IMG/VR virus record: IMGVR_UViG_3300031857_000295
Span: 1-50,422 of that record
From: a virus
Direction: 5' to 3' (one strand)
DNA: 50,422 nt
Under the pieces are notes generated by a model. It had not been told where the DNA came from. It saw only the letters and a program-made list of their open reading frames with translations, and made no database searches. The translations under genes were made by a program, and so were the position numbers. Shown piece after piece: positions 1-50,422 of this stretch. Positions within the stretch are counted from its first letter, which is position 1; every line of letters begins with the position of its first letter.

Positions 1-352
1 TGGTGTACGACATGGCGCGAGCCAATGCCTTCGTGTAACGCGACGACAGCGAGTCGTACAAGTTATCTTCAATCGCTTCTTCCGTGAGCGAGAACCCGAG
101 GGCAATCGTTTCGTGGTTGTAGCGAGCTGTGAAGACTTCTTGACCGTTGTCGTATGCGATGGCCGAACCTTCGTTCTTGACTGGAGCAGCCGAGAAACCA
201 GAAAGCTTCGTTTCTTCTTCGAACGAACGCTCAGAAGTTTCCGTTTCGTAGATTTCTTTGTGCTCTTCGCCGTAACGTGCATACTCAAGGCCGAACAAAG
301 CGTTCAGTCCGGGCAACAGTTCTTTAAGAAGTTGTGCGCGTGAAATTGCCAT
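1..352 (-). CDS. Major capsid protein, N-terminal part (cut by window start)
   Basis: Only about 117 N-terminal residues are visible; the frame stays open to position 1, so the gene continues outside. The product begins MAISRAQLLKELLPGLNALF and goes on with an acidic segment and the stretch ARYNHETIALGFSLTEEAIE. I recognise this as the start of a major capsid protein family common in environmental phages. It would form the icosahedral shell after assembly on the scaffold encoded upstream. The ATG lies 8 nt after AAGGAG. Its place directly after the decoration-protein gene and downstream of scaffold, GroES and portal agrees with the call. The family assignment is from memory, and the fold cannot be checked from this fragment. 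Confidence 0.82.
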   Translation of the reverse strand, partial: MAISRAQLLKELLPGLNALFGLEYARYGEEHKEIYETETSERSFEEETKLSGFSAAPVKNEGSAIAYDNGQEVFTARYNHETIALGFSLTEEAIEDNLYDSLSSRYTKALARAMSYT

Positions 353-364
353 TGTTCAGTCTCC

Positions 365-982
365 TTATGCCAGACCGGTTGGGTTGAGGTAGCTGTGGGT
401 GCCTTGGTTCCACTTGACGATAACTTCGGTGTAAGAACCGGGGTTACCTGCCAAAGCAGTCTCAGGAACAACGTCCACAACGCGGATTGGCCACGTCGAA
501 GTAGTACCTTCGGTCGAGTCTACACCGACCTTAGAGTTACCGTTCGAAGTTGAACCTACGTTGTTTGCGCCGTTTGCCAGCTTGAGGTTCGAACCAACAG
601 CAGCCTGTGTTACATAGCTGACGGTGTTCGAGTTGGTACCAGCGCATACAGCAACCTTAAACAGCGCATCAGGGTCTTCCTGAATGTAAGCTGTGATGTC
701 ACTGATGTTTGTGGTGCCGGGGTAGTACTGACGGAATGTCAGACCGAAGGTTGGGTCCGTGTAGGTGCAACCGAGGAAAACACCAACAGGGGTGGCCGAG
801 TCTGTACCAGTGTCCTTGCCAACAGTACCGCCTGCGAGCAACTTAACGACGTCACCGTAGAAGATGGCAGTCGAAGAGTTGGTTGCGATTGGGAGTTGAC
901 GAGTAGCACCAGCAAAAACCTGTCCGCCAATCAGATTGATTGGGATTAGCCCGTAAGGGCTGGTAACAGAAGGGTATGCCAT
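365..982 (-). CDS. Head decoration-like protein (205 aa)
   Basis: The product is rich in Gly, Thr, Ser and Val with almost no charged helices, as expected for a beta-rich capsid surface protein. It opens MAYPSVTSPYGLIPINLIGG, a start I associate with decoration or head-stabilising proteins encoded next to the capsid gene in environmental phages. It has no signal peptide or membrane segment. The ATG follows AAAGGAG by 8 nt. It lies 12 nt upstream of the capsid gene and 16 nt downstream of the 158-aa gene, in one leftward operon. A role in binding the outer capsid is inferred from composition and position. It could instead be another minor head protein. Confidence 0.6.
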   Translation of the reverse strand: MAYPSVTSPYGLIPINLIGGQVFAGATRQLPIATNSSTAIFYGDVVKLLAGGTVGKDTGTDSATPVGVFLGCTYTDPTFGLTFRQYYPGTTNISDITAYIQEDPDALFKVAVCAGTNSNTVSYVTQAAVGSNLKLANGANNVGSTSNGNSKVGVDSTEGTTSTWPIRVVDVVPETALAGNPGSYTEVIVKWNQGTHSYLNPTGLA

Positions 983-998
983 TTTATAGCTCCTTTAG

Positions 999-1475
999 CT
1001 ATTTGCCTTTGCCAAATGACGTCGTAGACCGTTTTTCCCTAAAGAGTGGCATACGAGCGTCGTTTTCACGCATGAAGTTGTTATCCACGGACTCCATCTG
1101 AGCCTGATTTTTGTTAGCGAAAAATTCTTTACGCTGACGCATCAGTTCTTCCGGTGCCTTGCACAACAACAGTCCTGCGACTTCGATGTTGTTTTTGAAA
1201 CGGCTATCTGGGTCTACCAGCATCTGGAACTGAGGTTGTTCTTCGATGCTTACTGGCTCCCAACCTTCCCGTAGTTTGGACGAGATATTGCGGGGGTCAT
1301 TTTGGCCCATTGAAGCTACACGTATCCAGCGATATGCGTAACCAGCTTCCTTGTCCGGTTCTGGCAGGGTCGATGCCGGTTGCCATACTTTTGGACGTTC
1401 AGCTTCTGCACGAGTTTCACGAGGGGCACGAGCTGAGCTCGATTTACCTTCTAGGGCGTCAATAATATCAGTCAT
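999..1475 (-). CDS. Conserved phage virion-operon protein, unknown function (158 aa)
   Basis: This soluble, charged protein has a disordered-looking N-terminus (residues 1-40, rich in Ala, Arg and Glu). The core holds the segments YRWIRVAS, REGWEPV and IEVAGLLLCK, and the tail contains VDNNFMRENDARMP. I recall similar proteins sitting between scaffold and capsid genes in other environmental phages, without an assigned role. There is no enzymatic motif, membrane helix or zinc site. Its ATG is just upstream of the scaffold gene's neighbour in the same operon, with GGAG 7 nt before the start. A structural or assembly function is likely from context only. Confidence 0.6.
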   Translation of the reverse strand: MTDIIDALEGKSSSARAPRETRAEAERPKVWQPASTLPEPDKEAGYAYRWIRVASMGQNDPRNISSKLREGWEPVSIEEQPQFQMLVDPDSRFKNNIEVAGLLLCKAPEELMRQRKEFFANKNQAQMESVDNNFMRENDARMPLFREKRSTTSFGKGK

Positions 1476-1476
1476 C

Positions 1477-2430
1477 TTATTTCTCCATTTTCACTAGTTC
1501 ACGGGCATATTGTTCAGGTGTTAAACCTAGACGTTTTGCAATTGCCAGTTGGGACTGTTTTAACACAATCTTTTTGGGGGACCGTGTACGTGAGGCCGGA
1601 GCAACGACCGATGACGCCTTTTGTTCGCGTGCAGTGGACTTGGTGTCGCCACTATCCATTTCATCTCCGAAGTAATCGGAGAAGCGACGGCGCATAGTTT
1701 TGTCTACAACGCCCCAATATTCGTCGGTGCCTGCAAACTGCGGGCCACGTTCATTTATGAGCCTCTGATGAAGCCCAAGAGCAGTTGCGGTCATCTCCGG
1801 GTCGGAACCATACCACGTATTACGCTCTTGCCACGCAATAGTTTTCTGGTCCAGCTGCGGAGTTTGCACCTGCTGTTGCGGTATTTCTACCGGAACATCT
1901 TCCCTCTGTAAAGTAGGGCGGTAATTATTTATTTGCTGCATGCGGTAGTTGACTTCAGCAAGCTTCTGTTGCGCGTCTGCGAGACGGTCTGCATCACCAG
2001 ACTCGTACGCTTCCTTGAACTCACGCTTAGCCGCTGCAGCTTCCATTTCCGCAGTATACTTATAGCTGCCCATCAAGGACTGTTCGCCCTGTGCTAGCGT
2101 GCTTTTCAGCCTGCGGTTTTCTTCGAGGATACGCTGTGCAACAGAAAGAGCTTCTGTCTTTTCGCGCATCTCACGTTCTTTTTCACGACGTTCATCGTGC
2201 CAGACCTTCTTCATCTGCTTTAGACGGGTCTTTACCTTGTCGGAGTATTCTTCAAGCTCATCAGCTTCTAGCTCTTCAACAAGTGCCTTTGGCATGGGCT
2301 CACGGCCACGGTCTGCCTCCGGCGTATCATCTTCAATTTCAATTTCGGGCTTGTCGGCTCCAGAAACGGGGGTTTCGTCTTCGACTTCAAACGAGAAATC
2401 GTCGAAGTCGTCATCATTCTGCATACTCAT
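1477..2430 (-). CDS. Probable scaffolding protein (317 aa)
   Basis: The N-terminal 50 residues are strongly acidic (runs of Asp and Glu). Residues of roughly 60-190 form a long charged coiled-coil-like helix with many Glu, Lys and Arg. The C-terminal 60 residues are basic and end in a helical LGLTPEQYARELVKMEK. An acidic extended helical body with a basic C-terminal helix that binds coat protein is the usual design of internal scaffolds. I chose the ATG at 2430 because AGGAG lies 6-7 nt before it; an in-frame start 34 codons upstream would run back into the GroES gene and lacks such a site. It is encoded between co-chaperonin and capsid genes. Scaffold is inferred from architecture and synteny rather than from a signature motif. 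Confidence 0.65.
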   Translation of the reverse strand: MSMQNDDDFDDFSFEVEDETPVSGADKPEIEIEDDTPEADRGREPMPKALVEELEADELEEYSDKVKTRLKQMKKVWHDERREKEREMREKTEALSVAQRILEENRRLKSTLAQGEQSLMGSYKYTAEMEAAAAKREFKEAYESGDADRLADAQQKLAEVNYRMQQINNYRPTLQREDVPVEIPQQQVQTPQLDQKTIAWQERNTWYGSDPEMTATALGLHQRLINERGPQFAGTDEYWGVVDKTMRRRFSDYFGDEMDSGDTKSTAREQKASSVVAPASRTRSPKKIVLKQSQLAIAKRLGLTPEQYARELVKMEK

Positions 2431-2458
2431 ATTATTCTCCTTGTACGAATTACGTCCG

Positions 2459-2899
2459 TTAAGCGCGGGAAATGCCCCGAGGGTCTTCAACAACACCTTC
2501 GACACTGTCGTCGTTAATGATGCGGAACTCACGACCGTGGATTTTCACACGGCTACCTGCCATTGGGCGGGTCAGAATGAAGTCACCTTCTTGGCACCAT
2601 GGGCCAGACGGGAAGCGTTTCTCGTCCTTGTAGCAATCAGGGCCGAGCTTCAGCACCATAAGCACTGGAGTGGTAAGTTCTTCATACTGCTTGGTAGAGT
2701 CGGCCTTGAAGATACCACCAGCTGTCTTCTCTTCGACTTCTGGGATAGCGCACAATATGCGATAGCCTGATGGGTCTGGAAGCTGCTTAGCTTTCTTCTC
2801 GTCGGTGTCGGGTAGGACTGTTGCGTCCTCAATGTTGTTTACGTCCGAAGCCAGAAAAATCTCTGGCAGGGTCGGGAGAGTATTGTCCTCTTCAGTCAT
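2459..2899 (-). CDS. GroES-type co-chaperonin (Cpn10-like, 146 aa)
   Basis: Residues 44-140 read as a GroES barrel. There is an opening strand (YRILCAIPEVEEKT), a mobile loop with GGIF at 61-64 where host GroES has GGIV or a similar hydrophobic tripeptide, and later strands including VLMVLKLGPDCY, EGDFILTRP and FRIINDDSVEGVVE. The protein would cap the host GroEL ring and help fold phage proteins, most likely the capsid protein, like T4 gp31. About 43 extra N-terminal residues, acidic and probably flexible, precede the barrel. No GroEL gene is present in the window. The start overlaps the end of the 64-aa gene by 8 nt, and the gene sits between portal and scaffold. The fold call is fairly firm; the client is inferred. 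Confidence 0.8.
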   Translation of the reverse strand: MTEEDNTLPTLPEIFLASDVNNIEDATVLPDTDEKKAKQLPDPSGYRILCAIPEVEEKTAGGIFKADSTKQYEELTTPVLMVLKLGPDCYKDEKRFPSGPWCQEGDFILTRPMAGSRVKIHGREFRIINDDSVEGVVEDPRGISRA

Positions 2900-3086
2900 C
2901 GTCTTGTTCCATTCTTTGTGCGGCTTCAGCCATGAAACCGTTTGAAATCATAAGCCCACGGATAATCCCGCAAGCGTATTTGTAGTCCCCATGGTCCTTT
3001 GCAGTTCCACGGGCGAGGTCGCCGCTAAGTACGTCAATCTCGTCTTGTACCTTTTTTGACAGGTACATCAGTAACTCATTGGTCAT
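2892..3086 (-). CDS. Small conserved head-operon protein (64 aa)
   Basis: This helical, soluble protein of 64 residues contains DEIDVLSGDLARGTAKD and ends in an acidic MEQDDD. It has no cysteine pairs or membrane segment. I do not recognise a named domain. The start overlaps the portal stop as ATGA, and its end overlaps the GroES start, so the three are translationally coupled. Coupling to portal and chaperone suggests a role in head assembly, but nothing in the residues proves it. Confidence 0.6.
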   Translation of the reverse strand: MTNELLMYLSKKVQDEIDVLSGDLARGTAKDHGDYKYACGIIRGLMISNGFMAEAAQRMEQDDD

Positions 3087-5572
3087 TCATTCTCCTTGGT
3101 CGTTGCTTCGTTGGGAACGGGTTGTGGTTGTGCCGACTGCGCGGCCTCGCGGGCAATTTCGATACCCATACGAAGTCCGGCTTCCTGCTGTTTTGCCGAC
3201 AAGTTAGCCTTGTCTGTGGCAACTTTTGCGCCGACCTGTAGGCCAGCGATTTCTTGTTGTGACGCGATGCGCTTGTTCTCAAGCTCAAGGCGGTCGTTCT
3301 TTTCCGCAGCGTCAATAAGCATCTTCTGCTTCTTAAGCTCGAGCTCACCCTGCTTAATCTGAAGCTCCTGCTGCTGCATCTGTATGATGGGGTCTTGAGC
3401 CATCTGCTGCGCCTGCTGCTGTTGAGCCTCGGCTTGGTTCTTCTGGAGTAGCTGCTGAGCTGCTTGTGCAGCCAGACGGGAGACAGCCAACTCGGTGTTC
3501 TCGTCCATCTCAGCGTTGGGTGGTGGTAGCGGCACGCCAGCCTGTTCTTCGACCTGCTTGCGGTACGCAAACGCAAGGTGTTCTTGGATGTGTGCGGCTG
3601 CTGCGGCCATCATAGCCTGCGCGTTGGGGTTCTGACCCATGAGTTGAGCTATCTTGGGGTCTTGCATAGCAGCCATATGGACTGCGATGTGCGCTTCGTG
3701 GTCTTGGTAGATAAACGCCTTGACCGGCTTACCGTTCATAACGTCCATGTTCTCAGACACAGGGTCACGTGGCTTCATGTCGTCGCCGTCCTTGAGCGGT
3801 ACGAGCTTCTGGGCGTTCTTGATACCCAGCACCTCAAGCATCTGGCGATGCAGGTATGGCAGGTCATAAATCTGCGGAGCACCTTGGGCCAACTGAATGA
3901 CAGCCTGATACTGTACAATCTTCTGCGCCATAGTGGCGGCGTTAGGGTCAGATACCGGAATAACCTCGACATTGTCGTAGTCAGACTTCTTGGCCCTGCG
4001 ACCACCTTCTTCTGGCTCGTAGCTGTACGTATCTGGTGTGTAGTCGCGGATGATACCCTTGAGGAGCTGGAACTCCCGCTTCATCGCGTAGTGGACGCGT
4101 GCCTGCACGGCACTCATCATCTTCAACGTACGCTCGAGAATAGCCAGCGTGGTACCCACAGGAGCCTGTGCAGACATGTCAGACACCTTCATGTCCGCCA
4201 TACCCGCGAAGCGACGACCTTCGTCTACGATGGTCCCGAGGAGGCTGTAGAGCACTTGGCTTGGCTCTTTGTACGGCAGCGGCATGATATTGTCGCGCAT
4301 CGTACCCGACGCTACGTCCACATCGCGCCATTCAGCGGGGCTTATCGGGGTGTCGTCACCCTTGACGCGCAAGCCCTTAGTTTTAAATCCACCCGGTAGA
4401 TTAGATAGAGTACCAGCATCAACAAGCTGACGAATAAGGCTGGTACCAGACTTAGCAAAAGCACCAATAAGGTGAATAAGGCCAAAAGCGTAGAAGCCAA
4501 AGCCCGGAACGTACGAGTAATGTACGAAGTGGTTGCGCTTAAGCTTTTTCTTGTCATCGGGGTTCCAGTTACGGCGAATGGATAGGACCGTTTCGGTCTC
4601 TTTATCTATGGTAATGACGTATGGGAGTGCAATTCCAAGGTCATTTTCTTCCTTGTCGCGGTATTTATCGTCCTCAATGACGATATCTACGTGCATTTCC
4701 AGCAGTTTGTACCGGTCATCGGTCTCTGCACGGAAGCCCAGCTGCTCCGAAATCTTCTGCTCTACCTCATCCATCGAATTGACGGGGTCTGGTAGGTCTA
4801 CATCACGGTAAAACCCGTTTGCTTGGAGCTTTTTGAGCTCGTTCGGGGTTTTCCGCATCACATGGGTGACGCGTTCAGCGACTTCCAAGCTGGACGCGCC
4901 ATAAGGCACAACTACGTCTTCCGCAGTTACATACATAGATACCTGACGACCGAGTGATGGGTCAAAGTACACCTTCTTGAACGAGTTACCTGCAAGGCCC
5001 AACCCCCACAGCATCCGCTCATGTTCAGGGCGATACTCGACCATCACGTCGGTCAACTGGTAATTCATATCTTCTTGGACGCGCTGAGCAGCGTCCTTCT
5101 TCTCTGTGGTCTCTTTGCCGATTATCTGCGTACGCACCGGCCCTTGGGCTGGGAATGTCTCGCTCATGGTCTCAGCTTGGAACTTAACTACAGCTTCAGC
5201 CAGCAACGGGTGATGCACACCACATGCACCGGGCCAAGGCTCCGTGCGGTCCTCAACCTTCATGCCCAACAGCTCAAGCCCGTCTACATAAGTCTGTATC
5301 CAGTCCTTGCGGCTGCTGATATCTTCTTCAAACTCACCGATAAGGTCGCCAGCAAGCTCAGCGAGCATGCCCTCGTCCATATCTTCGGCCAAGTTCTCGT
5401 TAAAGTCGCCCTCGTCCTCACTCGGGTCAATCTCAATCTCCATCCCGTCGAGGCCAATACTGACGCTCTCAGGGTCTTCAATCTCAATCTCGATGTCAGG
5501 ACCGTCATCCAGCTCCGTCATCATCGGAGACATGCCCAGCGGGGCTTGGTTAAGCGACTTGTCGATGTCCAT
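3083..5572 (-). CDS. Portal protein (829 aa)
   Basis: This is the dodecameric channel at the capsid vertex through which DNA enters and leaves. The first 85 residues are very acidic. The core holds DWIQTYVDGLELLGMK, a region with PWPGACGVHHPLLAEAVVKFQ, and GLAGNSFKKVYFDP followed by VSMYVTAEDVVVPYG, patterns I associate with large P22-like portals. The C-terminal third has a long helical region rich in Gln and Ala (roughly residues 690-790), compatible with a barrel extension. At 829 residues it is longer than P22 portal (725). It starts immediately after the stop of the 90-aa gene, with only a weak purine-rich site, so translation is probably coupled. Neighbours are the terminase genes upstream and GroES and scaffold downstream. 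Confidence 0.85.
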   Translation of the reverse strand: MDIDKSLNQAPLGMSPMMTELDDGPDIEIEIEDPESVSIGLDGMEIEIDPSEDEGDFNENLAEDMDEGMLAELAGDLIGEFEEDISSRKDWIQTYVDGLELLGMKVEDRTEPWPGACGVHHPLLAEAVVKFQAETMSETFPAQGPVRTQIIGKETTEKKDAAQRVQEDMNYQLTDVMVEYRPEHERMLWGLGLAGNSFKKVYFDPSLGRQVSMYVTAEDVVVPYGASSLEVAERVTHVMRKTPNELKKLQANGFYRDVDLPDPVNSMDEVEQKISEQLGFRAETDDRYKLLEMHVDIVIEDDKYRDKEENDLGIALPYVITIDKETETVLSIRRNWNPDDKKKLKRNHFVHYSYVPGFGFYAFGLIHLIGAFAKSGTSLIRQLVDAGTLSNLPGGFKTKGLRVKGDDTPISPAEWRDVDVASGTMRDNIMPLPYKEPSQVLYSLLGTIVDEGRRFAGMADMKVSDMSAQAPVGTTLAILERTLKMMSAVQARVHYAMKREFQLLKGIIRDYTPDTYSYEPEEGGRRAKKSDYDNVEVIPVSDPNAATMAQKIVQYQAVIQLAQGAPQIYDLPYLHRQMLEVLGIKNAQKLVPLKDGDDMKPRDPVSENMDVMNGKPVKAFIYQDHEAHIAVHMAAMQDPKIAQLMGQNPNAQAMMAAAAAHIQEHLAFAYRKQVEEQAGVPLPPPNAEMDENTELAVSRLAAQAAQQLLQKNQAEAQQQQAQQMAQDPIIQMQQQELQIKQGELELKKQKMLIDAAEKNDRLELENKRIASQQEIAGLQVGAKVATDKANLSAKQQEAGLRMGIEIAREAAQSAQPQPVPNEATTKENE

Positions 5573-5845
5573 TTACTTGGCTTTCTTCACAGCGGCCTTA
5601 ACCACTGTCTTTGCTACTGCCGCCATGGGGGCGACTGCCACTGCTACTTCAGCTACGTCCTCGATAATGTCGAACACGTTCTTTTTCTTGGGTTTTGCTT
5701 CAGGCTGCGTCTGGTTCGCGCTTAGGAAAGCGTCGTTATACGGTAGACCTGCAGCGCGTGCTTCGTTGAACGCCGTACGCTGGTCGTCAGACCATTTTGA
5801 CCATTGAGTTTTGCCGATAGGAAAAAGTGCCTTAACGTTTGCCAT
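5573..5845 (-). CDS. Small protein with hydrophobic C-terminal helix (90 aa)
   Basis: The N-terminal half is soluble and ends in a PKPKKKNVF-type basic hinge. Residues 56-85 form an Ala/Val-rich hydrophobic stretch interrupted by acidic residues and followed by Lys (KAAVKKAK). The stretch could be an amphipathic or membrane-inserting helix. The start overlaps the terminase stop as TAATG. Its position between large terminase and portal is typical of small virion or connector proteins. A holin-like protein cannot be excluded, but the helix is poor for a full membrane span. No family is recognised. Confidence 0.55.
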   Translation of the reverse strand: MANVKALFPIGKTQWSKWSDDQRTAFNEARAAGLPYNDAFLSANQTQPEAKPKKKNVFDIIEDVAEVAVAVAPMAAVAKTVVKAAVKKAK

Positions 5846-7362
5846 TAGTAATACCCCTGATTGCGATTTGACCTAAAGTACACGATATCTTCGGGCTCGT
5901 CTAGGTTAGTAGTCACGTAGCCCCCACGCCTGAACCTATGCAAGGCCATGGATACTGTATCAACATAGTCATCGTTTGAGCCAGCGGGAAATTCTGCCAC
6001 TTCGTCGATGACTTCTTCCGCCCAGCGCGTGCCCGGTGCCCATACCCGACCTGATGCGAATATGTCTGCAACACCGTTGAGACGGGAAATCTTGTCGTTA
6101 CCCCGTGTCGGGGTAAACTCTTGCACCGGTATGCCCATAGCCCGCATCTCGTAGATGAGCGGTGCACCTGACGCCTTTTTCTCGATTATCACGCCGTCTG
6201 GCTGCCACTCTTTATACTCTTCGACAGCCACACGCTTCAACTCCGGGAACTCCATGCGGTCCCTGAAGGCATTAAGTAGTATGATGTTGGCCTGCGTTAT
6301 CCCATTGTCATCCGGGTGGTAGAACACACCCCATGTAGTGCACGCACTGTAGTCAGCTCGGCTCGTCTTCTCGAACGCCGTATCCCACACCTGCAGCACA
6401 AAGTCACAGCTGGGCGGGTCATCACTCTCCCACTCCTGCCACCACTCTCTCTTAACAATCGCCGCAGACTCGGACACCGGGTTCTGCTGGTACTGCGCCA
6501 TCCACTTGCTGTTAGGGACGTCGCGCTTAACTTTTTCTAATTCTTCAAGCTGCCAGAACTCAGGCCACAGCGGGTTGCCGCTGGGTAAAATGGCTGGAAA
6601 TTCAATGACTTCCCACTCACCGAGGCTGTCATTAGCAGCTGCATCTTTTAATATCTGCCCGGTCAGGTCGCGCTTTGACCACCGCGTCATCACAACAATA
6701 ATGGCACCGCCCGGCTGGAGACGCTGACGTGGACCAGAGGTGTACCACTCATATGCCTTGTCGTAGATATCTGGGTTAACTTCCGCGATAGCAGCTTCTT
6801 GCTCTGAGTGCGGGTCATCAATGATAAGCACGTCAGCACCTTTACCAGTAACCGCACCGCCCACACCGATAGCGAAGTAATCTCCGCCCTTGCTGGTGTT
6901 CCACCGACCAGCCGCCTTAGAGTCTGCAGCTAGCTTCAGGTCAGGAAACGTCTCGTGATATACTTCTGTATCTACAAGGTTACGAACCTTACGGCCAAAA
7001 CCTACCGCGAGTTCACCCGTGTGCGAGCACTGGATAATCTTCTTATGGGGGTTGAGTCCGAGGAACCATGCAGGGAGCAGGTAAGAGGCGAACTCCGACT
7101 TCGTGTGTCGCGGTGGCATATTAATAATGAGGCGTTTACACTCACCACGAGCAACGCGTTCGAAGGCGTCTGCCATTTTCGCATGGTGCCTACCTCCTAT
7201 GAATGTCGGCCAAACTTGTTCTACGAACTTCAGGAACCGCTTGCGCGCCAACTCCTGCGTCTTGAGCTTCTCCAGCTTGTCTAACTCAGCGAGCAGTATC
7301 TCTTGCTCGGCTGCGGTCAGCTTGGGCAGTATCTTGGGTATGTCTTTGAGCGTGATGTTCAC
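5845..7362 (-). CDS. terL: Terminase large subunit (505 aa)
   Basis: This is the ATP-driven DNA-packaging motor and nuclease. The N-terminal ATPase shows a Walker A-type loop MPPRHTKS at residues 82-89, Walker B LIIDD at 179-183 and a coupling motif VMTRWSK at 224-230. The C-terminal RNase H-like nuclease shows WDTAF with Asp327, IIEKKASG with Glu394, and NDDYVD with acidic residues at 464-468. These are the expected metal-binding positions. The length is normal for the family. The start is GTG at 7362, overlapping the small-subunit stop as GTGA. It acts at the portal encoded two genes downstream. Confidence 0.92.
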   Translation of the reverse strand: MNITLKDIPKILPKLTAAEQEILLAELDKLEKLKTQELARKRFLKFVEQVWPTFIGGRHHAKMADAFERVARGECKRLIINMPPRHTKSEFASYLLPAWFLGLNPHKKIIQCSHTGELAVGFGRKVRNLVDTEVYHETFPDLKLAADSKAAGRWNTSKGGDYFAIGVGGAVTGKGADVLIIDDPHSEQEAAIAEVNPDIYDKAYEWYTSGPRQRLQPGGAIIVVMTRWSKRDLTGQILKDAAANDSLGEWEVIEFPAILPSGNPLWPEFWQLEELEKVKRDVPNSKWMAQYQQNPVSESAAIVKREWWQEWESDDPPSCDFVLQVWDTAFEKTSRADYSACTTWGVFYHPDDNGITQANIILLNAFRDRMEFPELKRVAVEEYKEWQPDGVIIEKKASGAPLIYEMRAMGIPVQEFTPTRGNDKISRLNGVADIFASGRVWAPGTRWAEEVIDEVAEFPAGSNDDYVDTVSMALHRFRRGGYVTTNLDEPEDIVYFRSNRNQGYY

Positions 7363-7973
7363 TCGTCCACCTCTTCGGTGGACTCATCCGCCAAGATTTC
7401 TTCGAAGTCCGCATCGAGGATGCCTAGCTCCTCGTCGAGGTCCATGCCCAGTGGCTTCATATCTATGACGTCTGCGTTCAGCAGGCGCTTGACCCTGTCC
7501 GTAATGGCCTTTTCCAGACCTTCAGGTGAGTTGTAGTTGACGTTAATCTCACTACGGTCGGTGAATAGCCCGACATCTGAGTGCTTACCAAGCAGCTCAA
7601 TGGCCTTCAACTCGTACTTAATCTCACCACAGTCAGCAATCTCAAGCAGTTTATTAGTCAGCGCAGTGCGCACTTGACCCGCGTCCATCGCTCGGCCTTG
7701 GCCATAAGCACGTAGGAAAGCCGCAGCGCCGAGGGCAGCAGGCAGACTTTGGGTCAATGGTGTTATTTTCTGGTTGTCGATGGCTGCATCTAGCAATGCT
7801 GCCTCTTCTTCGACGTTGTCCTTAGCCAACTCGACTGGGGCACCAAGCTGCTCAAGCAGCTCTGCTGTATTACCTATGGAGGCTAATTTATCCGCGAAGT
7901 TGTCAAACTCCTCGTCGGACAGGTCAAACGGCACAGGATACTCCGTGCTCGGTTCGGCTTTTATAATAGGCAT
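7359..7973 (-). CDS. terS: Probable terminase small subunit (204 aa)
   Basis: The assignment rests mainly on position: first gene of the packaging operon, coupled by GTGA to terL. The protein is helical and acidic. A central segment (GAAAFLRAYGQGRAMDAGQVRTAL) is followed by NKLLEIADCGEIKYELKAIELLGKHSDVGLFTDRSEINVNY, which resembles the part of small terminases where a helical DNA-binding or oligomerisation region precedes a conserved GLFTDRSE-like stretch. The C-terminal 30 residues are very acidic. I chose the ATG at 7973 (MPIIKAEPS) because GGAG lies 9 nt upstream. A longer frame to 8081 would add a hydrophobic, unlikely N-terminus. It would recognise the packaging site. Confidence 0.68.
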   Translation of the reverse strand: MPIIKAEPSTEYPVPFDLSDEEFDNFADKLASIGNTAELLEQLGAPVELAKDNVEEEAALLDAAIDNQKITPLTQSLPAALGAAAFLRAYGQGRAMDAGQVRTALTNKLLEIADCGEIKYELKAIELLGKHSDVGLFTDRSEINVNYNSPEGLEKAITDRVKRLLNADVIDMKPLGMDLDEELGILDADFEEILADESTEEVDE

Positions 7974-8118
7974 GTACTTAAGCTCCGCTTGTAGGAGTCC
8001 GGGGTTGCGCCGTTGTGTAGCAATGTAGTGGGGAGAAGAAAAGAGGAAAATAGGGGCGGCGCAAACTGAGGAAAACACCACCCCTACCGGTACCGCAATG
8101 TCAAATATCGGTTCAAAA

Positions 8119-8146
8119 ATAATATCATGGGGGTCTGGCGTGTCAA
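8119..8146 (-). promoter_or_regulatory. Leftward sigma-70-like promoter for the packaging and head operon
   Basis: Read on the minus strand, TTGACA (8146-8141) is followed after 16 nt by TATTAT (8124-8119), and a TG one base before the -10 makes it an extended -10 element. Transcription would start near 8112 and give a leader of about 140 nt before the terS ATG at 7973. It is the best leftward promoter match in the non-coding region. Confidence 0.6.
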
Positions 8147-8349
8147 GGTACCATCGACGGGGGGTCTGGCTGTATTAAGCGGCAGCGAACCGGTGGCTGG
8201 AAAAATAGGGGGGTGGGGGTGCTTGATTTGAAAAGAGGGCCGGGGGGTGTTCTGGTTTTCAAAAGTGCGTCGTCGAATATGCAAAATAGTATGTATGTAG
8301 TGGTGGGGTAACAACATGCCACCGTTGGGGGGTCGGGGGTAGGTAGGGT
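8147..8349. other. G-rich non-coding tract next to terS
   Basis: The plus strand carries repeated G-runs. A GGGGGTCTGGC motif occurs twice, near 8128-8138 and 8159-8169. Further runs are G6 at 8208-8213, G5 at 8215-8219, G3 at 8237-8239, G6 at 8242-8247, G6 at 8327-8332 and G5 at 8335-8339. GGGTAACA-like words recur near 8316 and 8346. A frame on the minus strand across it gives only a Pro/His-rich, improbable peptide. The tract could fold as G-quadruplex DNA or mark the packaging (cos or pac) site, since it adjoins terS. Both are guesses. Confidence 0.5.
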
Positions 8350-8475
8350 AACAGTATAGTCAATCCGTCACACCCTCCCCCTGTTAATCTACACTCCACT
8401 TCACTAATACTTAACCCTAACAAATGTCTGCGAAGCAGACCGATTTTATTTTCTAGGCTGCGCTTGCCTCGCGCT
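8350..8475. other. Non-coding spacer with one small hairpin
   Basis: I see no credible reading frame here. A short hairpin, GTCTGC-GAA-GCAGAC (8426-8440), is followed by a T-rich stretch on the plus strand. Its 6-bp stem is weak, and no gene ends close upstream on that strand, so I do not call it a terminator. Confidence 0.4.
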
Positions 8476-8529
8476 ATGCCTTAACTGGCGTTAGGCTCTG
8501 CCATGTCTTAACTGTGGTTAAGCTCTCCC
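8476..8529. repeat. Two tandem 27-bp units, each with a palindromic core (possible operators)
   Basis: Units 8476-8502 and 8503-8529 align without gaps at 22 of 27 positions. Each has the core TTAACTG-NN-GTTA. The second core is CTTAACTGTGGTTAAG at 8507-8522, an inverted repeat of CTTAAC and GTTAAG arms. Further copies lie at 10281-10298 and 13286-13301. The pair ends 21 bp before the -35 element of the promoter for the 8638 gene, a location suited to an activator or a cooperative repressor. The cognate protein is unknown. Confidence 0.6.
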
Positions 8530-8550
8530 GTTTTAATTCGCTAAGTCGAT

Positions 8551-8579
8551 TTGGTCTAAGCGTCTATCTGGTCTATATA
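8551..8579 (+). promoter_or_regulatory. Rightward promoter of the 8638 gene
   Basis: TTGGTC (8551-8556) and TATATA (8574-8579) are separated by 17 nt. The twelve bases TTTGGTCTAAGC at 8550-8561 recur exactly at 13193-13204, where the same 17-nt spacing leads to TATAAC. The shared layout supports both sites being promoters. The leader to the ATG at 8638 would be about 50 nt. Confidence 0.5.
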
Positions 8580-8637
8580 TAAATCACTGGCGGGGAAGTC
8601 CTGCCAGATACACTTAAACGAATGGAATAAACACTTT

Positions 8638-9492
8638 ATGACTAATGTATCTCTTATTGCTTCCGGTATCGAACAACATCGTGACGGAACGGCGCAAGCG
8701 CAAGCGGGTATTGCTAACATCTCGCAAGGTATCATGGATAACTGGTTCTACTCAATGCGCTGGTCGTATGGTTCGGGTGATAACGAAGTGTCCGGCGTTT
8801 CCAATCTCGGCGATATGTTCAAGCACAAGTCGAACGGCAACGATGGCGCTGACTCCAAGTATCTTCCCGCTATGTATCGGGCGGTTGCGGATAACTTCGG
8901 TATTGAAGGCGCTATGTCCTCGGCTGATAAGATGGCGTTTCAACGTGCGTTCACTATTGCTGCGGCTCGGTTCGCTGAGGTTCCCGTTGAAATTGTCCAA
9001 GCTAACGTCAAGCGCAAGGGTAAGACTGTTAAGATTGCTGCGGTTCAAGTGCCTGCTTCGGTCGCGTATGATTTGGCTGACGATAACGGCGCTCCTAATG
9101 ATTTAGGGCGCGAGCTTATGGAACGGGTAAAGTCTAATCTTGAATTGCAATCGGCTGTTGTGCCTGACGATGCCAAGCTATTCGAGCAAGCTCAAGCCCT
9201 CAAGGTCAACTGCGTTGGCGGTCAACATCCAGTATTCGGCAAGGTTCCGTCTGCCACCGACATTGCTAACAGGTTGCATCCTTCGGCTGTTGGTGCTGGT
9301 GTCATGCAAGCTAAGGGTAACAGGTCTAAGCCAGTCAATGCCGACAAGTTCGGCGAGTCTCTAGAGTTTGTGACTAAGTGCTTAGACGAAGTGCTAGGCG
9401 ATAATGACGAAGCTGGGTTTGCTCCATCAACTGCGGTTGAAGACAAGCTGCGCGCTCTGGCTGAAAAGATTGCTGCCTATTTCGCAGCGTGA
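8638..9492 (+). CDS. Unknown protein encoded by an isolated transcription unit (284 aa)
   Basis: I do not recognise this family. The protein is soluble, Ala-rich and probably mixed alpha/beta. It has no nucleotide-binding loop, zinc site or membrane segment. Visible blocks are DNWFYSMRWSYGSGDNE (residues 33-49), a basic patch QANVKRKGKTVKIAAVQVP near residues 121-139, and a helical C-terminus ending EKIAAYFAA. The gene stands alone. It has its own promoter and tandem palindromes upstream, and a strong UUCG-loop terminator 33 nt downstream. Such wiring suggests heavy, separately timed expression. It faces the structural operon across the control region and precedes the candidate origin. Roles in host takeover, DNA binding or anti-defence are possible but unproven. 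Confidence 0.8.
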   Translation: MTNVSLIASGIEQHRDGTAQAQAGIANISQGIMDNWFYSMRWSYGSGDNEVSGVSNLGDMFKHKSNGNDGADSKYLPAMYRAVADNFGIEGAMSSADKMAFQRAFTIAAARFAEVPVEIVQANVKRKGKTVKIAAVQVPASVAYDLADDNGAPNDLGRELMERVKSNLELQSAVVPDDAKLFEQAQALKVNCVGGQHPVFGKVPSATDIANRLHPSAVGAGVMQAKGNRSKPVNADKFGESLEFVTKCLDEVLGDNDEAGFAPSTAVEDKLRALAEKIAAYFAA

Positions 9493-9525
9493 TTAACTGG
9501 CGGGGGCTGCGGCTCCCGCCTTCCG

Positions 9526-9556
9526 CCTCGCGGCCTTCGGGTCGCGGGGTTTTTTT
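9526..9556 (+). terminator. Rho-independent terminator after the 8638 gene
   Basis: A 10-bp stem pairs 9526-9535 with 9540-9549 (with wobble pairs) around a TTCG tetraloop and is followed directly by seven T (9550-9556). A C(UUCG)G loop and U-tract are the textbook form. It isolates the upstream gene from the candidate origin. Confidence 0.88.
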
Positions 9557-9568
9557 GCGTCCGCGTCG

Positions 9569-9611
9569 GGGCGCGGATTTTTCCGCGCCCTTTGTCCCCG
9601 AAGGGGACAAA
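9569..9611. other. Two further perfect hairpins behind the terminator
   Basis: A 9-bp stem joins 9569-9577 to 9582-9590 with a T4 loop. The next 9-bp stem joins 9591-9599 (TTTGTCCCC) to 9603-9611 with a GAA loop. They abut each other and follow the terminator by 12 nt. They may be back-up termination or RNA-end protection structures. On the minus strand the outer stem would not be followed by a T-run. Confidence 0.6.
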
Positions 9612-9652
9612 CAAACAAATTAACGCCAATCGAAGATTGTCATAATTAATCT

Positions 9653-9730
9653 ATGATAGAAGTGATGATAGTCACCAATGATAGTGTTCTACCTATGATA
9701 GTCACTTATCCATGATAGTTGCGGTGATAG
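9653..9730 (+). repeat. Iteron-like ATGATAG repeats
   Basis: ATGATAG occurs at 9653, 9665, 9678, 9695 and 9712, and a sixth shorter copy TGATAG lies at 9725. Spacings are 12, 13, 17, 17 and about 12 bp. Two copies extend to ATGATAGTCAC. All are in the same orientation in a gene-free region, which is the arrangement of initiator-binding iterons. Confidence 0.65.
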
Positions 9731-9735
9731 TAAGG

Positions 9736-9783
9736 GCTAACTGGTTGGGTGAGCGCCTGAGCTAACTGGTTGGGTGAGCGCCT
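9736..9783 (+). repeat. Direct repeat of 23 bp, two copies
   Basis: The 23-bp unit at 9736-9758, starting GCTAACTGG and ending GAGCGCCT, is repeated exactly at 9761-9783 after two bases. It follows the ATGATAG array and precedes a long palindrome. Confidence 0.8.
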
Positions 9784-9787
9784 CGAC

Positions 9788-9811
9788 CGTTAGGTTGAAC
9801 TCAACCTAACG
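9788..9811. repeat. Perfect 24-bp palindromic site with 11-bp arms
   Basis: Arm CGTTAGGTTGA (9788-9798) is mirrored by TCAACCTAACG (9801-9811) with AC between. No T-run follows, so it is not a terminator. It may be a protein-binding or cruciform site in the candidate origin. Confidence 0.8.
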
Positions 9812-10200
9812 TCCAAAATGGGCAAAGTCAACAAGAAAATGCAAAGTAGGCAAAATAATGCAAAGTTATGGTGCGGCTTTAAAACAATAACTTTAGTTTT
9901 CCTTATTTTTCAATGGTTTACACCCCTATTGTAGAAAGTTATAAAGTTATTGGGTTGTGAAGCCGGATTTTGATTTTTGACAGTGCGCATCTGTCCGACC
10001 CCTTCTATGCAGTGCGAAGGGCAAAAAGTGCCGGGCTCTCTATTTTCCCTACTACATTATAACTTTAAAACTATACTATACTACTACCCCCAAAAACTCC
10101 CACACTTCTGCGCCTCTCCAGCCATCCTCATATTGTTAGAAAACCAATGAGGGACTTCTAACATTACACAAAGTCCTACAATACCAAATCCCACCCTCAT
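9812..10200. other. AT-rich non-coding tract, candidate DNA-unwinding part of an origin
   Basis: No credible gene is seen. Repeated AAAGTTAT and TATAACTTTA words occur around 9860-10075. A nested inverted repeat lies at 10134-10163 (TGTTAGAA with TTCTAACA). GAGGGACTT occurs twice, near 10149-10158 and 10209-10218. Together with the iterons, direct repeats and palindrome just upstream, the tract looks like a replication origin, but no initiator site has been proven. Confidence 0.45.
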
Positions 10201-10229
10201 TTGACATAAGAGGGACTTTATGCTAATTT
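10201..10229 (+). promoter_or_regulatory. Strong rightward promoter for the early operon
   Basis: A perfect TTGACA (10201-10206) is followed after 17 nt by TAATTT (10224-10229), with TG one base upstream of the -10 (extended -10). It would start transcription near 10236, about 76 nt before the first early gene at 10312. It is the closest match to consensus on the plus strand. Confidence 0.62.
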
Positions 10230-10280
10230 AAATAATCGGCAGGACGTCGATGACCCCGCACACCAGTGCAAACACAAAAC

Positions 10281-10298
10281 GCTTAACTGGAGTTAAGC
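10281..10298. promoter_or_regulatory. Palindromic site directly before the first early ribosome site
   Basis: GCTTAACTGGAGTTAAGC has 8-bp arms with a 2-bp centre. It ends exactly where AAGGAGCAA (10299-10307) begins. As DNA it matches the core of the tandem units at 8476-8529. As RNA it would form a hairpin touching the ribosome site of the 10312 gene, so either transcriptional or translational control is possible. Confidence 0.6.
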
Positions 10299-10311
10299 AA
10301 GGAGCAACACA

Positions 10312-10512
10312 ATGACACAGGTCTTATGCAGAGACTGCTACACGCCGTTCGCAGTTGAACGGTTCCGCCTAGGCTACACTACATGCCTAGACTGCGGCGA
10401 CACCGCTGCGCGGCAGGTCGTATTCACGACCGCACCAATCAACAAGTCCAACTACATGCTGATTACTAACGTAACCGAGCTGGCTCAACTCAACCCAAAG
10501 AGGACATCATGA
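10312..10512 (+). CDS. Small zinc-ribbon-like protein (66 aa)
   Basis: Two cysteine pairs, C6-x2-C9 and C25-x2-C28, lie 15 residues apart and would bind one zinc. The C-terminal half contains NKSNYMLITNVTEL. The function is unknown; small zinc ribbons in early phage operons often bind nucleic acid or host proteins. It is the first gene after the strong promoter at 10201. The ATG follows AAGGAGCAA by 4 nt, and its stop overlaps the next start as ATGA. Confidence 0.65.
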   Translation: MTQVLCRDCYTPFAVERFRLGYTTCLDCGDTAARQVVFTTAPINKSNYMLITNVTELAQLNPKRTS

Positions 10513-10721
10513 TGACCGACTTCTACACCTACGTGCTTAGCTACTACGGACCGTATGGCCTCTACCCAATGGGCGTTACGTTAGCCGACGTGAAGGCAGC
10601 GACCGAGATACACAAGAAGCGCACACGCATAGCCTTCGACGGAGACAGCCACGACAGAGAGCAAGTGCGCGACATACTGATAGCGATGTTCGGTTACGAA
10701 TGGCCGGAGGATGCAGCGTGA
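10509..10721 (+). CDS. Small early protein, unknown (70 aa)
   Basis: The product has a Tyr/Gly-rich N-terminus (FYTYVLSYYGPYGLYPMG) and a helical, charged C-terminal half. I do not recognise it. Two adjacent ATG codons (10509 and 10512) are possible starts; the first gives an ATGA overlap with the zinc-ribbon gene. The stop TGA shares a base with the next ATG (TGATG), so the genes are coupled. Confidence 0.6.
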   Translation: MMTDFYTYVLSYYGPYGLYPMGVTLADVKAATEIHKKRTRIAFDGDSHDREQVRDILIAMFGYEWPEDAA

Positions 10722-10882
10722 TGAAAAGTAAGTCAGCACTATTCGCCAAAGGCACCGCACTACGTGCGCAGCTGGAAGCCAGAGGCTACGAAATCATCGA
10801 CGTGGATGTCGAAGTGCCAGACGAACTCAAAGGTATGAGCATGGCGCAGATATACGAGAAACTAAAGGAGCAAGACCAATGA
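10721..10882 (+). CDS. Small early protein, unknown (53 aa)
   Basis: The product starts MKSKSALFAKGTALRAQLEA and has an acidic middle (IDVDVEVPDEL) and a helical end. The ATG at 10721 overlaps the previous stop and has GGAGG 10 nt upstream, so I prefer it over an in-frame start at 10700. No domain is recognised. Confidence 0.55.
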   Translation: MKSKSALFAKGTALRAQLEARGYEIIDVDVEVPDELKGMSMAQIYEKLKEQDQ

Positions 10883-10974
10883 ACACCATACTACACGCAG
10901 CAGCCGAGATATTCTTCACGAGCGCAGGCATCTTCGCAATCTGGGCGATACACAACACACTCAAGGGGAAGTGA
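10879..10974 (+). CDS. Putative 31-aa membrane peptide
   Basis: The peptide is essentially one hydrophobic helix (AEIFFTSAGIFAIWAIH) with a basic end (LKGK), enough to span a membrane. The start overlaps the previous stop as ATGA, and AAAGGAGCAA lies 6 nt upstream. The stop is one base before the next ATG. The perfect fit between two genes and the good ribosome site argue that it is expressed. Target and role are unknown. Confidence 0.55.
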   Translation: MNTILHAAAEIFFTSAGIFAIWAIHNTLKGK

Positions 10975-10975
10975 C

Positions 10976-11437
10976 ATGGGTTACAGGTCAGAGGTAGACA
11001 TAGTCTTCTACGTGCCTAACGACAGTGAGACAGCATACGGACTGCTCAAGTTATGGTTTGACGAAAACTATCCGCATGCTGAAGCGAAGGACGAGTGGTG
11101 CGCCACCATCCAGTATGACGAGGAGAACCTAGCTATCTTGGTCTCATACCAAGACGTCAAATGGTATGACTCATACGAGCACCCGCAAGCGGTGGAGAAG
11201 GCGTTCGAGGACATCGACACACTGCTAGACCACCAGCACCTAACTGCAGTGGCCCAAGGCTTAACGCCAGTTAAGGAAGACAACCCAGACATCACGCCGT
11301 TCAACGTAGCGTGGGAGTTCGTAAGATTAGGAGAGGAGGACAATGACACAGAGATGCGCATGAGCGCCAATGCAGACTATGTAATAGCGGTAAACCGCTC
11401 AACAGAAATATCATTCACACCAAGGAAAACAACATGA
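10976..11437 (+). CDS. MGYRSEV-type conserved phage protein, unknown (153 aa)
   Basis: The N-terminus MGYRSEVDIVFYV is one I have seen in many phage and bacterial hypothetical proteins without a known role. The rest is acidic and alternates strands and helices (IQYDEENLAILVSYQDVKWY; AWEFVRLGEEDNDTEM), compatible with a small alpha/beta fold. No catalytic motif is obvious. It carries a CTTAAC-N4-GTTAAG copy inside its coding sequence (11260-11275). Its stop overlaps the next start as ATGA. Confidence 0.7.
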   Translation: MGYRSEVDIVFYVPNDSETAYGLLKLWFDENYPHAEAKDEWCATIQYDEENLAILVSYQDVKWYDSYEHPQAVEKAFEDIDTLLDHQHLTAVAQGLTPVKEDNPDITPFNVAWEFVRLGEEDNDTEMRMSANADYVIAVNRSTEISFTPRKTT

Positions 11438-11613
11438 CATTCGAAGAGAAACAAGCACTGCGCGAGATGCGCGACGACATGGTAGACGAGCACGACAAGA
11501 GCCTGATTAAGAAAGCACTCAACTATATCTACGACGTCGAGCGCAAGCTGGCAGCGATACGGGTGTTTGCAAAGGCCATCGACGCCGAGTCCAAGACCAA
11601 GGGAGAAGAATAA
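11434..11613 (+). CDS. Small charged helical protein, unknown (59 aa)
   Basis: This single, mostly helical, highly charged polypeptide begins MTFEEKQALREMRDDM and has KKALNYIYDVERKLAAIRVF in the middle. The ATG overlaps the previous stop (ATGA), and AAGGAAAACAAC precedes it. Its TAA shares a base with the next ATG. No family is recognised. Confidence 0.6.
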   Translation: MTFEEKQALREMRDDMVDEHDKSLIKKALNYIYDVERKLAAIRVFAKAIDAESKTKGEE

Positions 11614-11885
11614 TGCTAACCGCAGTTAAGCGGTGGCTGACGTTCCACTTGGTTAAGATAGCGTCACAGCTGGACGGTGAGTTATTCATGCGTCTGTGCG
11701 AGGTGGCTGTAATGGCTAAGTACTTAGACCAGATGGACGTGGTGCGCCTCGAACAAGAGCATGCCCATGACCACGACTATTATAACGAGAGGGAAGACTA
11801 TGACACAGATAGCAATACGACATATAACATCAACGCAACCAACAAGACCAACAAGACCAACAAGACCAACCGCAAATTCCACTAA
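11613..11885 (+). CDS. Early protein with Asn-Lys-Thr repeat tail (90 aa)
   Basis: The first 45 residues are helical and amphipathic; the rest is polar and low in complexity (His/Asp/Tyr, then NKT repeats). The repeats come from a 9-bp tandem array at 11841-11867 that is also read in another frame by the next gene. A palindromic copy (11615-11631) overlaps the start codon region. The function is unknown, and the last 28 residues may matter little because of the overlap. Confidence 0.55.
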   Translation: MLTAVKRWLTFHLVKIASQLDGELFMRLCEVAVMAKYLDQMDVVRLEQEHAHDHDYYNEREDYDTDSNTTYNINATNKTNKTNKTNRKFH

Positions 11886-12114
11886 TAACGTAGTAGGCAT
11901 AGGCACAGTGCTGCCGGGCCGCGAAGATAACGCAGCGGATATAGCTACTATCAAGCTCTTAACCGAGGTTGAGGCTATGCGCCGCCAGCTACGCGCACTC
12001 GAACCGCAGCTTAGCAAGATGATAACGGATTTCGGCTGGCGTCGTGGTAACAGTGGCTACCGTGAGTTCTTCCTACGCAACGAGCTGAACCGCCAGCAAT
12101 ACACGGAGAAATGA
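11800..12114 (+). CDS. Early protein overlapping the preceding gene (104 aa)
   Basis: Starting at MTQIAIRHIT (ATG 11800, preceded by GAGGGAAG), the frame overlaps the 90-aa gene by 86 nt. Its N-terminal part has PTR repeats from the shared 9-bp array. The C-terminal 60 residues are a regular helical region (LLTEVEAMRRQLRALEPQLSKMITDFGWRR) followed by a basic end, and look like the functional part. An in-frame ATG further upstream has no better site. The family is unknown. Confidence 0.55.
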   Translation: MTQIAIRHITSTQPTRPTRPTRPTANSTNNVVGIGTVLPGREDNAADIATIKLLTEVEAMRRQLRALEPQLSKMITDFGWRRGNSGYREFFLRNELNRQQYTEK

Positions 12115-12115
12115 G

Positions 12116-12274
12116 ATGACCGAGGCAAAGAAGCTGACCAAAGACCGGAACTACTACCGGATGCTGAGTGACGCAGAGTTAATCGCCTATACCAAGACCC
12201 ATACGCAGCTAACCGAGTTAGAGGTCGTGCTAGCAGAACGCCTCAAAGAGGCACGTAGGTTACACCACATATAA
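12116..12274 (+). CDS. Small charged helical protein, unknown (52 aa)
   Basis: The ATG at 12116 lies one base after the previous stop, and GGAG is 10 nt upstream. The 52-residue product is a charged helix pair (LSDAELIAYTKTHTQLTELEVVLAERLKEARRL) with heptad-like leucines, so it may oligomerise. No domain is recognised. Confidence 0.55.
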   Translation: MTEAKKLTKDRNYYRMLSDAELIAYTKTHTQLTELEVVLAERLKEARRLHHI

Positions 12275-12291
12275 GCAAAGGAGAAGATACC

Positions 12292-13191
12292 ATGTTAAAC
12301 TGGAGCACATACAACGCACTACCCCGCCTACACAGCTACGCAGCTGCACTAAAGCGTTGGGAAGAAACCGTCCCAATCAGAGGCGATGCAAACGGAACCA
12401 AGCCGATAGGCAGGCGCGACCAGAAGTGGTTTAGCATCTGGAAGCGCGACGACAAGGCAGTGTGTATCGGATACTCATACTGGAAGGACAAGGGCAAAGC
12501 TCTACTAGCTTACTACCCAGACGGGCGTGTGGCTATCGAGCAGAATATAGGTGCATCATGTCGTGAGCGCATACAGCGTATCGCAGGGCTAAACATCCAG
12601 CGTAAGTCGGGCGAGGACTGGGTGGCTGCAGCTACATACCAAGACGGAGAGGAAGTCATCGGGCATTACCCGCTGCAGCTACGCTACAATAGCCCACGCA
12701 AGGCGACATTCATCCTGCACGAGAACAGGGTCCCTACATACCTCAACCCCGTGCCTGTCTACAGACATGTCCTAAACCGCAAGGCCAAGGCAGAGATAAT
12801 GCCACGGTTCAAACCGTTCATGGATTACGTCGAGGTCATGGCTAAGCTAAGCGTGAACGAAGCGGATATTAGTCCGTGGACCAAGGAGAGCAGAGATAAC
12901 CCGCGCCTACCGACTGCTACCGTCGAAGAGCGTAGGGAGATGGGTATGCCAAACAGATGGACACCTGAATGGCAATTAGGCTTCATTAGCTTAATAGAGA
13001 GCGGCGAGACCGAGAACTGGTACAAGGCTATGACATGGCTGAGCGCAGGTCACTGGCGGTTACTGTTGAACGAAGCCAAGCTCACCGTGATGCACACGGT
13101 GCATAAGGAGTATCGTGACGTGCTGTTCACCAAGGTCAGGGCAGATGCAGGCAAGCTGGTGTATGACCGCTACGGCCAGTATTTCAGGTGA
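12292..13191 (+). CDS. Conserved phage protein, unknown (299 aa)
   Basis: This is a soluble, basic protein. The N-terminal half has a beta-rich pattern (KWFSIWKRDDKAVCIGYSY; LAYYPDGRVAIEQN) and the C-terminal half is helical with several Trp residues. No nucleotide-binding or catalytic motif is evident. GGAG lies 11 nt before the ATG. It is the last gene of the early block; a new promoter for the AAA+/VWA cassette lies directly after its stop at 13194. Similar proteins probably exist in related phages, but I cannot assign a role. Confidence 0.65.
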   Translation: MLNWSTYNALPRLHSYAAALKRWEETVPIRGDANGTKPIGRRDQKWFSIWKRDDKAVCIGYSYWKDKGKALLAYYPDGRVAIEQNIGASCRERIQRIAGLNIQRKSGEDWVAAATYQDGEEVIGHYPLQLRYNSPRKATFILHENRVPTYLNPVPVYRHVLNRKAKAEIMPRFKPFMDYVEVMAKLSVNEADISPWTKESRDNPRLPTATVEERREMGMPNRWTPEWQLGFISLIESGETENWYKAMTWLSAGHWRLLLNEAKLTVMHTVHKEYRDVLFTKVRADAGKLVYDRYGQYFR

Positions 13192-13193
13192 GT

Positions 13194-13222
13194 TTGGTCT
13201 AAGCAGCTACCTGTGGTATAAC
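13194..13222 (+). promoter_or_regulatory. Promoter of the AAA+/VWA cassette
   Basis: TTGGTC (13194-13199) and TATAAC (13217-13222) are 17 nt apart. The context TTTGGTCTAAGC is identical to that of the promoter at 8551-8579. A leader of about 90 nt follows, carrying a CTTAAC/GTTAAG palindrome. Confidence 0.52.
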
Positions 13223-13285
13223 CGTAGGACAATAAAGAGCCGCACAAGCGGACGCAGAGTAACAACCACAACAACCAAGCAAAGT

Positions 13286-13301
13286 CTTAACTGTAGTTAA
13301 G
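13286..13301. promoter_or_regulatory. Palindrome in the leader of the AAA+ gene
   Basis: CTTAACTGTAGTTAAG has 7-bp arms and a 2-bp centre. It lies 7 nt before the AAGGAG of the 13321 gene, in the same relative place as the copy before the 10312 gene. It could act as operator DNA or as a leader RNA hairpin. Confidence 0.58.
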
Positions 13302-13320
13302 CAATAACAAGGAGCATATC

Positions 13321-14394
13321 ATGAGTGCATTAAACTTCGGCACAACTGTGTCACTCGCAGAGGCAGCAAGCCTTATCATCAACTGCCCAAACAATCGGTT
13401 CTTCCTTCAAGGTGAGCCGGGTATTGGCAAGTCTTCTATTATGGGCGCACTGGAGCGGCACTTCGGTGATGCGTATGCCTATGCGTATTTCGACTGCGCA
13501 CAAGCCGACCTTGGCGACATCGCCATGCCGAGTATCAATCGTGACAAGCAGATAACCGAGTATTTCGCTAACGCTGTCTTCCAGATACAATCAGGCAAGC
13601 CTGTGGTTATCATGCTAGACGAGTTCACTAAGGCACCGCAGCCTGTGCAGAATATGCTCCACCCCCTACTGGAGTCGCGCAAGCCACGGCTAGGTAACAA
13701 CGTGCTGCGCGATGGTTCCATCGTGCTTATGACTGGCAACATGGCAGGCGAAGGTCTTGGCGATACAGTCAAGCCACATACACGCAACCGCGTAACTACG
13801 GTTACGGTGCGCAAGCCAGACGCAGACGAGTGGTTGGCATGGGCAGTTACTAACGACATCGACCCTGTGGTTATGGCGTGGGTTAACCAGTTCCCCCATG
13901 CGATGGCGTCCTACATGGACGGTGACCAAGAGAGTAACCCATACATCTTCAACCCCAAGCGGATGCAGGGTAGCTTCGTATCAGGCCGGTCGTTGCAGCT
14001 TGCGTCTAACGACGTACTCAAGCAGCGTGATAAGCTCACGGCCAACGCGCTACTCGCAGCCATGGTGGGCACAATCGGTGAGTCTGCTGCGCGGGACATG
14101 CATGCCTTCGTTGAGTATCAAGACCAGCTACCTACGTGGGATGAAGTCATCAAAGACCCAGCCAAAGCCAAGCTACCCGATAGCCCCGGCGCATGCGCTG
14201 TTATGGTCTTCGGTGCGATTGCCAAGATTGAGCGCAACACAATCACGCCGTTCATGGAGTATGTCGAGCGCATGGCGTCCGAGTGGCAAGCTGTGTTTGC
14301 AATCAACCTGTCTAAGAACCCAGACAAGAAGCAGATTGGCTACACGTCCACCAAGTTCCGTGACTGGGCACTGGCTAACGTAGATATCCTGTGA
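13321..14394 (+). CDS. MoxR-type AAA+ ATPase (357 aa)
   Basis: Residues 31-38 (GEPGIGKS) form Walker A, 95-101 (VVIMLDE) Walker B, and TGN at 138-140 sensor 1. Arginines at 155-157 (TRNR) are placed for an arginine finger. The short AAA+ module followed by a helical lid is typical of MoxR/RavA-like ATPases, which remodel proteins together with VWA-domain partners. The partner is encoded two genes downstream. The ATG follows AAGGAGCATATC. Its stop overlaps the next start as GTGA. It is the first gene after the promoter at 13194. The substrate is unknown. Confidence 0.85.
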   Translation: MSALNFGTTVSLAEAASLIINCPNNRFFLQGEPGIGKSSIMGALERHFGDAYAYAYFDCAQADLGDIAMPSINRDKQITEYFANAVFQIQSGKPVVIMLDEFTKAPQPVQNMLHPLLESRKPRLGNNVLRDGSIVLMTGNMAGEGLGDTVKPHTRNRVTTVTVRKPDADEWLAWAVTNDIDPVVMAWVNQFPHAMASYMDGDQESNPYIFNPKRMQGSFVSGRSLQLASNDVLKQRDKLTANALLAAMVGTIGESAARDMHAFVEYQDQLPTWDEVIKDPAKAKLPDSPGACAVMVFGAIAKIERNTITPFMEYVERMASEWQAVFAINLSKNPDKKQIGYTSTKFRDWALANVDIL

Positions 14395-14576
14395 CCGAGG
14401 AGCTTCACGTCGTGGATGTGAAACGTGTGGTGCCTGTGTCGATATGGCAGGTCAATCTGTCCAACGGCAAAGTCATGCACGTTTCAGCCTTCGACCACCC
14501 CGACGAGCTATCCGCGTACGTATACGCAACTAACAGACTAAAGGAGCAAGCTAATGGCACTAACAGCCGAGCGTAA
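14391..14576 (+). CDS. Small protein between AAA+ and VWA genes, unknown (61 aa)
   Basis: It starts with GTG, overlapping the ATPase stop (GTGA). The 61-residue product has a beta-like pattern (VVPVSIWQVNLSNGKVMHVSAF) and a helical end. Its last 23 nt overlap the next gene. The overlap on both sides suggests it is translated as part of the cassette. No domain is recognised. Confidence 0.5.
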   Translation: MTEELHVVDVKRVVPVSIWQVNLSNGKVMHVSAFDHPDELSAYVYATNRLKEQANGTNSRA

Positions 14577-15750
14577 ACTAAGTAAGGTCGTGATTGACCT
14601 CATGCGCAACCCGTTGTTCGCAGACATGTCCGGTATCTTTATGATGGGCACGAAGCAGGTGAGCGACACGGTGCCAACTGCGCATACCAACGGGCGTGAT
14701 GAGGTGTATGGGCGTGAGTTCATCGATGCGCTATCCATACAGGAGGTAGCTTTCGTCGTGGTGCACGAGTCATTCCACAAGATGTATCGCCACCTGACTA
14801 CGTGGAAGAAGCTGTGGGATGAAGACCCACGGCTAGCCAACATGGCCTGTGACTACGTCATTAACCTAGAGATTGTCACCCGTGACCCGAACCGCACTGT
14901 GGTGTCTATGCCGCAGAAAGATGGCAAGCCCGTAGGTCTTATCGACCGCAGGTTCGCAGGTATGAACACCAAGCAGGTCTTCGATATGCTCAAGCAGGAG
15001 CAGGAAGAAGGCGATGGTGGCGGAGGCGGTGGTGATGGCGAAGGCATCGACCAGCATGACTGGGAAGGTGCGAACGACCTGACCAAAGAGGAGAAGGAAG
15101 AGCTGGTTAAGCAGGTAGACCAAGCCATACGGCAGGGGATGATTGCTGCACAGAAGATGCACGGCAAAGGTGCGGGCGGTATGTCGCGTGAGTTGACCGA
15201 CATCCTCGAGCCCAAGGTGGACTGGCGTGAGCAGCTACGTGAGTTCGTCAACGCCACGTGCGCTGGGCGTGACTACTCATCATGGCGCAAGCCTAGCCGG
15301 AGGTTTCTATCATCGGACATCATCATGCCGAGCCTTACGGGCGAGCGTGTGGGCAACATCATCATTGGCTGCGACACGTCTGGTTCAATCACCAACGAGG
15401 ACCACGCACGGAACCTGTCGGAGACTGACGCTATCTTATCCGTGGTTACGCCTGACAAGCTGCACATCATCTATTGGGACCACACGGTAGCTGCGCATGA
15501 GATATACGACGACTCGACACGCGGTTCGTTCCGCACGTCTACCAAGCCCATGGGTGGTGGGGGTACAAACCCCGACGCTATGGAGGCATATCTCAAGCAG
15601 CACGATATCAAGGCTGACTGCATCATCATGTTCACAGATGGCTACGTGCCTAACTGGGGTTCGGACTGGAACGGCGCACCGATACTGTGGGTAATTACAG
15701 GTGGTGGGCGGATGACCGCATCAACAGGCAAGACAATACATATCGACTAA
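14554..15750 (+). CDS. DUF2201-like putative metallopeptidase with VWA domain (398 aa)
   Basis: The N-terminal part has a zincin-like HESFH at residues 71-75, a further His at 80, and an ANMACDYVINLEI segment whose Asp100 could complete a metal site. After a Gly/Asp-rich linker (150-165) and a helical region, the C-terminal von Willebrand A domain shows the metal-adhesion motif DTSGS at 274-278, a Thr in GGGTNP near 338 and TDG at 361-363. This two-part layout matches the DUF2201 family as I remember it, in which VWA proteins act with MoxR ATPases. Peptidase activity is inferred from the motif only. Start ATG 14554 has AAAGGAGCAA upstream. Confidence 0.8.
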   Translation: MALTAERKLSKVVIDLMRNPLFADMSGIFMMGTKQVSDTVPTAHTNGRDEVYGREFIDALSIQEVAFVVVHESFHKMYRHLTTWKKLWDEDPRLANMACDYVINLEIVTRDPNRTVVSMPQKDGKPVGLIDRRFAGMNTKQVFDMLKQEQEEGDGGGGGGDGEGIDQHDWEGANDLTKEEKEELVKQVDQAIRQGMIAAQKMHGKGAGGMSRELTDILEPKVDWREQLREFVNATCAGRDYSSWRKPSRRFLSSDIIMPSLTGERVGNIIIGCDTSGSITNEDHARNLSETDAILSVVTPDKLHIIYWDHTVAAHEIYDDSTRGSFRTSTKPMGGGGTNPDAMEAYLKQHDIKADCIIMFTDGYVPNWGSDWNGAPILWVITGGGRMTASTGKTIHID

Positions 15751-15761
15751 GGAGCAAACCA

Positions 15762-16613
15762 ATGAGTATCTCAAGTTCATCAATGCTGGTGGAGATGAAC
15801 ATCTCCGTATGGACAGCAGCAATCATCGACCGCAAGGCAACCGACAAGGCGACGCTAGACGCACACGCTGTGGCTGACGCTGGTAAGTTCAGGAAGAACC
15901 TTATGGCTGGCACTAGCTTGCGTAAGGACATAGCTGACTACGCTGCGCTGTGTCGCACGTGGCACAACGGACGCACACTGCCTTGGTCTGACAAGGGCGT
16001 GAGGCTACTGCCTACGTCTATGTTTCTAGAGTATAAGCGCGAAGCTGACGCACGAGCGAGCTACTTTAACTCGAAGGTGACTAAGTTCGTAGCTGAGTAT
16101 CCCAATCTAGTTGAGGCTGCACGGCATAACCTTGGTGACCTATTCAATGCAGGTGACTACCCAAGCGCGGATGATGTGGAGTCCAAGTTCGCGTTCCGTC
16201 TGGTGTTCAGCCCTGTGCCAGAGGTGGGTGACTTCCGTATCGACGTAGCGAGCGACGAGCTGGCCCATCTGCGTAGCCAATACGAGGCGGCATACACTGA
16301 CCGTGTGGGTGACGCGATGAAGACCACATGGAACAAGCTGCACTCGACACTGCTGACCATGAGCGAGAAGCTGACCGAGCCAGAGGGTGAAGAGACCAAG
16401 CAGTTCCGGTCTACGTTCGTAACCAACGCCCAAGAGATGTGTCAGCTACTGACGCACCTGAACATAACTAAAGACCCGGAGCTAGAGTCAGCTAGGCAAG
16501 CACTGGAGAAGGCCATTCGTGGCGTAGACGTCGATAACATACGCAAGGACGAGATAGCACGTAGCGACCTCAAGACGCAGGTAGACTCGGTGCTTGGACA
16601 ATTTGACTGGTAA
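15762..16613 (+). CDS. Third component of the AAA+/VWA cassette, helical (283 aa)
   Basis: It starts at MSISSSSMLVEMNISVW (ATG 15762, AAGGAGCAA 5 nt before), eleven bases after the VWA gene. The protein is largely helical and charged. Blocks such as CRTWHNGRTLPWSDKGVRLLP and FAFRLVFSPVPEVGDFRID recall DUF3150-like proteins that accompany MoxR and VWA genes on plasmids and phages, though that comparison is from memory. It might bridge ATPase and VWA partner or bind the target. There are no enzymatic residues that I can point to. Confidence 0.6.
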   Translation: MSISSSSMLVEMNISVWTAAIIDRKATDKATLDAHAVADAGKFRKNLMAGTSLRKDIADYAALCRTWHNGRTLPWSDKGVRLLPTSMFLEYKREADARASYFNSKVTKFVAEYPNLVEAARHNLGDLFNAGDYPSADDVESKFAFRLVFSPVPEVGDFRIDVASDELAHLRSQYEAAYTDRVGDAMKTTWNKLHSTLLTMSEKLTEPEGEETKQFRSTFVTNAQEMCQLLTHLNITKDPELESARQALEKAIRGVDVDNIRKDEIARSDLKTQVDSVLGQFDW

Positions 16614-16627
16614 GAAGGAGCATTACA

Positions 16628-17509
16628 ATGACACAGCAGAAAGTGAATTACCCGCTAGACGTGCACAATACATACTGGCCAAGCTACGACGACGCAGACT
16701 CACTAAGGCGCGCTGAGCGGTCCAAGGTGCATCCGTTCATGGCGCAGCTAATCGAGGCACTGCAAGTCAAGCGTCCAAACTGGGAGTTCGAGGCTTCTGG
16801 TTACGGCACTGTTAACCACAGCGGTGAGGTAAACGACATACTTCACTCATCCTTCGACATCTACGACAACGGGGAGAAGCTGGCCAGCATAGACAAGGAG
16901 TTCAAAGGCAACGGGCATGTGTATGCAGTTAAGAACCACCGTCTCGTTGCAGCGCGTGAGCGTGGGCTATGGACAAACCGTAAGAACCTCAAAGACATAA
17001 CCGCAGTTATACTCAAGAACGTCTACCCACACACAGTCGCAGAGATAGCAGATGCCAAGTACAAGGCGAGCCATAGCTCCGCGCAGAGCGCCAGCTACAG
17101 GGCTAGACAGCTTCACATCCGTGCGGTTGAGAGGCTGGCAGCGCCAGCGTTAGAGTTTCTATCATCGCAGTGGGACGCGTTTATGGCCGTCCCTACGGGC
17201 AACCTCCATGTGGACGAAGCCAAAGAAAAGTTCTTTGAGCTACGTGATAACGCAGAAGCAGCCAAGGTGCTTGCAAACAGCCCACACTGGGTGGTGGTTG
17301 AGCGTCCACGAGACTTTATCGTGCAGCCGGTGGGTAAAGAAGCATACGCATGCAGTCTGGAGTCCATGCCTGACCAAGTGAAGATGGCGCTAGGTCTACT
17401 CAAGATGACTGAGAAGGACACGTTGATTAATGACATAGGTGTACGCACCGACGTGGACACTTTCTTTATTTTACACAACCCAGTTGACGTACCACCCGAA
17501 GAGGGATAA
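16628..17509 (+). CDS. Conserved phage protein following the cassette, unknown (293 aa)
   Basis: The N-terminal 110 residues look alpha/beta (NWEFEASGYGTVNHSGEVNDILHSSFDIYDNGEKLASIDKEF). The middle is helical, and the C-terminal part again strand-rich (HWVVVERPRDFIVQPVGKEAYACS). No known motif is seen. The ATG follows AAGGAGCATTACA; the gap to the preceding gene is 14 nt, so it belongs to the same transcript and may be a fourth member of the AAA+/VWA set. The function is not known. Confidence 0.6.
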   Translation: MTQQKVNYPLDVHNTYWPSYDDADSLRRAERSKVHPFMAQLIEALQVKRPNWEFEASGYGTVNHSGEVNDILHSSFDIYDNGEKLASIDKEFKGNGHVYAVKNHRLVAARERGLWTNRKNLKDITAVILKNVYPHTVAEIADAKYKASHSSAQSASYRARQLHIRAVERLAAPALEFLSSQWDAFMAVPTGNLHVDEAKEKFFELRDNAEAAKVLANSPHWVVVERPRDFIVQPVGKEAYACSLESMPDQVKMALGLLKMTEKDTLINDIGVRTDVDTFFILHNPVDVPPEEG

Positions 17510-17534
17510 ACACTCATAAGAAGGAGCAAACAAC

Positions 17535-17837
17535 ATGGCGTCAACGCCAGAGAAAAGAGTCAAAGAAAAAATCGTCAAGGTGTTGAAGGAGGAAGGAGTT
17601 TACTACTTCTTCCCCGCCACCCATGGCTTTGGCCGCAGTGGCGTCCCTGACATAATATGCTGTGTGAACGGTTACTTCTTGGCCATCGAAGTCAAGGCAG
17701 GGACCAACAAGCCAACCGCCCTACAAGTGCGTGAGATTGAAACGATACGCCGGTCTAACGGCGTAGCCGTGGTAGCTAACGACGAGAACTGGGACATGGT
17801 GCGCGGACTGGTGCACAAGTTGAAGGAGCAGGGGTGA
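17535..17837 (+). CDS. VRR-NUC nuclease (100 aa)
   Basis: This is a minimal PD-(D/E)XK-type VRR-NUC domain covering the whole protein. The catalytic set is GVPD with Asp39 and IEVKAG with Glu52 and Lys54, followed by Gln64. Stand-alone phage versions are thought to cut branched DNA such as Holliday junctions. It would help resolve replication or recombination intermediates before packaging. The ATG follows AAGGAGCAAACAAC. Its stop shares a base with the next ATG. Confidence 0.85.
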   Translation: MASTPEKRVKEKIVKVLKEEGVYYFFPATHGFGRSGVPDIICCVNGYFLAIEVKAGTNKPTALQVREIETIRRSNGVAVVANDENWDMVRGLVHKLKEQG

Positions 17838-18433
17838 TGGATGTGGAAACCGACACCTGCAAGCAGATAGCCGCCCTAGCGGCTACGCATACCCAACGCG
17901 AGATAGCTAAACTTGTCGGTATGAGTCGCACAGCGGTATGTAAAAGACTTGTACACATGGGGGTTCGCACACAGAACGCTAGAGGACGCAAGCGTTTACC
18001 TTCCGTGAAGGGTATATGTCCCGCATGCAAGGTAGAGTTTGCGTTAGACTCTAACCAGAGAGACCATATTAAAAAAGGGCAGCAGCCGTGTTGCAGCAAA
18101 GAGTGTTTACGTCAGCACAAAGTAAACTGGGCTACTAGTTACGAGAACTATAGGAGCGGGCCGGAGTCTAATCGCTGGAAACATGGCTACGCGAGTATTG
18201 AAACACTTAAGAAGGTAATTAGTTATCTAGACGAGCACGGTAACGTGCCGGTTACTGAAATCCGTAATGCAGTAGGTGGATGTACTTATGCTACTGCGTC
18301 AAAGGCAAGGAGGGCGTTGGATATACCGTTACAAACAACCTTTAAGCATGGTTATTATTCCAATGTCGCCATAGAAGCGCGTGATACCATACGGAAAATC
18401 AACAAACTTATTAAAGAAGGAGCAAGAGCATGA
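17837..18433 (+). CDS. Helix-turn-helix protein with zinc-binding cysteines (198 aa)
   Basis: Residues 18-44 (THTQREIAKLVGMSRTAVCK and following) read as a resolvase/sigma-4-like helix-turn-helix. A cysteine group follows: CPAC near 62-65 and a CC-x3-C near 86-91, compatible with a zinc site. The C-terminal part holds a second helical segment. DNA binding is likely; the target is unknown. I prefer ATG 17837 over the GTG one codon earlier because it gives a TGATG junction and AAGGAG spaced 9 nt. Confidence 0.65.
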   Translation: MDVETDTCKQIAALAATHTQREIAKLVGMSRTAVCKRLVHMGVRTQNARGRKRLPSVKGICPACKVEFALDSNQRDHIKKGQQPCCSKECLRQHKVNWATSYENYRSGPESNRWKHGYASIETLKKVISYLDEHGNVPVTEIRNAVGGCTYATASKARRALDIPLQTTFKHGYYSNVAIEARDTIRKINKLIKEGARA

Positions 18434-18666
18434 CTACTATTACCGAAATCCGTGACAACCTAATCGAAGTATTCAACGGGCTGCGCGATGGCACTGTGGA
18501 TATTAAAGACGCAGTTGAAATCAACAACACCGCTGGCAAAATCATCAACAGTGCCAAGGTGCAAATCGCTTACAGTGCGCTGCGCGGCGAAGCCCCGAAC
18601 ATACCCTTCCTACAGACAGCCGTGGCACCGAAGCAGAGGGCGCTTAAGAAGGGCCAAAGCAAATGA
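18430..18666 (+). CDS. Small conserved phage protein, unknown (78 aa)
   Basis: The N-terminal 50 residues are helical (ITEIRDNLIEVFNGLRDGTVDIKDAVEINNTAGKIINSAKVQ) and the C-terminus is basic (PKQRALKKGQSK). Similar small proteins accompany replication genes in other phages as far as I recall, without an assigned role. AAGGAGCAAGAGC precedes the ATG; both ends overlap neighbours as ATGA. Confidence 0.6.
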   Translation: MTTITEIRDNLIEVFNGLRDGTVDIKDAVEINNTAGKIINSAKVQIAYSALRGEAPNIPFLQTAVAPKQRALKKGQSK

Positions 18667-18992
18667 CCAAGATTAAAGGCCGAGGCCAGACCGACCAAGA
18701 TATTATCCGTGCCATTGGCTACATAACTGACGATAAATATATCGCAGCGTACTACGGTGTGGATGTGAAGCGCGTCAATCACCTACGCAAGGAGGTGGGC
18801 AACCACAAAGCCAAGGTAGCACAGGCTATATACACCAGCCAGAAGAGCGCACCCACAGGAATGAACAGCGACTCCGAGCGTAGGTGGAACGCCAACGCAA
18901 GGGAAGGTTCGGCTGACTTACTCGCGGCGCTAAATAAGTTCTTCGAGAAGCGACTGCTTGAGAAGGCAGCACTGGAGCGAAGCAATGGATAA
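18663..18992 (+). CDS. Putative DNA-binding protein (109 aa)
   Basis: The basic N-terminus (MTKIKGRGQ) leads into a possible helix-turn-helix (DDKYIAAYYGVDVKRVNHLRKEVG). The C-terminal half is helical and charged. It lies between small genes upstream of the polymerase and overlaps both. The HTH call is tentative. Confidence 0.5.
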   Translation: MTKIKGRGQTDQDIIRAIGYITDDKYIAAYYGVDVKRVNHLRKEVGNHKAKVAQAIYTSQKSAPTGMNSDSERRWNANAREGSADLLAALNKFFEKRLLEKAALERSNG

Positions 18993-19143
18993 CCCACGGT
19001 CTCTAGTGCATTTGCATTTACCAAAAGTGTTTTCGTTTCGGATAATGTCAGCGCTCTTTGATAACGGCGATGCGGCAATCGTGTTCTCACTACAGGTGTG
19101 GCGGGGCGGTGTGTCGTTAACGATGATGCTGCAAGCGAAATAG
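18985..19143 (+). CDS. Small protein, unknown (52 aa)
   Basis: ATG 18985 overlaps the end of the previous gene by 8 nt and has GGAG 9 nt before it. The product (MDNPRSLVHLHLPKVFSF and following, ending MMLQAK) has strand-like hydrophobic patches and no motif. It could be a real coupled gene or chance. Confidence 0.4.
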   Translation: MDNPRSLVHLHLPKVFSFRIMSALFDNGDAAIVFSLQVWRGGVSLTMMLQAK

Positions 19144-19151
19144 GAAAACAC

Positions 19152-19229
19152 ATGACACTAAGGCAGTTCCTGCAGGATAATTTCGGCTGGGATATTTATG
19201 ATTGGAATGAAGATGACATCAGGTTCTGA
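19152..19229 (+). CDS. Possible 25-aa peptide upstream of the polymerase
   Basis: The frame encodes MTLRQFLQDNFGWDIYDWNE and five more residues. AGGAAAACAC precedes the ATG, and the frame exactly bridges the gap between two genes. It is acidic with several aromatic residues. It is too short to be judged from composition, so this is a tentative call. Confidence 0.3.
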   Translation: MTLRQFLQDNFGWDIYDWNEDDIRF

Positions 19230-19413
19230 AGTGCGCAAGTCCAAGTATGGCCTCAACGCGATGGAGGTCGGTGACATCCGCACATTCAATGCACCAACCA
19301 AGGAAGAGCAGAAGCGTATACGTCGCGCTGCGCATAACCGTAATGCGCGTAGCAAAAAGTACTTCATCACGCGATGCAAGGGCGACGTCCTCTACATAAC
19401 AAGGATACGGTGA
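19198..19413 (+). CDS. Small basic protein, unknown (71 aa)
   Basis: The C-terminal 40 residues are strongly basic (KEEQKRIRRAAHNRNARSKKYFITRCKGDVLYI), suggesting nucleic-acid binding. Three nearby in-frame ATGs (19198, 19207, 19213) make the start uncertain, and none has a strong ribosome site. The stop shares a base with the polymerase ATG. No family is recognised. Confidence 0.55.
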   Translation: MIGMKMTSGSEVRKSKYGLNAMEVGDIRTFNAPTKEEQKRIRRAAHNRNARSKKYFITRCKGDVLYITRIR

Positions 19414-21233
19414 TGGACATCTTGAACATCGACTTCGAGACCTACTACGACCGCGCCTTCTCGCTCTCCAAGATGACGACGGAGGAGTATATCCGTGACC
19501 CGCAGTTCGAGACCATAGGCGTTGCCGTTAAGCGCAACGAAGAAGAGACTGTATGGTTCACCGGCACCAACGCGCAAACCAAGCGGTGGCTACAACAGTG
19601 GGACTGGGATAACAGCATAGCTGTGGCTCATAACGCCATGTTCGACATGGCAATCCTTAACTGGCGTTACGACATTCGACCCAAGCGCATCGCAGATACC
19701 CTGTCTATGCTCCGTGCTATTGATGGACCGCATGCTGGTAACAGCCTAGCCAGAGCAGTTGAGCGTTACGGTCTGGGCGAGAAGGGCGACGAGGTTATCA
19801 ACGCGCTAGGTAAGCGGCGACTGGACTTCACTGACGAGGACATGGCCCGTTATGGTGAGTACTGCATTAACGACGTAGAGCTGACGCAGAAGTTGTTTAC
19901 TGTCTTGGCACCGCTCATGCCCGTGTCCGAGCTGCGTCTGATTGACCTGACTATCCGGATGTTCACCGAGCCGGTGCTGGTGTTGGATAAGAGTATCTTG
20001 GCTGCGCATTTGGATAACGTACAAGCCAAGAAAGAAGAGCTTATGGCTAAGCTTAACTACGACAAGTCCGAGCTGATGAGTAACCCGAAGCTAGCGGAAC
20101 TGTTGGAGTTTCATGGTGTGTCACCGCCCATGAAGGTGAGCGCCAAGACAGGTAAGGCAGCATTCGCCTTCGCCAAGAGTGATGAACTGTTCAAGGCACT
20201 GCTCGACCACCCCAATCCACAAGTGCAAGCCATCGTCGCTGCGCGGCTGGGCGTGAAGTCTACACTTGAGGAGACGCGGACCGAGCGGTTCGTAGCTATT
20301 GCTGACCGGGGACTACTACCAGTTCCACTACGCTACTACGCAGCACATACAGGCCGGTGGGGTGGCGACGACAAGGTCAACCTCCAGAACCTACCGCGCA
20401 AGTCACCGCTCAAGAAGTCTATGCGGGCACCAGAAGGCTATGTGTTTATCGACTGTGACTCGTCGCAAATCGAAGCGCGGACCTTGGCGTGGCTAGCTGG
20501 ACAGAACGACTTGGTGGATGCCTTCGACAAAGGTGAGGACGTCTATAAGATTATGGCGTCGTCTATCTACGAAGTGCCTATTGATGACGTGACGGATGAC
20601 CAGCGGTTCGTGGGTAAGACCACCATCCTTGGTTGTGGCTACGGCATGGGAAGTAGTAAGTTCCAAGCGCAGCTTAAGACATTCGGTGTAGAGTTGGACT
20701 CAAAAACCTGCGCGCATATTGTGTACAAGTACAGGGACCAGTTTAGCCAGATACCGCTACTGTGGGAGCAAGGGGATAAGGCGTTAGAGGCGCTTATGTC
20801 CACTAGGACCGCACAACTGGGTGAGCACGAAGCACTGCTAGTAGATATGTTCGGTATCAGGTTACCCAACGGTATGTACCTGCGGTACGATAACTTACGC
20901 AAGGAGCCAGACAAGAAGTCGGGCCGGGACCAGTTCGTCTACGACGTCAAGAAGGGTCGGGCTACGCTACCTACGTACATATACGGCGGGAAGCTGATTG
21001 AGAACGTGTGCCAAGCCTTGGCCCGTATCATTATCGGTGAGCAGATGCTGATGATTGCACGACGCTACCGTGTGGTGATGACCGTGCACGACGCCGTGGG
21101 GGTGATTGCCCCCATAGAAGAAGCTGACAAAGCCCGTGCGTTTGTTGAAGTCTGCATGCGCATGCGACCTAAGTGGGCCGCAGCGTTACCGTTGAACTGT
21201 GAGAGCAAGATAGGAGCAAGTTATGGCGGATGA
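19413..21233 (+). CDS. PolA-type DNA polymerase with 3'-5' exonuclease domain (606 aa)
   Basis: This is the replicative polymerase. The exonuclease domain shows DFE at residues 7-9, HNAMFD (Asp78) and YCIND (Tyr150, Asp154), the complete family-A proofreading set. The polymerase domain shows motif A DSSQIEAR at 349-356, motif B with Arg398, Lys402 and the YG at 410-411, and motif C VHDA with His559 and Asp560. There is no 5'-3' nuclease domain, as in T7 and many phages. I chose ATG 19413 (TGATG junction with the previous gene); starting earlier would add residues in front of the first catalytic motif. Confidence 0.93.
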   Translation: MDILNIDFETYYDRAFSLSKMTTEEYIRDPQFETIGVAVKRNEEETVWFTGTNAQTKRWLQQWDWDNSIAVAHNAMFDMAILNWRYDIRPKRIADTLSMLRAIDGPHAGNSLARAVERYGLGEKGDEVINALGKRRLDFTDEDMARYGEYCINDVELTQKLFTVLAPLMPVSELRLIDLTIRMFTEPVLVLDKSILAAHLDNVQAKKEELMAKLNYDKSELMSNPKLAELLEFHGVSPPMKVSAKTGKAAFAFAKSDELFKALLDHPNPQVQAIVAARLGVKSTLEETRTERFVAIADRGLLPVPLRYYAAHTGRWGGDDKVNLQNLPRKSPLKKSMRAPEGYVFIDCDSSQIEARTLAWLAGQNDLVDAFDKGEDVYKIMASSIYEVPIDDVTDDQRFVGKTTILGCGYGMGSSKFQAQLKTFGVELDSKTCAHIVYKYRDQFSQIPLLWEQGDKALEALMSTRTAQLGEHEALLVDMFGIRLPNGMYLRYDNLRKEPDKKSGRDQFVYDVKKGRATLPTYIYGGKLIENVCQALARIIIGEQMLMIARRYRVVMTVHDAVGVIAPIEEADKARAFVEVCMRMRPKWAAALPLNCESKIGASYGG

Positions 21234-21654
21234 ACCGCACGACGCAGTCAAGCTGCTACTTGCACGGATGGAGAGTCATCCAGAGGAGTTTAGGCTTAAA
21301 GACCCGTCGTACCATGACCGATGGTATAACCACATGAGCGCTATAAACTCTTACGGAAATGAGGCTGACATAGCTGCACTTGATGCAAAGGTACGTGATA
21401 TCCGCATGGCTGAAGTTCACGAGCAAATAATGGAGGAGTTGCTTAACGGCGACGAGCGCCGTGCGCAGGAAGAGAAAGAGAATGAGTATGAGCGGCATCT
21501 TGCAGCCGCATTGCAGCACACGCAGCAGCAAGCGATGCAGCAGAATATTCAGAACGCCATACTGCGCATCGACAGCATCGGCAACGTCGGGGTTGGTAAT
21601 GTAACGCCAAGTACGCAGTTAGGTGGTGTAATATCAATTAACAGAGGAGAATAG
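21223..21654 (+). CDS. Unknown protein with Gln-rich helix (143 aa)
   Basis: ATG 21223 overlaps the polymerase end by 11 nt and has AGGAGCAAG upstream. The first 90 residues are helical and charged. A coiled-coil-like stretch follows (EKENEYERHLAAALQHTQQQAMQQN), and a Gly/Val-rich end. It may bind the polymerase or DNA, but nothing specific is seen. Confidence 0.6.
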   Translation: MADEPHDAVKLLLARMESHPEEFRLKDPSYHDRWYNHMSAINSYGNEADIAALDAKVRDIRMAEVHEQIMEELLNGDERRAQEEKENEYERHLAAALQHTQQQAMQQNIQNAILRIDSIGNVGVGNVTPSTQLGGVISINRGE

Positions 21655-21656
21655 CG

Positions 21657-21842
21657 ATGGAGTACATACTAGCAATAATAAGCGTGTCTGCACTGGCCTA
21701 CTTCAGTTACCAGCTTGGTAAAGGTAGCGCAGACGGTAAAATTATTACCATCAAACGTGAGAACGAGCGGCTCAATGCAAAGCTGCACAAACTAACAGAC
21801 CGCGACTCCAAGGGTCGCTTCGTAGGTAACAAGAGCAAGTAA
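21657..21842 (+). CDS. Small membrane-anchored protein (61 aa)
   Basis: Residues 2-19 (EYILAIISVSALAYFSYQ) form one membrane helix, followed by a charged helical tail with KRENERLNAKLHKL. The layout resembles small spanin-like or membrane-tethered coiled-coil proteins, but there is no lysis partner nearby. GAGGAG precedes the ATG. Confidence 0.6.
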   Translation: MEYILAIISVSALAYFSYQLGKGSADGKIITIKRENERLNAKLHKLTDRDSKGRFVGNKSK

Positions 21843-21865
21843 CAACCAAAGAAGGAGTAAGTACC

Positions 21866-22402
21866 ATGAACGTTATGTCTAAAATACGTCCGAACACTCG
21901 TAAGGAAGAAGTTTTCAATACGCTGGGGCTGCACCCTAACAGCACAACTAAAGAGCTAGCTGCCCTTATGCCCCACCACGCGATAGGCGACATATCGCAT
22001 GCGATAAGTTCGATGGCGGGTAAGAACCTAGTATTCGTGACAGGCAAAAAGCGCGAGGAGGGTCCATCGGGTCGGATTACGACGCACAGTGCGTACTCCG
22101 TAAAGTACAAGAAGGTCGATAAAGATGCGGCACCACAACCAATCCCACGGCCTGAACTGTTTAATTCGCTTATCGAGACGCTGGAAACAGAGATTGCCGT
22201 GCTGACGCAGTGGAAAGAAGCTGCACTACTTCGCTATCCAGACTTAGAAGTAGACCCACTGGTGTTGGAAGCACGGGCACTACTGGCTGCGGAAGCGGAA
22301 GCGCAGGGCAGCATAGCGGCCTCACAAGCTTATATTACCGGTAATAGGGACCACACTGTAGCAGTTCAGGCTTTGGTTAAGGCGTTAGGAGCTAAGAAAT
22401 GA
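21866..22402 (+). CDS. Winged-helix-like DNA-binding protein (178 aa)
   Basis: Residues 10-80 fit a winged helix: TRKEEVFNTLGLHPNSTTKEL, then a recognition-helix-like ISHAISSMAGKNLVFV and a wing with GRITTHSAYSV. The remaining 95 residues are a long helical domain. It is probably a regulator or replication accessory protein. AAGGAGTAAGTACC precedes the ATG, and its stop overlaps the glycosyltransferase start (ATGA). Confidence 0.55.
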   Translation: MNVMSKIRPNTRKEEVFNTLGLHPNSTTKELAALMPHHAIGDISHAISSMAGKNLVFVTGKKREEGPSGRITTHSAYSVKYKKVDKDAAPQPIPRPELFNSLIETLETEIAVLTQWKEAALLRYPDLEVDPLVLEARALLAAEAEAQGSIAASQAYITGNRDHTVAVQALVKALGAKK

Positions 22403-23157
22403 CTGAGGAGAAACGACCGAGCCTGATGATTGCCACCCCCATGTACGGGGGCATGTGCACAGGGCACTATGTGCAAGGTCTACTTATGACCATGAACAAG
22501 ATGCGCGAACTGGGTGTCAACGTGGCATGGTGCCAGATTATGAACGAGAGCCTTATCACACGGGCACGTAATGAACTGGCACGGGTGTTCCTTGAGAGCG
22601 ACCATGACTACCTCATGTTCATCGACGCTGACATTGGCTTTGATGCAGAGGCCATCGCGCACCTCATGCTGGCCGACAAGGACATCGCATGCGGCATCTA
22701 CCCGAAGAAGGAAGTGAACTGGGATAGCGTCAACCGCGCTGCCCTTGAAGGTAAGACGGACCTTGCAAACCACGCCGGAGCATTCGTGTTCAACATGGTA
22801 GGTGGAGCCAATGTGGAGACCGACGAGACAGGCTGCATCGAAGTGCGGCATGGCGGCACAGGCTTCATGCTAATCAAGCGTGGTGTTTTCGAGGCACTTG
22901 TGCCTCATGTACCAACCTACCGCGTGTCGTCGTTCCAAAACCCAGAGACGGGTGAGTACGACAAGCCGTTGACCCATGAGTTTTTCGCTACCAGCATCGA
23001 CGAGACCGGTGCACTGCTAAGCGAAGATTACCATTTTTGTGAACTGTGGCGCAACCACGGTGGCAAAATACACGCCCACCCGTTCATCAAGCTACATCAT
23101 GTAGGCACGTATGTGTTTGGTGGTGACATCTTGCAGAGCGGCGGCAATCTAAAGTGA
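22399..23157 (+). CDS. GT-A-type glycosyltransferase (252 aa)
   Basis: The N-terminal Rossmann-like region (LMIATPMYGG), an RARN segment at 55-58 and the metal-binding DAD in FIDADIG at 76-78 mark a GT-A (family 2-like) transferase. HGGTGFMLIKR and SEDYHFCELWRNHGG belong to the acceptor side. It transfers a sugar from a nucleotide donor. Its place among replication genes suggests modification of DNA or a host surface rather than a virion part; both are inferred. No base-modifying partner is recognised in the window. It lacks membrane segments. Confidence 0.75.
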   Translation: MTEEKRPSLMIATPMYGGMCTGHYVQGLLMTMNKMRELGVNVAWCQIMNESLITRARNELARVFLESDHDYLMFIDADIGFDAEAIAHLMLADKDIACGIYPKKEVNWDSVNRAALEGKTDLANHAGAFVFNMVGGANVETDETGCIEVRHGGTGFMLIKRGVFEALVPHVPTYRVSSFQNPETGEYDKPLTHEFFATSIDETGALLSEDYHFCELWRNHGGKIHAHPFIKLHHVGTYVFGGDILQSGGNLK

Positions 23158-23170
23158 AGGAGCAAATGAA

Positions 23171-23653
23171 ATGAGTATGAGAAAGAAAGTCATAGCAGGG
23201 AACGTTATAAAGCTGCTTAAGCAGGGCTATTCGCCCAAGGAAGTTACCCAGCGTATGGCGGTAAGCTACAACTACGCATGGAAGTTGAAGAAAGATTTAG
23301 AGAAAGCGGCGAAAGAAGCCGTAGCTGAAGTCAAAGAATGGGTCGAAGAGAAAGTCGAACCCAAACCCGAACCCGAAGTCAGTGGGGTGGGTAAGGTGCT
23401 AGACGCAAGGGCGGAACAATATGGTTCGTTCATGCAGTCTTCGGATACGGTTATCAGGATTAAGAGCATTCTACACAATGTGGTGGCTCGTAACGAAGTG
23501 CTCCTATACCCTGACCAGCTACAGGCGTTGGATATGATTGCGACCAAGATAAGTCGCATCGTGCATGGCAACCCAAACCACCTAGATAGCTGGATTGATA
23601 TAGCCGGATATGCTACGTTAGTGGCCGACCGTCTCCAAGGGAAAATCAGATAA
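23171..23653 (+). CDS. HTH plus DUF6378-like protein (160 aa)
   Basis: The N-terminal 45 residues form a helix-turn-helix (NVIKLLKQGYSPKEVTQRMA, then KLKKDLEK). A Lys/Glu/Pro-rich linker follows. The C-terminal 85 residues begin LDARAEQYGSFMQSSDTVIR and include HLDSWIDIAGYATLVADRL, which I recognise as a DUF6378-type helical domain found in many phage early regions. The domain has no firmly known function. Fusion to an HTH points to a DNA-directed role. AAGGAGCAAATGAA precedes the ATG. Confidence 0.65.
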   Translation: MSMRKKVIAGNVIKLLKQGYSPKEVTQRMAVSYNYAWKLKKDLEKAAKEAVAEVKEWVEEKVEPKPEPEVSGVGKVLDARAEQYGSFMQSSDTVIRIKSILHNVVARNEVLLYPDQLQALDMIATKISRIVHGNPNHLDSWIDIAGYATLVADRLQGKIR

Positions 23654-23654
23654 C

Positions 23655-24326
23655 ATGACAGCGTGGTCCTATAGTAGCATCAAGACCTTCGACCAGTGTC
23701 CGAAGAAGTACTTTCACCTCAAGGTGATTAAGGACGTAAAGGACGACCCCGGCGAAGCAGCTATCTATGGGACCAACGCGCATGAAGCAGCCGAGCACTA
23801 CATCAAGCACGGTACTCCTATACCAGAGAAGTTCAGCATCATGCGGCCCGTCGTGGAAGTGCTGGCCCAGTTTCCGGGCGAGAAGCACACCGAGCTGAAG
23901 CTAGGCGTAAAGAAAACGGGTACTGGCTACGAACCATGCGGCTTCTTCGATAAGGACGTATGGTGGCGCGGCATCGTCGATTTGCTCATCACAAACGGCA
24001 CAACTGCCCACATGGTAGATTACAAGACCGGCAAGAACGCTAAGTATGCGGACATGAAGCAGCTGGACCTGATGGCTGGTGCAGTGTTCGTGCACTACCC
24101 AGAGATAACCAAGGTTAAGTCGGGGCTGGCGTTTGTGGTGTCCAACGAGTTTCCTAAGAAGACCCACAAGCGTGAGCACTTGGATACGTACCTATCTGTG
24201 TTTGATAATCAGCTAGAACAGCTTGAGGCCAGCATGGATAATGGTGTATGGAACGCAAAGACCAGCCCGTTATGTGGTTGGTGCCCAGTTAAAAGCTGTG
24301 AGCATTGGAAACCACGGAGGCATTGA
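23655..24326 (+). CDS. Cas4/RecB-like PD-(D/E)XK exonuclease with Fe-S cysteines (223 aa)
   Basis: Key residues are His43, Glu80, Asp109 (GIVDLL), the Asp122-Tyr-Lys124 of VDYKTG and Gln136, a full PD-(D/E)XK set. Four cysteines at 15, 207, 210 and 215 are placed to hold a 4Fe-4S cluster joining both ends, as in Cas4 and AddB-type nucleases. Such phage enzymes process DNA ends in recombination. The gene lies between the DUF6378-like and HNH-like genes and ahead of the SNF2-like helicase. Its stop shares a base with the next ATG. There is no CRISPR locus, so Cas4 refers to fold only. Confidence 0.82.
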   Translation: MTAWSYSSIKTFDQCPKKYFHLKVIKDVKDDPGEAAIYGTNAHEAAEHYIKHGTPIPEKFSIMRPVVEVLAQFPGEKHTELKLGVKKTGTGYEPCGFFDKDVWWRGIVDLLITNGTTAHMVDYKTGKNAKYADMKQLDLMAGAVFVHYPEITKVKSGLAFVVSNEFPKKTHKREHLDTYLSVFDNQLEQLEASMDNGVWNAKTSPLCGWCPVKSCEHWKPRRH

Positions 24327-24604
24327 TGGCAAGGGATTACAAAGCCGAGTACGATAAATACCACGCTCGCCCAGAGCAGAAGAAGAACCGTGCTTCGCGC
24401 AATGCGGCCCGTGCCAAGATGACTAAAGCCGGTAAGGTGCACAAGGGCGATGGTAAAGACGTTGCCCACGTAAAAGCATTCGACAAAGGTGGTTCCAATA
24501 AGACGGGACTGCGTGTAGAAAGTAAGGCCGCTAATCGGTCGTTCCTCCGTGATAAGAAGGGTAACCTCGTGTCGGAGCGCAGCAAACGGGAACGCAAGAA
24601 GTAA
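24326..24604 (+). CDS. HNH-like small basic protein (92 aa)
   Basis: The N-terminal half is very basic (KKNRASRNAARAKMTKAGKVHKGDGKD). It is followed by DVAHVKAFDKGGSNKTGLRV and SKAANRSF, the pattern of a compact HNH nuclease in which the usual Asp-His pair reads Ala-His. The change may weaken or remove activity, or the protein may be a DNA-binding relative. ATG 24326 gives a TGATG junction with the nuclease gene; CGGAGG lies 8 nt before. Confidence 0.6.
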   Translation: MARDYKAEYDKYHARPEQKKNRASRNAARAKMTKAGKVHKGDGKDVAHVKAFDKGGSNKTGLRVESKAANRSFLRDKKGNLVSERSKRERKK

Positions 24605-24620
24605 CCACGAAGGAGCAATC

Positions 24621-26165
24621 GTGCAGATAATTGATAACAAGGCGCTGCTAATTACAGCGCCGAACGCACATACTATACCCCAATACATTACAAAGAGCGC
24701 CGTGGTTGAAGGTGGAGCCGTAGCCGTACACTGGGGGCTACACGAGGCTACGCGCTTAGCTCAGCTTGGTTATGACGGCGTGCCGTCCCCTATGCTCCGC
24801 GACTACCAGTGGACTGGTAAGTATGCGCCGTTCGACCACCAGAAAGAGACAGCTTCGTTCTTGTCTATCCGCAAACGCGCCTTCTGCTTCAACGAGCAGG
24901 GCACAGGCAAGACGGCTAGCGTCATATGGACGGCTGACTACCTGATGAAGAAGGGCAAGATTAAGCGCGTACTGGTGCTATGCCCATTGTCGATTATGAA
25001 GTCGGCTTGGCAGCGCGACCTATTCACCTTCGCTATGCACCGCTCGTGCAGCGTTGCGCACGGTGCAGCCCCACAACGCAAGAAGATTATCGAAGCAGGG
25101 GCAGAGTTCGTCATCATTAACTTCGACGGTCTAGCTATCGTCAAGGACGAGATAATTGCAGGTGGCTTCGACCTTATCGTGGTGGACGAGGCGAACGCAT
25201 ATAAGAACGTGCAGACCAACCGCTGGAAGATTTTTAGCCAGATTGTGAACCTCACTGACCCACGGCTTTGGATGATGACAGGTACACCCGCTGCGCAGTC
25301 TCCCATAGATGCGTATGGCTTAGCTAAGCTGGTTAACCCAGAAGGTTGCCCTAAATACTACACCGAGTTCCGAGCTTCTATCATGCACAAGGTGACCCAC
25401 TTTAAATGGGCACCGAAACCACACGCAGCTGAGTACGTGCATAACATATTGCAGCCAGCCATCCGGTTCGAAAAGAAAGACTGCTTGGACCTACCCGAAG
25501 TTACGCACGTGTCGCGTGACGCACCGCTGACAACACAGCAGAGCAAGTACTACAAGATGCTCAAGGACCAGCTGCTGATTGAGACGGGCGGCGAGGAAGT
25601 CAGTGCGGTCAACGCAGCTACGCAGATAAACAAGCTGCTGCAGATAAGTGGAGGCGCGGTCTATACGGATACTGGCGAGGTGCTGGAGTTCGATGTGTCT
25701 AACCGGGTTAACGTCGTACTCGAAGTCATAGAGGAGGCCAGCAACAAGGTGCTGGTCTTCGTGCCGTTCACGCACACTATTGAGATACTTCGCGCTAGGC
25801 TGGAGAAGGAAGGCATCTCGTGTGGCGTCATCAACGGCAAAGTATCACTGAATAAGCGCAGCGACATCATCGAGCGGTTCCAGACGAGCAAAGACCCACA
25901 TGTGCTTATCATCCAGCCACAGGCTGCATCGCACGGTCTGACTCTAACGGAGGCGGATACAATCATCTGGTATGCGCCAGTAACCAGCGTGGAAACATAC
26001 TTGCAGGCTAACGCCCGTATCGACCGTCCCGGCCAGAAGAACGCCATGACCATCGTGCATATCAAGGGCAGTCCGGTAGAGGAGCGGCTGTATAGTATGC
26101 TCCAGAATAATATCACCAACCACAAAAAACTTATTGACTTGTATAAGGAAGTTATGGAAATATAG
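24621..26165 (+). CDS. SNF2-like superfamily 2 helicase/translocase (514 aa)
   Basis: Domain 1 has Walker A in NEQGTGKT (91-98), DEAN at 189-192 in place of DEAH, and TGTP at 220-223. Domain 2 has VFVPFTHTIEIL and the arginine-finger motif QANARIDRPGQ near residues 460-470. This fits the SNF2/DEAD family that translocates on DNA in phage replication or recombination. GTG 24621 is preferred because AAGGAGCAATC precedes it and because upstream codons lie inside the HNH-like gene. It ends with 75 nt before the next gene, where a promoter-like site sits. Confidence 0.87.
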   Translation: MQIIDNKALLITAPNAHTIPQYITKSAVVEGGAVAVHWGLHEATRLAQLGYDGVPSPMLRDYQWTGKYAPFDHQKETASFLSIRKRAFCFNEQGTGKTASVIWTADYLMKKGKIKRVLVLCPLSIMKSAWQRDLFTFAMHRSCSVAHGAAPQRKKIIEAGAEFVIINFDGLAIVKDEIIAGGFDLIVVDEANAYKNVQTNRWKIFSQIVNLTDPRLWMMTGTPAAQSPIDAYGLAKLVNPEGCPKYYTEFRASIMHKVTHFKWAPKPHAAEYVHNILQPAIRFEKKDCLDLPEVTHVSRDAPLTTQQSKYYKMLKDQLLIETGGEEVSAVNAATQINKLLQISGGAVYTDTGEVLEFDVSNRVNVVLEVIEEASNKVLVFVPFTHTIEILRARLEKEGISCGVINGKVSLNKRSDIIERFQTSKDPHVLIIQPQAASHGLTLTEADTIIWYAPVTSVETYLQANARIDRPGQKNAMTIVHIKGSPVEERLYSMLQNNITNHKKLIDLYKEVMEI

Positions 26166-26168
26166 TAT

Positions 26169-26197
26169 TTGACACTGTCAAAGATTAGTGGTAGCTA
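26169..26197 (+). promoter_or_regulatory. Promoter-like site with palindromic -35 region
   Basis: TTGACA (26169-26174) with TAGCTA 17 nt later (26192-26197) could be a promoter for the 26241-30914 genes. TTGACA is also one arm of a perfect palindrome, TTGACACTGTCAA (26169-26181), so a repressor could block the -35 box. The -10 match is weak. Confidence 0.35.
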
Positions 26198-26240
26198 ACA
26201 ATATAACAAACCACAATCACAACCAAGAAGGAGCAAGCAT

Positions 26241-26642
26241 ATGGATGATTTACCCGTAGACCAGCTTGTGCGCGTCTATCGCAAGATACGTGATGTCGTG
26301 CAGGCTAAGGAAGACGCCCACAAAGCCGAGATTACAGAGCTTAAGGGGCAGATGGACCTAGTTAGCGCCAAGCTACTTGAGGTCTGCAACACACAGAACG
26401 TGGACAGCCTACGTACCAAAGAAGGTACGATAACTAGGCGCGCTGCTACCCGCTACTGGACGAGCGATTGGGAGTCCATGTACAAGTTTCTTAAGGAGAA
26501 TGATGTGATGCATCTTCTCGAACAGCGCATCCACAATGGCAACATGCGTAATTACCTAGAGGAGAACCCCGATAGTCTACCTGTCGGCCTCAATGCAGAT
26601 ACTAAGTATGTGCTTTCGGTTCGCAAACCAACAACCAAGTGA
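26241..26642 (+). CDS. Conserved early phage protein, unknown (133 aa)
   Basis: The N-terminal 55 residues form a coiled-coil (QLVRVYRKIRDVVQAKEDAHKAEITELKGQ). The rest holds a conserved-looking block, TRYWTSDWESMYKFLKEND, and NYLEENPDSLPVGLN. I recall similar proteins in environmental phages, next to single-strand binding or primase genes, without a proven role. AAGGAGCAAGCAT precedes the ATG, and its stop is 8 nt before the next ATG. Confidence 0.6.
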   Translation: MDDLPVDQLVRVYRKIRDVVQAKEDAHKAEITELKGQMDLVSAKLLEVCNTQNVDSLRTKEGTITRRAATRYWTSDWESMYKFLKENDVMHLLEQRIHNGNMRNYLEENPDSLPVGLNADTKYVLSVRKPTTK

Positions 26643-26650
26643 GAGAAACA

Positions 26651-27577
26651 ATGACCAATTTGACCATCTTTAAAAACCCAAACGCTATGACTGCCGGAGC
26701 ACTGCCACCATCCAAGATGGGTACGCAGATTGCTGCGAGCATGGGCGGTTATAACCGCATCGCCACCAACACCAACGGCACGTTCAAGCGTATCGTAAAC
26801 GGTGAGCAGGTCGGCAAAGCCATCCGTGGTGAGTTCAACGCCATCATCCTTGCTATGCTAGAGAAGCCTAGCCGCAGCTTCTACGCTAGTGACTACGACC
26901 CCGACGCTAAGGGCACTGCACCTGACTGCTTCTCTAACCTAGGTGACAAGCCAGAGGCATCCGCCTCCAACCGTCAGGCGTCTAACTGTGCCAGCTGCCC
27001 TAAGAACATAGACGGTTCGGGTAAGAACGGTAAGGGTAAAGCCTGTCGCTTCAGCCGCAAGGTCGCGTTGTTCTTAGACGGTGACGAGTCCGGCGACGTG
27101 TATCAGTTCAACATCCCAGCTAAGTCGCTATTCGGTAAGGGCACCGGTAACACCTTGCCGTTCGAGCAGTACTGCCGCCACTTGGTGTCTAACGGTGCAG
27201 CGCCTGACCGCGTGGTGACCACCATCGCATACAACCTCGACGCAGAGACTATGGAGCTTAACTTCACTGCTGACCGGTTTATTGACCTAGAAGAGCTGGA
27301 GCGCGTCACTGAGGCACAAGAGAACGCCGCCACGACCCGTCTGATTAGCTTCGACATCGTGAAGGCTGCTGCCGCAGAAGAACCTGCTAAGCTTGCAGCA
27401 CAAGCCGAGCCGAAGGCGAAGAAGCCATCGTTCTTAGACGCTGATGATGAAGACGAAGAGGAAGAAGAACTTCCCGAGCCAGTAAAGCGTCCATCCAAGA
27501 AGGCCACCGCTGAACCTACCGGCACTATTGCTGCTGTAGTAAGCCGGTGGGGCGACGACGAAGAAGACGACGACTAA
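26651..27577 (+). CDS. Probable single-strand DNA-binding protein with acidic tail (308 aa)
   Basis: The core (residues 20-230) has the segments SMGGYNRIATNTNGTFKRIV, a Cys cluster NCASCPKN...KACRF, and strand-rich stretches (LFLDGDESGDVYQFNIP). The last 50 residues are very acidic and end GDDEEDDD, the hallmark of single-strand binding proteins that recruit partners. Position just before the primase-helicase supports the call. ATG 26651 is chosen (GAGAG upstream); an in-frame GTG four codons earlier overlaps the previous stop. No OB-fold was proven by comparison. Confidence 0.6.
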   Translation: MTNLTIFKNPNAMTAGALPPSKMGTQIAASMGGYNRIATNTNGTFKRIVNGEQVGKAIRGEFNAIILAMLEKPSRSFYASDYDPDAKGTAPDCFSNLGDKPEASASNRQASNCASCPKNIDGSGKNGKGKACRFSRKVALFLDGDESGDVYQFNIPAKSLFGKGTGNTLPFEQYCRHLVSNGAAPDRVVTTIAYNLDAETMELNFTADRFIDLEELERVTEAQENAATTRLISFDIVKAAAAEEPAKLAAQAEPKAKKPSFLDADDEDEEEEELPEPVKRPSKKATAEPTGTIAAVVSRWGDDEEDDD

Positions 27578-27819
27578 TGAGTAGCGGTTATAGCTTACGG
27601 ATACAGGAGGCAAACGCCAAGGCGAGCAAACACAAGTTGGGTGTTCGCCTAGGTAGGCTCTGCATTGCGCAGGACATTCCTGTAGCCGTAGTCGCTAAGT
27701 GTACAGGCGTAACAAGGCAGACAGTATATAATTGGTTCTGTGGGACTTCCATCCCACAGGGCACTCCCGCCGCCCTTATAGCTGTATACATGGCAAGTCT
27801 GGAGAGTTCTGTCTCCTAA
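27577..27819 (+). CDS. XRE/Cro-like helix-turn-helix regulator (80 aa)
   Basis: Residues 20-62 (KLGVRLGRLCIAQDIPVAVV and ahead to VTRQTVYNWFCGTSIP) are a five-helix repressor-type domain with the recognition helix around TRQTVYNWF. Start ATG 27577 gives TAATG with the SSB-like stop. It is the only clear phage-repressor-type protein in the window. It may bind one of the palindromes here, which is untested. A perfect 8-bp inverted repeat (27738-27745 with 27752-27759) lies in its coding region. Confidence 0.7.
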   Translation: MSSGYSLRIQEANAKASKHKLGVRLGRLCIAQDIPVAVVAKCTGVTRQTVYNWFCGTSIPQGTPAALIAVYMASLESSVS

Positions 27820-27882
27820 CGGAGCAGGGAGCATTTTCTTTTAGAAGTGGGCTTGTGAGTTGCCCTATGGAGTAGTGTCTGC

Positions 27883-30717
27883 GTGGCGGAGGAATTTGAC
27901 CTTTTATCAGCGGTGCAGCCTCAAGAGGGTTGGTACGCTATCGTCGGGCTTAGCCCAGACAATAAACAGCAGGAGTTAGTAGAGACCCGCGAGGAAGCGG
28001 ACGAATGGGCAAAGACCTTCCTCAACCAAGGTAAGAACGTATTCTTTGGTGTAGCTAAGTACACAGACGGTAAGAGCCGCAAGAAAGAGAACGTGAAGGC
28101 GCTTAAGTCGCTCTGGCTCGACATAGACTGCGGACCAGAGAAGGATTACGATACACAGGACGAAGGCTTCACGGCTCTTCGTGCGTTCTGTAAGACCGTA
28201 GGTATGCCCAAGCCTATCGTGGTTAACTCGGGGCGCGGTTTGCACGTATACTGGCCGCTAACTGAAGAAGTTACACGCGAAGAATGGGAGCCAGTGTGCG
28301 CACGGTTGAAAGAAGTCTGCGCCACCAAGGGGCTACGTGTAGATAACAGCTGCTTTGAGGCAGCGCGCATCCTGCGTATTCCCGGCACTTTTAACTTTAA
28401 GGGTGATGACCCACTGCGCGTAGAGGTTCTGGTGGTCGGCAAGCCGACGTCCATGGCAGACATACGTGACATACTTGGCGTTAAAGAGACTAAGCCGTCG
28501 CCCCTAGGCGACCTTCCGGTGTTCGCACCTAGCCCGTTATCCAAAGTCATACAGGCTAGCATGGAGTCCAGCTTCGCCAAGATTATGAACCGTGGGGACA
28601 AAGGCTGCGCACAGCTTAACTCCTGTTACGAGGACCGCGAGCATATATCCGAGCCACGTTGGTTCTCGGCGTTGTCAATCGCAAAGTTCTGTAAGGACCG
28701 TAATAGGGCGATACACAAGCTATCTGCAGACCATCCGGACTACGACCCTGACAAGGTTGAGCAGAAGATAGGACACATACTCGGGCCGCACACCTGCGCA
28801 GAGTTCGAGAAGAACAATCCCGGCGGATGCGGAAAGTGTCCACACGCTGGCAAGATACGCTCACCTATTACGCTAGGCAAAGAGCTGAAGGAGGCAACTC
28901 CGGAGGACAACGTAGTCATAGAAGAGACGAAGCTGGGGGCGATAAAGTTCCACATACCCGAGTTTCCCTTCCCCTACGTGCGTGGCAAGCATGGGGGCGT
29001 ATGGCGCAAGGTTGCGCCCAAGGACGAGGAAGAAGGCGTCGAAGACGTTGCGCTTGTGTATCCGTACGACATCTACGTGGCCAAGCGGATGGATGACCCT
29101 GTTGAGGGTGGCGTAGCCCTTATCCGACTGCACACACCGCAGGACGGCGTCAAAGAGTTCACGGTGCACAATTCCAAGATGGCGGACGGCACCGAGCTGA
29201 AGAAGCTTCTCGCTTCTAAGCACGTGATGTTGAGTTCGAAGACCGACTACGCATATCTAGTCGATTACATAGTTAAATCAGTGGCACAGTTTTTTCATAA
29301 CGAGAAGGTAGAGCAAATGCGAAATCAATTTGGATGGGTCGATAACGACAGTAAGTTTATCATTGGCGACCGTGAGATAAGTGCGGAGGGGACGTACCAT
29401 AGTCCACCATCTTCCGTTACCAAGGTAGTAGCGGAGCACATGACAGCTAAGGGCACACTGGATAAGTGGCGCGAAGTGTTCGACCTGTACGGACGTCCGG
29501 GCCTTGAGGGGCATGCGTTTGCAGCAGCCACCGCCTTCGGTGCGCCTCTCTTGCGCTTCTCCGGCCAGCGTGGGGCGATTATCAACGTGGTGCACCCTAA
29601 GTCGGGCACGGGTAAGACGACAGCCCTACAGATGGCTAACAGCGTGTATGGTGACCCTGTGGCGCTATGCGCGAAGAAGGACGACACGTTCAACTCGAAG
29701 GTGTTCAAGATAGGCGTGTTCTGCAACCTGCATATCAGCTTCGACGAAATGTCCAACACTGAACCTAAGCAGTTGAGTGAGCTTGCCTACCTGATTACAC
29801 AGGGCACCGGCAAGGACCGCATGAAGGCGTCCGCCAACGAGCTTCGGGCAAACCTGACGTCGTGGCAGACCATAGCACTGTGCTCGTCTAACCACTCGTT
29901 CTACGAGAAGCTGGAAATCAATAAGGGTTCGCCTGATGGTGAAACCATGCGCATCATCGAGTACAGCATCGACTATTCTGACGCGATTGACATCGAGTAT
30001 GGCAAGAAGATGTTCGACCACCAGCTGCTCGAGAACTACGGGCATGCAGGTGACATCTACGCACGGTACCTGATTACGCACTATGATGAGGTGAAGGCGC
30101 TCTATGCTACGGTCCAACAGCGCATCGACACCAAGCTTAAGCTAACACAGCGTGAGCGTTTCTGGTCGGCAACAGCGGCTGCTAACATAACGGGCATCTA
30201 CATTGCCCTACATCTGGGCCTATGTAACTGGGACATTGCTGCCATTTTCAAGTGGACGTGCAAGATGGTGCTCAACCTACGCAACACCATGACCCCACCG
30301 CCTGAAGGCGACCAGCAGATACTGGGTGAGTTTATGAACGCCCGTCTCGGGAACATTCTTATCGTCAACGACGGGGTAGACCGTCGCAGCAAGATGGCGG
30401 AAGTACCGGCACTAGAACCAAAGCAGGAGCTTATGATACGCTACGAGCCTGACACAGCTAAGGTGTACATAACTGCTAGCTCGTTCCGTGAGTATTGTGG
30501 TGCACGTAACATTGCTTACCGCTCTACGATTAACGCTATGAAGGCCAAGGGCCTGTACCTCGACGCGGAAAACAAGCGCATGTCCAAGGGCATGAAAGTC
30601 AACACGGTGCCAGTGCAGTCGCTAATCTTCGACGCTAACCACCCAGACTTCAGCGGCATTACGGACCTGTTTAATAACGTAGTGTCTGCCGCGAAGCCGG
30701 ACTCCGACGAAGAGTGA
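27883..30717 (+). CDS. Primase-helicase, AEP-like primase fused to ATPase (944 aa)
   Basis: The N-terminal part reads as an archaeo-eukaryotic primase: LWLDIDCG with Asp80 and Asp82, and SGRGLHVYW with His121. A Cys group follows (CAEF, GGCGKCPH near 305-320), possibly a metal site. The C-terminal ATPase has Walker A SGTGKTT at 574-580 and Walker B ISFDE ending at 621-622, with DUF927-like context. One protein thus could prime and unwind at the fork, the role of T7 gp4. The start is GTG 27883 with GGAG 10 nt upstream. It overlaps the next gene as GTGA. Confidence 0.82.
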   Translation: MAEEFDLLSAVQPQEGWYAIVGLSPDNKQQELVETREEADEWAKTFLNQGKNVFFGVAKYTDGKSRKKENVKALKSLWLDIDCGPEKDYDTQDEGFTALRAFCKTVGMPKPIVVNSGRGLHVYWPLTEEVTREEWEPVCARLKEVCATKGLRVDNSCFEAARILRIPGTFNFKGDDPLRVEVLVVGKPTSMADIRDILGVKETKPSPLGDLPVFAPSPLSKVIQASMESSFAKIMNRGDKGCAQLNSCYEDREHISEPRWFSALSIAKFCKDRNRAIHKLSADHPDYDPDKVEQKIGHILGPHTCAEFEKNNPGGCGKCPHAGKIRSPITLGKELKEATPEDNVVIEETKLGAIKFHIPEFPFPYVRGKHGGVWRKVAPKDEEEGVEDVALVYPYDIYVAKRMDDPVEGGVALIRLHTPQDGVKEFTVHNSKMADGTELKKLLASKHVMLSSKTDYAYLVDYIVKSVAQFFHNEKVEQMRNQFGWVDNDSKFIIGDREISAEGTYHSPPSSVTKVVAEHMTAKGTLDKWREVFDLYGRPGLEGHAFAAATAFGAPLLRFSGQRGAIINVVHPKSGTGKTTALQMANSVYGDPVALCAKKDDTFNSKVFKIGVFCNLHISFDEMSNTEPKQLSELAYLITQGTGKDRMKASANELRANLTSWQTIALCSSNHSFYEKLEINKGSPDGETMRIIEYSIDYSDAIDIEYGKKMFDHQLLENYGHAGDIYARYLITHYDEVKALYATVQQRIDTKLKLTQRERFWSATAAANITGIYIALHLGLCNWDIAAIFKWTCKMVLNLRNTMTPPPEGDQQILGEFMNARLGNILIVNDGVDRRSKMAEVPALEPKQELMIRYEPDTAKVYITASSFREYCGARNIAYRSTINAMKAKGLYLDAENKRMSKGMKVNTVPVQSLIFDANHPDFSGITDLFNNVVSAAKPDSDEE

Positions 30718-30914
30718 AGGTAGCTGGAGTCAGCTACGATATAAACTGGCGCGCCTTTACCAAGGGCGCGTCACTCTTTTTCCCGTGCCTCGACCCTAAA
30801 GCCGCCAAGCGCGAGATACGCCCTGTGCTACGCAGACTGAAGCTAAAAGTGGTGTACCGCAGCGTCGTGGACACCAAATCTGGTATTAGGGGTTTACGCA
30901 TCTGGCGAATATGA
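30714..30914 (+). CDS. Small basic protein ending the rightward operon (66 aa)
   Basis: GTG 30714 overlaps the primase stop (GTGA). The 66 residues are basic, with PKAAKREIRPVLRRLKLKVVYRSV resembling a compact nucleic-acid-binding fold, and a C-terminal GIRGLRIWRI. I have seen comparable short ends of phage replication operons but cannot name the family. The terminator follows 45 nt downstream. Confidence 0.6.
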   Translation: MKVAGVSYDINWRAFTKGASLFFPCLDPKAAKREIRPVLRRLKLKVVYRSVVDTKSGIRGLRIWRI

Positions 30915-30959
30915 CTATGCATGACACCGGAAGATGCTCCTTCCGTTTGGTTGATACTA

Positions 30960-30994
30960 CCCCCGCTGGCGCTACTCCCCGGCGGGGGTTTTTT
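30960..30994 (+). terminator. Rho-independent terminator of the rightward operon
   Basis: A 10-bp stem pairs 30960-30969 with 30979-30988 (one G-T pair) around a 9-nt loop and is followed by six T (30989-30994). It ends at the stop codon of the convergent 2315-aa gene. On the minus strand no T-run follows, so it works mainly rightward. Confidence 0.85.
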
Positions 30995-33900
30995 ATGGGC
31001 GGAACATCTCCGCCATGCCGATGTCTTTCCCAGCAGTCTTCTTCTCAAGCCGCATACCCTGCACAGTGCGCTCCCGAACATCTGCACGACCCTTGAGTGA
31101 CCGCATGATGCTCTCTTCGGTAATAATAAAGCTAGGGTCTGGATACGTGCGGTTGAATGGAATAATCTCGTCAGTGATAAACTCTTGCAGCTGTGCCTTA
31201 GAGGTAATCTCACCCTCACGTATCTTCCTATCCAAAGTGGATAGCAGCTGGGTCTTTTCTGCTTTTATCTTCTTGTCGTTTTTACCGCGAGTAATGTAGT
31301 AGTCCTGCCAACGAGCAAGGCGTAGTGGGCGGAAGCCCGATATCGTGCGGAACGTATCGAGTGCAGAGATGTCGTCCTTATCAATGATAACGTCGCCCTT
31401 ACGGCTAACAACGCCTTCAGCTTCTCCCTGCCCTGCAGCGACCCATGACCGGACAAACGCTGGGGCTAGCTTCTTTACGGCACCGTACATATCGCCTTCG
31501 GCAAAGTTGTCCTTCGCATTGAACGCCTGAATTAGCATCTGCCCACCTGCTACGTTAGCCAGCAGTGTTTTTATTACGGTGTCCCCAGTAGAGTCGCCTG
31601 TGACAGCTTCACGGAACCACATATTCTTGAGGTCAAGCGACGTACGGCTAGATATTTCTGTGTTCGACAAAGCGCCAACTGGACCGTGTATAAGAATATC
31701 GGCCATCGACACGTCGCCAATCATAGGCTCACCGAACTTGTCCATTATCCATGCACGGAACATGATGTCGGAGTCGTAGGCGACACGCGGGTCGAGACCC
31801 ATAAGCTTGCGCACGTCCTCATCGTCTTCTTCATCAAAGCTCTCGGACAGCGCCAATGCCATGACCGTGTATAGAGGCATGCCGAGAAGGCCACCGAATA
31901 CGCCAGCCATCATCAACACGCCGCCTAGCTCCTTCATAGCGCCAGCACGTGCAGCTTTTGCTTCTGGTGAAGCTCCGGGGTACAGCCCACGACCGATATC
32001 CCGCATCGCCCCCACTAGGAACTTGGTCTGCAGGATAGGGTGCATCTTGAAGAGGAACAGGGCACGGGTCCAGTCTTTCTTCATAATGCTAGACCGCTCC
32101 CAGTTGGAGTAGTCGCCTAGTGTGTCCCGCACTGTGTCTAGCGCAGTTGTAACGGCCTTATCGAACACTACCTTTTCGGCTTCGGCGCTAGTATCAGTAT
32201 TCTTCGCCGCCTCTGCCTTGTACGCCAACTCAAACGCCATGAAGTAGGCCGCTTGACGCGAGATGTTTTCCAGACCTTGGAACATAACACCCATGGCCTT
32301 ACCAGTTAAGGCACGTGCCTCAACAGCGGTGCGCGCCGCACCCGTACGGTGCCTCTTAGCCGTTTCCCGCTCATTCTGTATTAGAGTATCCTGCACGGTC
32401 TCAAGCACGTTGCGCTCCATGCCTGCCGCCAGTGCCCTACGTAAAAGCTTACCCTCGTCAGTATTGGCGTTAATTAGCTTCGAGCTATTGATATTGGGCA
32501 TCAGCACATCGAGCTGGTCACCAGCACCGGCCAGACCAGTGCGCGTAGTCTGCACCTTGGCTTTACCCAGTGTGTTCCATATCTTCATATACTTCAGCCA
32601 CATACGTGTGCCTTCTGCATACCCGTAGTCACGCCACAGGCGCGGCACCACACGTATCGGTATGGAAGTAAGCTGCAGCATGGCTGTCGCTGGCGCTGTC
32701 AGGTAGTAGAAGTATGACGCACGGTTAAGGGCGTTTATAAACGAACTCTGCGGGCTTGGATTTATCTCGTCCTCGGCCCGTGTTTCAAGCTCGTCTATAA
32801 CCGAGTTATACTTCGCCTTGAGCGTTGCATCGCGGTCAGATACGTTATCCCGGGCTTCCTCGGTCTTCAGGCGAATGTCCCCGGCATAGGCCAGCTTGCT
32901 TAGCTGGTTAGCATAGTTACTAGCTTGCGACGCGAACTGCTGCAGCAAGTCCTGCTGGAAGCCGACTACCTCTTGAGCATGCATGAACCGGCGGCGCACT
33001 GACCGTTCTGGCGTAGATAGCAACCATGTCTGGTAGATACTGTCCGTAAGGTCTTTGAAACTATTAGCGTCGATACCCTTGGTGCCCGCAAACTCAGCCT
33101 TAGCCTTGCTAACTAGGTCGAATATCTTCTGCATCATTTGGTCGTCAGACTTCATGTTCTCCTGCAGCTGCGCGATATCGTACCCTACGGTTATTACACT
33201 GCTGTCTTCGGGGTTCACACCTAAGCGCTTAGCTATCGCCTTCTGCGCGTCCTGCATGTCCTTAGCGGAGTAGAGCTGGTAGAACTCCCGCTCCCGCGAG
33301 CCGTCCTTGGCAGCTGCTACACGCACGTAGTACTGGCCTTCGCGCATGAACGGGAAATAGTCTTTGGTGAACAGGCTGGAGTCGAGGTCGTGGAATATAT
33401 CTCCGCTCTTCTTAGCCTCATCCGGGTTCATCACTTCGCGCATCATGTCTGCACGTAGGTCGCGCAGGCGCTTAGCTTCTGCCTCACCAGCAATAGTCGA
33501 AATGCGACCATCTAGTAGGGCAAGCTCTGCTTCGAACATGTCTTTGTAGTAGGCGCGCATCTCAAGGTACAGCTTGTGGCCATTCTTGAGTTTACCCAAC
33601 TCATCCCACAGCTTGTGCACGTCACGGATACGACGGGTAAGTTCTGCAACCTGCCCAGTCTGGGCGCTAGTCTTCTGGCGGTCGATAGCAGTCTTAGATA
33701 GGTCCGCTACAAGCTTACGCATGTCGTCAGACATTTTTACCTTGTCGCCCTTTACCCCTACTACTTCCTTACCCTGCATAGTCAGAGCCTTCATCTCGGC
33801 TATTATGCGGGCGGCTAGCGCTTTGTCGTTTGAGTTCTTCAGTATGCGGGCTTCGATTTCCTTCATCGCAGGGTGATTAGCCAGCGCCTCATCAGCAGAC

Positions 33901-36900
33901 TTGAACTCGTCAGGGGAGTACTCGTTTATACGGGCAGTGCTCTGCAGTGATGCCAGCACTTGCTTTTTGTCTGTCAGAAGAAACTCATCCAGCTCACGAC
34001 CTATATCTTCGGCGGCTTTGATAATGTTGGCCTTCATAGCCACCATCTTCTGCACCAGCGTGTCAATCTCACGTATGCTAGGTATGTCTGGGCCAAACCA
34101 GTTTAGGATGCCAGACGTTGGTATAGTCTTCAGTATAGCCTTTAGCGTAGGTGGACCCATACCGTCGGAGTTGTCTTTGAACGCATTAAGGAAGGCGCTG
34201 AACTTACGCCCCTGCACAGCTTTCCCTACACCGTCAGCTATGCCGTTAGTGGACGTAGACTTCTGCGTGCGGCGCAGACCATCGCTCATGGAGGCCGACG
34301 TTTCTTCCAGCGCTTCTTTATGCTCAGGGGTGGTCTTAGGCCGGGAGTATTTTGTAGCGCGTGATGTGGTGGTGTCCCACCCACTGATATACCGCATACC
34401 CTTTACGAGCGTGCTTTCCTGTGGGCCGTTTACGACGCGCTCGTGACCTGCGGCCAGTATAGCCTCTACATCCGCATCGCTGATTGCTAGGCTGATACCC
34501 AGCTTACGTGCAAAGTTACGGATAATAGCCGCAATACGGCTAAGCATATTTGGCCGGATTTGTCCGGTCTCGGACATTTCAGCTAGGACTTCTTCTACTG
34601 CACGGGCGACCCGGTCAGTGTCTTTTGCATATGCCTCTGGGTTAGCAGCTAGCCAAGCATCAGTCTTGGTCCGTATGTTGCCATTGCCTTTGTATAGCGC
34701 GGTCAAAGCGCCGTCTAGTTCGCCACGGAACAGCTTCTCAAGGCCAACGTGACCAAGGGCTTCATGGAACAGCACCGCCTTAGCACGCTCTACGGACTCA
34801 AGGTTGTCGGCAATCAGATACACTGTGCCGTCAGGAGCCACGAAGCCTTCTGCATTAGTGGCGTTGTCCTGCATCACAGCCCGGCGTATCTTAGCGTCAG
34901 CTATGTCGTTAACTGACTGTACCACTTCAACTACGGGTGGACCTTTCCACACCGACACGATAGCATCTACCGCTGCGCGGGCCTTTGACACGTCGGTCTT
35001 GGCTTGGCCCGGCTGCGTTTCACCCCTACGGTACTTCGACACACGGCTTTCAGCTAGGTCGATTTTAGCATCGCGTAGCTCCTTTTGGTCACCTTCCTGC
35101 AACGCTTCCTTAATGCGTATCTTGGCACCAAGCTGCTCGTCCTTGCGCATCTCTGACATGGAACGTAGCCGCGACCGGATTGGGTTCAGCATGCGATTGT
35201 TTACGAGCTTAGCCAGCTTCTCGTTGGCGACCACCAACTCTGCTTCCGCTGCCTTGGCTTCAACGCCTGTGGTGTTGCGGAACTTGGACATTGCTGCCCG
35301 TGCTTCTTCTTCAGCCTTGGCGATGTTGTCCTGTGGGCGACCGAACTTGTCGTACGCAGCGGGACGCTCCAGCTGGCGGATAAGCTCTGTACGCTGGTTG
35401 TTGTCTATCTCGCCACGCTCACGCGCAGCATCAATCTCTGCAGTAAGCTCTTGCACCATCGACGTAGCTACAGTGGGTTTTGCGGAGTCCGTATCTGGTA
35501 TAGCCGCAGCGGGAGCAACGTATGGCATGAGGTCCATAGCCTGCTCTTCGAAGTCCTTCAGGGTATCTGCAGCTGCAAACACCTCACCGTCTGGACCGAC
35601 AACCCTATATGGCTTCGGGCTAGTCTCATCAACCTGCACACTATACGCTTCGTTAGCAGGGTTAGCACGACGTATGGCGTCCTCAATGTTCTTTACGAAC
35701 TGGGCCTTGTACTGCTCGTCCTTGGCTGCGCGCTCTTGCTGCAGCCTATCAAACTCGTCGGCCTGCGCCTGACGCTCGGCTTCACGCTGCTCCGGTGCGA
35801 GCGCACCCTGCTCCAGCTTGCGCTGCTGGATTTCCTCGAACTTGTCGAGGCGGTTTTCTTCCTGTGTAGGCAGTGCACCAAACAGACCTTCTTGGCCTGC
35901 GGCTTCCACAGTGCTGGCACTGGGTGGACGTCCCCTACGCGAGTATTTGATACCCGTGGGGGAAGCTGCTGCTGCGTTTAGGCGGTCAACGGCTTCCGCT
36001 TCGTCAATTCCGTATTTGTCAGCAAATGCACGGACGCCATCGTCGTTTTGCAGGGTAGCCTCAGCAAATGCTGGCGTAATAGTGGGCGCAGCGGAACGCG
36101 CAGGTGCAGCTTCTGCTTTTGGTGGGGGAGTATAGTCAAACCGACTAACGGCATTACGTATGCGGTCGATGGTATATTCAGGTTTATCCTTCTTACTGAT
36201 GTCTAACCCTAGACCACGTGCAATCGCGTTTATCCTAGGCGTATTAAAAGGCACACCACCAGCATCAACTGCAGAGACAAGGTCAATAGCAGACTGCTCT
36301 ATAGGAGATAGCTTACGGCGCTGTGGCGCAGCTTCTGCTTTTGGTGCAGCCTGCTCAGCAAACAACGGCTCAATAGTAGAAACTTCGTTACCAACAAACT
36401 GCGAGAACGCAGCCATGCGCTCGGGTGCAATAACCTTGTCGATGCCGGTGGTCTTCATGGCGTCAACGTATTGACGCGCTATGCTCTCTACGAGTGGTGC
36501 CGGTGCTACCTGCCCCTTATCAACAAACGCAGTGTACTCATCTATCTGAGTATTTATGTCTGGTATGGTGCTAGCAGGCTCGACTCCAGCAGCTTCAGCC
36601 TCACGCGCCTGCTGCATGGCGGCTTGCTCTTCGGTGTCAACCGGAGGCAGTGTGGAAAGGTCAGGACCTCCGCCAACATCAATATCTTCTTGGGCTAGCC
36701 GTTCGGCACGTGCTTTTTCAAGTTCTGCAGCTTGCTTATCAATAGCGGCCTTCTGCTTCACCATGGTGTCTACAACCTGCTGGGCTTTCTCCAGCGGGAA
36801 CCCGCGCCTAGTGAACCGCTCAACTGCAGCGGACACGGCTTCTTCAGTCGGCTCTGGCGGCAGAGCTTCAAGCTCTTGTGCAATCTCTTTCGTGAGCATC

Positions 36901-37940
36901 TCACGGTTTTCCGCACGCGTTTCACGCGCACCACCGTAGCCACCTAGGAATAGGGACGCGATGCCTTCAGACGCGGCCTGACCGGCTACACCCTTCCACG
37001 TATCTACATCGAAGCCTTCGCGCTGCAACGCTAGGTTCTGGGCCAACTGTTCTTGCCCACCTTGTACAGCTTCCGGTACAGCTTCCGTTACCGCACCTTT
37101 AGCGGCTCCGCCTAATACACTGCGCCTTGCGCCGACTTCTACGGCTTCACGCGCTGCCACCTTAGCGGCAACATTCTTAGCGGCGTTTGCACCTATGGTA
37201 CGGGCAATCTGTGGAGCAAAACCAGTAGCCGAAGCGAGCGCGCCTATTGCACCACCAAGTGCAATCTGGTCCATATTCTTGCCGCCGTACTCCTGCGCCC
37301 GCTCAGCTGCGGCTTCGGCGTCTTTCTCAGACGCACCGCTCTTTACAAACTCGTCGTATACGGCGTCGTACACAGCACCTTTTATGGTACCCACGCCTGA
37401 CGCCGTGCCAAGCCCGGCCATAGTAGCTATAGGCACAACTCCGGTACCGCCAGTGGCAACACCTGCGGCGACAAAAGGCACTGCTGAACCTGCTACGCTA
37501 GCAATGTTTTCCAAAGGTGCATAAGTGAACGCACGAGCAGCAGCCTTAACTTCTTCCCACACGCCCTTACCTTCGGCGTCCTTCTGGATTTTGCGGGCAA
37601 TTTCTAAATCTTCACGAGACCCAGCAGATTTCAAGGCGGCGGCGGCTTTAGACACGTAATCAGCTGCATCGGACACAGCATTATCAGCACCAAAGACATC
37701 TGAGATAGACTTAACTGTACCGCTTAAACCTTCGGCTACACTCAAAGGTATGTCTGCAACAGGCGCAATCAACCCGCCGACTAGCGGGATTTTCTCAATA
37801 GAGCTAGCACCCTGCTTGGACTTACCACCTTGGTAGTACTCTTTGGCGATATATGATATAGCATCGCGCTCGGTGGCATTCTTCGGAGCGTTGACAGTGT
37901 AGCTCCTGCCGTCCGGGCCTTTTACAGTGTATGAAGGCAC
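30993..37940 (-). CDS. Giant internal-type virion protein with metallopeptidase-like motif (2315 aa)
   Basis: The N-terminus MPSYTVKGPDGRSYTV is a short domain typical of phage ejection-type proteins. Residues 140-340 are rich in Gly/Ala hydrophobic helices that could insert into membranes. Residues 350-1000 are charged coiled coil and linkers. HEALGH (1059-1064) with EEVLAEM near 1117 forms a zincin-like site of HExxxH spacing, seen in the polyvalent proteins described by Iyer and colleagues. Later comes a long helical region, with NRASYFYYLTAPATAMLQLTS. The protein probably travels inside the virion and enters the host with DNA. The start is GTG 37940 with AGGAG 8 nt upstream. It is the last gene of the leftward operon. 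Confidence 0.75.
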   Translation of the reverse strand: MPSYTVKGPDGRSYTVNAPKNATERDAISYIAKEYYQGGKSKQGASSIEKIPLVGGLIAPVADIPLSVAEGLSGTVKSISDVFGADNAVSDAADYVSKAAAALKSAGSREDLEIARKIQKDAEGKGVWEEVKAAARAFTYAPLENIASVAGSAVPFVAAGVATGGTGVVPIATMAGLGTASGVGTIKGAVYDAVYDEFVKSGASEKDAEAAAERAQEYGGKNMDQIALGGAIGALASATGFAPQIARTIGANAAKNVAAKVAAREAVEVGARRSVLGGAAKGAVTEAVPEAVQGGQEQLAQNLALQREGFDVDTWKGVAGQAASEGIASLFLGGYGGARETRAENREMLTKEIAQELEALPPEPTEEAVSAAVERFTRRGFPLEKAQQVVDTMVKQKAAIDKQAAELEKARAERLAQEDIDVGGGPDLSTLPPVDTEEQAAMQQAREAEAAGVEPASTIPDINTQIDEYTAFVDKGQVAPAPLVESIARQYVDAMKTTGIDKVIAPERMAAFSQFVGNEVSTIEPLFAEQAAPKAEAAPQRRKLSPIEQSAIDLVSAVDAGGVPFNTPRINAIARGLGLDISKKDKPEYTIDRIRNAVSRFDYTPPPKAEAAPARSAAPTITPAFAEATLQNDDGVRAFADKYGIDEAEAVDRLNAAAASPTGIKYSRRGRPPSASTVEAAGQEGLFGALPTQEENRLDKFEEIQQRKLEQGALAPEQREAERQAQADEFDRLQQERAAKDEQYKAQFVKNIEDAIRRANPANEAYSVQVDETSPKPYRVVGPDGEVFAAADTLKDFEEQAMDLMPYVAPAAAIPDTDSAKPTVATSMVQELTAEIDAARERGEIDNNQRTELIRQLERPAAYDKFGRPQDNIAKAEEEARAAMSKFRNTTGVEAKAAEAELVVANEKLAKLVNNRMLNPIRSRLRSMSEMRKDEQLGAKIRIKEALQEGDQKELRDAKIDLAESRVSKYRRGETQPGQAKTDVSKARAAVDAIVSVWKGPPVVEVVQSVNDIADAKIRRAVMQDNATNAEGFVAPDGTVYLIADNLESVERAKAVLFHEALGHVGLEKLFRGELDGALTALYKGNGNIRTKTDAWLAANPEAYAKDTDRVARAVEEVLAEMSETGQIRPNMLSRIAAIIRNFARKLGISLAISDADVEAILAAGHERVVNGPQESTLVKGMRYISGWDTTTSRATKYSRPKTTPEHKEALEETSASMSDGLRRTQKSTSTNGIADGVGKAVQGRKFSAFLNAFKDNSDGMGPPTLKAILKTIPTSGILNWFGPDIPSIREIDTLVQKMVAMKANIIKAAEDIGRELDEFLLTDKKQVLASLQSTARINEYSPDEFKSADEALANHPAMKEIEARILKNSNDKALAARIIAEMKALTMQGKEVVGVKGDKVKMSDDMRKLVADLSKTAIDRQKTSAQTGQVAELTRRIRDVHKLWDELGKLKNGHKLYLEMRAYYKDMFEAELALLDGRISTIAGEAEAKRLRDLRADMMREVMNPDEAKKSGDIFHDLDSSLFTKDYFPFMREGQYYVRVAAAKDGSREREFYQLYSAKDMQDAQKAIAKRLGVNPEDSSVITVGYDIAQLQENMKSDDQMMQKIFDLVSKAKAEFAGTKGIDANSFKDLTDSIYQTWLLSTPERSVRRRFMHAQEVVGFQQDLLQQFASQASNYANQLSKLAYAGDIRLKTEEARDNVSDRDATLKAKYNSVIDELETRAEDEINPSPQSSFINALNRASYFYYLTAPATAMLQLTSIPIRVVPRLWRDYGYAEGTRMWLKYMKIWNTLGKAKVQTTRTGLAGAGDQLDVLMPNINSSKLINANTDEGKLLRRALAAGMERNVLETVQDTLIQNERETAKRHRTGAARTAVEARALTGKAMGVMFQGLENISRQAAYFMAFELAYKAEAAKNTDTSAEAEKVVFDKAVTTALDTVRDTLGDYSNWERSSIMKKDWTRALFLFKMHPILQTKFLVGAMRDIGRGLYPGASPEAKAARAGAMKELGGVLMMAGVFGGLLGMPLYTVMALALSESFDEEDDEDVRKLMGLDPRVAYDSDIMFRAWIMDKFGEPMIGDVSMADILIHGPVGALSNTEISSRTSLDLKNMWFREAVTGDSTGDTVIKTLLANVAGGQMLIQAFNAKDNFAEGDMYGAVKKLAPAFVRSWVAAGQGEAEGVVSRKGDVIIDKDDISALDTFRTISGFRPLRLARWQDYYITRGKNDKKIKAEKTQLLSTLDRKIREGEITSKAQLQEFITDEIIPFNRTYPDPSFIITEESIMRSLKGRADVRERTVQGMRLEKKTAGKDIGMAEMFRP

Positions 37941-37951
37941 CTTGGGTACTC

Positions 37952-39535
37952 CTAGTTACGCGTTGCTGAAAAACCTTCAAATGGGTCTTTTTCACCGGCA
38001 CTGCCGCCTGTTTCTCCATCTAGGTTTAGCGAACCTTCCATACCGGTGCCACCAAATTTTGCGTTTATCTTTTCCATAGCTATTTTTGCTGCGCCGTAAG
38101 CAAACTGCCTAGCTTTGTTTTCTGGATATCCCTTGTCTATAAAGTCTTTGTAGAACGTTTCCACGTAGGCTTCAAAACTATTTGGTTTGACACCTTCTTT
38201 AGCCGTAGCAGCAATCGTCCTAGCAATTAGCTCGTTAGCCGCAATATTTTCCCTGCTGGTAAGCTCACGTTCAAACTGCGATGCCTTTAGGCCAGTATTA
38301 GACATATCTACAGCGACACCAAGTATCTCTAGGTTTTCCCTACGGGTCTTGTCGTTCATCTGACCCATGATATCGAGAGCGCGGTCCTTAAGTGCCTTGC
38401 GCTCCTTCTTATCTGCACGTGCACCCGGCATAGCTGCGGCAGCGGCTTCACCCACTGCTTGCAGTAGATACGGAGACTTAGAGCTGGCCATGTTGAAGCC
38501 TATTTCTGCTAACGTCTGGTACATAGAGTCCTTACGCTGCTCTTCGTAATACTCGTCGGACGCCATCTCTTCAGCGCGGGCCAGACGCTTAGCTTCAACT
38601 TCCCGCTGTTTTTCCGTAGGACCAAACTGACGCATCAGGTTTTGGTATTCATCTGCGACTGAACGAGAACGCCCTTCAGCAGTCCCAAAATCGCGTTCGG
38701 GCATTTTGGGTGTGGCTTTACCGCCTAGGATATTGCCAATATATTTTTTCGTTTCAGCAGGCAGCTGCTTAGGGTCACCACCCTTCTTCAGCCACTTATC
38801 GACGTTACCCGGTCCCCAATTATACGCAGCTAGTGCAGTAGCCTCATCGCCGTAACGGCGATACATGGCATCAAGGTAGTCACGACCAGCACGGCGGTTT
38901 TCCGCTTCACTATCGTCCCGCATAGGCGTCACACCAAAACCGGGGTCCTTCATAGTGCCGGGCATAAGTTGCATAACGCCACGCGCACCTGCGCTGCTCA
39001 CGGCATCCTGCTTACCACCGCTTTCCCAATACTCTACGTCGTCATAGAGGTTTGCCATGCCGCCCTTACCGCCACTAGCAAACGCAACCATACCGCCACC
39101 TGCATAACTGCCGTTATCAGGCTCGTCGAATATAGCGTCAGGCACAGGTAGGGTAGTTAGACCACCCATAGCCATACCCTGTGGAGGTGGGGCCATGCCC
39201 ATATCTTGAGGAGGCGGAGCCATAGGCATCTGTGGCGGAGCGCCCATACCTTGAGGCGGCATAGGCATACCTTGGGGTGGAGGACCCATACCCTGTTGTG
39301 GGGCAGGGGGAGCGCCTTGTGGTTGCCCACCACCAAGAACCTGCTGCGCTACAGTCGGCTGCTGCGCAGCTTCCATAACCTGTGCGGAACGCATCCGGTC
39401 AATAAACATACCTGCAAGCACGGCTGCAGTAGGGTCAACGATACCCATTTGCGCAGCCTGCGCAATCTTCTGCTTATTACCGGCATATTCCTTAGCGATA
39501 TTTTCCGGCGCTTGGATACTGAATGGTTTAGCCAA
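37952..39535 (-). CDS. Virion lytic transglycosylase (SLT domain, 527 aa)
   Basis: Residues 165-260 hold the SLT fold: catalytic Glu171 in WESGG, GVMQLMPGT at 186-194, and AYNWGPGNVDKWL. It would open peptidoglycan during DNA ejection, as T7 gp16 does. A Pro/Gln/Met-rich low-complexity stretch (70-125) precedes the domain. The C-terminal half is helical. The start is TTG 39535 with AAGGAG 8 nt before; TTG may lower expression. It sits directly upstream of the giant protein gene, with 11 nt between. A combined role with the giant protein in the ejection machine is inferred. Confidence 0.82.
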   Translation of the reverse strand: MAKPFSIQAPENIAKEYAGNKQKIAQAAQMGIVDPTAAVLAGMFIDRMRSAQVMEAAQQPTVAQQVLGGGQPQGAPPAPQQGMGPPPQGMPMPPQGMGAPPQMPMAPPPQDMGMAPPPQGMAMGGLTTLPVPDAIFDEPDNGSYAGGGMVAFASGGKGGMANLYDDVEYWESGGKQDAVSSAGARGVMQLMPGTMKDPGFGVTPMRDDSEAENRRAGRDYLDAMYRRYGDEATALAAYNWGPGNVDKWLKKGGDPKQLPAETKKYIGNILGGKATPKMPERDFGTAEGRSRSVADEYQNLMRQFGPTEKQREVEAKRLARAEEMASDEYYEEQRKDSMYQTLAEIGFNMASSKSPYLLQAVGEAAAAAMPGARADKKERKALKDRALDIMGQMNDKTRRENLEILGVAVDMSNTGLKASQFERELTSRENIAANELIARTIAATAKEGVKPNSFEAYVETFYKDFIDKGYPENKARQFAYGAAKIAMEKINAKFGGTGMEGSLNLDGETGGSAGEKDPFEGFSATRN

Positions 39536-39546
39536 CTTATATCTCC

Positions 39547-41553
39547 TTAACCGCCGAGCGTCCTAGATAGACCCAATGCACCTAGACCAGTACCGAGCAC
39601 TTGAGAAGCCATAGATGGTGGCGGTGCGTATGATGTCTGGGTCGAGTTCAAGCCTACAGGTATGCCGCGAAGCAAGTTGCTGTACTGGCCCAGCGTCTCC
39701 ATTGGGTAGTCGCGCTGACGCAGGAAGTCTGCGTAAGCTTGGTCGAGGTATTGCTGCTGTAGACCGCGTTGCTCACTCGCTGCCGCCGCTTGGGCTTGCA
39801 GACGCTGGAGGTCCGACTGCTGCTGATACTGACCGAGGTTGCCAAGGGTCTGACCCATCTGCCCTGCTGCCTGTAACCCGGCAAGACCTTGAGAGGCACC
39901 AAACTGGCGCGACTGTTCTGCGAGACGCTGCGCTTCAAGCCCTTGCTGCTGGTTAGCGAGCATAGCCTGCATGTAGTTCTGTGAGCCAAGCTGCTGCGTA
40001 TTCATCAGCGCTTCGAGGTTCTGTGAGCCTACCTGCAACCCAGCCTGCTGGTTAGCCAGCGCTGCGCGCATCGCTTGTTCAGCATTTAGCCCCTGTGTCT
40101 GCAACTGAGCAGCTTGGTTCTGCACGTTCGCCTGCTGTGCTGCCGACAAGTTAGCCAACGAAGTCTGCATGCCGATATTAGCACCAAGCTCCTGAGTACC
40201 TAGTTGTGACTGCAGGTTTGACTGCGCACGGGTAACGTCTACGCCTTGGTTAGCAAGCGCAGCACGTAGTGCGCTGTCCGCGTTCATCCCCTGTGCTTGG
40301 AACTGCTGCGCTTGGTTATTGACCCGCGCCTGCTGCTCGTTCGACAGGTTCTGCATCGCCGTCTGCAGACCGATGTTAGCGCCAAGCTCTTGAGTACCCA
40401 ACTGCGACTGTAGGTTCTGTTGTGCCCGCGTTACATCTACGCCTTGGTTAGCAAGTGCGGCGCGCAGCGCGCTATCAGCATTCATCCCCTGTGCTTGGAA
40501 CTGCGTTGCTTGGTTGTTGACCCGTGCCTGCTGCTCGTTCGACAAGTTAGCCAGAGCCGCCTGCATGCCAGTCTGGAGACCCAACTCCTGCTGACCCAAT
40601 GCTGCTTGCAAGTTAGTCTGACCTGCGGTCATGCCTGCTGCGCGGTCACGCTCAAACTGAGCTTGCGCATTCTCAAACGCCGCTTGCGAACCACGTGCTT
40701 GGATATCACCTAGCTGCGTACCCAGATTACGCTCACGCTCTAGACCGGCAAGTAGCTGACGGCTACCGCCATAGGTGCCCTGACGCGCAGCGCCAAGGTC
40801 TTGGGCAAGCTGGCTCTTCTTCGCGTCTGTAATGGCTTCGCGCTTCTGTGTGTCTACTACGCTTTGCACATAGGGAGACATATACTGGTCGGCTTGCGCC
40901 TGCCCGAACTGCTCTGGAGCAGACATACGCAACTGTTCAAGTGGGCCTTGGCCAAAAGAAGTCTGAGCACCCTGCATAGTAGGCGCGCTAACCTGCTGCG
41001 CTGATACCTGCTGAGTAGGTCCAAACTGGAACGCATTTAGGCTCGGGTTGTACCCCGTCTGCGCTCCCTGCATGTCGGAAGAGCTAACCTGCTGCGCGCC
41101 TACGTCACGTGTTCCACCCATTTGAAACGCATTTAGGTTCGGATTATACCCGGTCTGGGCAGTGCCCATCATAGGCGCGTTTTGCTGCTGAGCAGCTACT
41201 CCCATAGCAGGACCCATCTGGTACTGCTGAAGCTGTGGGCCACTGACCTGCTGCGCATTAAACTGCGACGGGTTATAGTTCTGCTGCAGTGCACCAAGCC
41301 CTGCTTGGTAAGCAAGTGCTGAGCCAGTACCGTACTGGTTCGGTGCACCCATGTTTAGCACATTCTGCTGAATTTGCTCTTGGGCCGGAGTGTAGCCTGC
41401 GATGCGCTGCTGGCTATACGGTGTATACTGCGTGTTGAGCGCGCCTTGCGCGCCTTGCATGAGGCTTTCAAAATACGGACGTGCGTATTCGGGCAGGTTG
41501 CTCGAAGTAGTAGTTACTTCTTGTTTCGTGGGTGCGCTAGAACCGCCAGCCAT
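39547..41553 (-). CDS. Gln/Ala-rich repetitive virion protein (668 aa)
   Basis: This is a virion or ejection-type protein with no enzyme motif. Residues near 300-500 hold tandem copies of a 66-residue unit containing LSNEQQARVNNQ, QFQAQGMNADSALRAALANQ and TRAQ-NLQSQLGTQELG, predicted as long helices. The N-terminal part has shorter YNPSLNAFQ repeats. Gln-rich helical proteins next to SLT and giant genes recall the internal core of podoviruses, for example T7 gp14-gp16. AGGAG lies 8 nt before the ATG. The exact role is unknown. Confidence 0.6.
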   Translation of the reverse strand: MAGGSSAPTKQEVTTTSSNLPEYARPYFESLMQGAQGALNTQYTPYSQQRIAGYTPAQEQIQQNVLNMGAPNQYGTGSALAYQAGLGALQQNYNPSQFNAQQVSGPQLQQYQMGPAMGVAAQQQNAPMMGTAQTGYNPNLNAFQMGGTRDVGAQQVSSSDMQGAQTGYNPSLNAFQFGPTQQVSAQQVSAPTMQGAQTSFGQGPLEQLRMSAPEQFGQAQADQYMSPYVQSVVDTQKREAITDAKKSQLAQDLGAARQGTYGGSRQLLAGLERERNLGTQLGDIQARGSQAAFENAQAQFERDRAAGMTAGQTNLQAALGQQELGLQTGMQAALANLSNEQQARVNNQATQFQAQGMNADSALRAALANQGVDVTRAQQNLQSQLGTQELGANIGLQTAMQNLSNEQQARVNNQAQQFQAQGMNADSALRAALANQGVDVTRAQSNLQSQLGTQELGANIGMQTSLANLSAAQQANVQNQAAQLQTQGLNAEQAMRAALANQQAGLQVGSQNLEALMNTQQLGSQNYMQAMLANQQQGLEAQRLAEQSRQFGASQGLAGLQAAGQMGQTLGNLGQYQQQSDLQRLQAQAAAASEQRGLQQQYLDQAYADFLRQRDYPMETLGQYSNLLRGIPVGLNSTQTSYAPPPSMASQVLGTGLGALGLSRTLGG
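40230..40640 (-). repeat. 198-bp direct repeat in the 668-aa gene
   Basis: A segment starting ACGCCTTGGTTAGCAAG at 40241 returns at 40439, a period of 198 bp or 66 codons, with a less conserved third copy towards 40636. The copies code for near-identical protein repeats, so the array reflects intragenic duplication. Confidence 0.65.
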
Positions 41554-41556
41554 AAC

Positions 41557-41988
41557 TTACTCCTGTATATCCAAAGGTAGTTCAAACGACTGCAGGGTTG
41601 CTTTATACCCCTCGTCCCGGAACACCCGTTCCCAACCTACGCGCCCATGTGCTTCTATCGCGTCACACTTATTGTCCTTAGCCCAATTACGGAGCATATC
41701 CAACATAGGCTTTTTCCACACTGCGCTTTCCTTACCACCGCACATCTCTAAGGAAAGGCACCGCTTGCGTGGGTAGTCTATAAACCGAGTTATTACAGCA
41801 CCCTTTATATCATCACCATCGAAAGCAATCCATAGCGGATAATCATATTCTAGCACGAGAGCTAGCACGTCTTCGGTTTCGTATTTACCTTGGCTATGCG
41901 CAACGGCGTCCCGCACGTACTGCTCCACCTGCGGCCATATATTGGGCACAAGCTCTTTCGGCACCGCAGATACGCGAACCTCGCTCAT
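41557..41988 (-). CDS. GNAT-like acetyltransferase-fold virion protein (143 aa)
   Basis: The order of elements (PLWIAFDGDDIKGAVITRFI strands, helix NWAKDNKCD, then AHGRVGWERVFRDEGYKA) fits a small GNAT domain. The usual acetyl-CoA loop is not evident, so enzyme activity is doubtful. T7 gp13 is a comparable small protein in the tail/core operon. The ATG overlaps the previous gene's stop as ATGA. It lies among ejection genes and may help load or fold them. Confidence 0.55.
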   Translation of the reverse strand: MSEVRVSAVPKELVPNIWPQVEQYVRDAVAHSQGKYETEDVLALVLEYDYPLWIAFDGDDIKGAVITRFIDYPRKRCLSLEMCGGKESAVWKKPMLDMLRNWAKDNKCDAIEAHGRVGWERVFRDEGYKATLQSFELPLDIQE

Positions 41989-44855
41989 GCTAGACCTTTC
42001 CGAACTTTAGTGTCTTCGCCGCGCTTCGCTTTCTTGCGTGCTTTATGGGCCTTATCCATCAGGGAGTATAGTTTGGCAGTGCCGCGCTTATCGCTACCAC
42101 CGCCTATGCGTTTAACTGCTTCTGGTGTGAACAGTACTTCGTCGCGGGCGACACGTGCTTCCTGCTTGCCACCGATACGTGCGCGTATCGAGTCGCTTAC
42201 TCCGTCACCGGGTCCTTGCAGTGGGCGTCCGCCCATGCGGGCCAGAAGCTCCATACCTGCATTACTGCTGCCATTACCGAGTTCCGATACGGTACGTGCG
42301 TCTACGACAAAAGAGCCGTTACGCATGTCTACTTCACCGCCACGGGCAAATTCACCGAAGTTATCATACGACTGCATGCCACTAGGTACGTCAGTAGGTG
42401 CCTGCCGGGACGCAGCAAGCTGGTCCTGCAGCTGCTGTAACTGGGCGTATACCCCACTTAGGTCGGTGGATGCAGGTGTAGGTATAGCATCGAAGCGCGA
42501 GTCAATCTGCCCCAACCGGTCGTAGACCCCACTCAGGTCCGTAGCTGCGGGTGAAGGCAGGCTATTGAAGCGTGAGTCGATTTGCCCAAGACGGTCGTAA
42601 ACTCCGCTCAAGTCGGTAGCTGCAGGTGTGGGCAGGCTGTTGAAGCGCGAGTCGATTTGTCCAAGACGGTCGTAGACACCGCTTAGGTCCGTAGCTGCAG
42701 GTGCAGGCATGTTGCTCAGACGTGAGTCTAGGCTTCCCAACTGGTCGTAAACCCCACTAAGGTCAGTGGATGGGATACTTTCAAAACGTGAGTTTATCTG
42801 CCCCAACTGGTCGTACACCCCACTCAAGTCAGTGGCTGGCATGTTGCTTAGACGTGAGTCCAAATTGCCCAGCTGTGAGTAAACACCGCTCAAGTCGGTG
42901 GACGGGATGCTGTCGAAGCGCGAATTTATCTGCCCCAGCTGGTTGTCGAGTTCAGAGTCTAGCTGCCCTATCTGCTCACCAAACCTATTTTCCAGCTGCC
43001 CAAACCGGTCGTAGACCCCACTCAAGTCAGTAGTGGGCAGCGTATTAAACCGTGAGTCTATCTGGTTAAACCGGTCATTTAGACCGGAGTCTATTTGGTT
43101 GAACTGGTCGGCAAAGTTAGTCTCAACCTGCCCAAGCCGGTTGTTTAGCCCCGAGTCCAGCTGGTTGAACTGGCTAGCAAAGTTGTTCTCAAGCTGCCCA
43201 AACCGGTTATTGAGGCCAGAGTCTATATTGTTAAACTGGTCAGCGAAGTTAGTCTCAACCTGCCCAAGCCGGTTGTTTAGCCCCGAGTCCAGCTGGTTGA
43301 ACTGGCTAGCAAAGTTGTTCTCAAGCTGCCCAAACCGGTCGTTGATACCGGTAAGCGCCGGAGTTATAGAGTCCTGCATGATATTGAACCGGGAGTCGTA
43401 CTGGTTAAACCGGTCGTCAATACCTGAGTCTATCTGCCCCAACTGCTCACCAAAGCGGCTTTCAAGCCGTCCAAACCGGTCATCAAGCGCACTGTAGTCA
43501 GGGTTAATTATGCTGTCTTCCATACGCCCAAACCGGTCGTATAGGCCGGTGAGGAAAGCTTCATCGTACCCCCCGAAACCACCAGTAGCGTTACCGCCAC
43601 CACCGCCACCCGCTATTGGGTTAGGGTTAGGGATTAGATTTGTGGAAGGGCGGTTAAAGCTCATTATCTCCCCGGCCCCGGAAGGGGGAAGGCCAGCGTA
43701 ATCAGGCCGCATCGACGCAGTTATAGCACCGGGACTATTTGCACTAAAATAGTTCACCATAGACTGAAAATCATTGGATGCTGGCAGTGATGCAAGACCG
43801 CCCTCGGCAAACCCATACTGGGCCCGCTCTTCGGGGGTTAGCTCATTTACTGAACGAGGCGGTGGGTTAGATGGAGTAAAGTACTTATGCTCCGCGCCGC
43901 CAGAAGCCTGCATCTGCGCTGGAGATTGGAAAGACAGCTCACGCTTACCGGGCACATACGGGCCATTATAGTTGGACTTATATTCGTCCTCTTCGTTGTA
44001 AGTGGGCATCTTCGGCTGCATCGCGCCTGACACAGAGCTAAGCAATCCTGTACCAGCCAGCATAGGCGCAGCTTTAGTTATCATGCCGGGAGTGCCAGCA
44101 GGTAGCCCCTGAGTTACACTTTGCCCGAACTTGGAGAGCAAACCACCAGCAGCTGGAGCAGTGGTGCCAGCGGTAGTAGCAGCATTCGACGCTAGGCCAG
44201 CGATATTAGTACCCGACCCAATAGCACCATTAGTGACAGCTAAGGCTGGGCTGCTCACTGCGCCTGCGGCACTGGTAAGGGTAGGTGCAACAGTACCGGC
44301 ACCCATATTGGCCCCGAACATTCCGGCACTATCACCCAACAAGCCAGCGGCATTACCGCCAAGAATAGAGCCGCCAGCACCAACAGCGCCAGCAAGACCA
44401 GCACCACCGAAGGCACCGAGGCCAGCCATAAGACCTTTGCTCAAGTCTCCAGTAAGTGCAGTCTGTCCTGCGGCTACCATACCAGCAGCGAGTGGGGCAC
44501 CGACACCAGTAGCAGCAAGACCGAAGCCGATAAGTGTTGGAAGAAGTTTACCGAGCCAGCCAGCTTCGGGCAGACCAGTATGTGGGTTGATTGTAAGAGA
44601 GCCGCCATGCGCCATAGCTAGCTGCTGCAGCCCGTTGACTTCACCGGGGGTCATATGCACGAGCATCTTGTCGTCGCCACGACCGTAGCTCTGTAGCTGC
44701 TTAGCCATAGGGTTCTGAGTTACGGACAGACCACCAACCGCAGGCATACCGCCAGTAGTGCCGGGAACCATAGCACCAAGCTGGGGAGCAGACCCTGTTA
44801 CTGAAGCATTCGACGCTGAGTTAATAATCGGTGGCATGGTGCGCGTGTCCGTCAT
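41985..44855 (-). CDS. Repetitive coiled-coil virion protein (956 aa)
   Basis: Residues 80-270 are Gly/Ala-rich and hydrophobic (KLLPTLIGFGLAATGVGAPL), possibly membrane-inserting. Residues of about 440-790 carry repeats: first 22-residue units such as RFGQLENNFASQFNQLDSGL, then units built on TDLSGVYDRLGQIDSRF. They should form a long helical rod. The C-terminal 140 residues include FVVDARTVSELGNGS and a basic end. The protein resembles ejection or tail-needle components, but I do not recognise its family. AGGATACGAG precedes the ATG. Confidence 0.6.
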   Translation of the reverse strand: MTDTRTMPPIINSASNASVTGSAPQLGAMVPGTTGGMPAVGGLSVTQNPMAKQLQSYGRGDDKMLVHMTPGEVNGLQQLAMAHGGSLTINPHTGLPEAGWLGKLLPTLIGFGLAATGVGAPLAAGMVAAGQTALTGDLSKGLMAGLGAFGGAGLAGAVGAGGSILGGNAAGLLGDSAGMFGANMGAGTVAPTLTSAAGAVSSPALAVTNGAIGSGTNIAGLASNAATTAGTTAPAAGGLLSKFGQSVTQGLPAGTPGMITKAAPMLAGTGLLSSVSGAMQPKMPTYNEEDEYKSNYNGPYVPGKRELSFQSPAQMQASGGAEHKYFTPSNPPPRSVNELTPEERAQYGFAEGGLASLPASNDFQSMVNYFSANSPGAITASMRPDYAGLPPSGAGEIMSFNRPSTNLIPNPNPIAGGGGGGNATGGFGGYDEAFLTGLYDRFGRMEDSIINPDYSALDDRFGRLESRFGEQLGQIDSGIDDRFNQYDSRFNIMQDSITPALTGINDRFGQLENNFASQFNQLDSGLNNRLGQVETNFADQFNNIDSGLNNRFGQLENNFASQFNQLDSGLNNRLGQVETNFADQFNQIDSGLNDRFNQIDSRFNTLPTTDLSGVYDRFGQLENRFGEQIGQLDSELDNQLGQINSRFDSIPSTDLSGVYSQLGNLDSRLSNMPATDLSGVYDQLGQINSRFESIPSTDLSGVYDQLGSLDSRLSNMPAPAATDLSGVYDRLGQIDSRFNSLPTPAATDLSGVYDRLGQIDSRFNSLPSPAATDLSGVYDRLGQIDSRFDAIPTPASTDLSGVYAQLQQLQDQLAASRQAPTDVPSGMQSYDNFGEFARGGEVDMRNGSFVVDARTVSELGNGSSNAGMELLARMGGRPLQGPGDGVSDSIRARIGGKQEARVARDEVLFTPEAVKRIGGGSDKRGTAKLYSLMDKAHKARKKAKRGEDTKVRKGLA
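43114..43339 (-). repeat. Exact 94-bp direct repeat within the 956-aa gene
   Basis: Bases 43114-43207 recur without change at 43246-43339, an offset of 132 bp or 44 codons (two 22-residue units). Exact identity over 94 bp implies recent duplication or recombination. Confidence 0.85.
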
Positions 44856-44863
44856 CTCGTATC

Positions 44864-45808
44864 CTATCTTGTGATTACGCTTATAGCGCCAATTTCACCA
44901 AAACCAAAGACCGGAAGTGGTGCTACTCGTGTTACCGGCGGAAATTGTGCCGAAACATGCGTAATACCTATAATCGCAGATGGTGTAGCTGGGATTGCAG
45001 GGGTTACACCGGGGCTGGCAGCGACCGCAGGAAAGTGCTCAATCGACACGCCTGTATTCTCGACGCGCCACATAATTTCGATATAGCCATTGTCCGCAGG
45101 AATATCGACCACGATAGGTGTTACGGCAATAAGATGCGACGGGTCCCCCGCAGATTTACGCGACGGTATGGTAAACCGACTGTTAGAATTGGCGATGTCA
45201 GTCCCGTTGTACCGCAGCCAAATGTCGATGTCCTGCTGGTCGTTGGTCGTGTTCTTGAACTGGATGCTATAGGACACATTATAGATGCCCTGCTGCGCAA
45301 AGGTTATGCGTGAACTACTGACGATGGAGATGCCGTTGGGAAACTCGTCACCGTTAAGAGTAAGTGCATAAGCAACGGCCACACTCGCAGCGGTCTGGTC
45401 TTGGTCGCTCGTTAGCTGGTTATATGATGTCGATACGTAACGGCCATCACCATAGAGGAAGTCGGCGTAAAGCCGGTTCGTCATGATTTGGTCTGAAATC
45501 TGAGCGCCGTTACGGTGGCCATCCGAAATCAACGCAGAGGTACGAATGCCGTCGGAGTCTTGGTAGTTAATCTGCGCCTGCACCGCGCTTAGGGTCGTCG
45601 TGGCAACGCTGGTCGCGTTTATCGAAGTGCCGCTAAAGCTGCCACCTACAAACTCGTCGGCTGTATACTTCTGCGCATTGTTGGGTGTGCGCGAGTCCAG
45701 CTGGGAGAAGTAGTTTTCTATGACGCGCATAAACTGCCGCATATACTGCGGGTCGTATTCTGTTGGAGCGTTGGGTAGCGGCGCGGCCTTAAACCTATCA
45801 AGTGCCAT
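44864..45808 (-). CDS. Tail protein with beta-sandwich C-terminus (314 aa)
   Basis: The first 35 residues (PQYMRQFMRVIENYFSQLDS) form a helix that can trimerise. Residues of about 150-260 look like a TNF/C1q-type jelly roll: RITFAQQGIYNVSYSIQFKN, then DIDIWLRYNGTDI and VDIPADNGYIEIMW. Such trimeric heads occur in phage tail proteins that touch the host. The start shares a base with the preceding stop (TAATG). Its role is inferred from fold pattern and place in the tail block. Confidence 0.6.
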   Translation of the reverse strand: MALDRFKAAPLPNAPTEYDPQYMRQFMRVIENYFSQLDSRTPNNAQKYTADEFVGGSFSGTSINATSVATTTLSAVQAQINYQDSDGIRTSALISDGHRNGAQISDQIMTNRLYADFLYGDGRYVSTSYNQLTSDQDQTAASVAVAYALTLNGDEFPNGISIVSSSRITFAQQGIYNVSYSIQFKNTTNDQQDIDIWLRYNGTDIANSNSRFTIPSRKSAGDPSHLIAVTPIVVDIPADNGYIEIMWRVENTGVSIEHFPAVAASPGVTPAIPATPSAIIGITHVSAQFPPVTRVAPLPVFGFGEIGAISVITR

Positions 45809-47739
45809 TAGCGGCGTCCGTCAGGTCGTGCGTCTAGGCGCGGTGCACCTAACTGCCACTGTACCCCAAGCTCACCGGAAGAAACTTTTAGCGCCATCTG
45901 ACGTGCACGGGCACGGACAAACACTTGGTCTGTATAAGCACCGACTGAAGTCTCAATAACACGCTGGCTATCCGCAGGGTCCACACGGAACGCACTACCG
46001 GGGAAGTTGCGTGGCCGAACAGTCAGCGTCACTTCTGGAGCTTCAGCAGTCGAGCCGTCAAAGCTTATGTCGGGTATCATACGCCTAGTGAGCATGAAGT
46101 TGTCGCCGTCATCGAGGTCAAAGTCAGACGACTGGATGTAGCTGTCCATAGGCAACTCGTCGTCATTTACCCCAAGTTCGTGGGAGTATAAGTAGCCACT
46201 GGTTGCACCGCCCGTCGTGTTCGCAGCTTGCGGGTAGTAGCGTATAGAAGTGTCGAGCCACGCTGTGCGGGGTATATAGCCATAATACCAGATACGTTCG
46301 AGGTGGTTGTAGACCACATAGGCGTTGTTATAGTCGCTATCTGCGGTGGGGTAGAACCACCAGACTTCGTTCCACTGCTCGTTAGTACCACATATAACTT
46401 GGTCGGCTTGCTGAAGATTGAAGTCATTGAATACGTGGTTACGCAAGGTGCAAGGCAGCGTCTCGACGCGACCGGTATAGGCATAGAACTTGTCCTGCCC
46501 CATCCAGTATGTGGTGTTAGCCGCCGTAGCCATCGACCGTGGCGACATAATGGAGATATTATCCGCATACTCCTGCAGCCCGAATACGTCGGTCGTGCCA
46601 AGAAACTGCAGTGTGTACAGGTGGCTGTCTGTCCAGACTATGATTTCCTGCCGTGTAGGCAGAGCGCGTATGATACGTGAGCCGCGAGAAACACGTATGT
46701 CGCCTGCAGAATTAGTCTGTGAAGGCGTCCAGTCACCCGGCGTGTCTTGGTCAGCCCAGCGTATAAGCATGGGGTCAAAATCATCAGGGTCTACCGAACC
46801 GAAAGGCACCGCGCCAAATGCAATCAAGTGCCTGTCTTGCTGTGATACCAGCAACTGCATAATTTTAACAGGGACCGACGCAGCTGTGAACCCTTGCGTA
46901 GTAGCGTAAGCTGATAAACTAATAGCACGAGTATTTAGCGCGTTTGTCGGGTCGTCTGTAAGTCCACGCGTCCACCAGTAACCCTCGCCGTTGCGGAAGT
47001 TCATTACAAGGTCGTTGTCGAAGTTATCAAACCACCAGTCGCGCTGTTGCAGCGCTATCGGATACGCAGAGCCAGTGCCCCATGTACCACGACCCCAAGT
47101 GCCTGTACCCCAGCCATAACCAAATACGCTGATAGGAAAACCGGGGCTAAGTTCGAACGCAAGGTCGATGGCTGTACCACCCGAGCCGGTTACGGTAGAT
47201 GTCGCACTTGTGCTAACAGTGTAGGTGAATATAAATGGGTCTACGACGGTAATTGGGTAATTGCCGTTAATCTCAGTGATTGGAATACCACCGATATTGG
47301 ATGGTGAGCCGGAACCCGTAACCCCAGAAATAGTTACATAATCCCCCGTCTGCGCGCCATGGGCAACTGCGCCTAAGTTCACTGTGACCTTAGCTTGGCC
47401 GTTAGTGGTGTTTATGCAGTTGTCTGTGTCCGGTGAGTCTAGCACCGGGTCAATAGCGCGCAGCGGGGTTATGTCGTAGTAGTTACCTGCGATTTCGATG
47501 TAGACTTTTACGTCCGTGCCCATCGCAAGCATATCATCAGAGTAAGAAGTAACCCAGTTTAGCATCTGCCTGCAATAGCCGATGAATGGGTCAGGCGCGG
47601 ATTTTAGCCAGCCGCCAAGCTTCTCGGGGTAACCGGAACGGAAGCGTATTTTATCACACTCCCTCCAGCCGCCTTCGTTAGAATAGTCGGTCTGGTCCCG
47701 GTTAACACCCGGCTTAAACTGAAGCTTGATGAAGGACAC
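45808..47739 (-). CDS. Tail protein, P22 gp10-like (643 aa)
   Basis: The product is almost all beta, starting MSFIKLQFKPGVNRDQTDYS, with DKIRFRSGYPEKLGGW and later a series of propeller-like strands (IIVWTDSHLYTLQFLG; DKFYAYTGRVETLPC). This fits the tail-tube or DNA-stabilising proteins of P22 (gp10) and related podoviruses, which close the portal channel. The start is GTG 47739, immediately after the stop of the 53-aa gene. The comparison is from memory of the N-terminal pattern. Confidence 0.62.
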   Translation of the reverse strand: MSFIKLQFKPGVNRDQTDYSNEGGWRECDKIRFRSGYPEKLGGWLKSAPDPFIGYCRQMLNWVTSYSDDMLAMGTDVKVYIEIAGNYYDITPLRAIDPVLDSPDTDNCINTTNGQAKVTVNLGAVAHGAQTGDYVTISGVTGSGSPSNIGGIPITEINGNYPITVVDPFIFTYTVSTSATSTVTGSGGTAIDLAFELSPGFPISVFGYGWGTGTWGRGTWGTGSAYPIALQQRDWWFDNFDNDLVMNFRNGEGYWWTRGLTDDPTNALNTRAISLSAYATTQGFTAASVPVKIMQLLVSQQDRHLIAFGAVPFGSVDPDDFDPMLIRWADQDTPGDWTPSQTNSAGDIRVSRGSRIIRALPTRQEIIVWTDSHLYTLQFLGTTDVFGLQEYADNISIMSPRSMATAANTTYWMGQDKFYAYTGRVETLPCTLRNHVFNDFNLQQADQVICGTNEQWNEVWWFYPTADSDYNNAYVVYNHLERIWYYGYIPRTAWLDTSIRYYPQAANTTGGATSGYLYSHELGVNDDELPMDSYIQSSDFDLDDGDNFMLTRRMIPDISFDGSTAEAPEVTLTVRPRNFPGSAFRVDPADSQRVIETSVGAYTDQVFVRARARQMALKVSSGELGVQWQLGAPRLDARPDGRR

Positions 47740-47901
47740 TTAGCCCCCTTCTACATCATCCTGCGGAGCGCCTACTTGAGCTTCCGCCTGTTCCTTGATT
47801 TTCACTACAAGAGGCCATGCACCTGAAGACGTCGGCAGGTTGCCAAGCGTCTGCAATACGGCGTTAACTTCTTCTACGTGTAGCTTGATTTCGATTTCCA
47901 T
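47740..47901 (-). CDS. Small conserved tail-block protein (53 aa)
   Basis: The frame encodes MEIEIKLHVEEVNAVLQTLG and then NLPTSSGAWPLVVKIKEQAE with an acidic end. I recall very similar short proteins in tail modules of environmental phages, with no known role. Its ATG overlaps the previous stop (TAATG), and its stop abuts the next GTG. The tight packing argues for a true gene. Confidence 0.65.
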   Translation of the reverse strand: MEIEIKLHVEEVNAVLQTLGNLPTSSGAWPLVVKIKEQAEAQVGAPQDDVEGG

Positions 47902-48230
47902 TATTCACTCCATGGTAACGGGGGTGTGACAACAGGAGGATTGATTTGGTTTGCAATCTGCTGGGCCACGTTTGCTTCATAGCTTGCAACTTGCTCTTCG
48001 CCAAGTGCATCTTGCACCCAGCCAATGACCTGCGCTTCGGTGAGGTCTGCATATGGTGTGAACGTCGCACCTGCGTCGAGTGTGACGCCGACCGAGCCAT
48101 ATACGCTGCCGTTGTACGTGCCGTCTGTTCCATTAAGGGTCCAGTGTACGGTGAATACTACGTCGGTATCGCCGTCCAGTTCTGGGTAGCAATCCATCTG
48201 AACTACGGACCATGTGTTAGTGATAGGCAT
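47901..48230 (-). CDS. Small beta-rich virion-module protein (109 aa)
   Basis: The product starts MPITNTWSVVQMDCYPELDG and continues with VVFTVHWTLNGTDG, an immunoglobulin-like strand pattern, then a helix (DLTEAQVIGWVQDALGEEQV). It resembles a small family (DUF7936-like, from memory) found next to tail-fibre genes. It could be a chaperone or tail decoration. AAGGAA lies 9 nt before the ATG. Confidence 0.6.
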   Translation of the reverse strand: MPITNTWSVVQMDCYPELDGDTDVVFTVHWTLNGTDGTYNGSVYGSVGVTLDAGATFTPYADLTEAQVIGWVQDALGEEQVASYEANVAQQIANQINPPVVTPPLPWSE

Positions 48231-48233
48231 GTC

Positions 48234-50422
48234 TTAGTTTCCTTCTAGTTGTGCCACGCGGGCGCGGAGCGATTGAATTTCCTTGACCAGCATCGGGACC
48301 AGTTTCGAGTAGTCCACACCCATCATATCGTCTGGGTCTGCTGGTTGACTGACTGCCTCTGGTGCAACGGTGACAAGTTCTTGCGCCACGAAGCCGTAGC
48401 GTTGATGCGTGCCGTCAGCCTTCCAATCAAACTTCCGTACTTGAAGCGCGTCAATCAGGCTGGCGGCGTCATCCGCGTCAGTGATGTTATCTTTTAGGCG
48501 AACGTCAGAGGATGTGTTGTAAAGAACTCCCGTTGTGCCGTCTTGCGTGATGGAGCCGATGTTGCCGCCATTAAACGCAAAATACAGGTAGCCTGTACCA
48601 GACGCAGTTCCAGTTACATGGCCAATTCCGGCGTTCGACGCGCCGGACGCAGGTAAGAAGGTAATGCCGGTGGTCGGGTTAGATAACGCAGCCGTCGTCC
48701 CCACCAGCAAGTTGCCGCTGCTGTCGATGCGCATACGTTCTGTGAAGCTGATGGTAGACCCGGATGACCCACCAGCGGCGTTGAACCACTTATGGACGTT
48801 TCCGTCAACCCAATACTGACCGGCGGTGTCGCTGTTATTATATATCCAGTTGGTTCCGTTATAGTAGCCGTTTGACCCAAGAATGGCCTGAGAAACTGTA
48901 GTGTTAGCAAATAACCCAGCGCCCTGACCGGCAATCTGAAGCGCCCTATACCCAGAACTCCAAGCACTAGGGGTAGAATTAATCCCGACGTTACCGCTGG
49001 CGTCGATGCGCATACGTTCTACAGAGTTAGTGGCAAACGCAATAGGTGTTACTGTGCTGGTGGAGATAAGCGCCCGTTTGTCGGCGCTAGCCGAACCAGT
49101 TATCTGTAGGAATAAGTTGCTGTCAACAGCGTTTGTCAACGATAACCCACTCTCAAATCCTGATGTCCCCGTAGTTTCTTGGATTTGCAGCTTCGTTGCT
49201 GGAGCAGTCGTACCAATCCCGACGTTGCCCGCGCTGGTTATGCGCATGGCTTCTGAGCCGCTGCCAACTACAAAAGTCAAGATACCTGTATTCACCCCTG
49301 ATGTGCCGGGGACATACCCAAGTCGGACGTTGTTGCTTGCTGGAACAAAGTCAAACAAGCCACCCTTTGTATCAAGCGTAAACCCTGCGCTAGAATTGGT
49401 GTGTACACGAATGGCTCCCGCGACACTTAGCTTTTCAGCAGGGGTGGTCGTACCAATCCCGACGTTGCCGTTCGTACCGTCGATGCGAACGCGCTCACCG
49501 GCACCGGGGGTGGCGTTATTCCCAGTGTGTATCGAGACAGCCCCAGAGGAACCGGGCCAGAAAGTAATGCCGCCGCGATATGGGTTTGCGGTGCCCGGAG
49601 CGGGCGAGCCGTAGATACCAGTGCGGTCTGCCGCTGCGTCTGCGCTGTTTGAGAGCAAGGCAACTGAAGCGTAATCACCTGAGTTGCTTTGAGATACATG
49701 CAACCTTGTGACCGGCGCACTCGTACCAATCCCGACGTTGAGGTCAGCAGTGATACGCATCACGGAGGTTAGCGTGTCAGCAAGCATATTTTGGTTTACA
49801 AGAAACTCAAGCCCACCGCTTGCTGCAAAACTTCCGCTCTGGTCAAAGGAGCGAATTACCGCTGTGCGATTACTAGAAAACCCACGGAAATTAAGGTTTG
49901 TGTAGGCAGGAGAACCAGCTGAGCCAGTACCCCCTGAAATACCTACACCAGTATTAGTGCCGCTAACTGTTAGCTTATCCCCCGGCGAACTCGTACCAAT
50001 CCCGACGTTGCCGCTGGTGTCAATCCGCATGCGTTCTAAGCCGTTTGTGCCCAGAGACATGGCCGCAGCAGTGACTGTCTGGATAAAGAGGCCACCCGTT
50101 TCTGCAAGCATAGTTGCCGTGCGAGTGCCGTTAAAGCCTAAATCAATACCACCATAGGTCGTGCCGTTGATTTGCAGCATCGACGTGCCGGAAGAATTGA
50201 TGCCCACCGAACGAGTGTAAAAACGACCAAATACATCAGGTGTAGCCGTACCAATCCCGACGTTGCCGCTGCTATCGATGCGCATACGTTCGTTGTTGCC
50301 GTTTGTGTATACACGGAACCCATTTCCGGTATCGGCGTAAGCAGTAATATCTTGGGATGTGCTACCAAGCAAAGAGCCGATTGTGCCGAAATAACCTGCG
50401 GCAACTCCACCCGTTCTGATAG
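48234..50422 (-). CDS. Tail fibre with C-terminal S74 intramolecular chaperone (partial)
   Basis: The frame is open to the window end, so the N-terminus is missing; about 728 residues are visible. A TTG at 50372 is only an internal codon. The shaft is built of repeats containing ERMRIDSSGNVGIGT, spaced 80-90 residues. The C-terminal 110 residues begin SDVRLKDNI, where S74 proteins cut themselves, and end in a coiled coil (VKEIQSLRARVAQLE). The chaperone helps trimer folding and is released. This protein probably recognises the host surface. A missing segment outside the window likely holds the virion-attachment domain. Confidence 0.85.
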   Translation of the reverse strand, partial: IRTGGVAAGYFGTIGSLLGSTSQDITAYADTGNGFRVYTNGNNERMRIDSSGNVGIGTATPDVFGRFYTRSVGINSSGTSMLQINGTTYGGIDLGFNGTRTATMLAETGGLFIQTVTAAAMSLGTNGLERMRIDTSGNVGIGTSSPGDKLTVSGTNTGVGISGGTGSAGSPAYTNLNFRGFSSNRTAVIRSFDQSGSFAASGGLEFLVNQNMLADTLTSVMRITADLNVGIGTSAPVTRLHVSQSNSGDYASVALLSNSADAAADRTGIYGSPAPGTANPYRGGITFWPGSSGAVSIHTGNNATPGAGERVRIDGTNGNVGIGTTTPAEKLSVAGAIRVHTNSSAGFTLDTKGGLFDFVPASNNVRLGYVPGTSGVNTGILTFVVGSGSEAMRITSAGNVGIGTTAPATKLQIQETTGTSGFESGLSLTNAVDSNLFLQITGSASADKRALISTSTVTPIAFATNSVERMRIDASGNVGINSTPSAWSSGYRALQIAGQGAGLFANTTVSQAILGSNGYYNGTNWIYNNSDTAGQYWVDGNVHKWFNAAGGSSGSTISFTERMRIDSSGNLLVGTTAALSNPTTGITFLPASGASNAGIGHVTGTASGTGYLYFAFNGGNIGSITQDGTTGVLYNTSSDVRLKDNITDADDAASLIDALQVRKFDWKADGTHQRYGFVAQELVTVAPEAVSQPADPDDMMGVDYSKLVPMLVKEIQSLRARVAQLEGN
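49209..50265 (-). repeat. Five exact 19-bp repeats in the tail-fibre gene
   Basis: CGTACCAATCCCGACGTTG (plus strand) occurs at 49209, 49449, 49722, 49992 and 50247, with spacings of 240, 273, 270 and 255 bp. All are in frame and encode the NVGIGT shaft motif. They could allow recombination that changes fibre length. Confidence 0.85.

Follow-up and report, generated by a model that had tools for sequence, protein, structure and literature searches.

Palindromic sites in the window

The window analyzed here, the full 50,422 nt of the IMG/VR virus record IMGVR_UViG_3300031857_000295, encodes a small zinc-ribbon-like early protein, an AAA+ ATPase and a metallopeptidase-VWA protein and, downstream of the early region, a replication module in which a helix-turn-helix (HTH) gene precedes the primase gene (Table 1). 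Dispersed among these genes are copies of CTTAAC-N4-GTTAAG, the most over-represented inverted repeat of the window. Four copies are exact and four carry one mismatch; four more, at 11615–11630, 13791–13806, 15435–15450 and 24104–24119, carry two. These 12 copies with up to two mismatches compare to 1.77 expected (s.d. 1.38, maximum 6; 100 dinucleotide shuffles) and the four exact ones to none across 300 order-3 Markov simulations. The TAAC-N4-GTTA core likewise occurs 12 times versus a mean of 0.84 and a maximum of 6 (300 order-3 Markov simulations), and with any other spacer of 0–12 nt it never exceeds three occurrences in the window.

Table 1 Features of the window (strand. for palindromes)
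Feature	Position	Strand	Comment
Palindrome, one mismatch (CTTAACTGGCGTTAGG)	8480–8495	.	First of tandem pair
Palindrome, exact (CTTAACTGTGGTTAAG)	8507–8522	.	Second of tandem pair; ~28 bp 5' of −35-like box
σ70-like promoter TTGGTC-17-TATATA of gene 8638–9492	8551–8579	+	Assigned by eye; consensus-like only
Palindrome, exact (CTTAACTGGAGTTAAG)	10282–10297	.	Directly 5' of ribosome site of zinc-ribbon gene
CxxC zinc-ribbon-like early protein, 66 aa	10312–10512	+	
Palindrome, exact	11260–11275	.	Within gene 10976–11437
Palindrome, two mismatches, TAAC-N4-GTTA core intact	11615–11630	.	Overlaps ORF start (ATG at 11613)
Palindrome, one mismatch (CTTAACCGAGGTTGAG)	11958–11973	.	Within gene
σ70-like promoter TTGGTC-17-TATAAC, 5' of AAA+ gene	13193–13221	+	Assigned by eye; coordinates approximate
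Palindrome, exact (CTTAACTGTAGTTAAG)	13286–13301	.	35 nt before AAA+ start, just 5' of ribosome site
AAA+ ATPase (phrog_1297/AAA_5)	13321–14394	+	Early-region anchor
TAAC-N4-GTTA core with CG arms	13791–13806	.	Inside AAA+ gene; position common to L014, L016, L018 and L019
Metallopeptidase-VWA protein (DUF2201_N + DUF2201)	14554–15750	+	
Palindrome, one mismatch	19656–19671	.	In DNA polymerase gene; near-equivalents in close relatives
Cro/C1-like HTH protein, 80 aa	27577–27819	+	Candidate binder; ORF opens at 27547
Palindrome, one mismatch	28615–28630	.	In primase gene; possibly chance

An earlier note on this DNA had described the motif as dispersed and named a count no higher than background as grounds for rejecting it; the excess above answers that point. 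The note placed the tandem pair, the copy ahead of the 10312 gene's ribosome site and the AAA+ leader copy correctly. The copies at 8480, 11615 and 19656 are present but inexact, with one, two and one mismatches, respectively. Its in-gene copies at 11260, 11615 and 19656 were also recovered, although 11615 overlaps an ORF start, and those at 11958 and 28615 had been missed.

Conservation and divergence among related phages

The three control-point places (tandem pair, zinc-ribbon gene and AAA+ leader) are kept in most close relatives whose sequences reach that far, contrary to the absence of conservation that the earlier note had named as a second ground for rejection. The 27-bp offset of the tandem pair recurs in four relatives (L009, L013, L017 and L023), the zinc-ribbon gene is preceded by a palindrome in other lineages too (L035, L076 and G006) and the AAA+ promoter position carries TTGAC-N17-TACAAT-like boxes in relatives. 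In the AAA+ leader itself, most relatives retain a palindrome with altered arms, while the copy is absent from L011 and L016. The leader of L014 contains CCAGAC-ACAA-GTCTGG, a single sighting.

Relatives with a TAAC-N3-GTTA or TAAC-N4-GTTA core, here called TAAC genomes, carry 7–24 copies each, and in almost every one the TAAC palindrome was the top inverted repeat detected de novo (P down to about 1e-36). A single spacer length nearly always dominates within a genome: N3/N4 counts were 0/15, 0/13, 0/11 and 0/7 in the N4-type G002, G004, L031 and L025 and 19/1, 18/0, 11/0 and 16/0 in the N3-type G014, G011, L026 and L030. G010 also has the spacer of 3, and G003 has GTAAC arms; the arm variants include CTAAC-N3-GTTAG and GTAAC-N4-GTTAC. 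The sites are concentrated in a 5–10-kb early region of 50–64-kb contigs, also within genes; in G010 and G014, the first lies 5' of the first promoter and the last a short way ahead of the early terminator, and dense N3 genomes show a coefficient of variation (CV) of site spacing of 0.27–0.45. Several lineages strongly prefer gene junctions and starts, with sites 18–30 nt upstream of start codons. Inside genes, some codons at the sites appear frozen: where the residue is the same, the codon is identical in 26/26 cases at the AAA+ site and in 30/33 at the VWA sites versus about 0.5 elsewhere; two other in-gene sites that were compared lacked this excess.

More distant relatives carry unrelated palindromes at equivalent places, for example, TTTCCTAC-N-GTAGGAAA. 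TAAC and non-TAAC genomes form two clades. In Pag-Yong1, a cultured phage of Planktothrix that also has AlpA-like and other HTH proteins, GGTTCAG-N-CTGAACC occurs 22 times, and sites ahead of start codons lie 22–23 nt from them. The palindrome of L081 includes CACGTG, and that of L079 and L080, CTCCT-N5-AGGAG, is the least convincing of these alternatives and the only one that partly overlaps ribosome sites. No such palindrome was found in four phages without the ATPase/VWA pair or in the region surrounding the related AAA+ gene of the Schitoviridae VBP47 and 1.026.O.

A candidate Cro-like regulator

The likely binder of the TAAC palindromes is, as far as sequence comparison indicates, the candidate Cro-like protein encoded at 27577–27819. 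Ten of the TAAC genomes examined are long enough to include its slot downstream of the early region, and all ten have a member of its family there. Among four non-TAAC genomes, the family is lacking in G021, G023 and G024, where the slot is closed to 60–99 bp, and was not found in G026; all four instead carry an HTH_17 gene (MerR/Xis-type HTH) nearby. HTH family and palindrome thus co-occur in 10/10 long TAAC genomes versus 0/4 others. With the HTH protein as a query, 25 further contigs were retrieved: the six with an AAA+ gene all have 7–24 TAAC palindromes and the remaining 19 have 0–7. The earlier suggestion of this XRE-like ORF as a binder gains from a family that tracks the TAAC palindrome and predicted it in new contigs. 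Because TAAC and non-TAAC genomes are separate clades, the association is confounded by ancestry, and other protein families, such as that of 12292–13191, are also nearly TAAC-only. The family alignment (A3) matches HTH_23, HTH_3, HTH_31, P22_Cro and phage repressor PHROGs, with the window's own member scoring under curated cut-offs. One bacterial-genome scan with the HTH revealed no relative, and the protein had no match among cultured phage records.

Other candidates fared less well. The zinc-ribbon protein is a poor choice as a specificity factor since it is conserved where the palindrome differs. The winged HTH protein at 17834–18433 was excluded because, of the relatives that share the palindrome, L017 is the only one to have it, and the HTH protein at 23171–23653 also occurs with other palindromes and is missing from some TAAC genomes. 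The fast-evolving early proteins at 12292–13191 and 16628–17509 are unsupported, though still possible, binders; their AlphaFold models (pLDDT 87 and 82, respectively) gave no PDB fold match, and BFVD matches of the latter were unnamed phage proteins only.

Proposed operators for early shut-off, alternatives and known systems

The innermost base pair flanking the center is complementary in 9/11 sites of G009, 10/11 of L026, 14/18 of G011, 14/16 of L030, 12/12 of L024 and L025 together and 16/16 of G037; this symmetry is absent in the window itself, in G005 and in the G010 group. Asymmetric centers occur in both orientations, as in L025 (ATTT four times, AAAT three times), and some lineages show strand bias, with C at the center of 12/12 sites in L036. 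Symmetry through the center, a constant spacer and sites 5' of the first promoter favor double-stranded DNA sites over RNA hairpins, in agreement with the earlier note, and the frozen codons point the same way. A genome-specific fixed spacer is also what would be expected of a protein dimer. RNA hairpins 5' of ribosome sites that control early mRNA translation, whether through an RNA-binding protein from phage or host or as processing or stability elements, seem an unlikely explanation to us. An RNA or translational role draws some plausibility from the position of sites close ahead of start codons. In its favor, many genes have a site directly before the ribosome site, arm changes between lineages are compensating, the hairpin forms in predicted folds of leaders from the window and L028 and the center of L036 is strand biased. 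However, RNA triloops and tetraloops are interchangeable, in contrast to the genome-specific spacer, complementarity extends to positions unable to pair in a hairpin loop and most genomes have loops in both orientations. Single-base departures outside Pag-Yong1 (43 non-wobble, five G-U and two A-C) reveal no preference for RNA-tolerated pairs, leader folds of the window and L028 show no stability beyond that of shuffled sequences (z −0.2 to −1.4) and an Rfam search returned no match.

Three further alternatives were weighed. A ParB/parS- or KorB-like array for segregation, condensation or packaging, whose protein would organize or mark the early region without local transcription control, could account for the many evenly spaced copies in and between genes of one region and for the CACGTG in L081; we hold it to be quite improbable, as ParB_N matched 0/19 records and several lineages strongly prefer gene junctions and starts. 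The 19 partial records also lacked a tyrosine integrase (Phage_integrase) match, a result that gives no hint of a plasmid or prophage stage. We give little credence to sites for a host regulator or defense-related protein that the phage exploits or tolerates. TTAAC GTTAA is a target of HigA, an XRE-family protein of Pseudomonas (PMC6987408), making TAAC half-sites ordinary targets, and hosts may differ between lineages, but the phages show enrichment and conservation of the sites instead of avoidance, and the sites are restricted to one region and follow a phage-encoded HTH family. Hairpin promoters of a virion RNA polymerase in the style of N4-like phages are highly improbable. The AAA+ gene is related to N4-like phage genes, and stems of 5–8 bp with loops of 3–4 nt lie ahead of early genes; against this, profile searches of the large proteins scanned detected no RNA polymerase family, the leaders are preceded by σ70-like promoters, both loop orientations and mid-gene sites occur and the two Schitoviridae have no such repeat near their related AAA+ gene.

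On the comparative sequence evidence, the palindromes probably serve as operators in double-stranded DNA, through which a small dimeric regulator encoded by the phage, the Cro-like protein being the most likely one, would shut off the early region. The earlier note's proposal of a phage regulon is supported, with palindromes over early genes in the window and its relatives. The operators would be spread over the rightward early transcription unit, at promoters, at gene junctions and within genes. With its gene further downstream, among the replication genes, the regulator is expected to appear after the early genes. It would then occupy all sites, blocking initiation at promoter-proximal ones and obstructing elongation as a roadblock at the rest. 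The net outcome would be an early region shut off by multiple operators working like stoperators. The placement 18–30 nt before starts counts against a pure roadblock, which does not need it.

In cluster A mycobacteriophages (L5, Bxb1), stoperators are 20–30 short dispersed repressor sites at promoters and in short intergenic spaces, with a lineage-specific consensus and a proposed block of initiation and elongation; they are asymmetric 13-bp sequences that point in the direction of transcription and each bind a repressor monomer, in temperate phages (PMC6550527, PMC9283540). The sites described here are similarly short, numerous (7–24 per genome), dispersed and lineage specific, but are two-fold symmetric, with asymmetric centers in both orientations, and lie in the early region only, also in genes, where codons are constrained. 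The phages concerned showed no tyrosine integrase and have an 80-aa Cro-like candidate in the replication module. Cluster K mycobacteriophages carry 11–19 copies of SAS/ESAS at start sites of the non-structural half, SAS being asymmetric, 13 bp long and found at translation starts and ESAS being paired 17-bp inverted repeats with a variable spacer and a consensus differing between subclusters (PMC3203893). Like ESAS, the present inverted repeat changes its consensus between groups; unlike SAS/ESAS, it is a single short palindrome with a fixed spacer, which lies 5' of the ribosome site but also within genes, far from starts and 5' of promoters. HigA operators (PMC6987408) resemble the present sites in their TTAAC GTTAA half-sites and in being read by a small dimeric HTH protein, as is proposed here, but are limited to one or two promoters and go with a toxin partner, as opposed to 7–24 sites with a spacer of 3 or 4 nt. 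KorB of plasmid RK2 (PMC11790492) offers a parallel in operators of one plasmid protein and long-range gene silencing; KorB is, however, of the ParB family, for which the ParB_N search gave no match here.

The observation in the earlier note is the edge of a much larger phenomenon: a probable regulatory layer, with a candidate regulator, for a large and mostly uncultivated phage group. One over-represented early-region palindrome is a simple signature that may allow regulator specificity to be deduced directly from sequence, and the variation of arms, spacer and regulator class between relatives makes this group a natural experiment in operator–regulator coevolution. Pag-Yong1, being cultured, makes the palindrome system testable. 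Each lineage's own version of the palindrome looks like a private switch that turns early genes down. More speculatively, and with considerable doubt, a widespread, non-lysogenic-looking phage group may use a private palindromic early-gene code in which operator and regulator are swapped together, Cro-like and MerR/Xis-like HTH genes would replace each other near one slot and a lineage would shut its own and sister early regions and ignore others. If true, this code would combine lysogeny-free immunity with early shut-off.

The palindrome in the window and its close relatives

Four exact copies of CTTAAC-N4-GTTAAG stand in the window, and 12 when two mismatches or fewer are allowed, where 1.77 would be expected; no exact copy arose in 300 third-order simulations of the window. 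The count, the first of the two checks that the earlier note had asked for, is thus far over chance. For the core TAAC-N-GTTA, spacer 4 gave 12 copies and every other spacer at most three. The copies described at three control points lie at the positions claimed, although of all the copies that the note lists two carry one mismatch and one carries two. The window is a virus record of 50,422 bases. Its structural genes run leftward, and the early and replication arm runs rightward with genes for AAA+ (phrog_1297), metallopeptidase-VWA, PolA, helicase, primase and a giant DarB-like protein. A scan with the AAA+ gene collected 34 loci. Conservation, the other check, was borne out: among relatives whose AAA+ identity is 88% or more and whose contigs extend to these places, most retain the leader palindrome (35 nt ahead of the AAA+ start), the one preceding the zinc-ribbon gene, the tandem pair at its 27-bp offset and a copy in the polymerase gene. 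The leader copy in the window form is missing from L011, L014 and L016.

Features of the window and their counterparts in relatives
Positions	Feature	Relatives
8480, 8507	Tandem palindromes	
8551-8579, 13193-13221	Promoter-like stretches, common TTTGGTCTAAGC...CTAyCTG	AAA+ leaders: TTGACT...TGTGCTACAAT (compare 13193-13221)
9640-9810	Short direct repeats (atgatagt units; GCTAACTGGTTGGGTGAGCGCC twice) between first rightward gene and early operon	
10282	Palindrome before zinc-ribbon gene	
10312-10512	Small CxxC zinc-ribbon-like protein opening the early operon	Conserved APxNKSNYxLI motif
12292-13191, 16628-17509	Early proteins diverging far faster than neighbours	Within one close relative, 44-65% versus 85-97% for the neighbours; in other relatives, 20-30%
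13239-13252	Second small GC hairpin (CCGCACAAGCGG and variants) between promoter and palindrome of AAA+ leader	Also in relatives
13286	AAA+ leader palindrome	
27577-27819	Cro/C1-like protein, 80 aa	
30993-37940	DarB-like giant protein, 2315 aa (phrog_10089), fast diverging	26-82%; large polyvalent protein annotated in Pag-Yong1

The family of the 16628 protein was present in 17/18 cassette-carrying genomes; confident models of the two fast-diverging early proteins gave no solved-fold match.

Palindromes of distant relatives

At 49-73% AAA+ identity, most relatives still have a palindrome at the corresponding position of the leader, with changed arms (CTAAC-N3-GTTAG, GCCTAAC-N3-GTTAGGC, GACCTAAC-AAT-GTTAGGTC and GATAAC-TAC-GTTATC). 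A de novo inverted-repeat search, with no motif supplied, ranked the TAAC family top in most genomes. Each genome uses spacer 3 or 4, seldom both (G044 is mixed). Where contigs reach 60-64 kb, the copies are mostly gathered into a single stretch of 5-10 kb surrounding the AAA+ gene, which in G010 and G014 stops just before a terminator, and in dense N3 genomes site spacing is regular (CV 0.27-0.45; random placement, 1). Codon identity at shared residues was 26/26 at the AAA+ in-gene site and 30/33 at the VWA sites, compared with ~0.5 elsewhere (pairs not independent), with no excess at palindromes in two other genes; in-gene copies are conserved at the DNA level at these two places. Two genomes (G002, G007) have a second over-represented inverted repeat, GCCTG-N3-CAGGC (six copies), beside the TAAC palindrome.

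Loci whose AAA+ identity is ~33%, together with the relatives of those loci, share the architecture with different palindromes: TTTCCTAC-N-GTAGGAAA (11-12 copies), CTTATAC-N4-GTATAAG (9), GTTAGGGA-N-TCCCTAAC (6-8), CTCCT-N5-AGGAG (10-12) and TAGTCACGTGACTA (6). At several genes of L079 and L080, CTCCT-N5-AGGAG overlaps the ribosome site itself, recalling mycobacteriophage SAS. No over-represented palindrome was seen in L033 or L034. The cultured Planktothrix phage Pag-Yong1, with annotated ATPase and VWA protein, carries GTTCA-N3-TGAAC 22 times, mostly as GGTTCAG-N-CTGAACC (p ~2e-47 by a Poisson approximation, as for all P-values here, with relatives not independent of one another), many copies lying exactly 22-23 nt ahead of a start codon. 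Such palindromes were absent from the first 50 kb each of HTVC023P, HTVC027P, DSL-LC04 and 023Pt_psg01, which are terminase-related with no ATPase/VWA pair annotated, and from the surroundings of the related AAA+ gene in two Schitoviridae. Contig genes were called with a simple caller written for this analysis, and contigs are incomplete.

Probable DNA sites and a candidate binder

The habitual position just ahead of ribosome sites and a centre bias in L036 would suit RNA elements. We nevertheless judged DNA the better reading and RNA the less probable one, since the spacer is fixed per genome, two-fold symmetry reaches the centre in many lineages and asymmetric centres occur in both orientations. 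Departures from the perfect palindrome likewise show no G-U preference outside Pag-Yong1 (5 G-U, 2 A-C, 43 other; within it, 8, 3 and 3), and the first sites lie upstream of the first promoter, the window's tandem pair preceding a -35-like box at 8551.

As regulator of these probable DNA sites, sequence comparison points to the Cro/C1-like protein as a candidate. Its gene lies between two conserved genes in 10/10 long TAAC genomes examined; the slot is closed (60-99 bp) in G021, G023 and G024, which, like G026, have an HTH_17 (MerR/Xis-type) gene of 84-97 aa close by that TAAC genomes lack. Ancestry confounds this association, since TAAC and non-TAAC genomes form two clades. As an out-of-sample test, the HTH protein alone was used to find 25 other contigs: the six among them that include the AAA+ gene each have 7-24 TAAC palindromes, compared with 0-7 in the remaining 19. 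At position 48 of the family alignment A3, a recognition-helix residue that varies among Q, A, T and M loosely tracks the flanking base in the few lineages available. A TAAC half-site suits the HTH fold, as TTAAC GTTAA is bound by the small dimeric HTH protein HigA (PMC6987408).

A possible early shut-off

The sites run from upstream of the first early promoter to the early terminator, and the candidate regulator gene lies in the replication module. Multi-site repression and elongation block, as proposed here, would resemble the stoperators of cluster A mycobacteriophages (PMC6550527, PMC9283540), but the present sites are symmetric and confined to the early region, and no tyrosine integrase was detected in 19 partial records. 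The palindromes also differ from the start-associated SAS/ESAS of cluster K mycobacteriophages (PMC3203893) and, given these differences, belong to neither class. In an economical, stoperator-like model, multi-site repression combined with an elongation roadblock would shut off the early region.

What the first reader, a model, noticed from the sequence alone, without database searches (positions are those of the whole stretch)
8550..9611. Isolated, strongly bounded transcription unit for an unknown 284-aa protein
The gene at 8638-9492 has its own promoter, tandem palindromes upstream and a perfect UUCG terminator followed by two more 9-bp hairpins. No other early gene is isolated in this way. 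The protein resembles nothing I know. Such a unit often encodes an abundant, early, host-directed protein.
Basis: partly seen in the sequence, partly recalled or inferred. Interest (0 to 1): 0.66.

Follow-up and report, generated by a model that had tools for sequence, protein, structure and literature searches.

The report
Phage gene in a counter-defence slot
A bacterial virus carries, in its own well-insulated transcription unit, a gene for an unnamed kind of protein that sits exactly where closely related viruses carry other, dissimilar proteins, one of them a known anti-restriction protein, so it is probably a tool against host defences.

Summary
The 284-aa gene (8638-9492 +) lies between the window's two largest gaps, with a conserved promoter (TTTGGTCTAAGC-N12-TATATA, 8550-8579), a covarying hairpin at the predicted 5' end of the mRNA, and a UUCG terminator within a stack of four hairpins. 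The same promoter recurs once, before the replication operon. The protein matches nothing in Pfam, PHROGs, NCBIfam, PADLOC or PDB; relatives are 14 IMG/VR contigs and two remote ones. It is neither the capsid protein nor ArdC.

New result: the gene fills a positional slot. In 33 of 35 related loci with enough sequence an ORF lies on the same strand at that place, but these proteins fall into six BLAST clusters plus five singletons, even where TerL is 90-96% identical, while the TerL-adjacent gene stays one family. Four loci carry ArdC anti-restriction proteins there. Best reading: an interchangeable, host-directed, probably counter-defence gene. Function is untested. Main rivals: other host takeover, origin-linked replication protein, DNA-binding protein.

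The parts
8426..8440 (+). small hairpin (6 bp) followed by a T-rich stretch, upstream of the unit; possible terminator shielding the unit from upstream transcription
   Evidence: dG -7.6, z -3.45; similar in close relatives, not as a hairpin in L013, L045, L046
8480..8522 (.). two tandem palindromes of the type CTTAACNNNNGTTAAG (8480-8495, 8507-8522); candidate operators
   Evidence: 12 sites in window against 1.8 expected; one or two copies in most relatives
8550..8579 (+). promoter: TTTGGTCTAAGC (8550-8561), 12 bp, TATATA (8574-8579)
   Evidence: conserved in all 12 distinct upstream regions, 3 with one mismatch; exact first element occurs only twice in the window
8587..8607 (+). 8-bp hairpin at the predicted 5' end of the mRNA
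   Evidence: dG -14.6, z -3.29; covarying pairs in an alignment of 10
8638..9492 (+). gene for the 284-aa protein (slot protein, family 0)
   Evidence: single copy in each of 14 records
9499..9520 (+). 9-bp GC-rich hairpin shortly after the stop codon; stems differ but a hairpin recurs in relatives
9525..9550 (+). intrinsic terminator, 11-bp stem with UUCG loop, then a T run
   Evidence: z -4.13; similar in most relatives
9568..9610 (+). two more hairpins, 10 bp (9568-9591) and 8 bp (9592-9610)
   Evidence: z -4.43
9649..9731 (.). cluster of TGATAG(T) repeats downstream of the unit, possible origin or regulator sites
13193..13222 (+). second copy of the same promoter motif, upstream of the ATPase/replication operon (13321 onward)
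   Evidence: also present in relative G009

Best explanation
The gene is the occupant, in this phage lineage, of an exchangeable slot between the late block (terL side) and the replication block. It most likely encodes a host-directed counter-defence protein: the phage transcribes it alongside the replication genes from a dedicated promoter, the mRNA is protected at both ends by hairpins, and the product blunts a host defence (restriction is the first candidate, because ArdC fills the slot in related phages). Shown: the unit, its conservation, the slot, the swap between dissimilar proteins, ArdC in the slot. Inferred: time and level of expression, and the counter-defence function of this particular protein.
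For: TerL scan: 80 loci with 74-98% TerL identity; 35 have at least 2.3 kb beyond the TerL start; in 33 of these a same-strand ORF of 121-311 aa was assigned at this position (L091 and L120 gave none; L106, L121, L137 are doubtful). The slot proteins form six multi-member BLAST clusters (28 loci) and five singletons. Control in the same 26 loci: the TerL-adjacent gene gives hits in 276 of 325 pairs and one cluster of 24; the slot protein 44 of 325 pairs and 8 clusters. For TerL pairs at 90-95% identity only 2 of 23 share the slot family; L079 (family 0) and L081 (family 1) differ although their TerL are 95.6% identical. Four slot proteins are ArdC-like: phrog_7245 'anti-restriction protein' E 1e-85 and 2.5e-86 for the two scanned, HExxH in all four, PDB ArdC 6i89/6sna E 8e-66 for the one searched. 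The other flank is homologous too: a relative of the window's DNA polymerase in 7 of 10 records, incl. the ArdC record G021 (71%) and the family-4 records G014 and G022 (69, 72%). No match to structural, replication or defence families.
Against: No direct evidence of function. ArdC is in only 4 of 33 loci; the scanned members of families 1, 3 and 5 have no family match and family 4 is phrog_2554 of unknown function. Family 0 is fairly well conserved (41-79% identity of distinct relatives to the window), which is slow for an arms-race protein. The slot is next to an origin-like region, so a replication role for its occupants is not excluded. ArdC itself binds DNA, so 'DNA protection' and 'replication' are not cleanly separable. 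The early regions of the ArdC and family-4 records lack the ATPase relative, so the slot is not the only thing that differs.
Confidence: 0.5

Rival explanations
1. It acts against the host in another way (shut-off or takeover of host functions) rather than against a defence system.
For: Same slot and regulation evidence as the best explanation.
Against: The only slot occupant with a known activity is an anti-restriction protein.
Confidence: 0.2
2. It is a replication protein tied to a nearby origin: the downstream region carries TGATAG repeats and AT-rich inverted repeats, and the protein binds them or helps to open the origin.
For: Shares its promoter motif with the replication operon; repeats directly downstream; the analogous gap of KPP25 has three 49-nt repeats.
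Against: The slot protein is replaced by dissimilar proteins, among them ArdC, while the polymerase stays 69-72% identical in the ArdC and family-4 records. TGATAG counts are 2-10 in the close relatives read, 2-3 in the remote family-0 members L108 and L138 and 0-3 in the other loci, so repeats and protein do not clearly move together.
Confidence: 0.15
3. It is an abundant nucleic-acid-binding protein (single-strand binding or nucleoid-like) that coats phage DNA.
For: Probably a well-protected transcript; promoter shared with replication genes.
Against: pI about 5.3 and no acidic tail; a better SSB candidate exists at 26639-27577 with an acidic C-terminus; dissimilar proteins fill the slot elsewhere.
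Confidence: 0.08
4. It is a virion or injected protein made outside the late block.
For: ArdC-type proteins can travel with the DNA they protect (passages of PMC5512222).
Against: Opposite strand to the structural genes; the major capsid protein is elsewhere.
Confidence: 0.07

Closest known systems
ArdC anti-restriction protein (PDB 6i89, 6sna; phrog_7245)
   Same: Fills the same slot, on the same strand, in four related phages (L098, L099, L111, L116); similar size (285-298 aa).
   Different: No meaningful sequence similarity (best blastp E 0.66 over 72 aa) and no HExxH motif in the 12 members of A7 or in L108 and L138.
Phage counter-defence hotspots (general kind; recalled, not searched to exhaustion)
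   Same: A fixed genomic position at which related phages carry dissimilar, separately placed genes, at least one of known anti-restriction type.
   Different: Here the slot lies between terL and the replication block and most occupants are single genes of 160-311 aa of unknown function.
ompA-type 5'-terminal stem-loop mRNA stabilisers (recalled; titles seen in the reference list of PMC3997798)
   Same: Hairpin begins at the predicted +1 and is kept by compensatory changes.
   Different: Transcription start not mapped, stability not measured.
Isolated ORFs of KPP25 (ORF028, 263 aa) and RHph_TM27A (EVB29_028, 242 aa)
   Same: Comparable place between late block and replication block, near a large gap.
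   Different: No detectable sequence relation.

Membership tests
ArdC anti-restriction proteins | sequence similarity to ArdC over the whole chain | tested here: not met
   (blastp E 0.66, 72 aa, against the four slot ArdC proteins); no phrog_7245 match for the 284-aa protein
ArdC anti-restriction proteins | HExxH metallopeptidase motif | tested here: not met
   0 of 12 members of A7, nor L108 or L138; present in 4 of 4 slot ArdC proteins
ArdC anti-restriction proteins | single-stranded DNA binding | not testable with these tools
   needs protein
Genes of a phage counter-defence slot | position at which related phages carry dissimilar, exchangeable genes while flanks are conserved | tested here: met
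Genes of a phage counter-defence slot | at least one occupant of known anti-defence type | tested here: met
   ArdC-like in 4 of 33 loci
Genes of a phage counter-defence slot | this protein inhibits a defence system | not testable with these tools
   needs plating assays; no match in PADLOC, whose models are of defence systems
Major capsid protein | homology to the capsid protein of related phages | tested here: not met
   capsid homologue lies at window 2-352 minus (cut by the contig end) and intact in G005 and G008
Phage single-strand DNA-binding proteins | acidic C-terminal tail | tested here: not met
   C-terminus reads AEKIAAYFAA; the 26639-27577 protein has such a tail
Phage single-strand DNA-binding proteins | OB fold | tested here: inconclusive
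   no such match listed, best VIA Z under 6 for both models
Origin-binding replication initiator | protein family and iteron sequence change together | tested here: inconclusive
5'-terminal stem-loop stabilised mRNA | stable hairpin at the 5' end, kept by covariation | tested here: met
   position of +1 is predicted, not mapped
5'-terminal stem-loop stabilised mRNA | long mRNA half-life | not testable with these tools
   needs RNA

The most novel reading that the evidence does not exclude
The slot is a dedicated counter-defence locus of a large, mostly uncultured phage group (at least 599 TerL-relative stretches in IMG/VR), and its occupants other than ArdC, the 284-aa family first, are several new families of anti-restriction or anti-defence proteins that can be found simply by reading this position.
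Probability: 0.4. Interest if true: 0.75.

Novelty: new variant of a known kind. Interest (0 to 1): 0.57.

Why it matters
If right, one fixed position in a widespread group of mostly uncultured phages yields a list of candidate counter-defence proteins (six clusters in 33 loci, one of them ArdC), which can be tested one gene at a time. It also gives the 284-aa family, which no library names, a concrete and testable function.

Tried and rejected
Capsid protein: considered because of size, isolation and T-ending codons; rejected, the capsid homologue is elsewhere. SSB: weakened by the acidic-tail protein at 26639-27577. Relation to the isolated ORFs of KPP25 and RHph_TM27A: none found. Fold search: two models (pLDDT 78.8 and 81.8); no PDB match with E below 0.1, VIA Z at most 5.6 over 59 residues and 4.9 over 53. 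The only recurrent viral match, A0A218MLW3, an uncharacterised protein of an 'uncultured virus' (E 4-5e-3, prob 0.99, TM 0.34-0.36 by query length), could not be read. Roseophage SIO1 Gp5 (prob 0.11) was looked at and dismissed as chance. Filamentous-hemagglutinin PDB sequence hits (E 0.1) rose to E about 2 with the larger alignment. GTDB genome contigs: no relative; phage records and plasmids: no relative; two searches returned nothing even at E 10, which is odd for a chance level, so I lean on them lightly. Physical genome end near the gene: contigs G001, G010 and G011 begin in the G-rich stretch upstream, but G009 closes on itself by a 127-bp overlap, so an assembly break is the simpler reading. 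Rfam: none. High expression by codon usage: only weak support. Family 3 (L097, L102, L113) may be a distant branch of family 0 (hhalign E 0.0013 but probability 18; hmmsearch E 0.0014 for L102; L097 and L102 joined to family 0 by blastp in the smaller set); left open, and it would lower the number of separate families to five. Papers: PMC9599517, term search of the text, no occurrence; PMC10611076, PMC5512222 and PMC3997798, passages only (the last gave the ompA stem-loop papers only in its reference list; the stabilising effect itself is recalled); all others, search listings only. Searches for a published slot of this kind: no paper; four listings, none on this by title and abstract start; that is not proof of absence.

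Full report
What the window is. The window is a 50,422-base virus record. Its terminase is 50-57% identical to those of phage DSL-LC04, 023Pt_psg01, the pelagiphages HTVC027P and HTVC023P and cyanobacterial phages; its polymerase is closest (37.5%) to that of Rhizobium phages such as RHph_TM27A. Late genes are on the minus strand (365-8081 and 30993-50372), replication genes on the plus strand (10312-30717). The capsid gene is cut by the left end of the record (2-352 minus), so the record is incomplete; the relative G009 closes on itself by a 127-bp overlap at about 62.2 kb.

The unit. The ORF 8638-9492 is bounded by the two largest gaps between main ORFs (556 and 819 bp; next 222). Alignment of upstream regions of the relatives shows one conserved promoter, TTTGGYCTAAG, 13 bases, TATA(A/T), with a 17-bp spacing if TTGGTC is read as the -35 element (9 of 12 exact, 3 with one mismatch in the first element). 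The exact motif occurs only twice in the window, here and at 13193, upstream of the ATPase gene; the relative G009 has the same two copies. The consensus scan did not list this promoter, so its -35 element is weak by sigma-70 standards; a phage or host activator is possible. About seven bases after TATATA an 8-bp hairpin begins (8587-8607; dG -14.6, z -3.29), so that the mRNA would start with a stem-loop; in an alignment of ten, three of seven consensus pairs are kept by changes on both sides in at least one sequence. After the stop codon follow a 9-bp hairpin, the UUCG terminator (z -4.13) and hairpins of 10 and 8 bp. In L004, L045 and L046 a short ORF follows the gene.

The protein. No match in PHROGs, Pfam, NCBIfam or PADLOC (in one search, for nine members, only matches of E 0.067 or worse), none of note among PDB sequences. 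Relatives: 14 IMG/VR contigs, none in GTDB genome contigs, phage records or plasmids. One copy per record in 14 of 14 records searched. AlphaFold models of 78.8 and 81.8 mean pLDDT, the last fifth uncertain, gave no solved neighbour and one reproducible but uncharacterised viral match.

The slot. A scan with the window's terminase gave 80 loci, capped, of 599 relatives. In 35 of them the sequence reaches at least 2.3 kb beyond the terminase start. In 33 I could assign an ORF on the strand opposite to terL at the place of the 284-aa gene (L106, L121 and L137 are doubtful). Two of these, L108 and L138, are remote members of the 284-aa family (E 2.7e-14 and 3.4e-15). Clustering by BLAST gave the 284-aa family (4 of these 33), a second family of 13, ArdC (4), and clusters of 3, 2 and 2, with five singletons. 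The ArdC assignment rests on phrog_7245 for L098 and L111, the HELVH motif in all four and PDB ArdC at E 8e-66 for L098; related proteins in named phages are annotated as antirestriction proteins.

Control. In the 26 loci for which both could be read, the gene beside terL gives a hit in 276 of 325 pairs (24 of 26 in one cluster); the slot protein in 44 of 325 (8 clusters). Among 27 loci, pairs with TerL identity of 90-95% share the slot family in 2 of 23 cases, those of 95% and more in 4 of 5, 85-90% in 21 of 117, 80-85% in 26 of 72, 75-80% in 30 of 132, 70-75% in 0 of 2. The far flank is homologous as well: ATPase relative in 6 of 13 records, polymerase relative in 7 of 10, the three misses being contigs of 13-25 kb. 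From the coordinates the ATPase gene lies roughly 2.4-4.5 kb, and the polymerase gene (in G014, G021 and G022) roughly 7-9 kb, downstream of the slot gene on the same strand; in the ArdC record G021 the slot is at about 31942-32799 minus and the polymerase at 23197-25041 minus. The ATPase relative is not found in the ArdC and family-4 records, so these early regions differ in part.

Interpretation. A position between conserved flanks at which closely related phages carry dissimilar single genes, one of them an anti-restriction protein, is what one expects of a gene that answers to the host rather than to the phage's own machinery. I therefore read the 284-aa protein as a host-directed, probably counter-defence protein (0.5). 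What is shown is the unit, the slot and the swaps; function, timing and amount are inferred. Codon usage does not strongly support high expression (rank 8 of 56 and 12 of 23 against the capsid gene). The origin rival keeps some weight because of the TGATAG repeats next door and the promoter shared with replication genes, but repeats and protein family do not clearly move together. The promoter motif was found upstream of the slot gene only in the closer family-0 loci among the 33 (L079 and L094), so regulation has changed with the slot content; a strong hairpin with T run within 260 bases downstream was found in 14 of 33 (some loci end too early to tell).

Novelty. The protein family is unnamed in every library searched. 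Exchangeable counter-defence positions are known as a kind (recalled); I found no paper on this one in two searches, which is weak evidence of absence. I rate it a new variant of a known kind.

Noticed in passing
window 13193-13222 and 8550-8579: Two-member promoter set TTTGGTCTAAGC-N12-TATA shared by the 284-aa gene and the ATPase/replication operon; also two copies in G009.
   Followed up: partly
window 8480-28630: Palindrome CTTAACNNNNGTTAAG (up to 2 mismatches) occurs 12 times (1.8 expected), only in the early half, twice just before a ribosome-binding site (10282, 13286); operators or RNA hairpins.
   Followed up: partly
window 9612-10311: Noncoding region with TGATAG repeats, inverted repeats and AT-rich stretch; candidate replication origin.
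   Followed up: partly
window 26639-27577: 312-aa protein with a Cys-rich motif and a long acidic C-terminus (ends GDDEEDDD): candidate single-strand DNA-binding protein; only PHROGs of unknown function match.
   Followed up: no
L081, L085, L088, L090, L133, L134, L144, L145, L148, L150, L151, L154, L157: A second slot family of 13 loci (160-260 aa); the three members scanned have no convincing library match; further counter-defence candidates.
   Followed up: no
L083 1965-2693 minus and L125 2443-3168 minus: Slot occupants with paired cysteines; L083 is phrog_2554; DSL-LC04 also has a phrog_2554 protein near its terL.
   Followed up: no
G024 contig 44265-46943 minus: DNA polymerase relative interrupted by an in-frame insert (917-aa open frame, matches 12-427 and 414-618): possible intein.
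   Followed up: no
G025 contig 4393-6219 minus: DNA polymerase relative with one internal TAG: pseudogene, error or recoding.
   Followed up: no
window 2459-2899 minus: GroES-like co-chaperonin in the late block, as in DSL-LC04 and HTVC027P.
   Followed up: no
window 30993-37940 minus: 2315-aa late protein without a Pfam match; RHph_TM27A has a reading frame of similar size after its replication block.
   Followed up: no
G001, G010, G011 starts (window about 8150-8200): Three IMG/VR contigs begin within the same G-rich intergenic stretch, probably an assembly break.
   Followed up: partly
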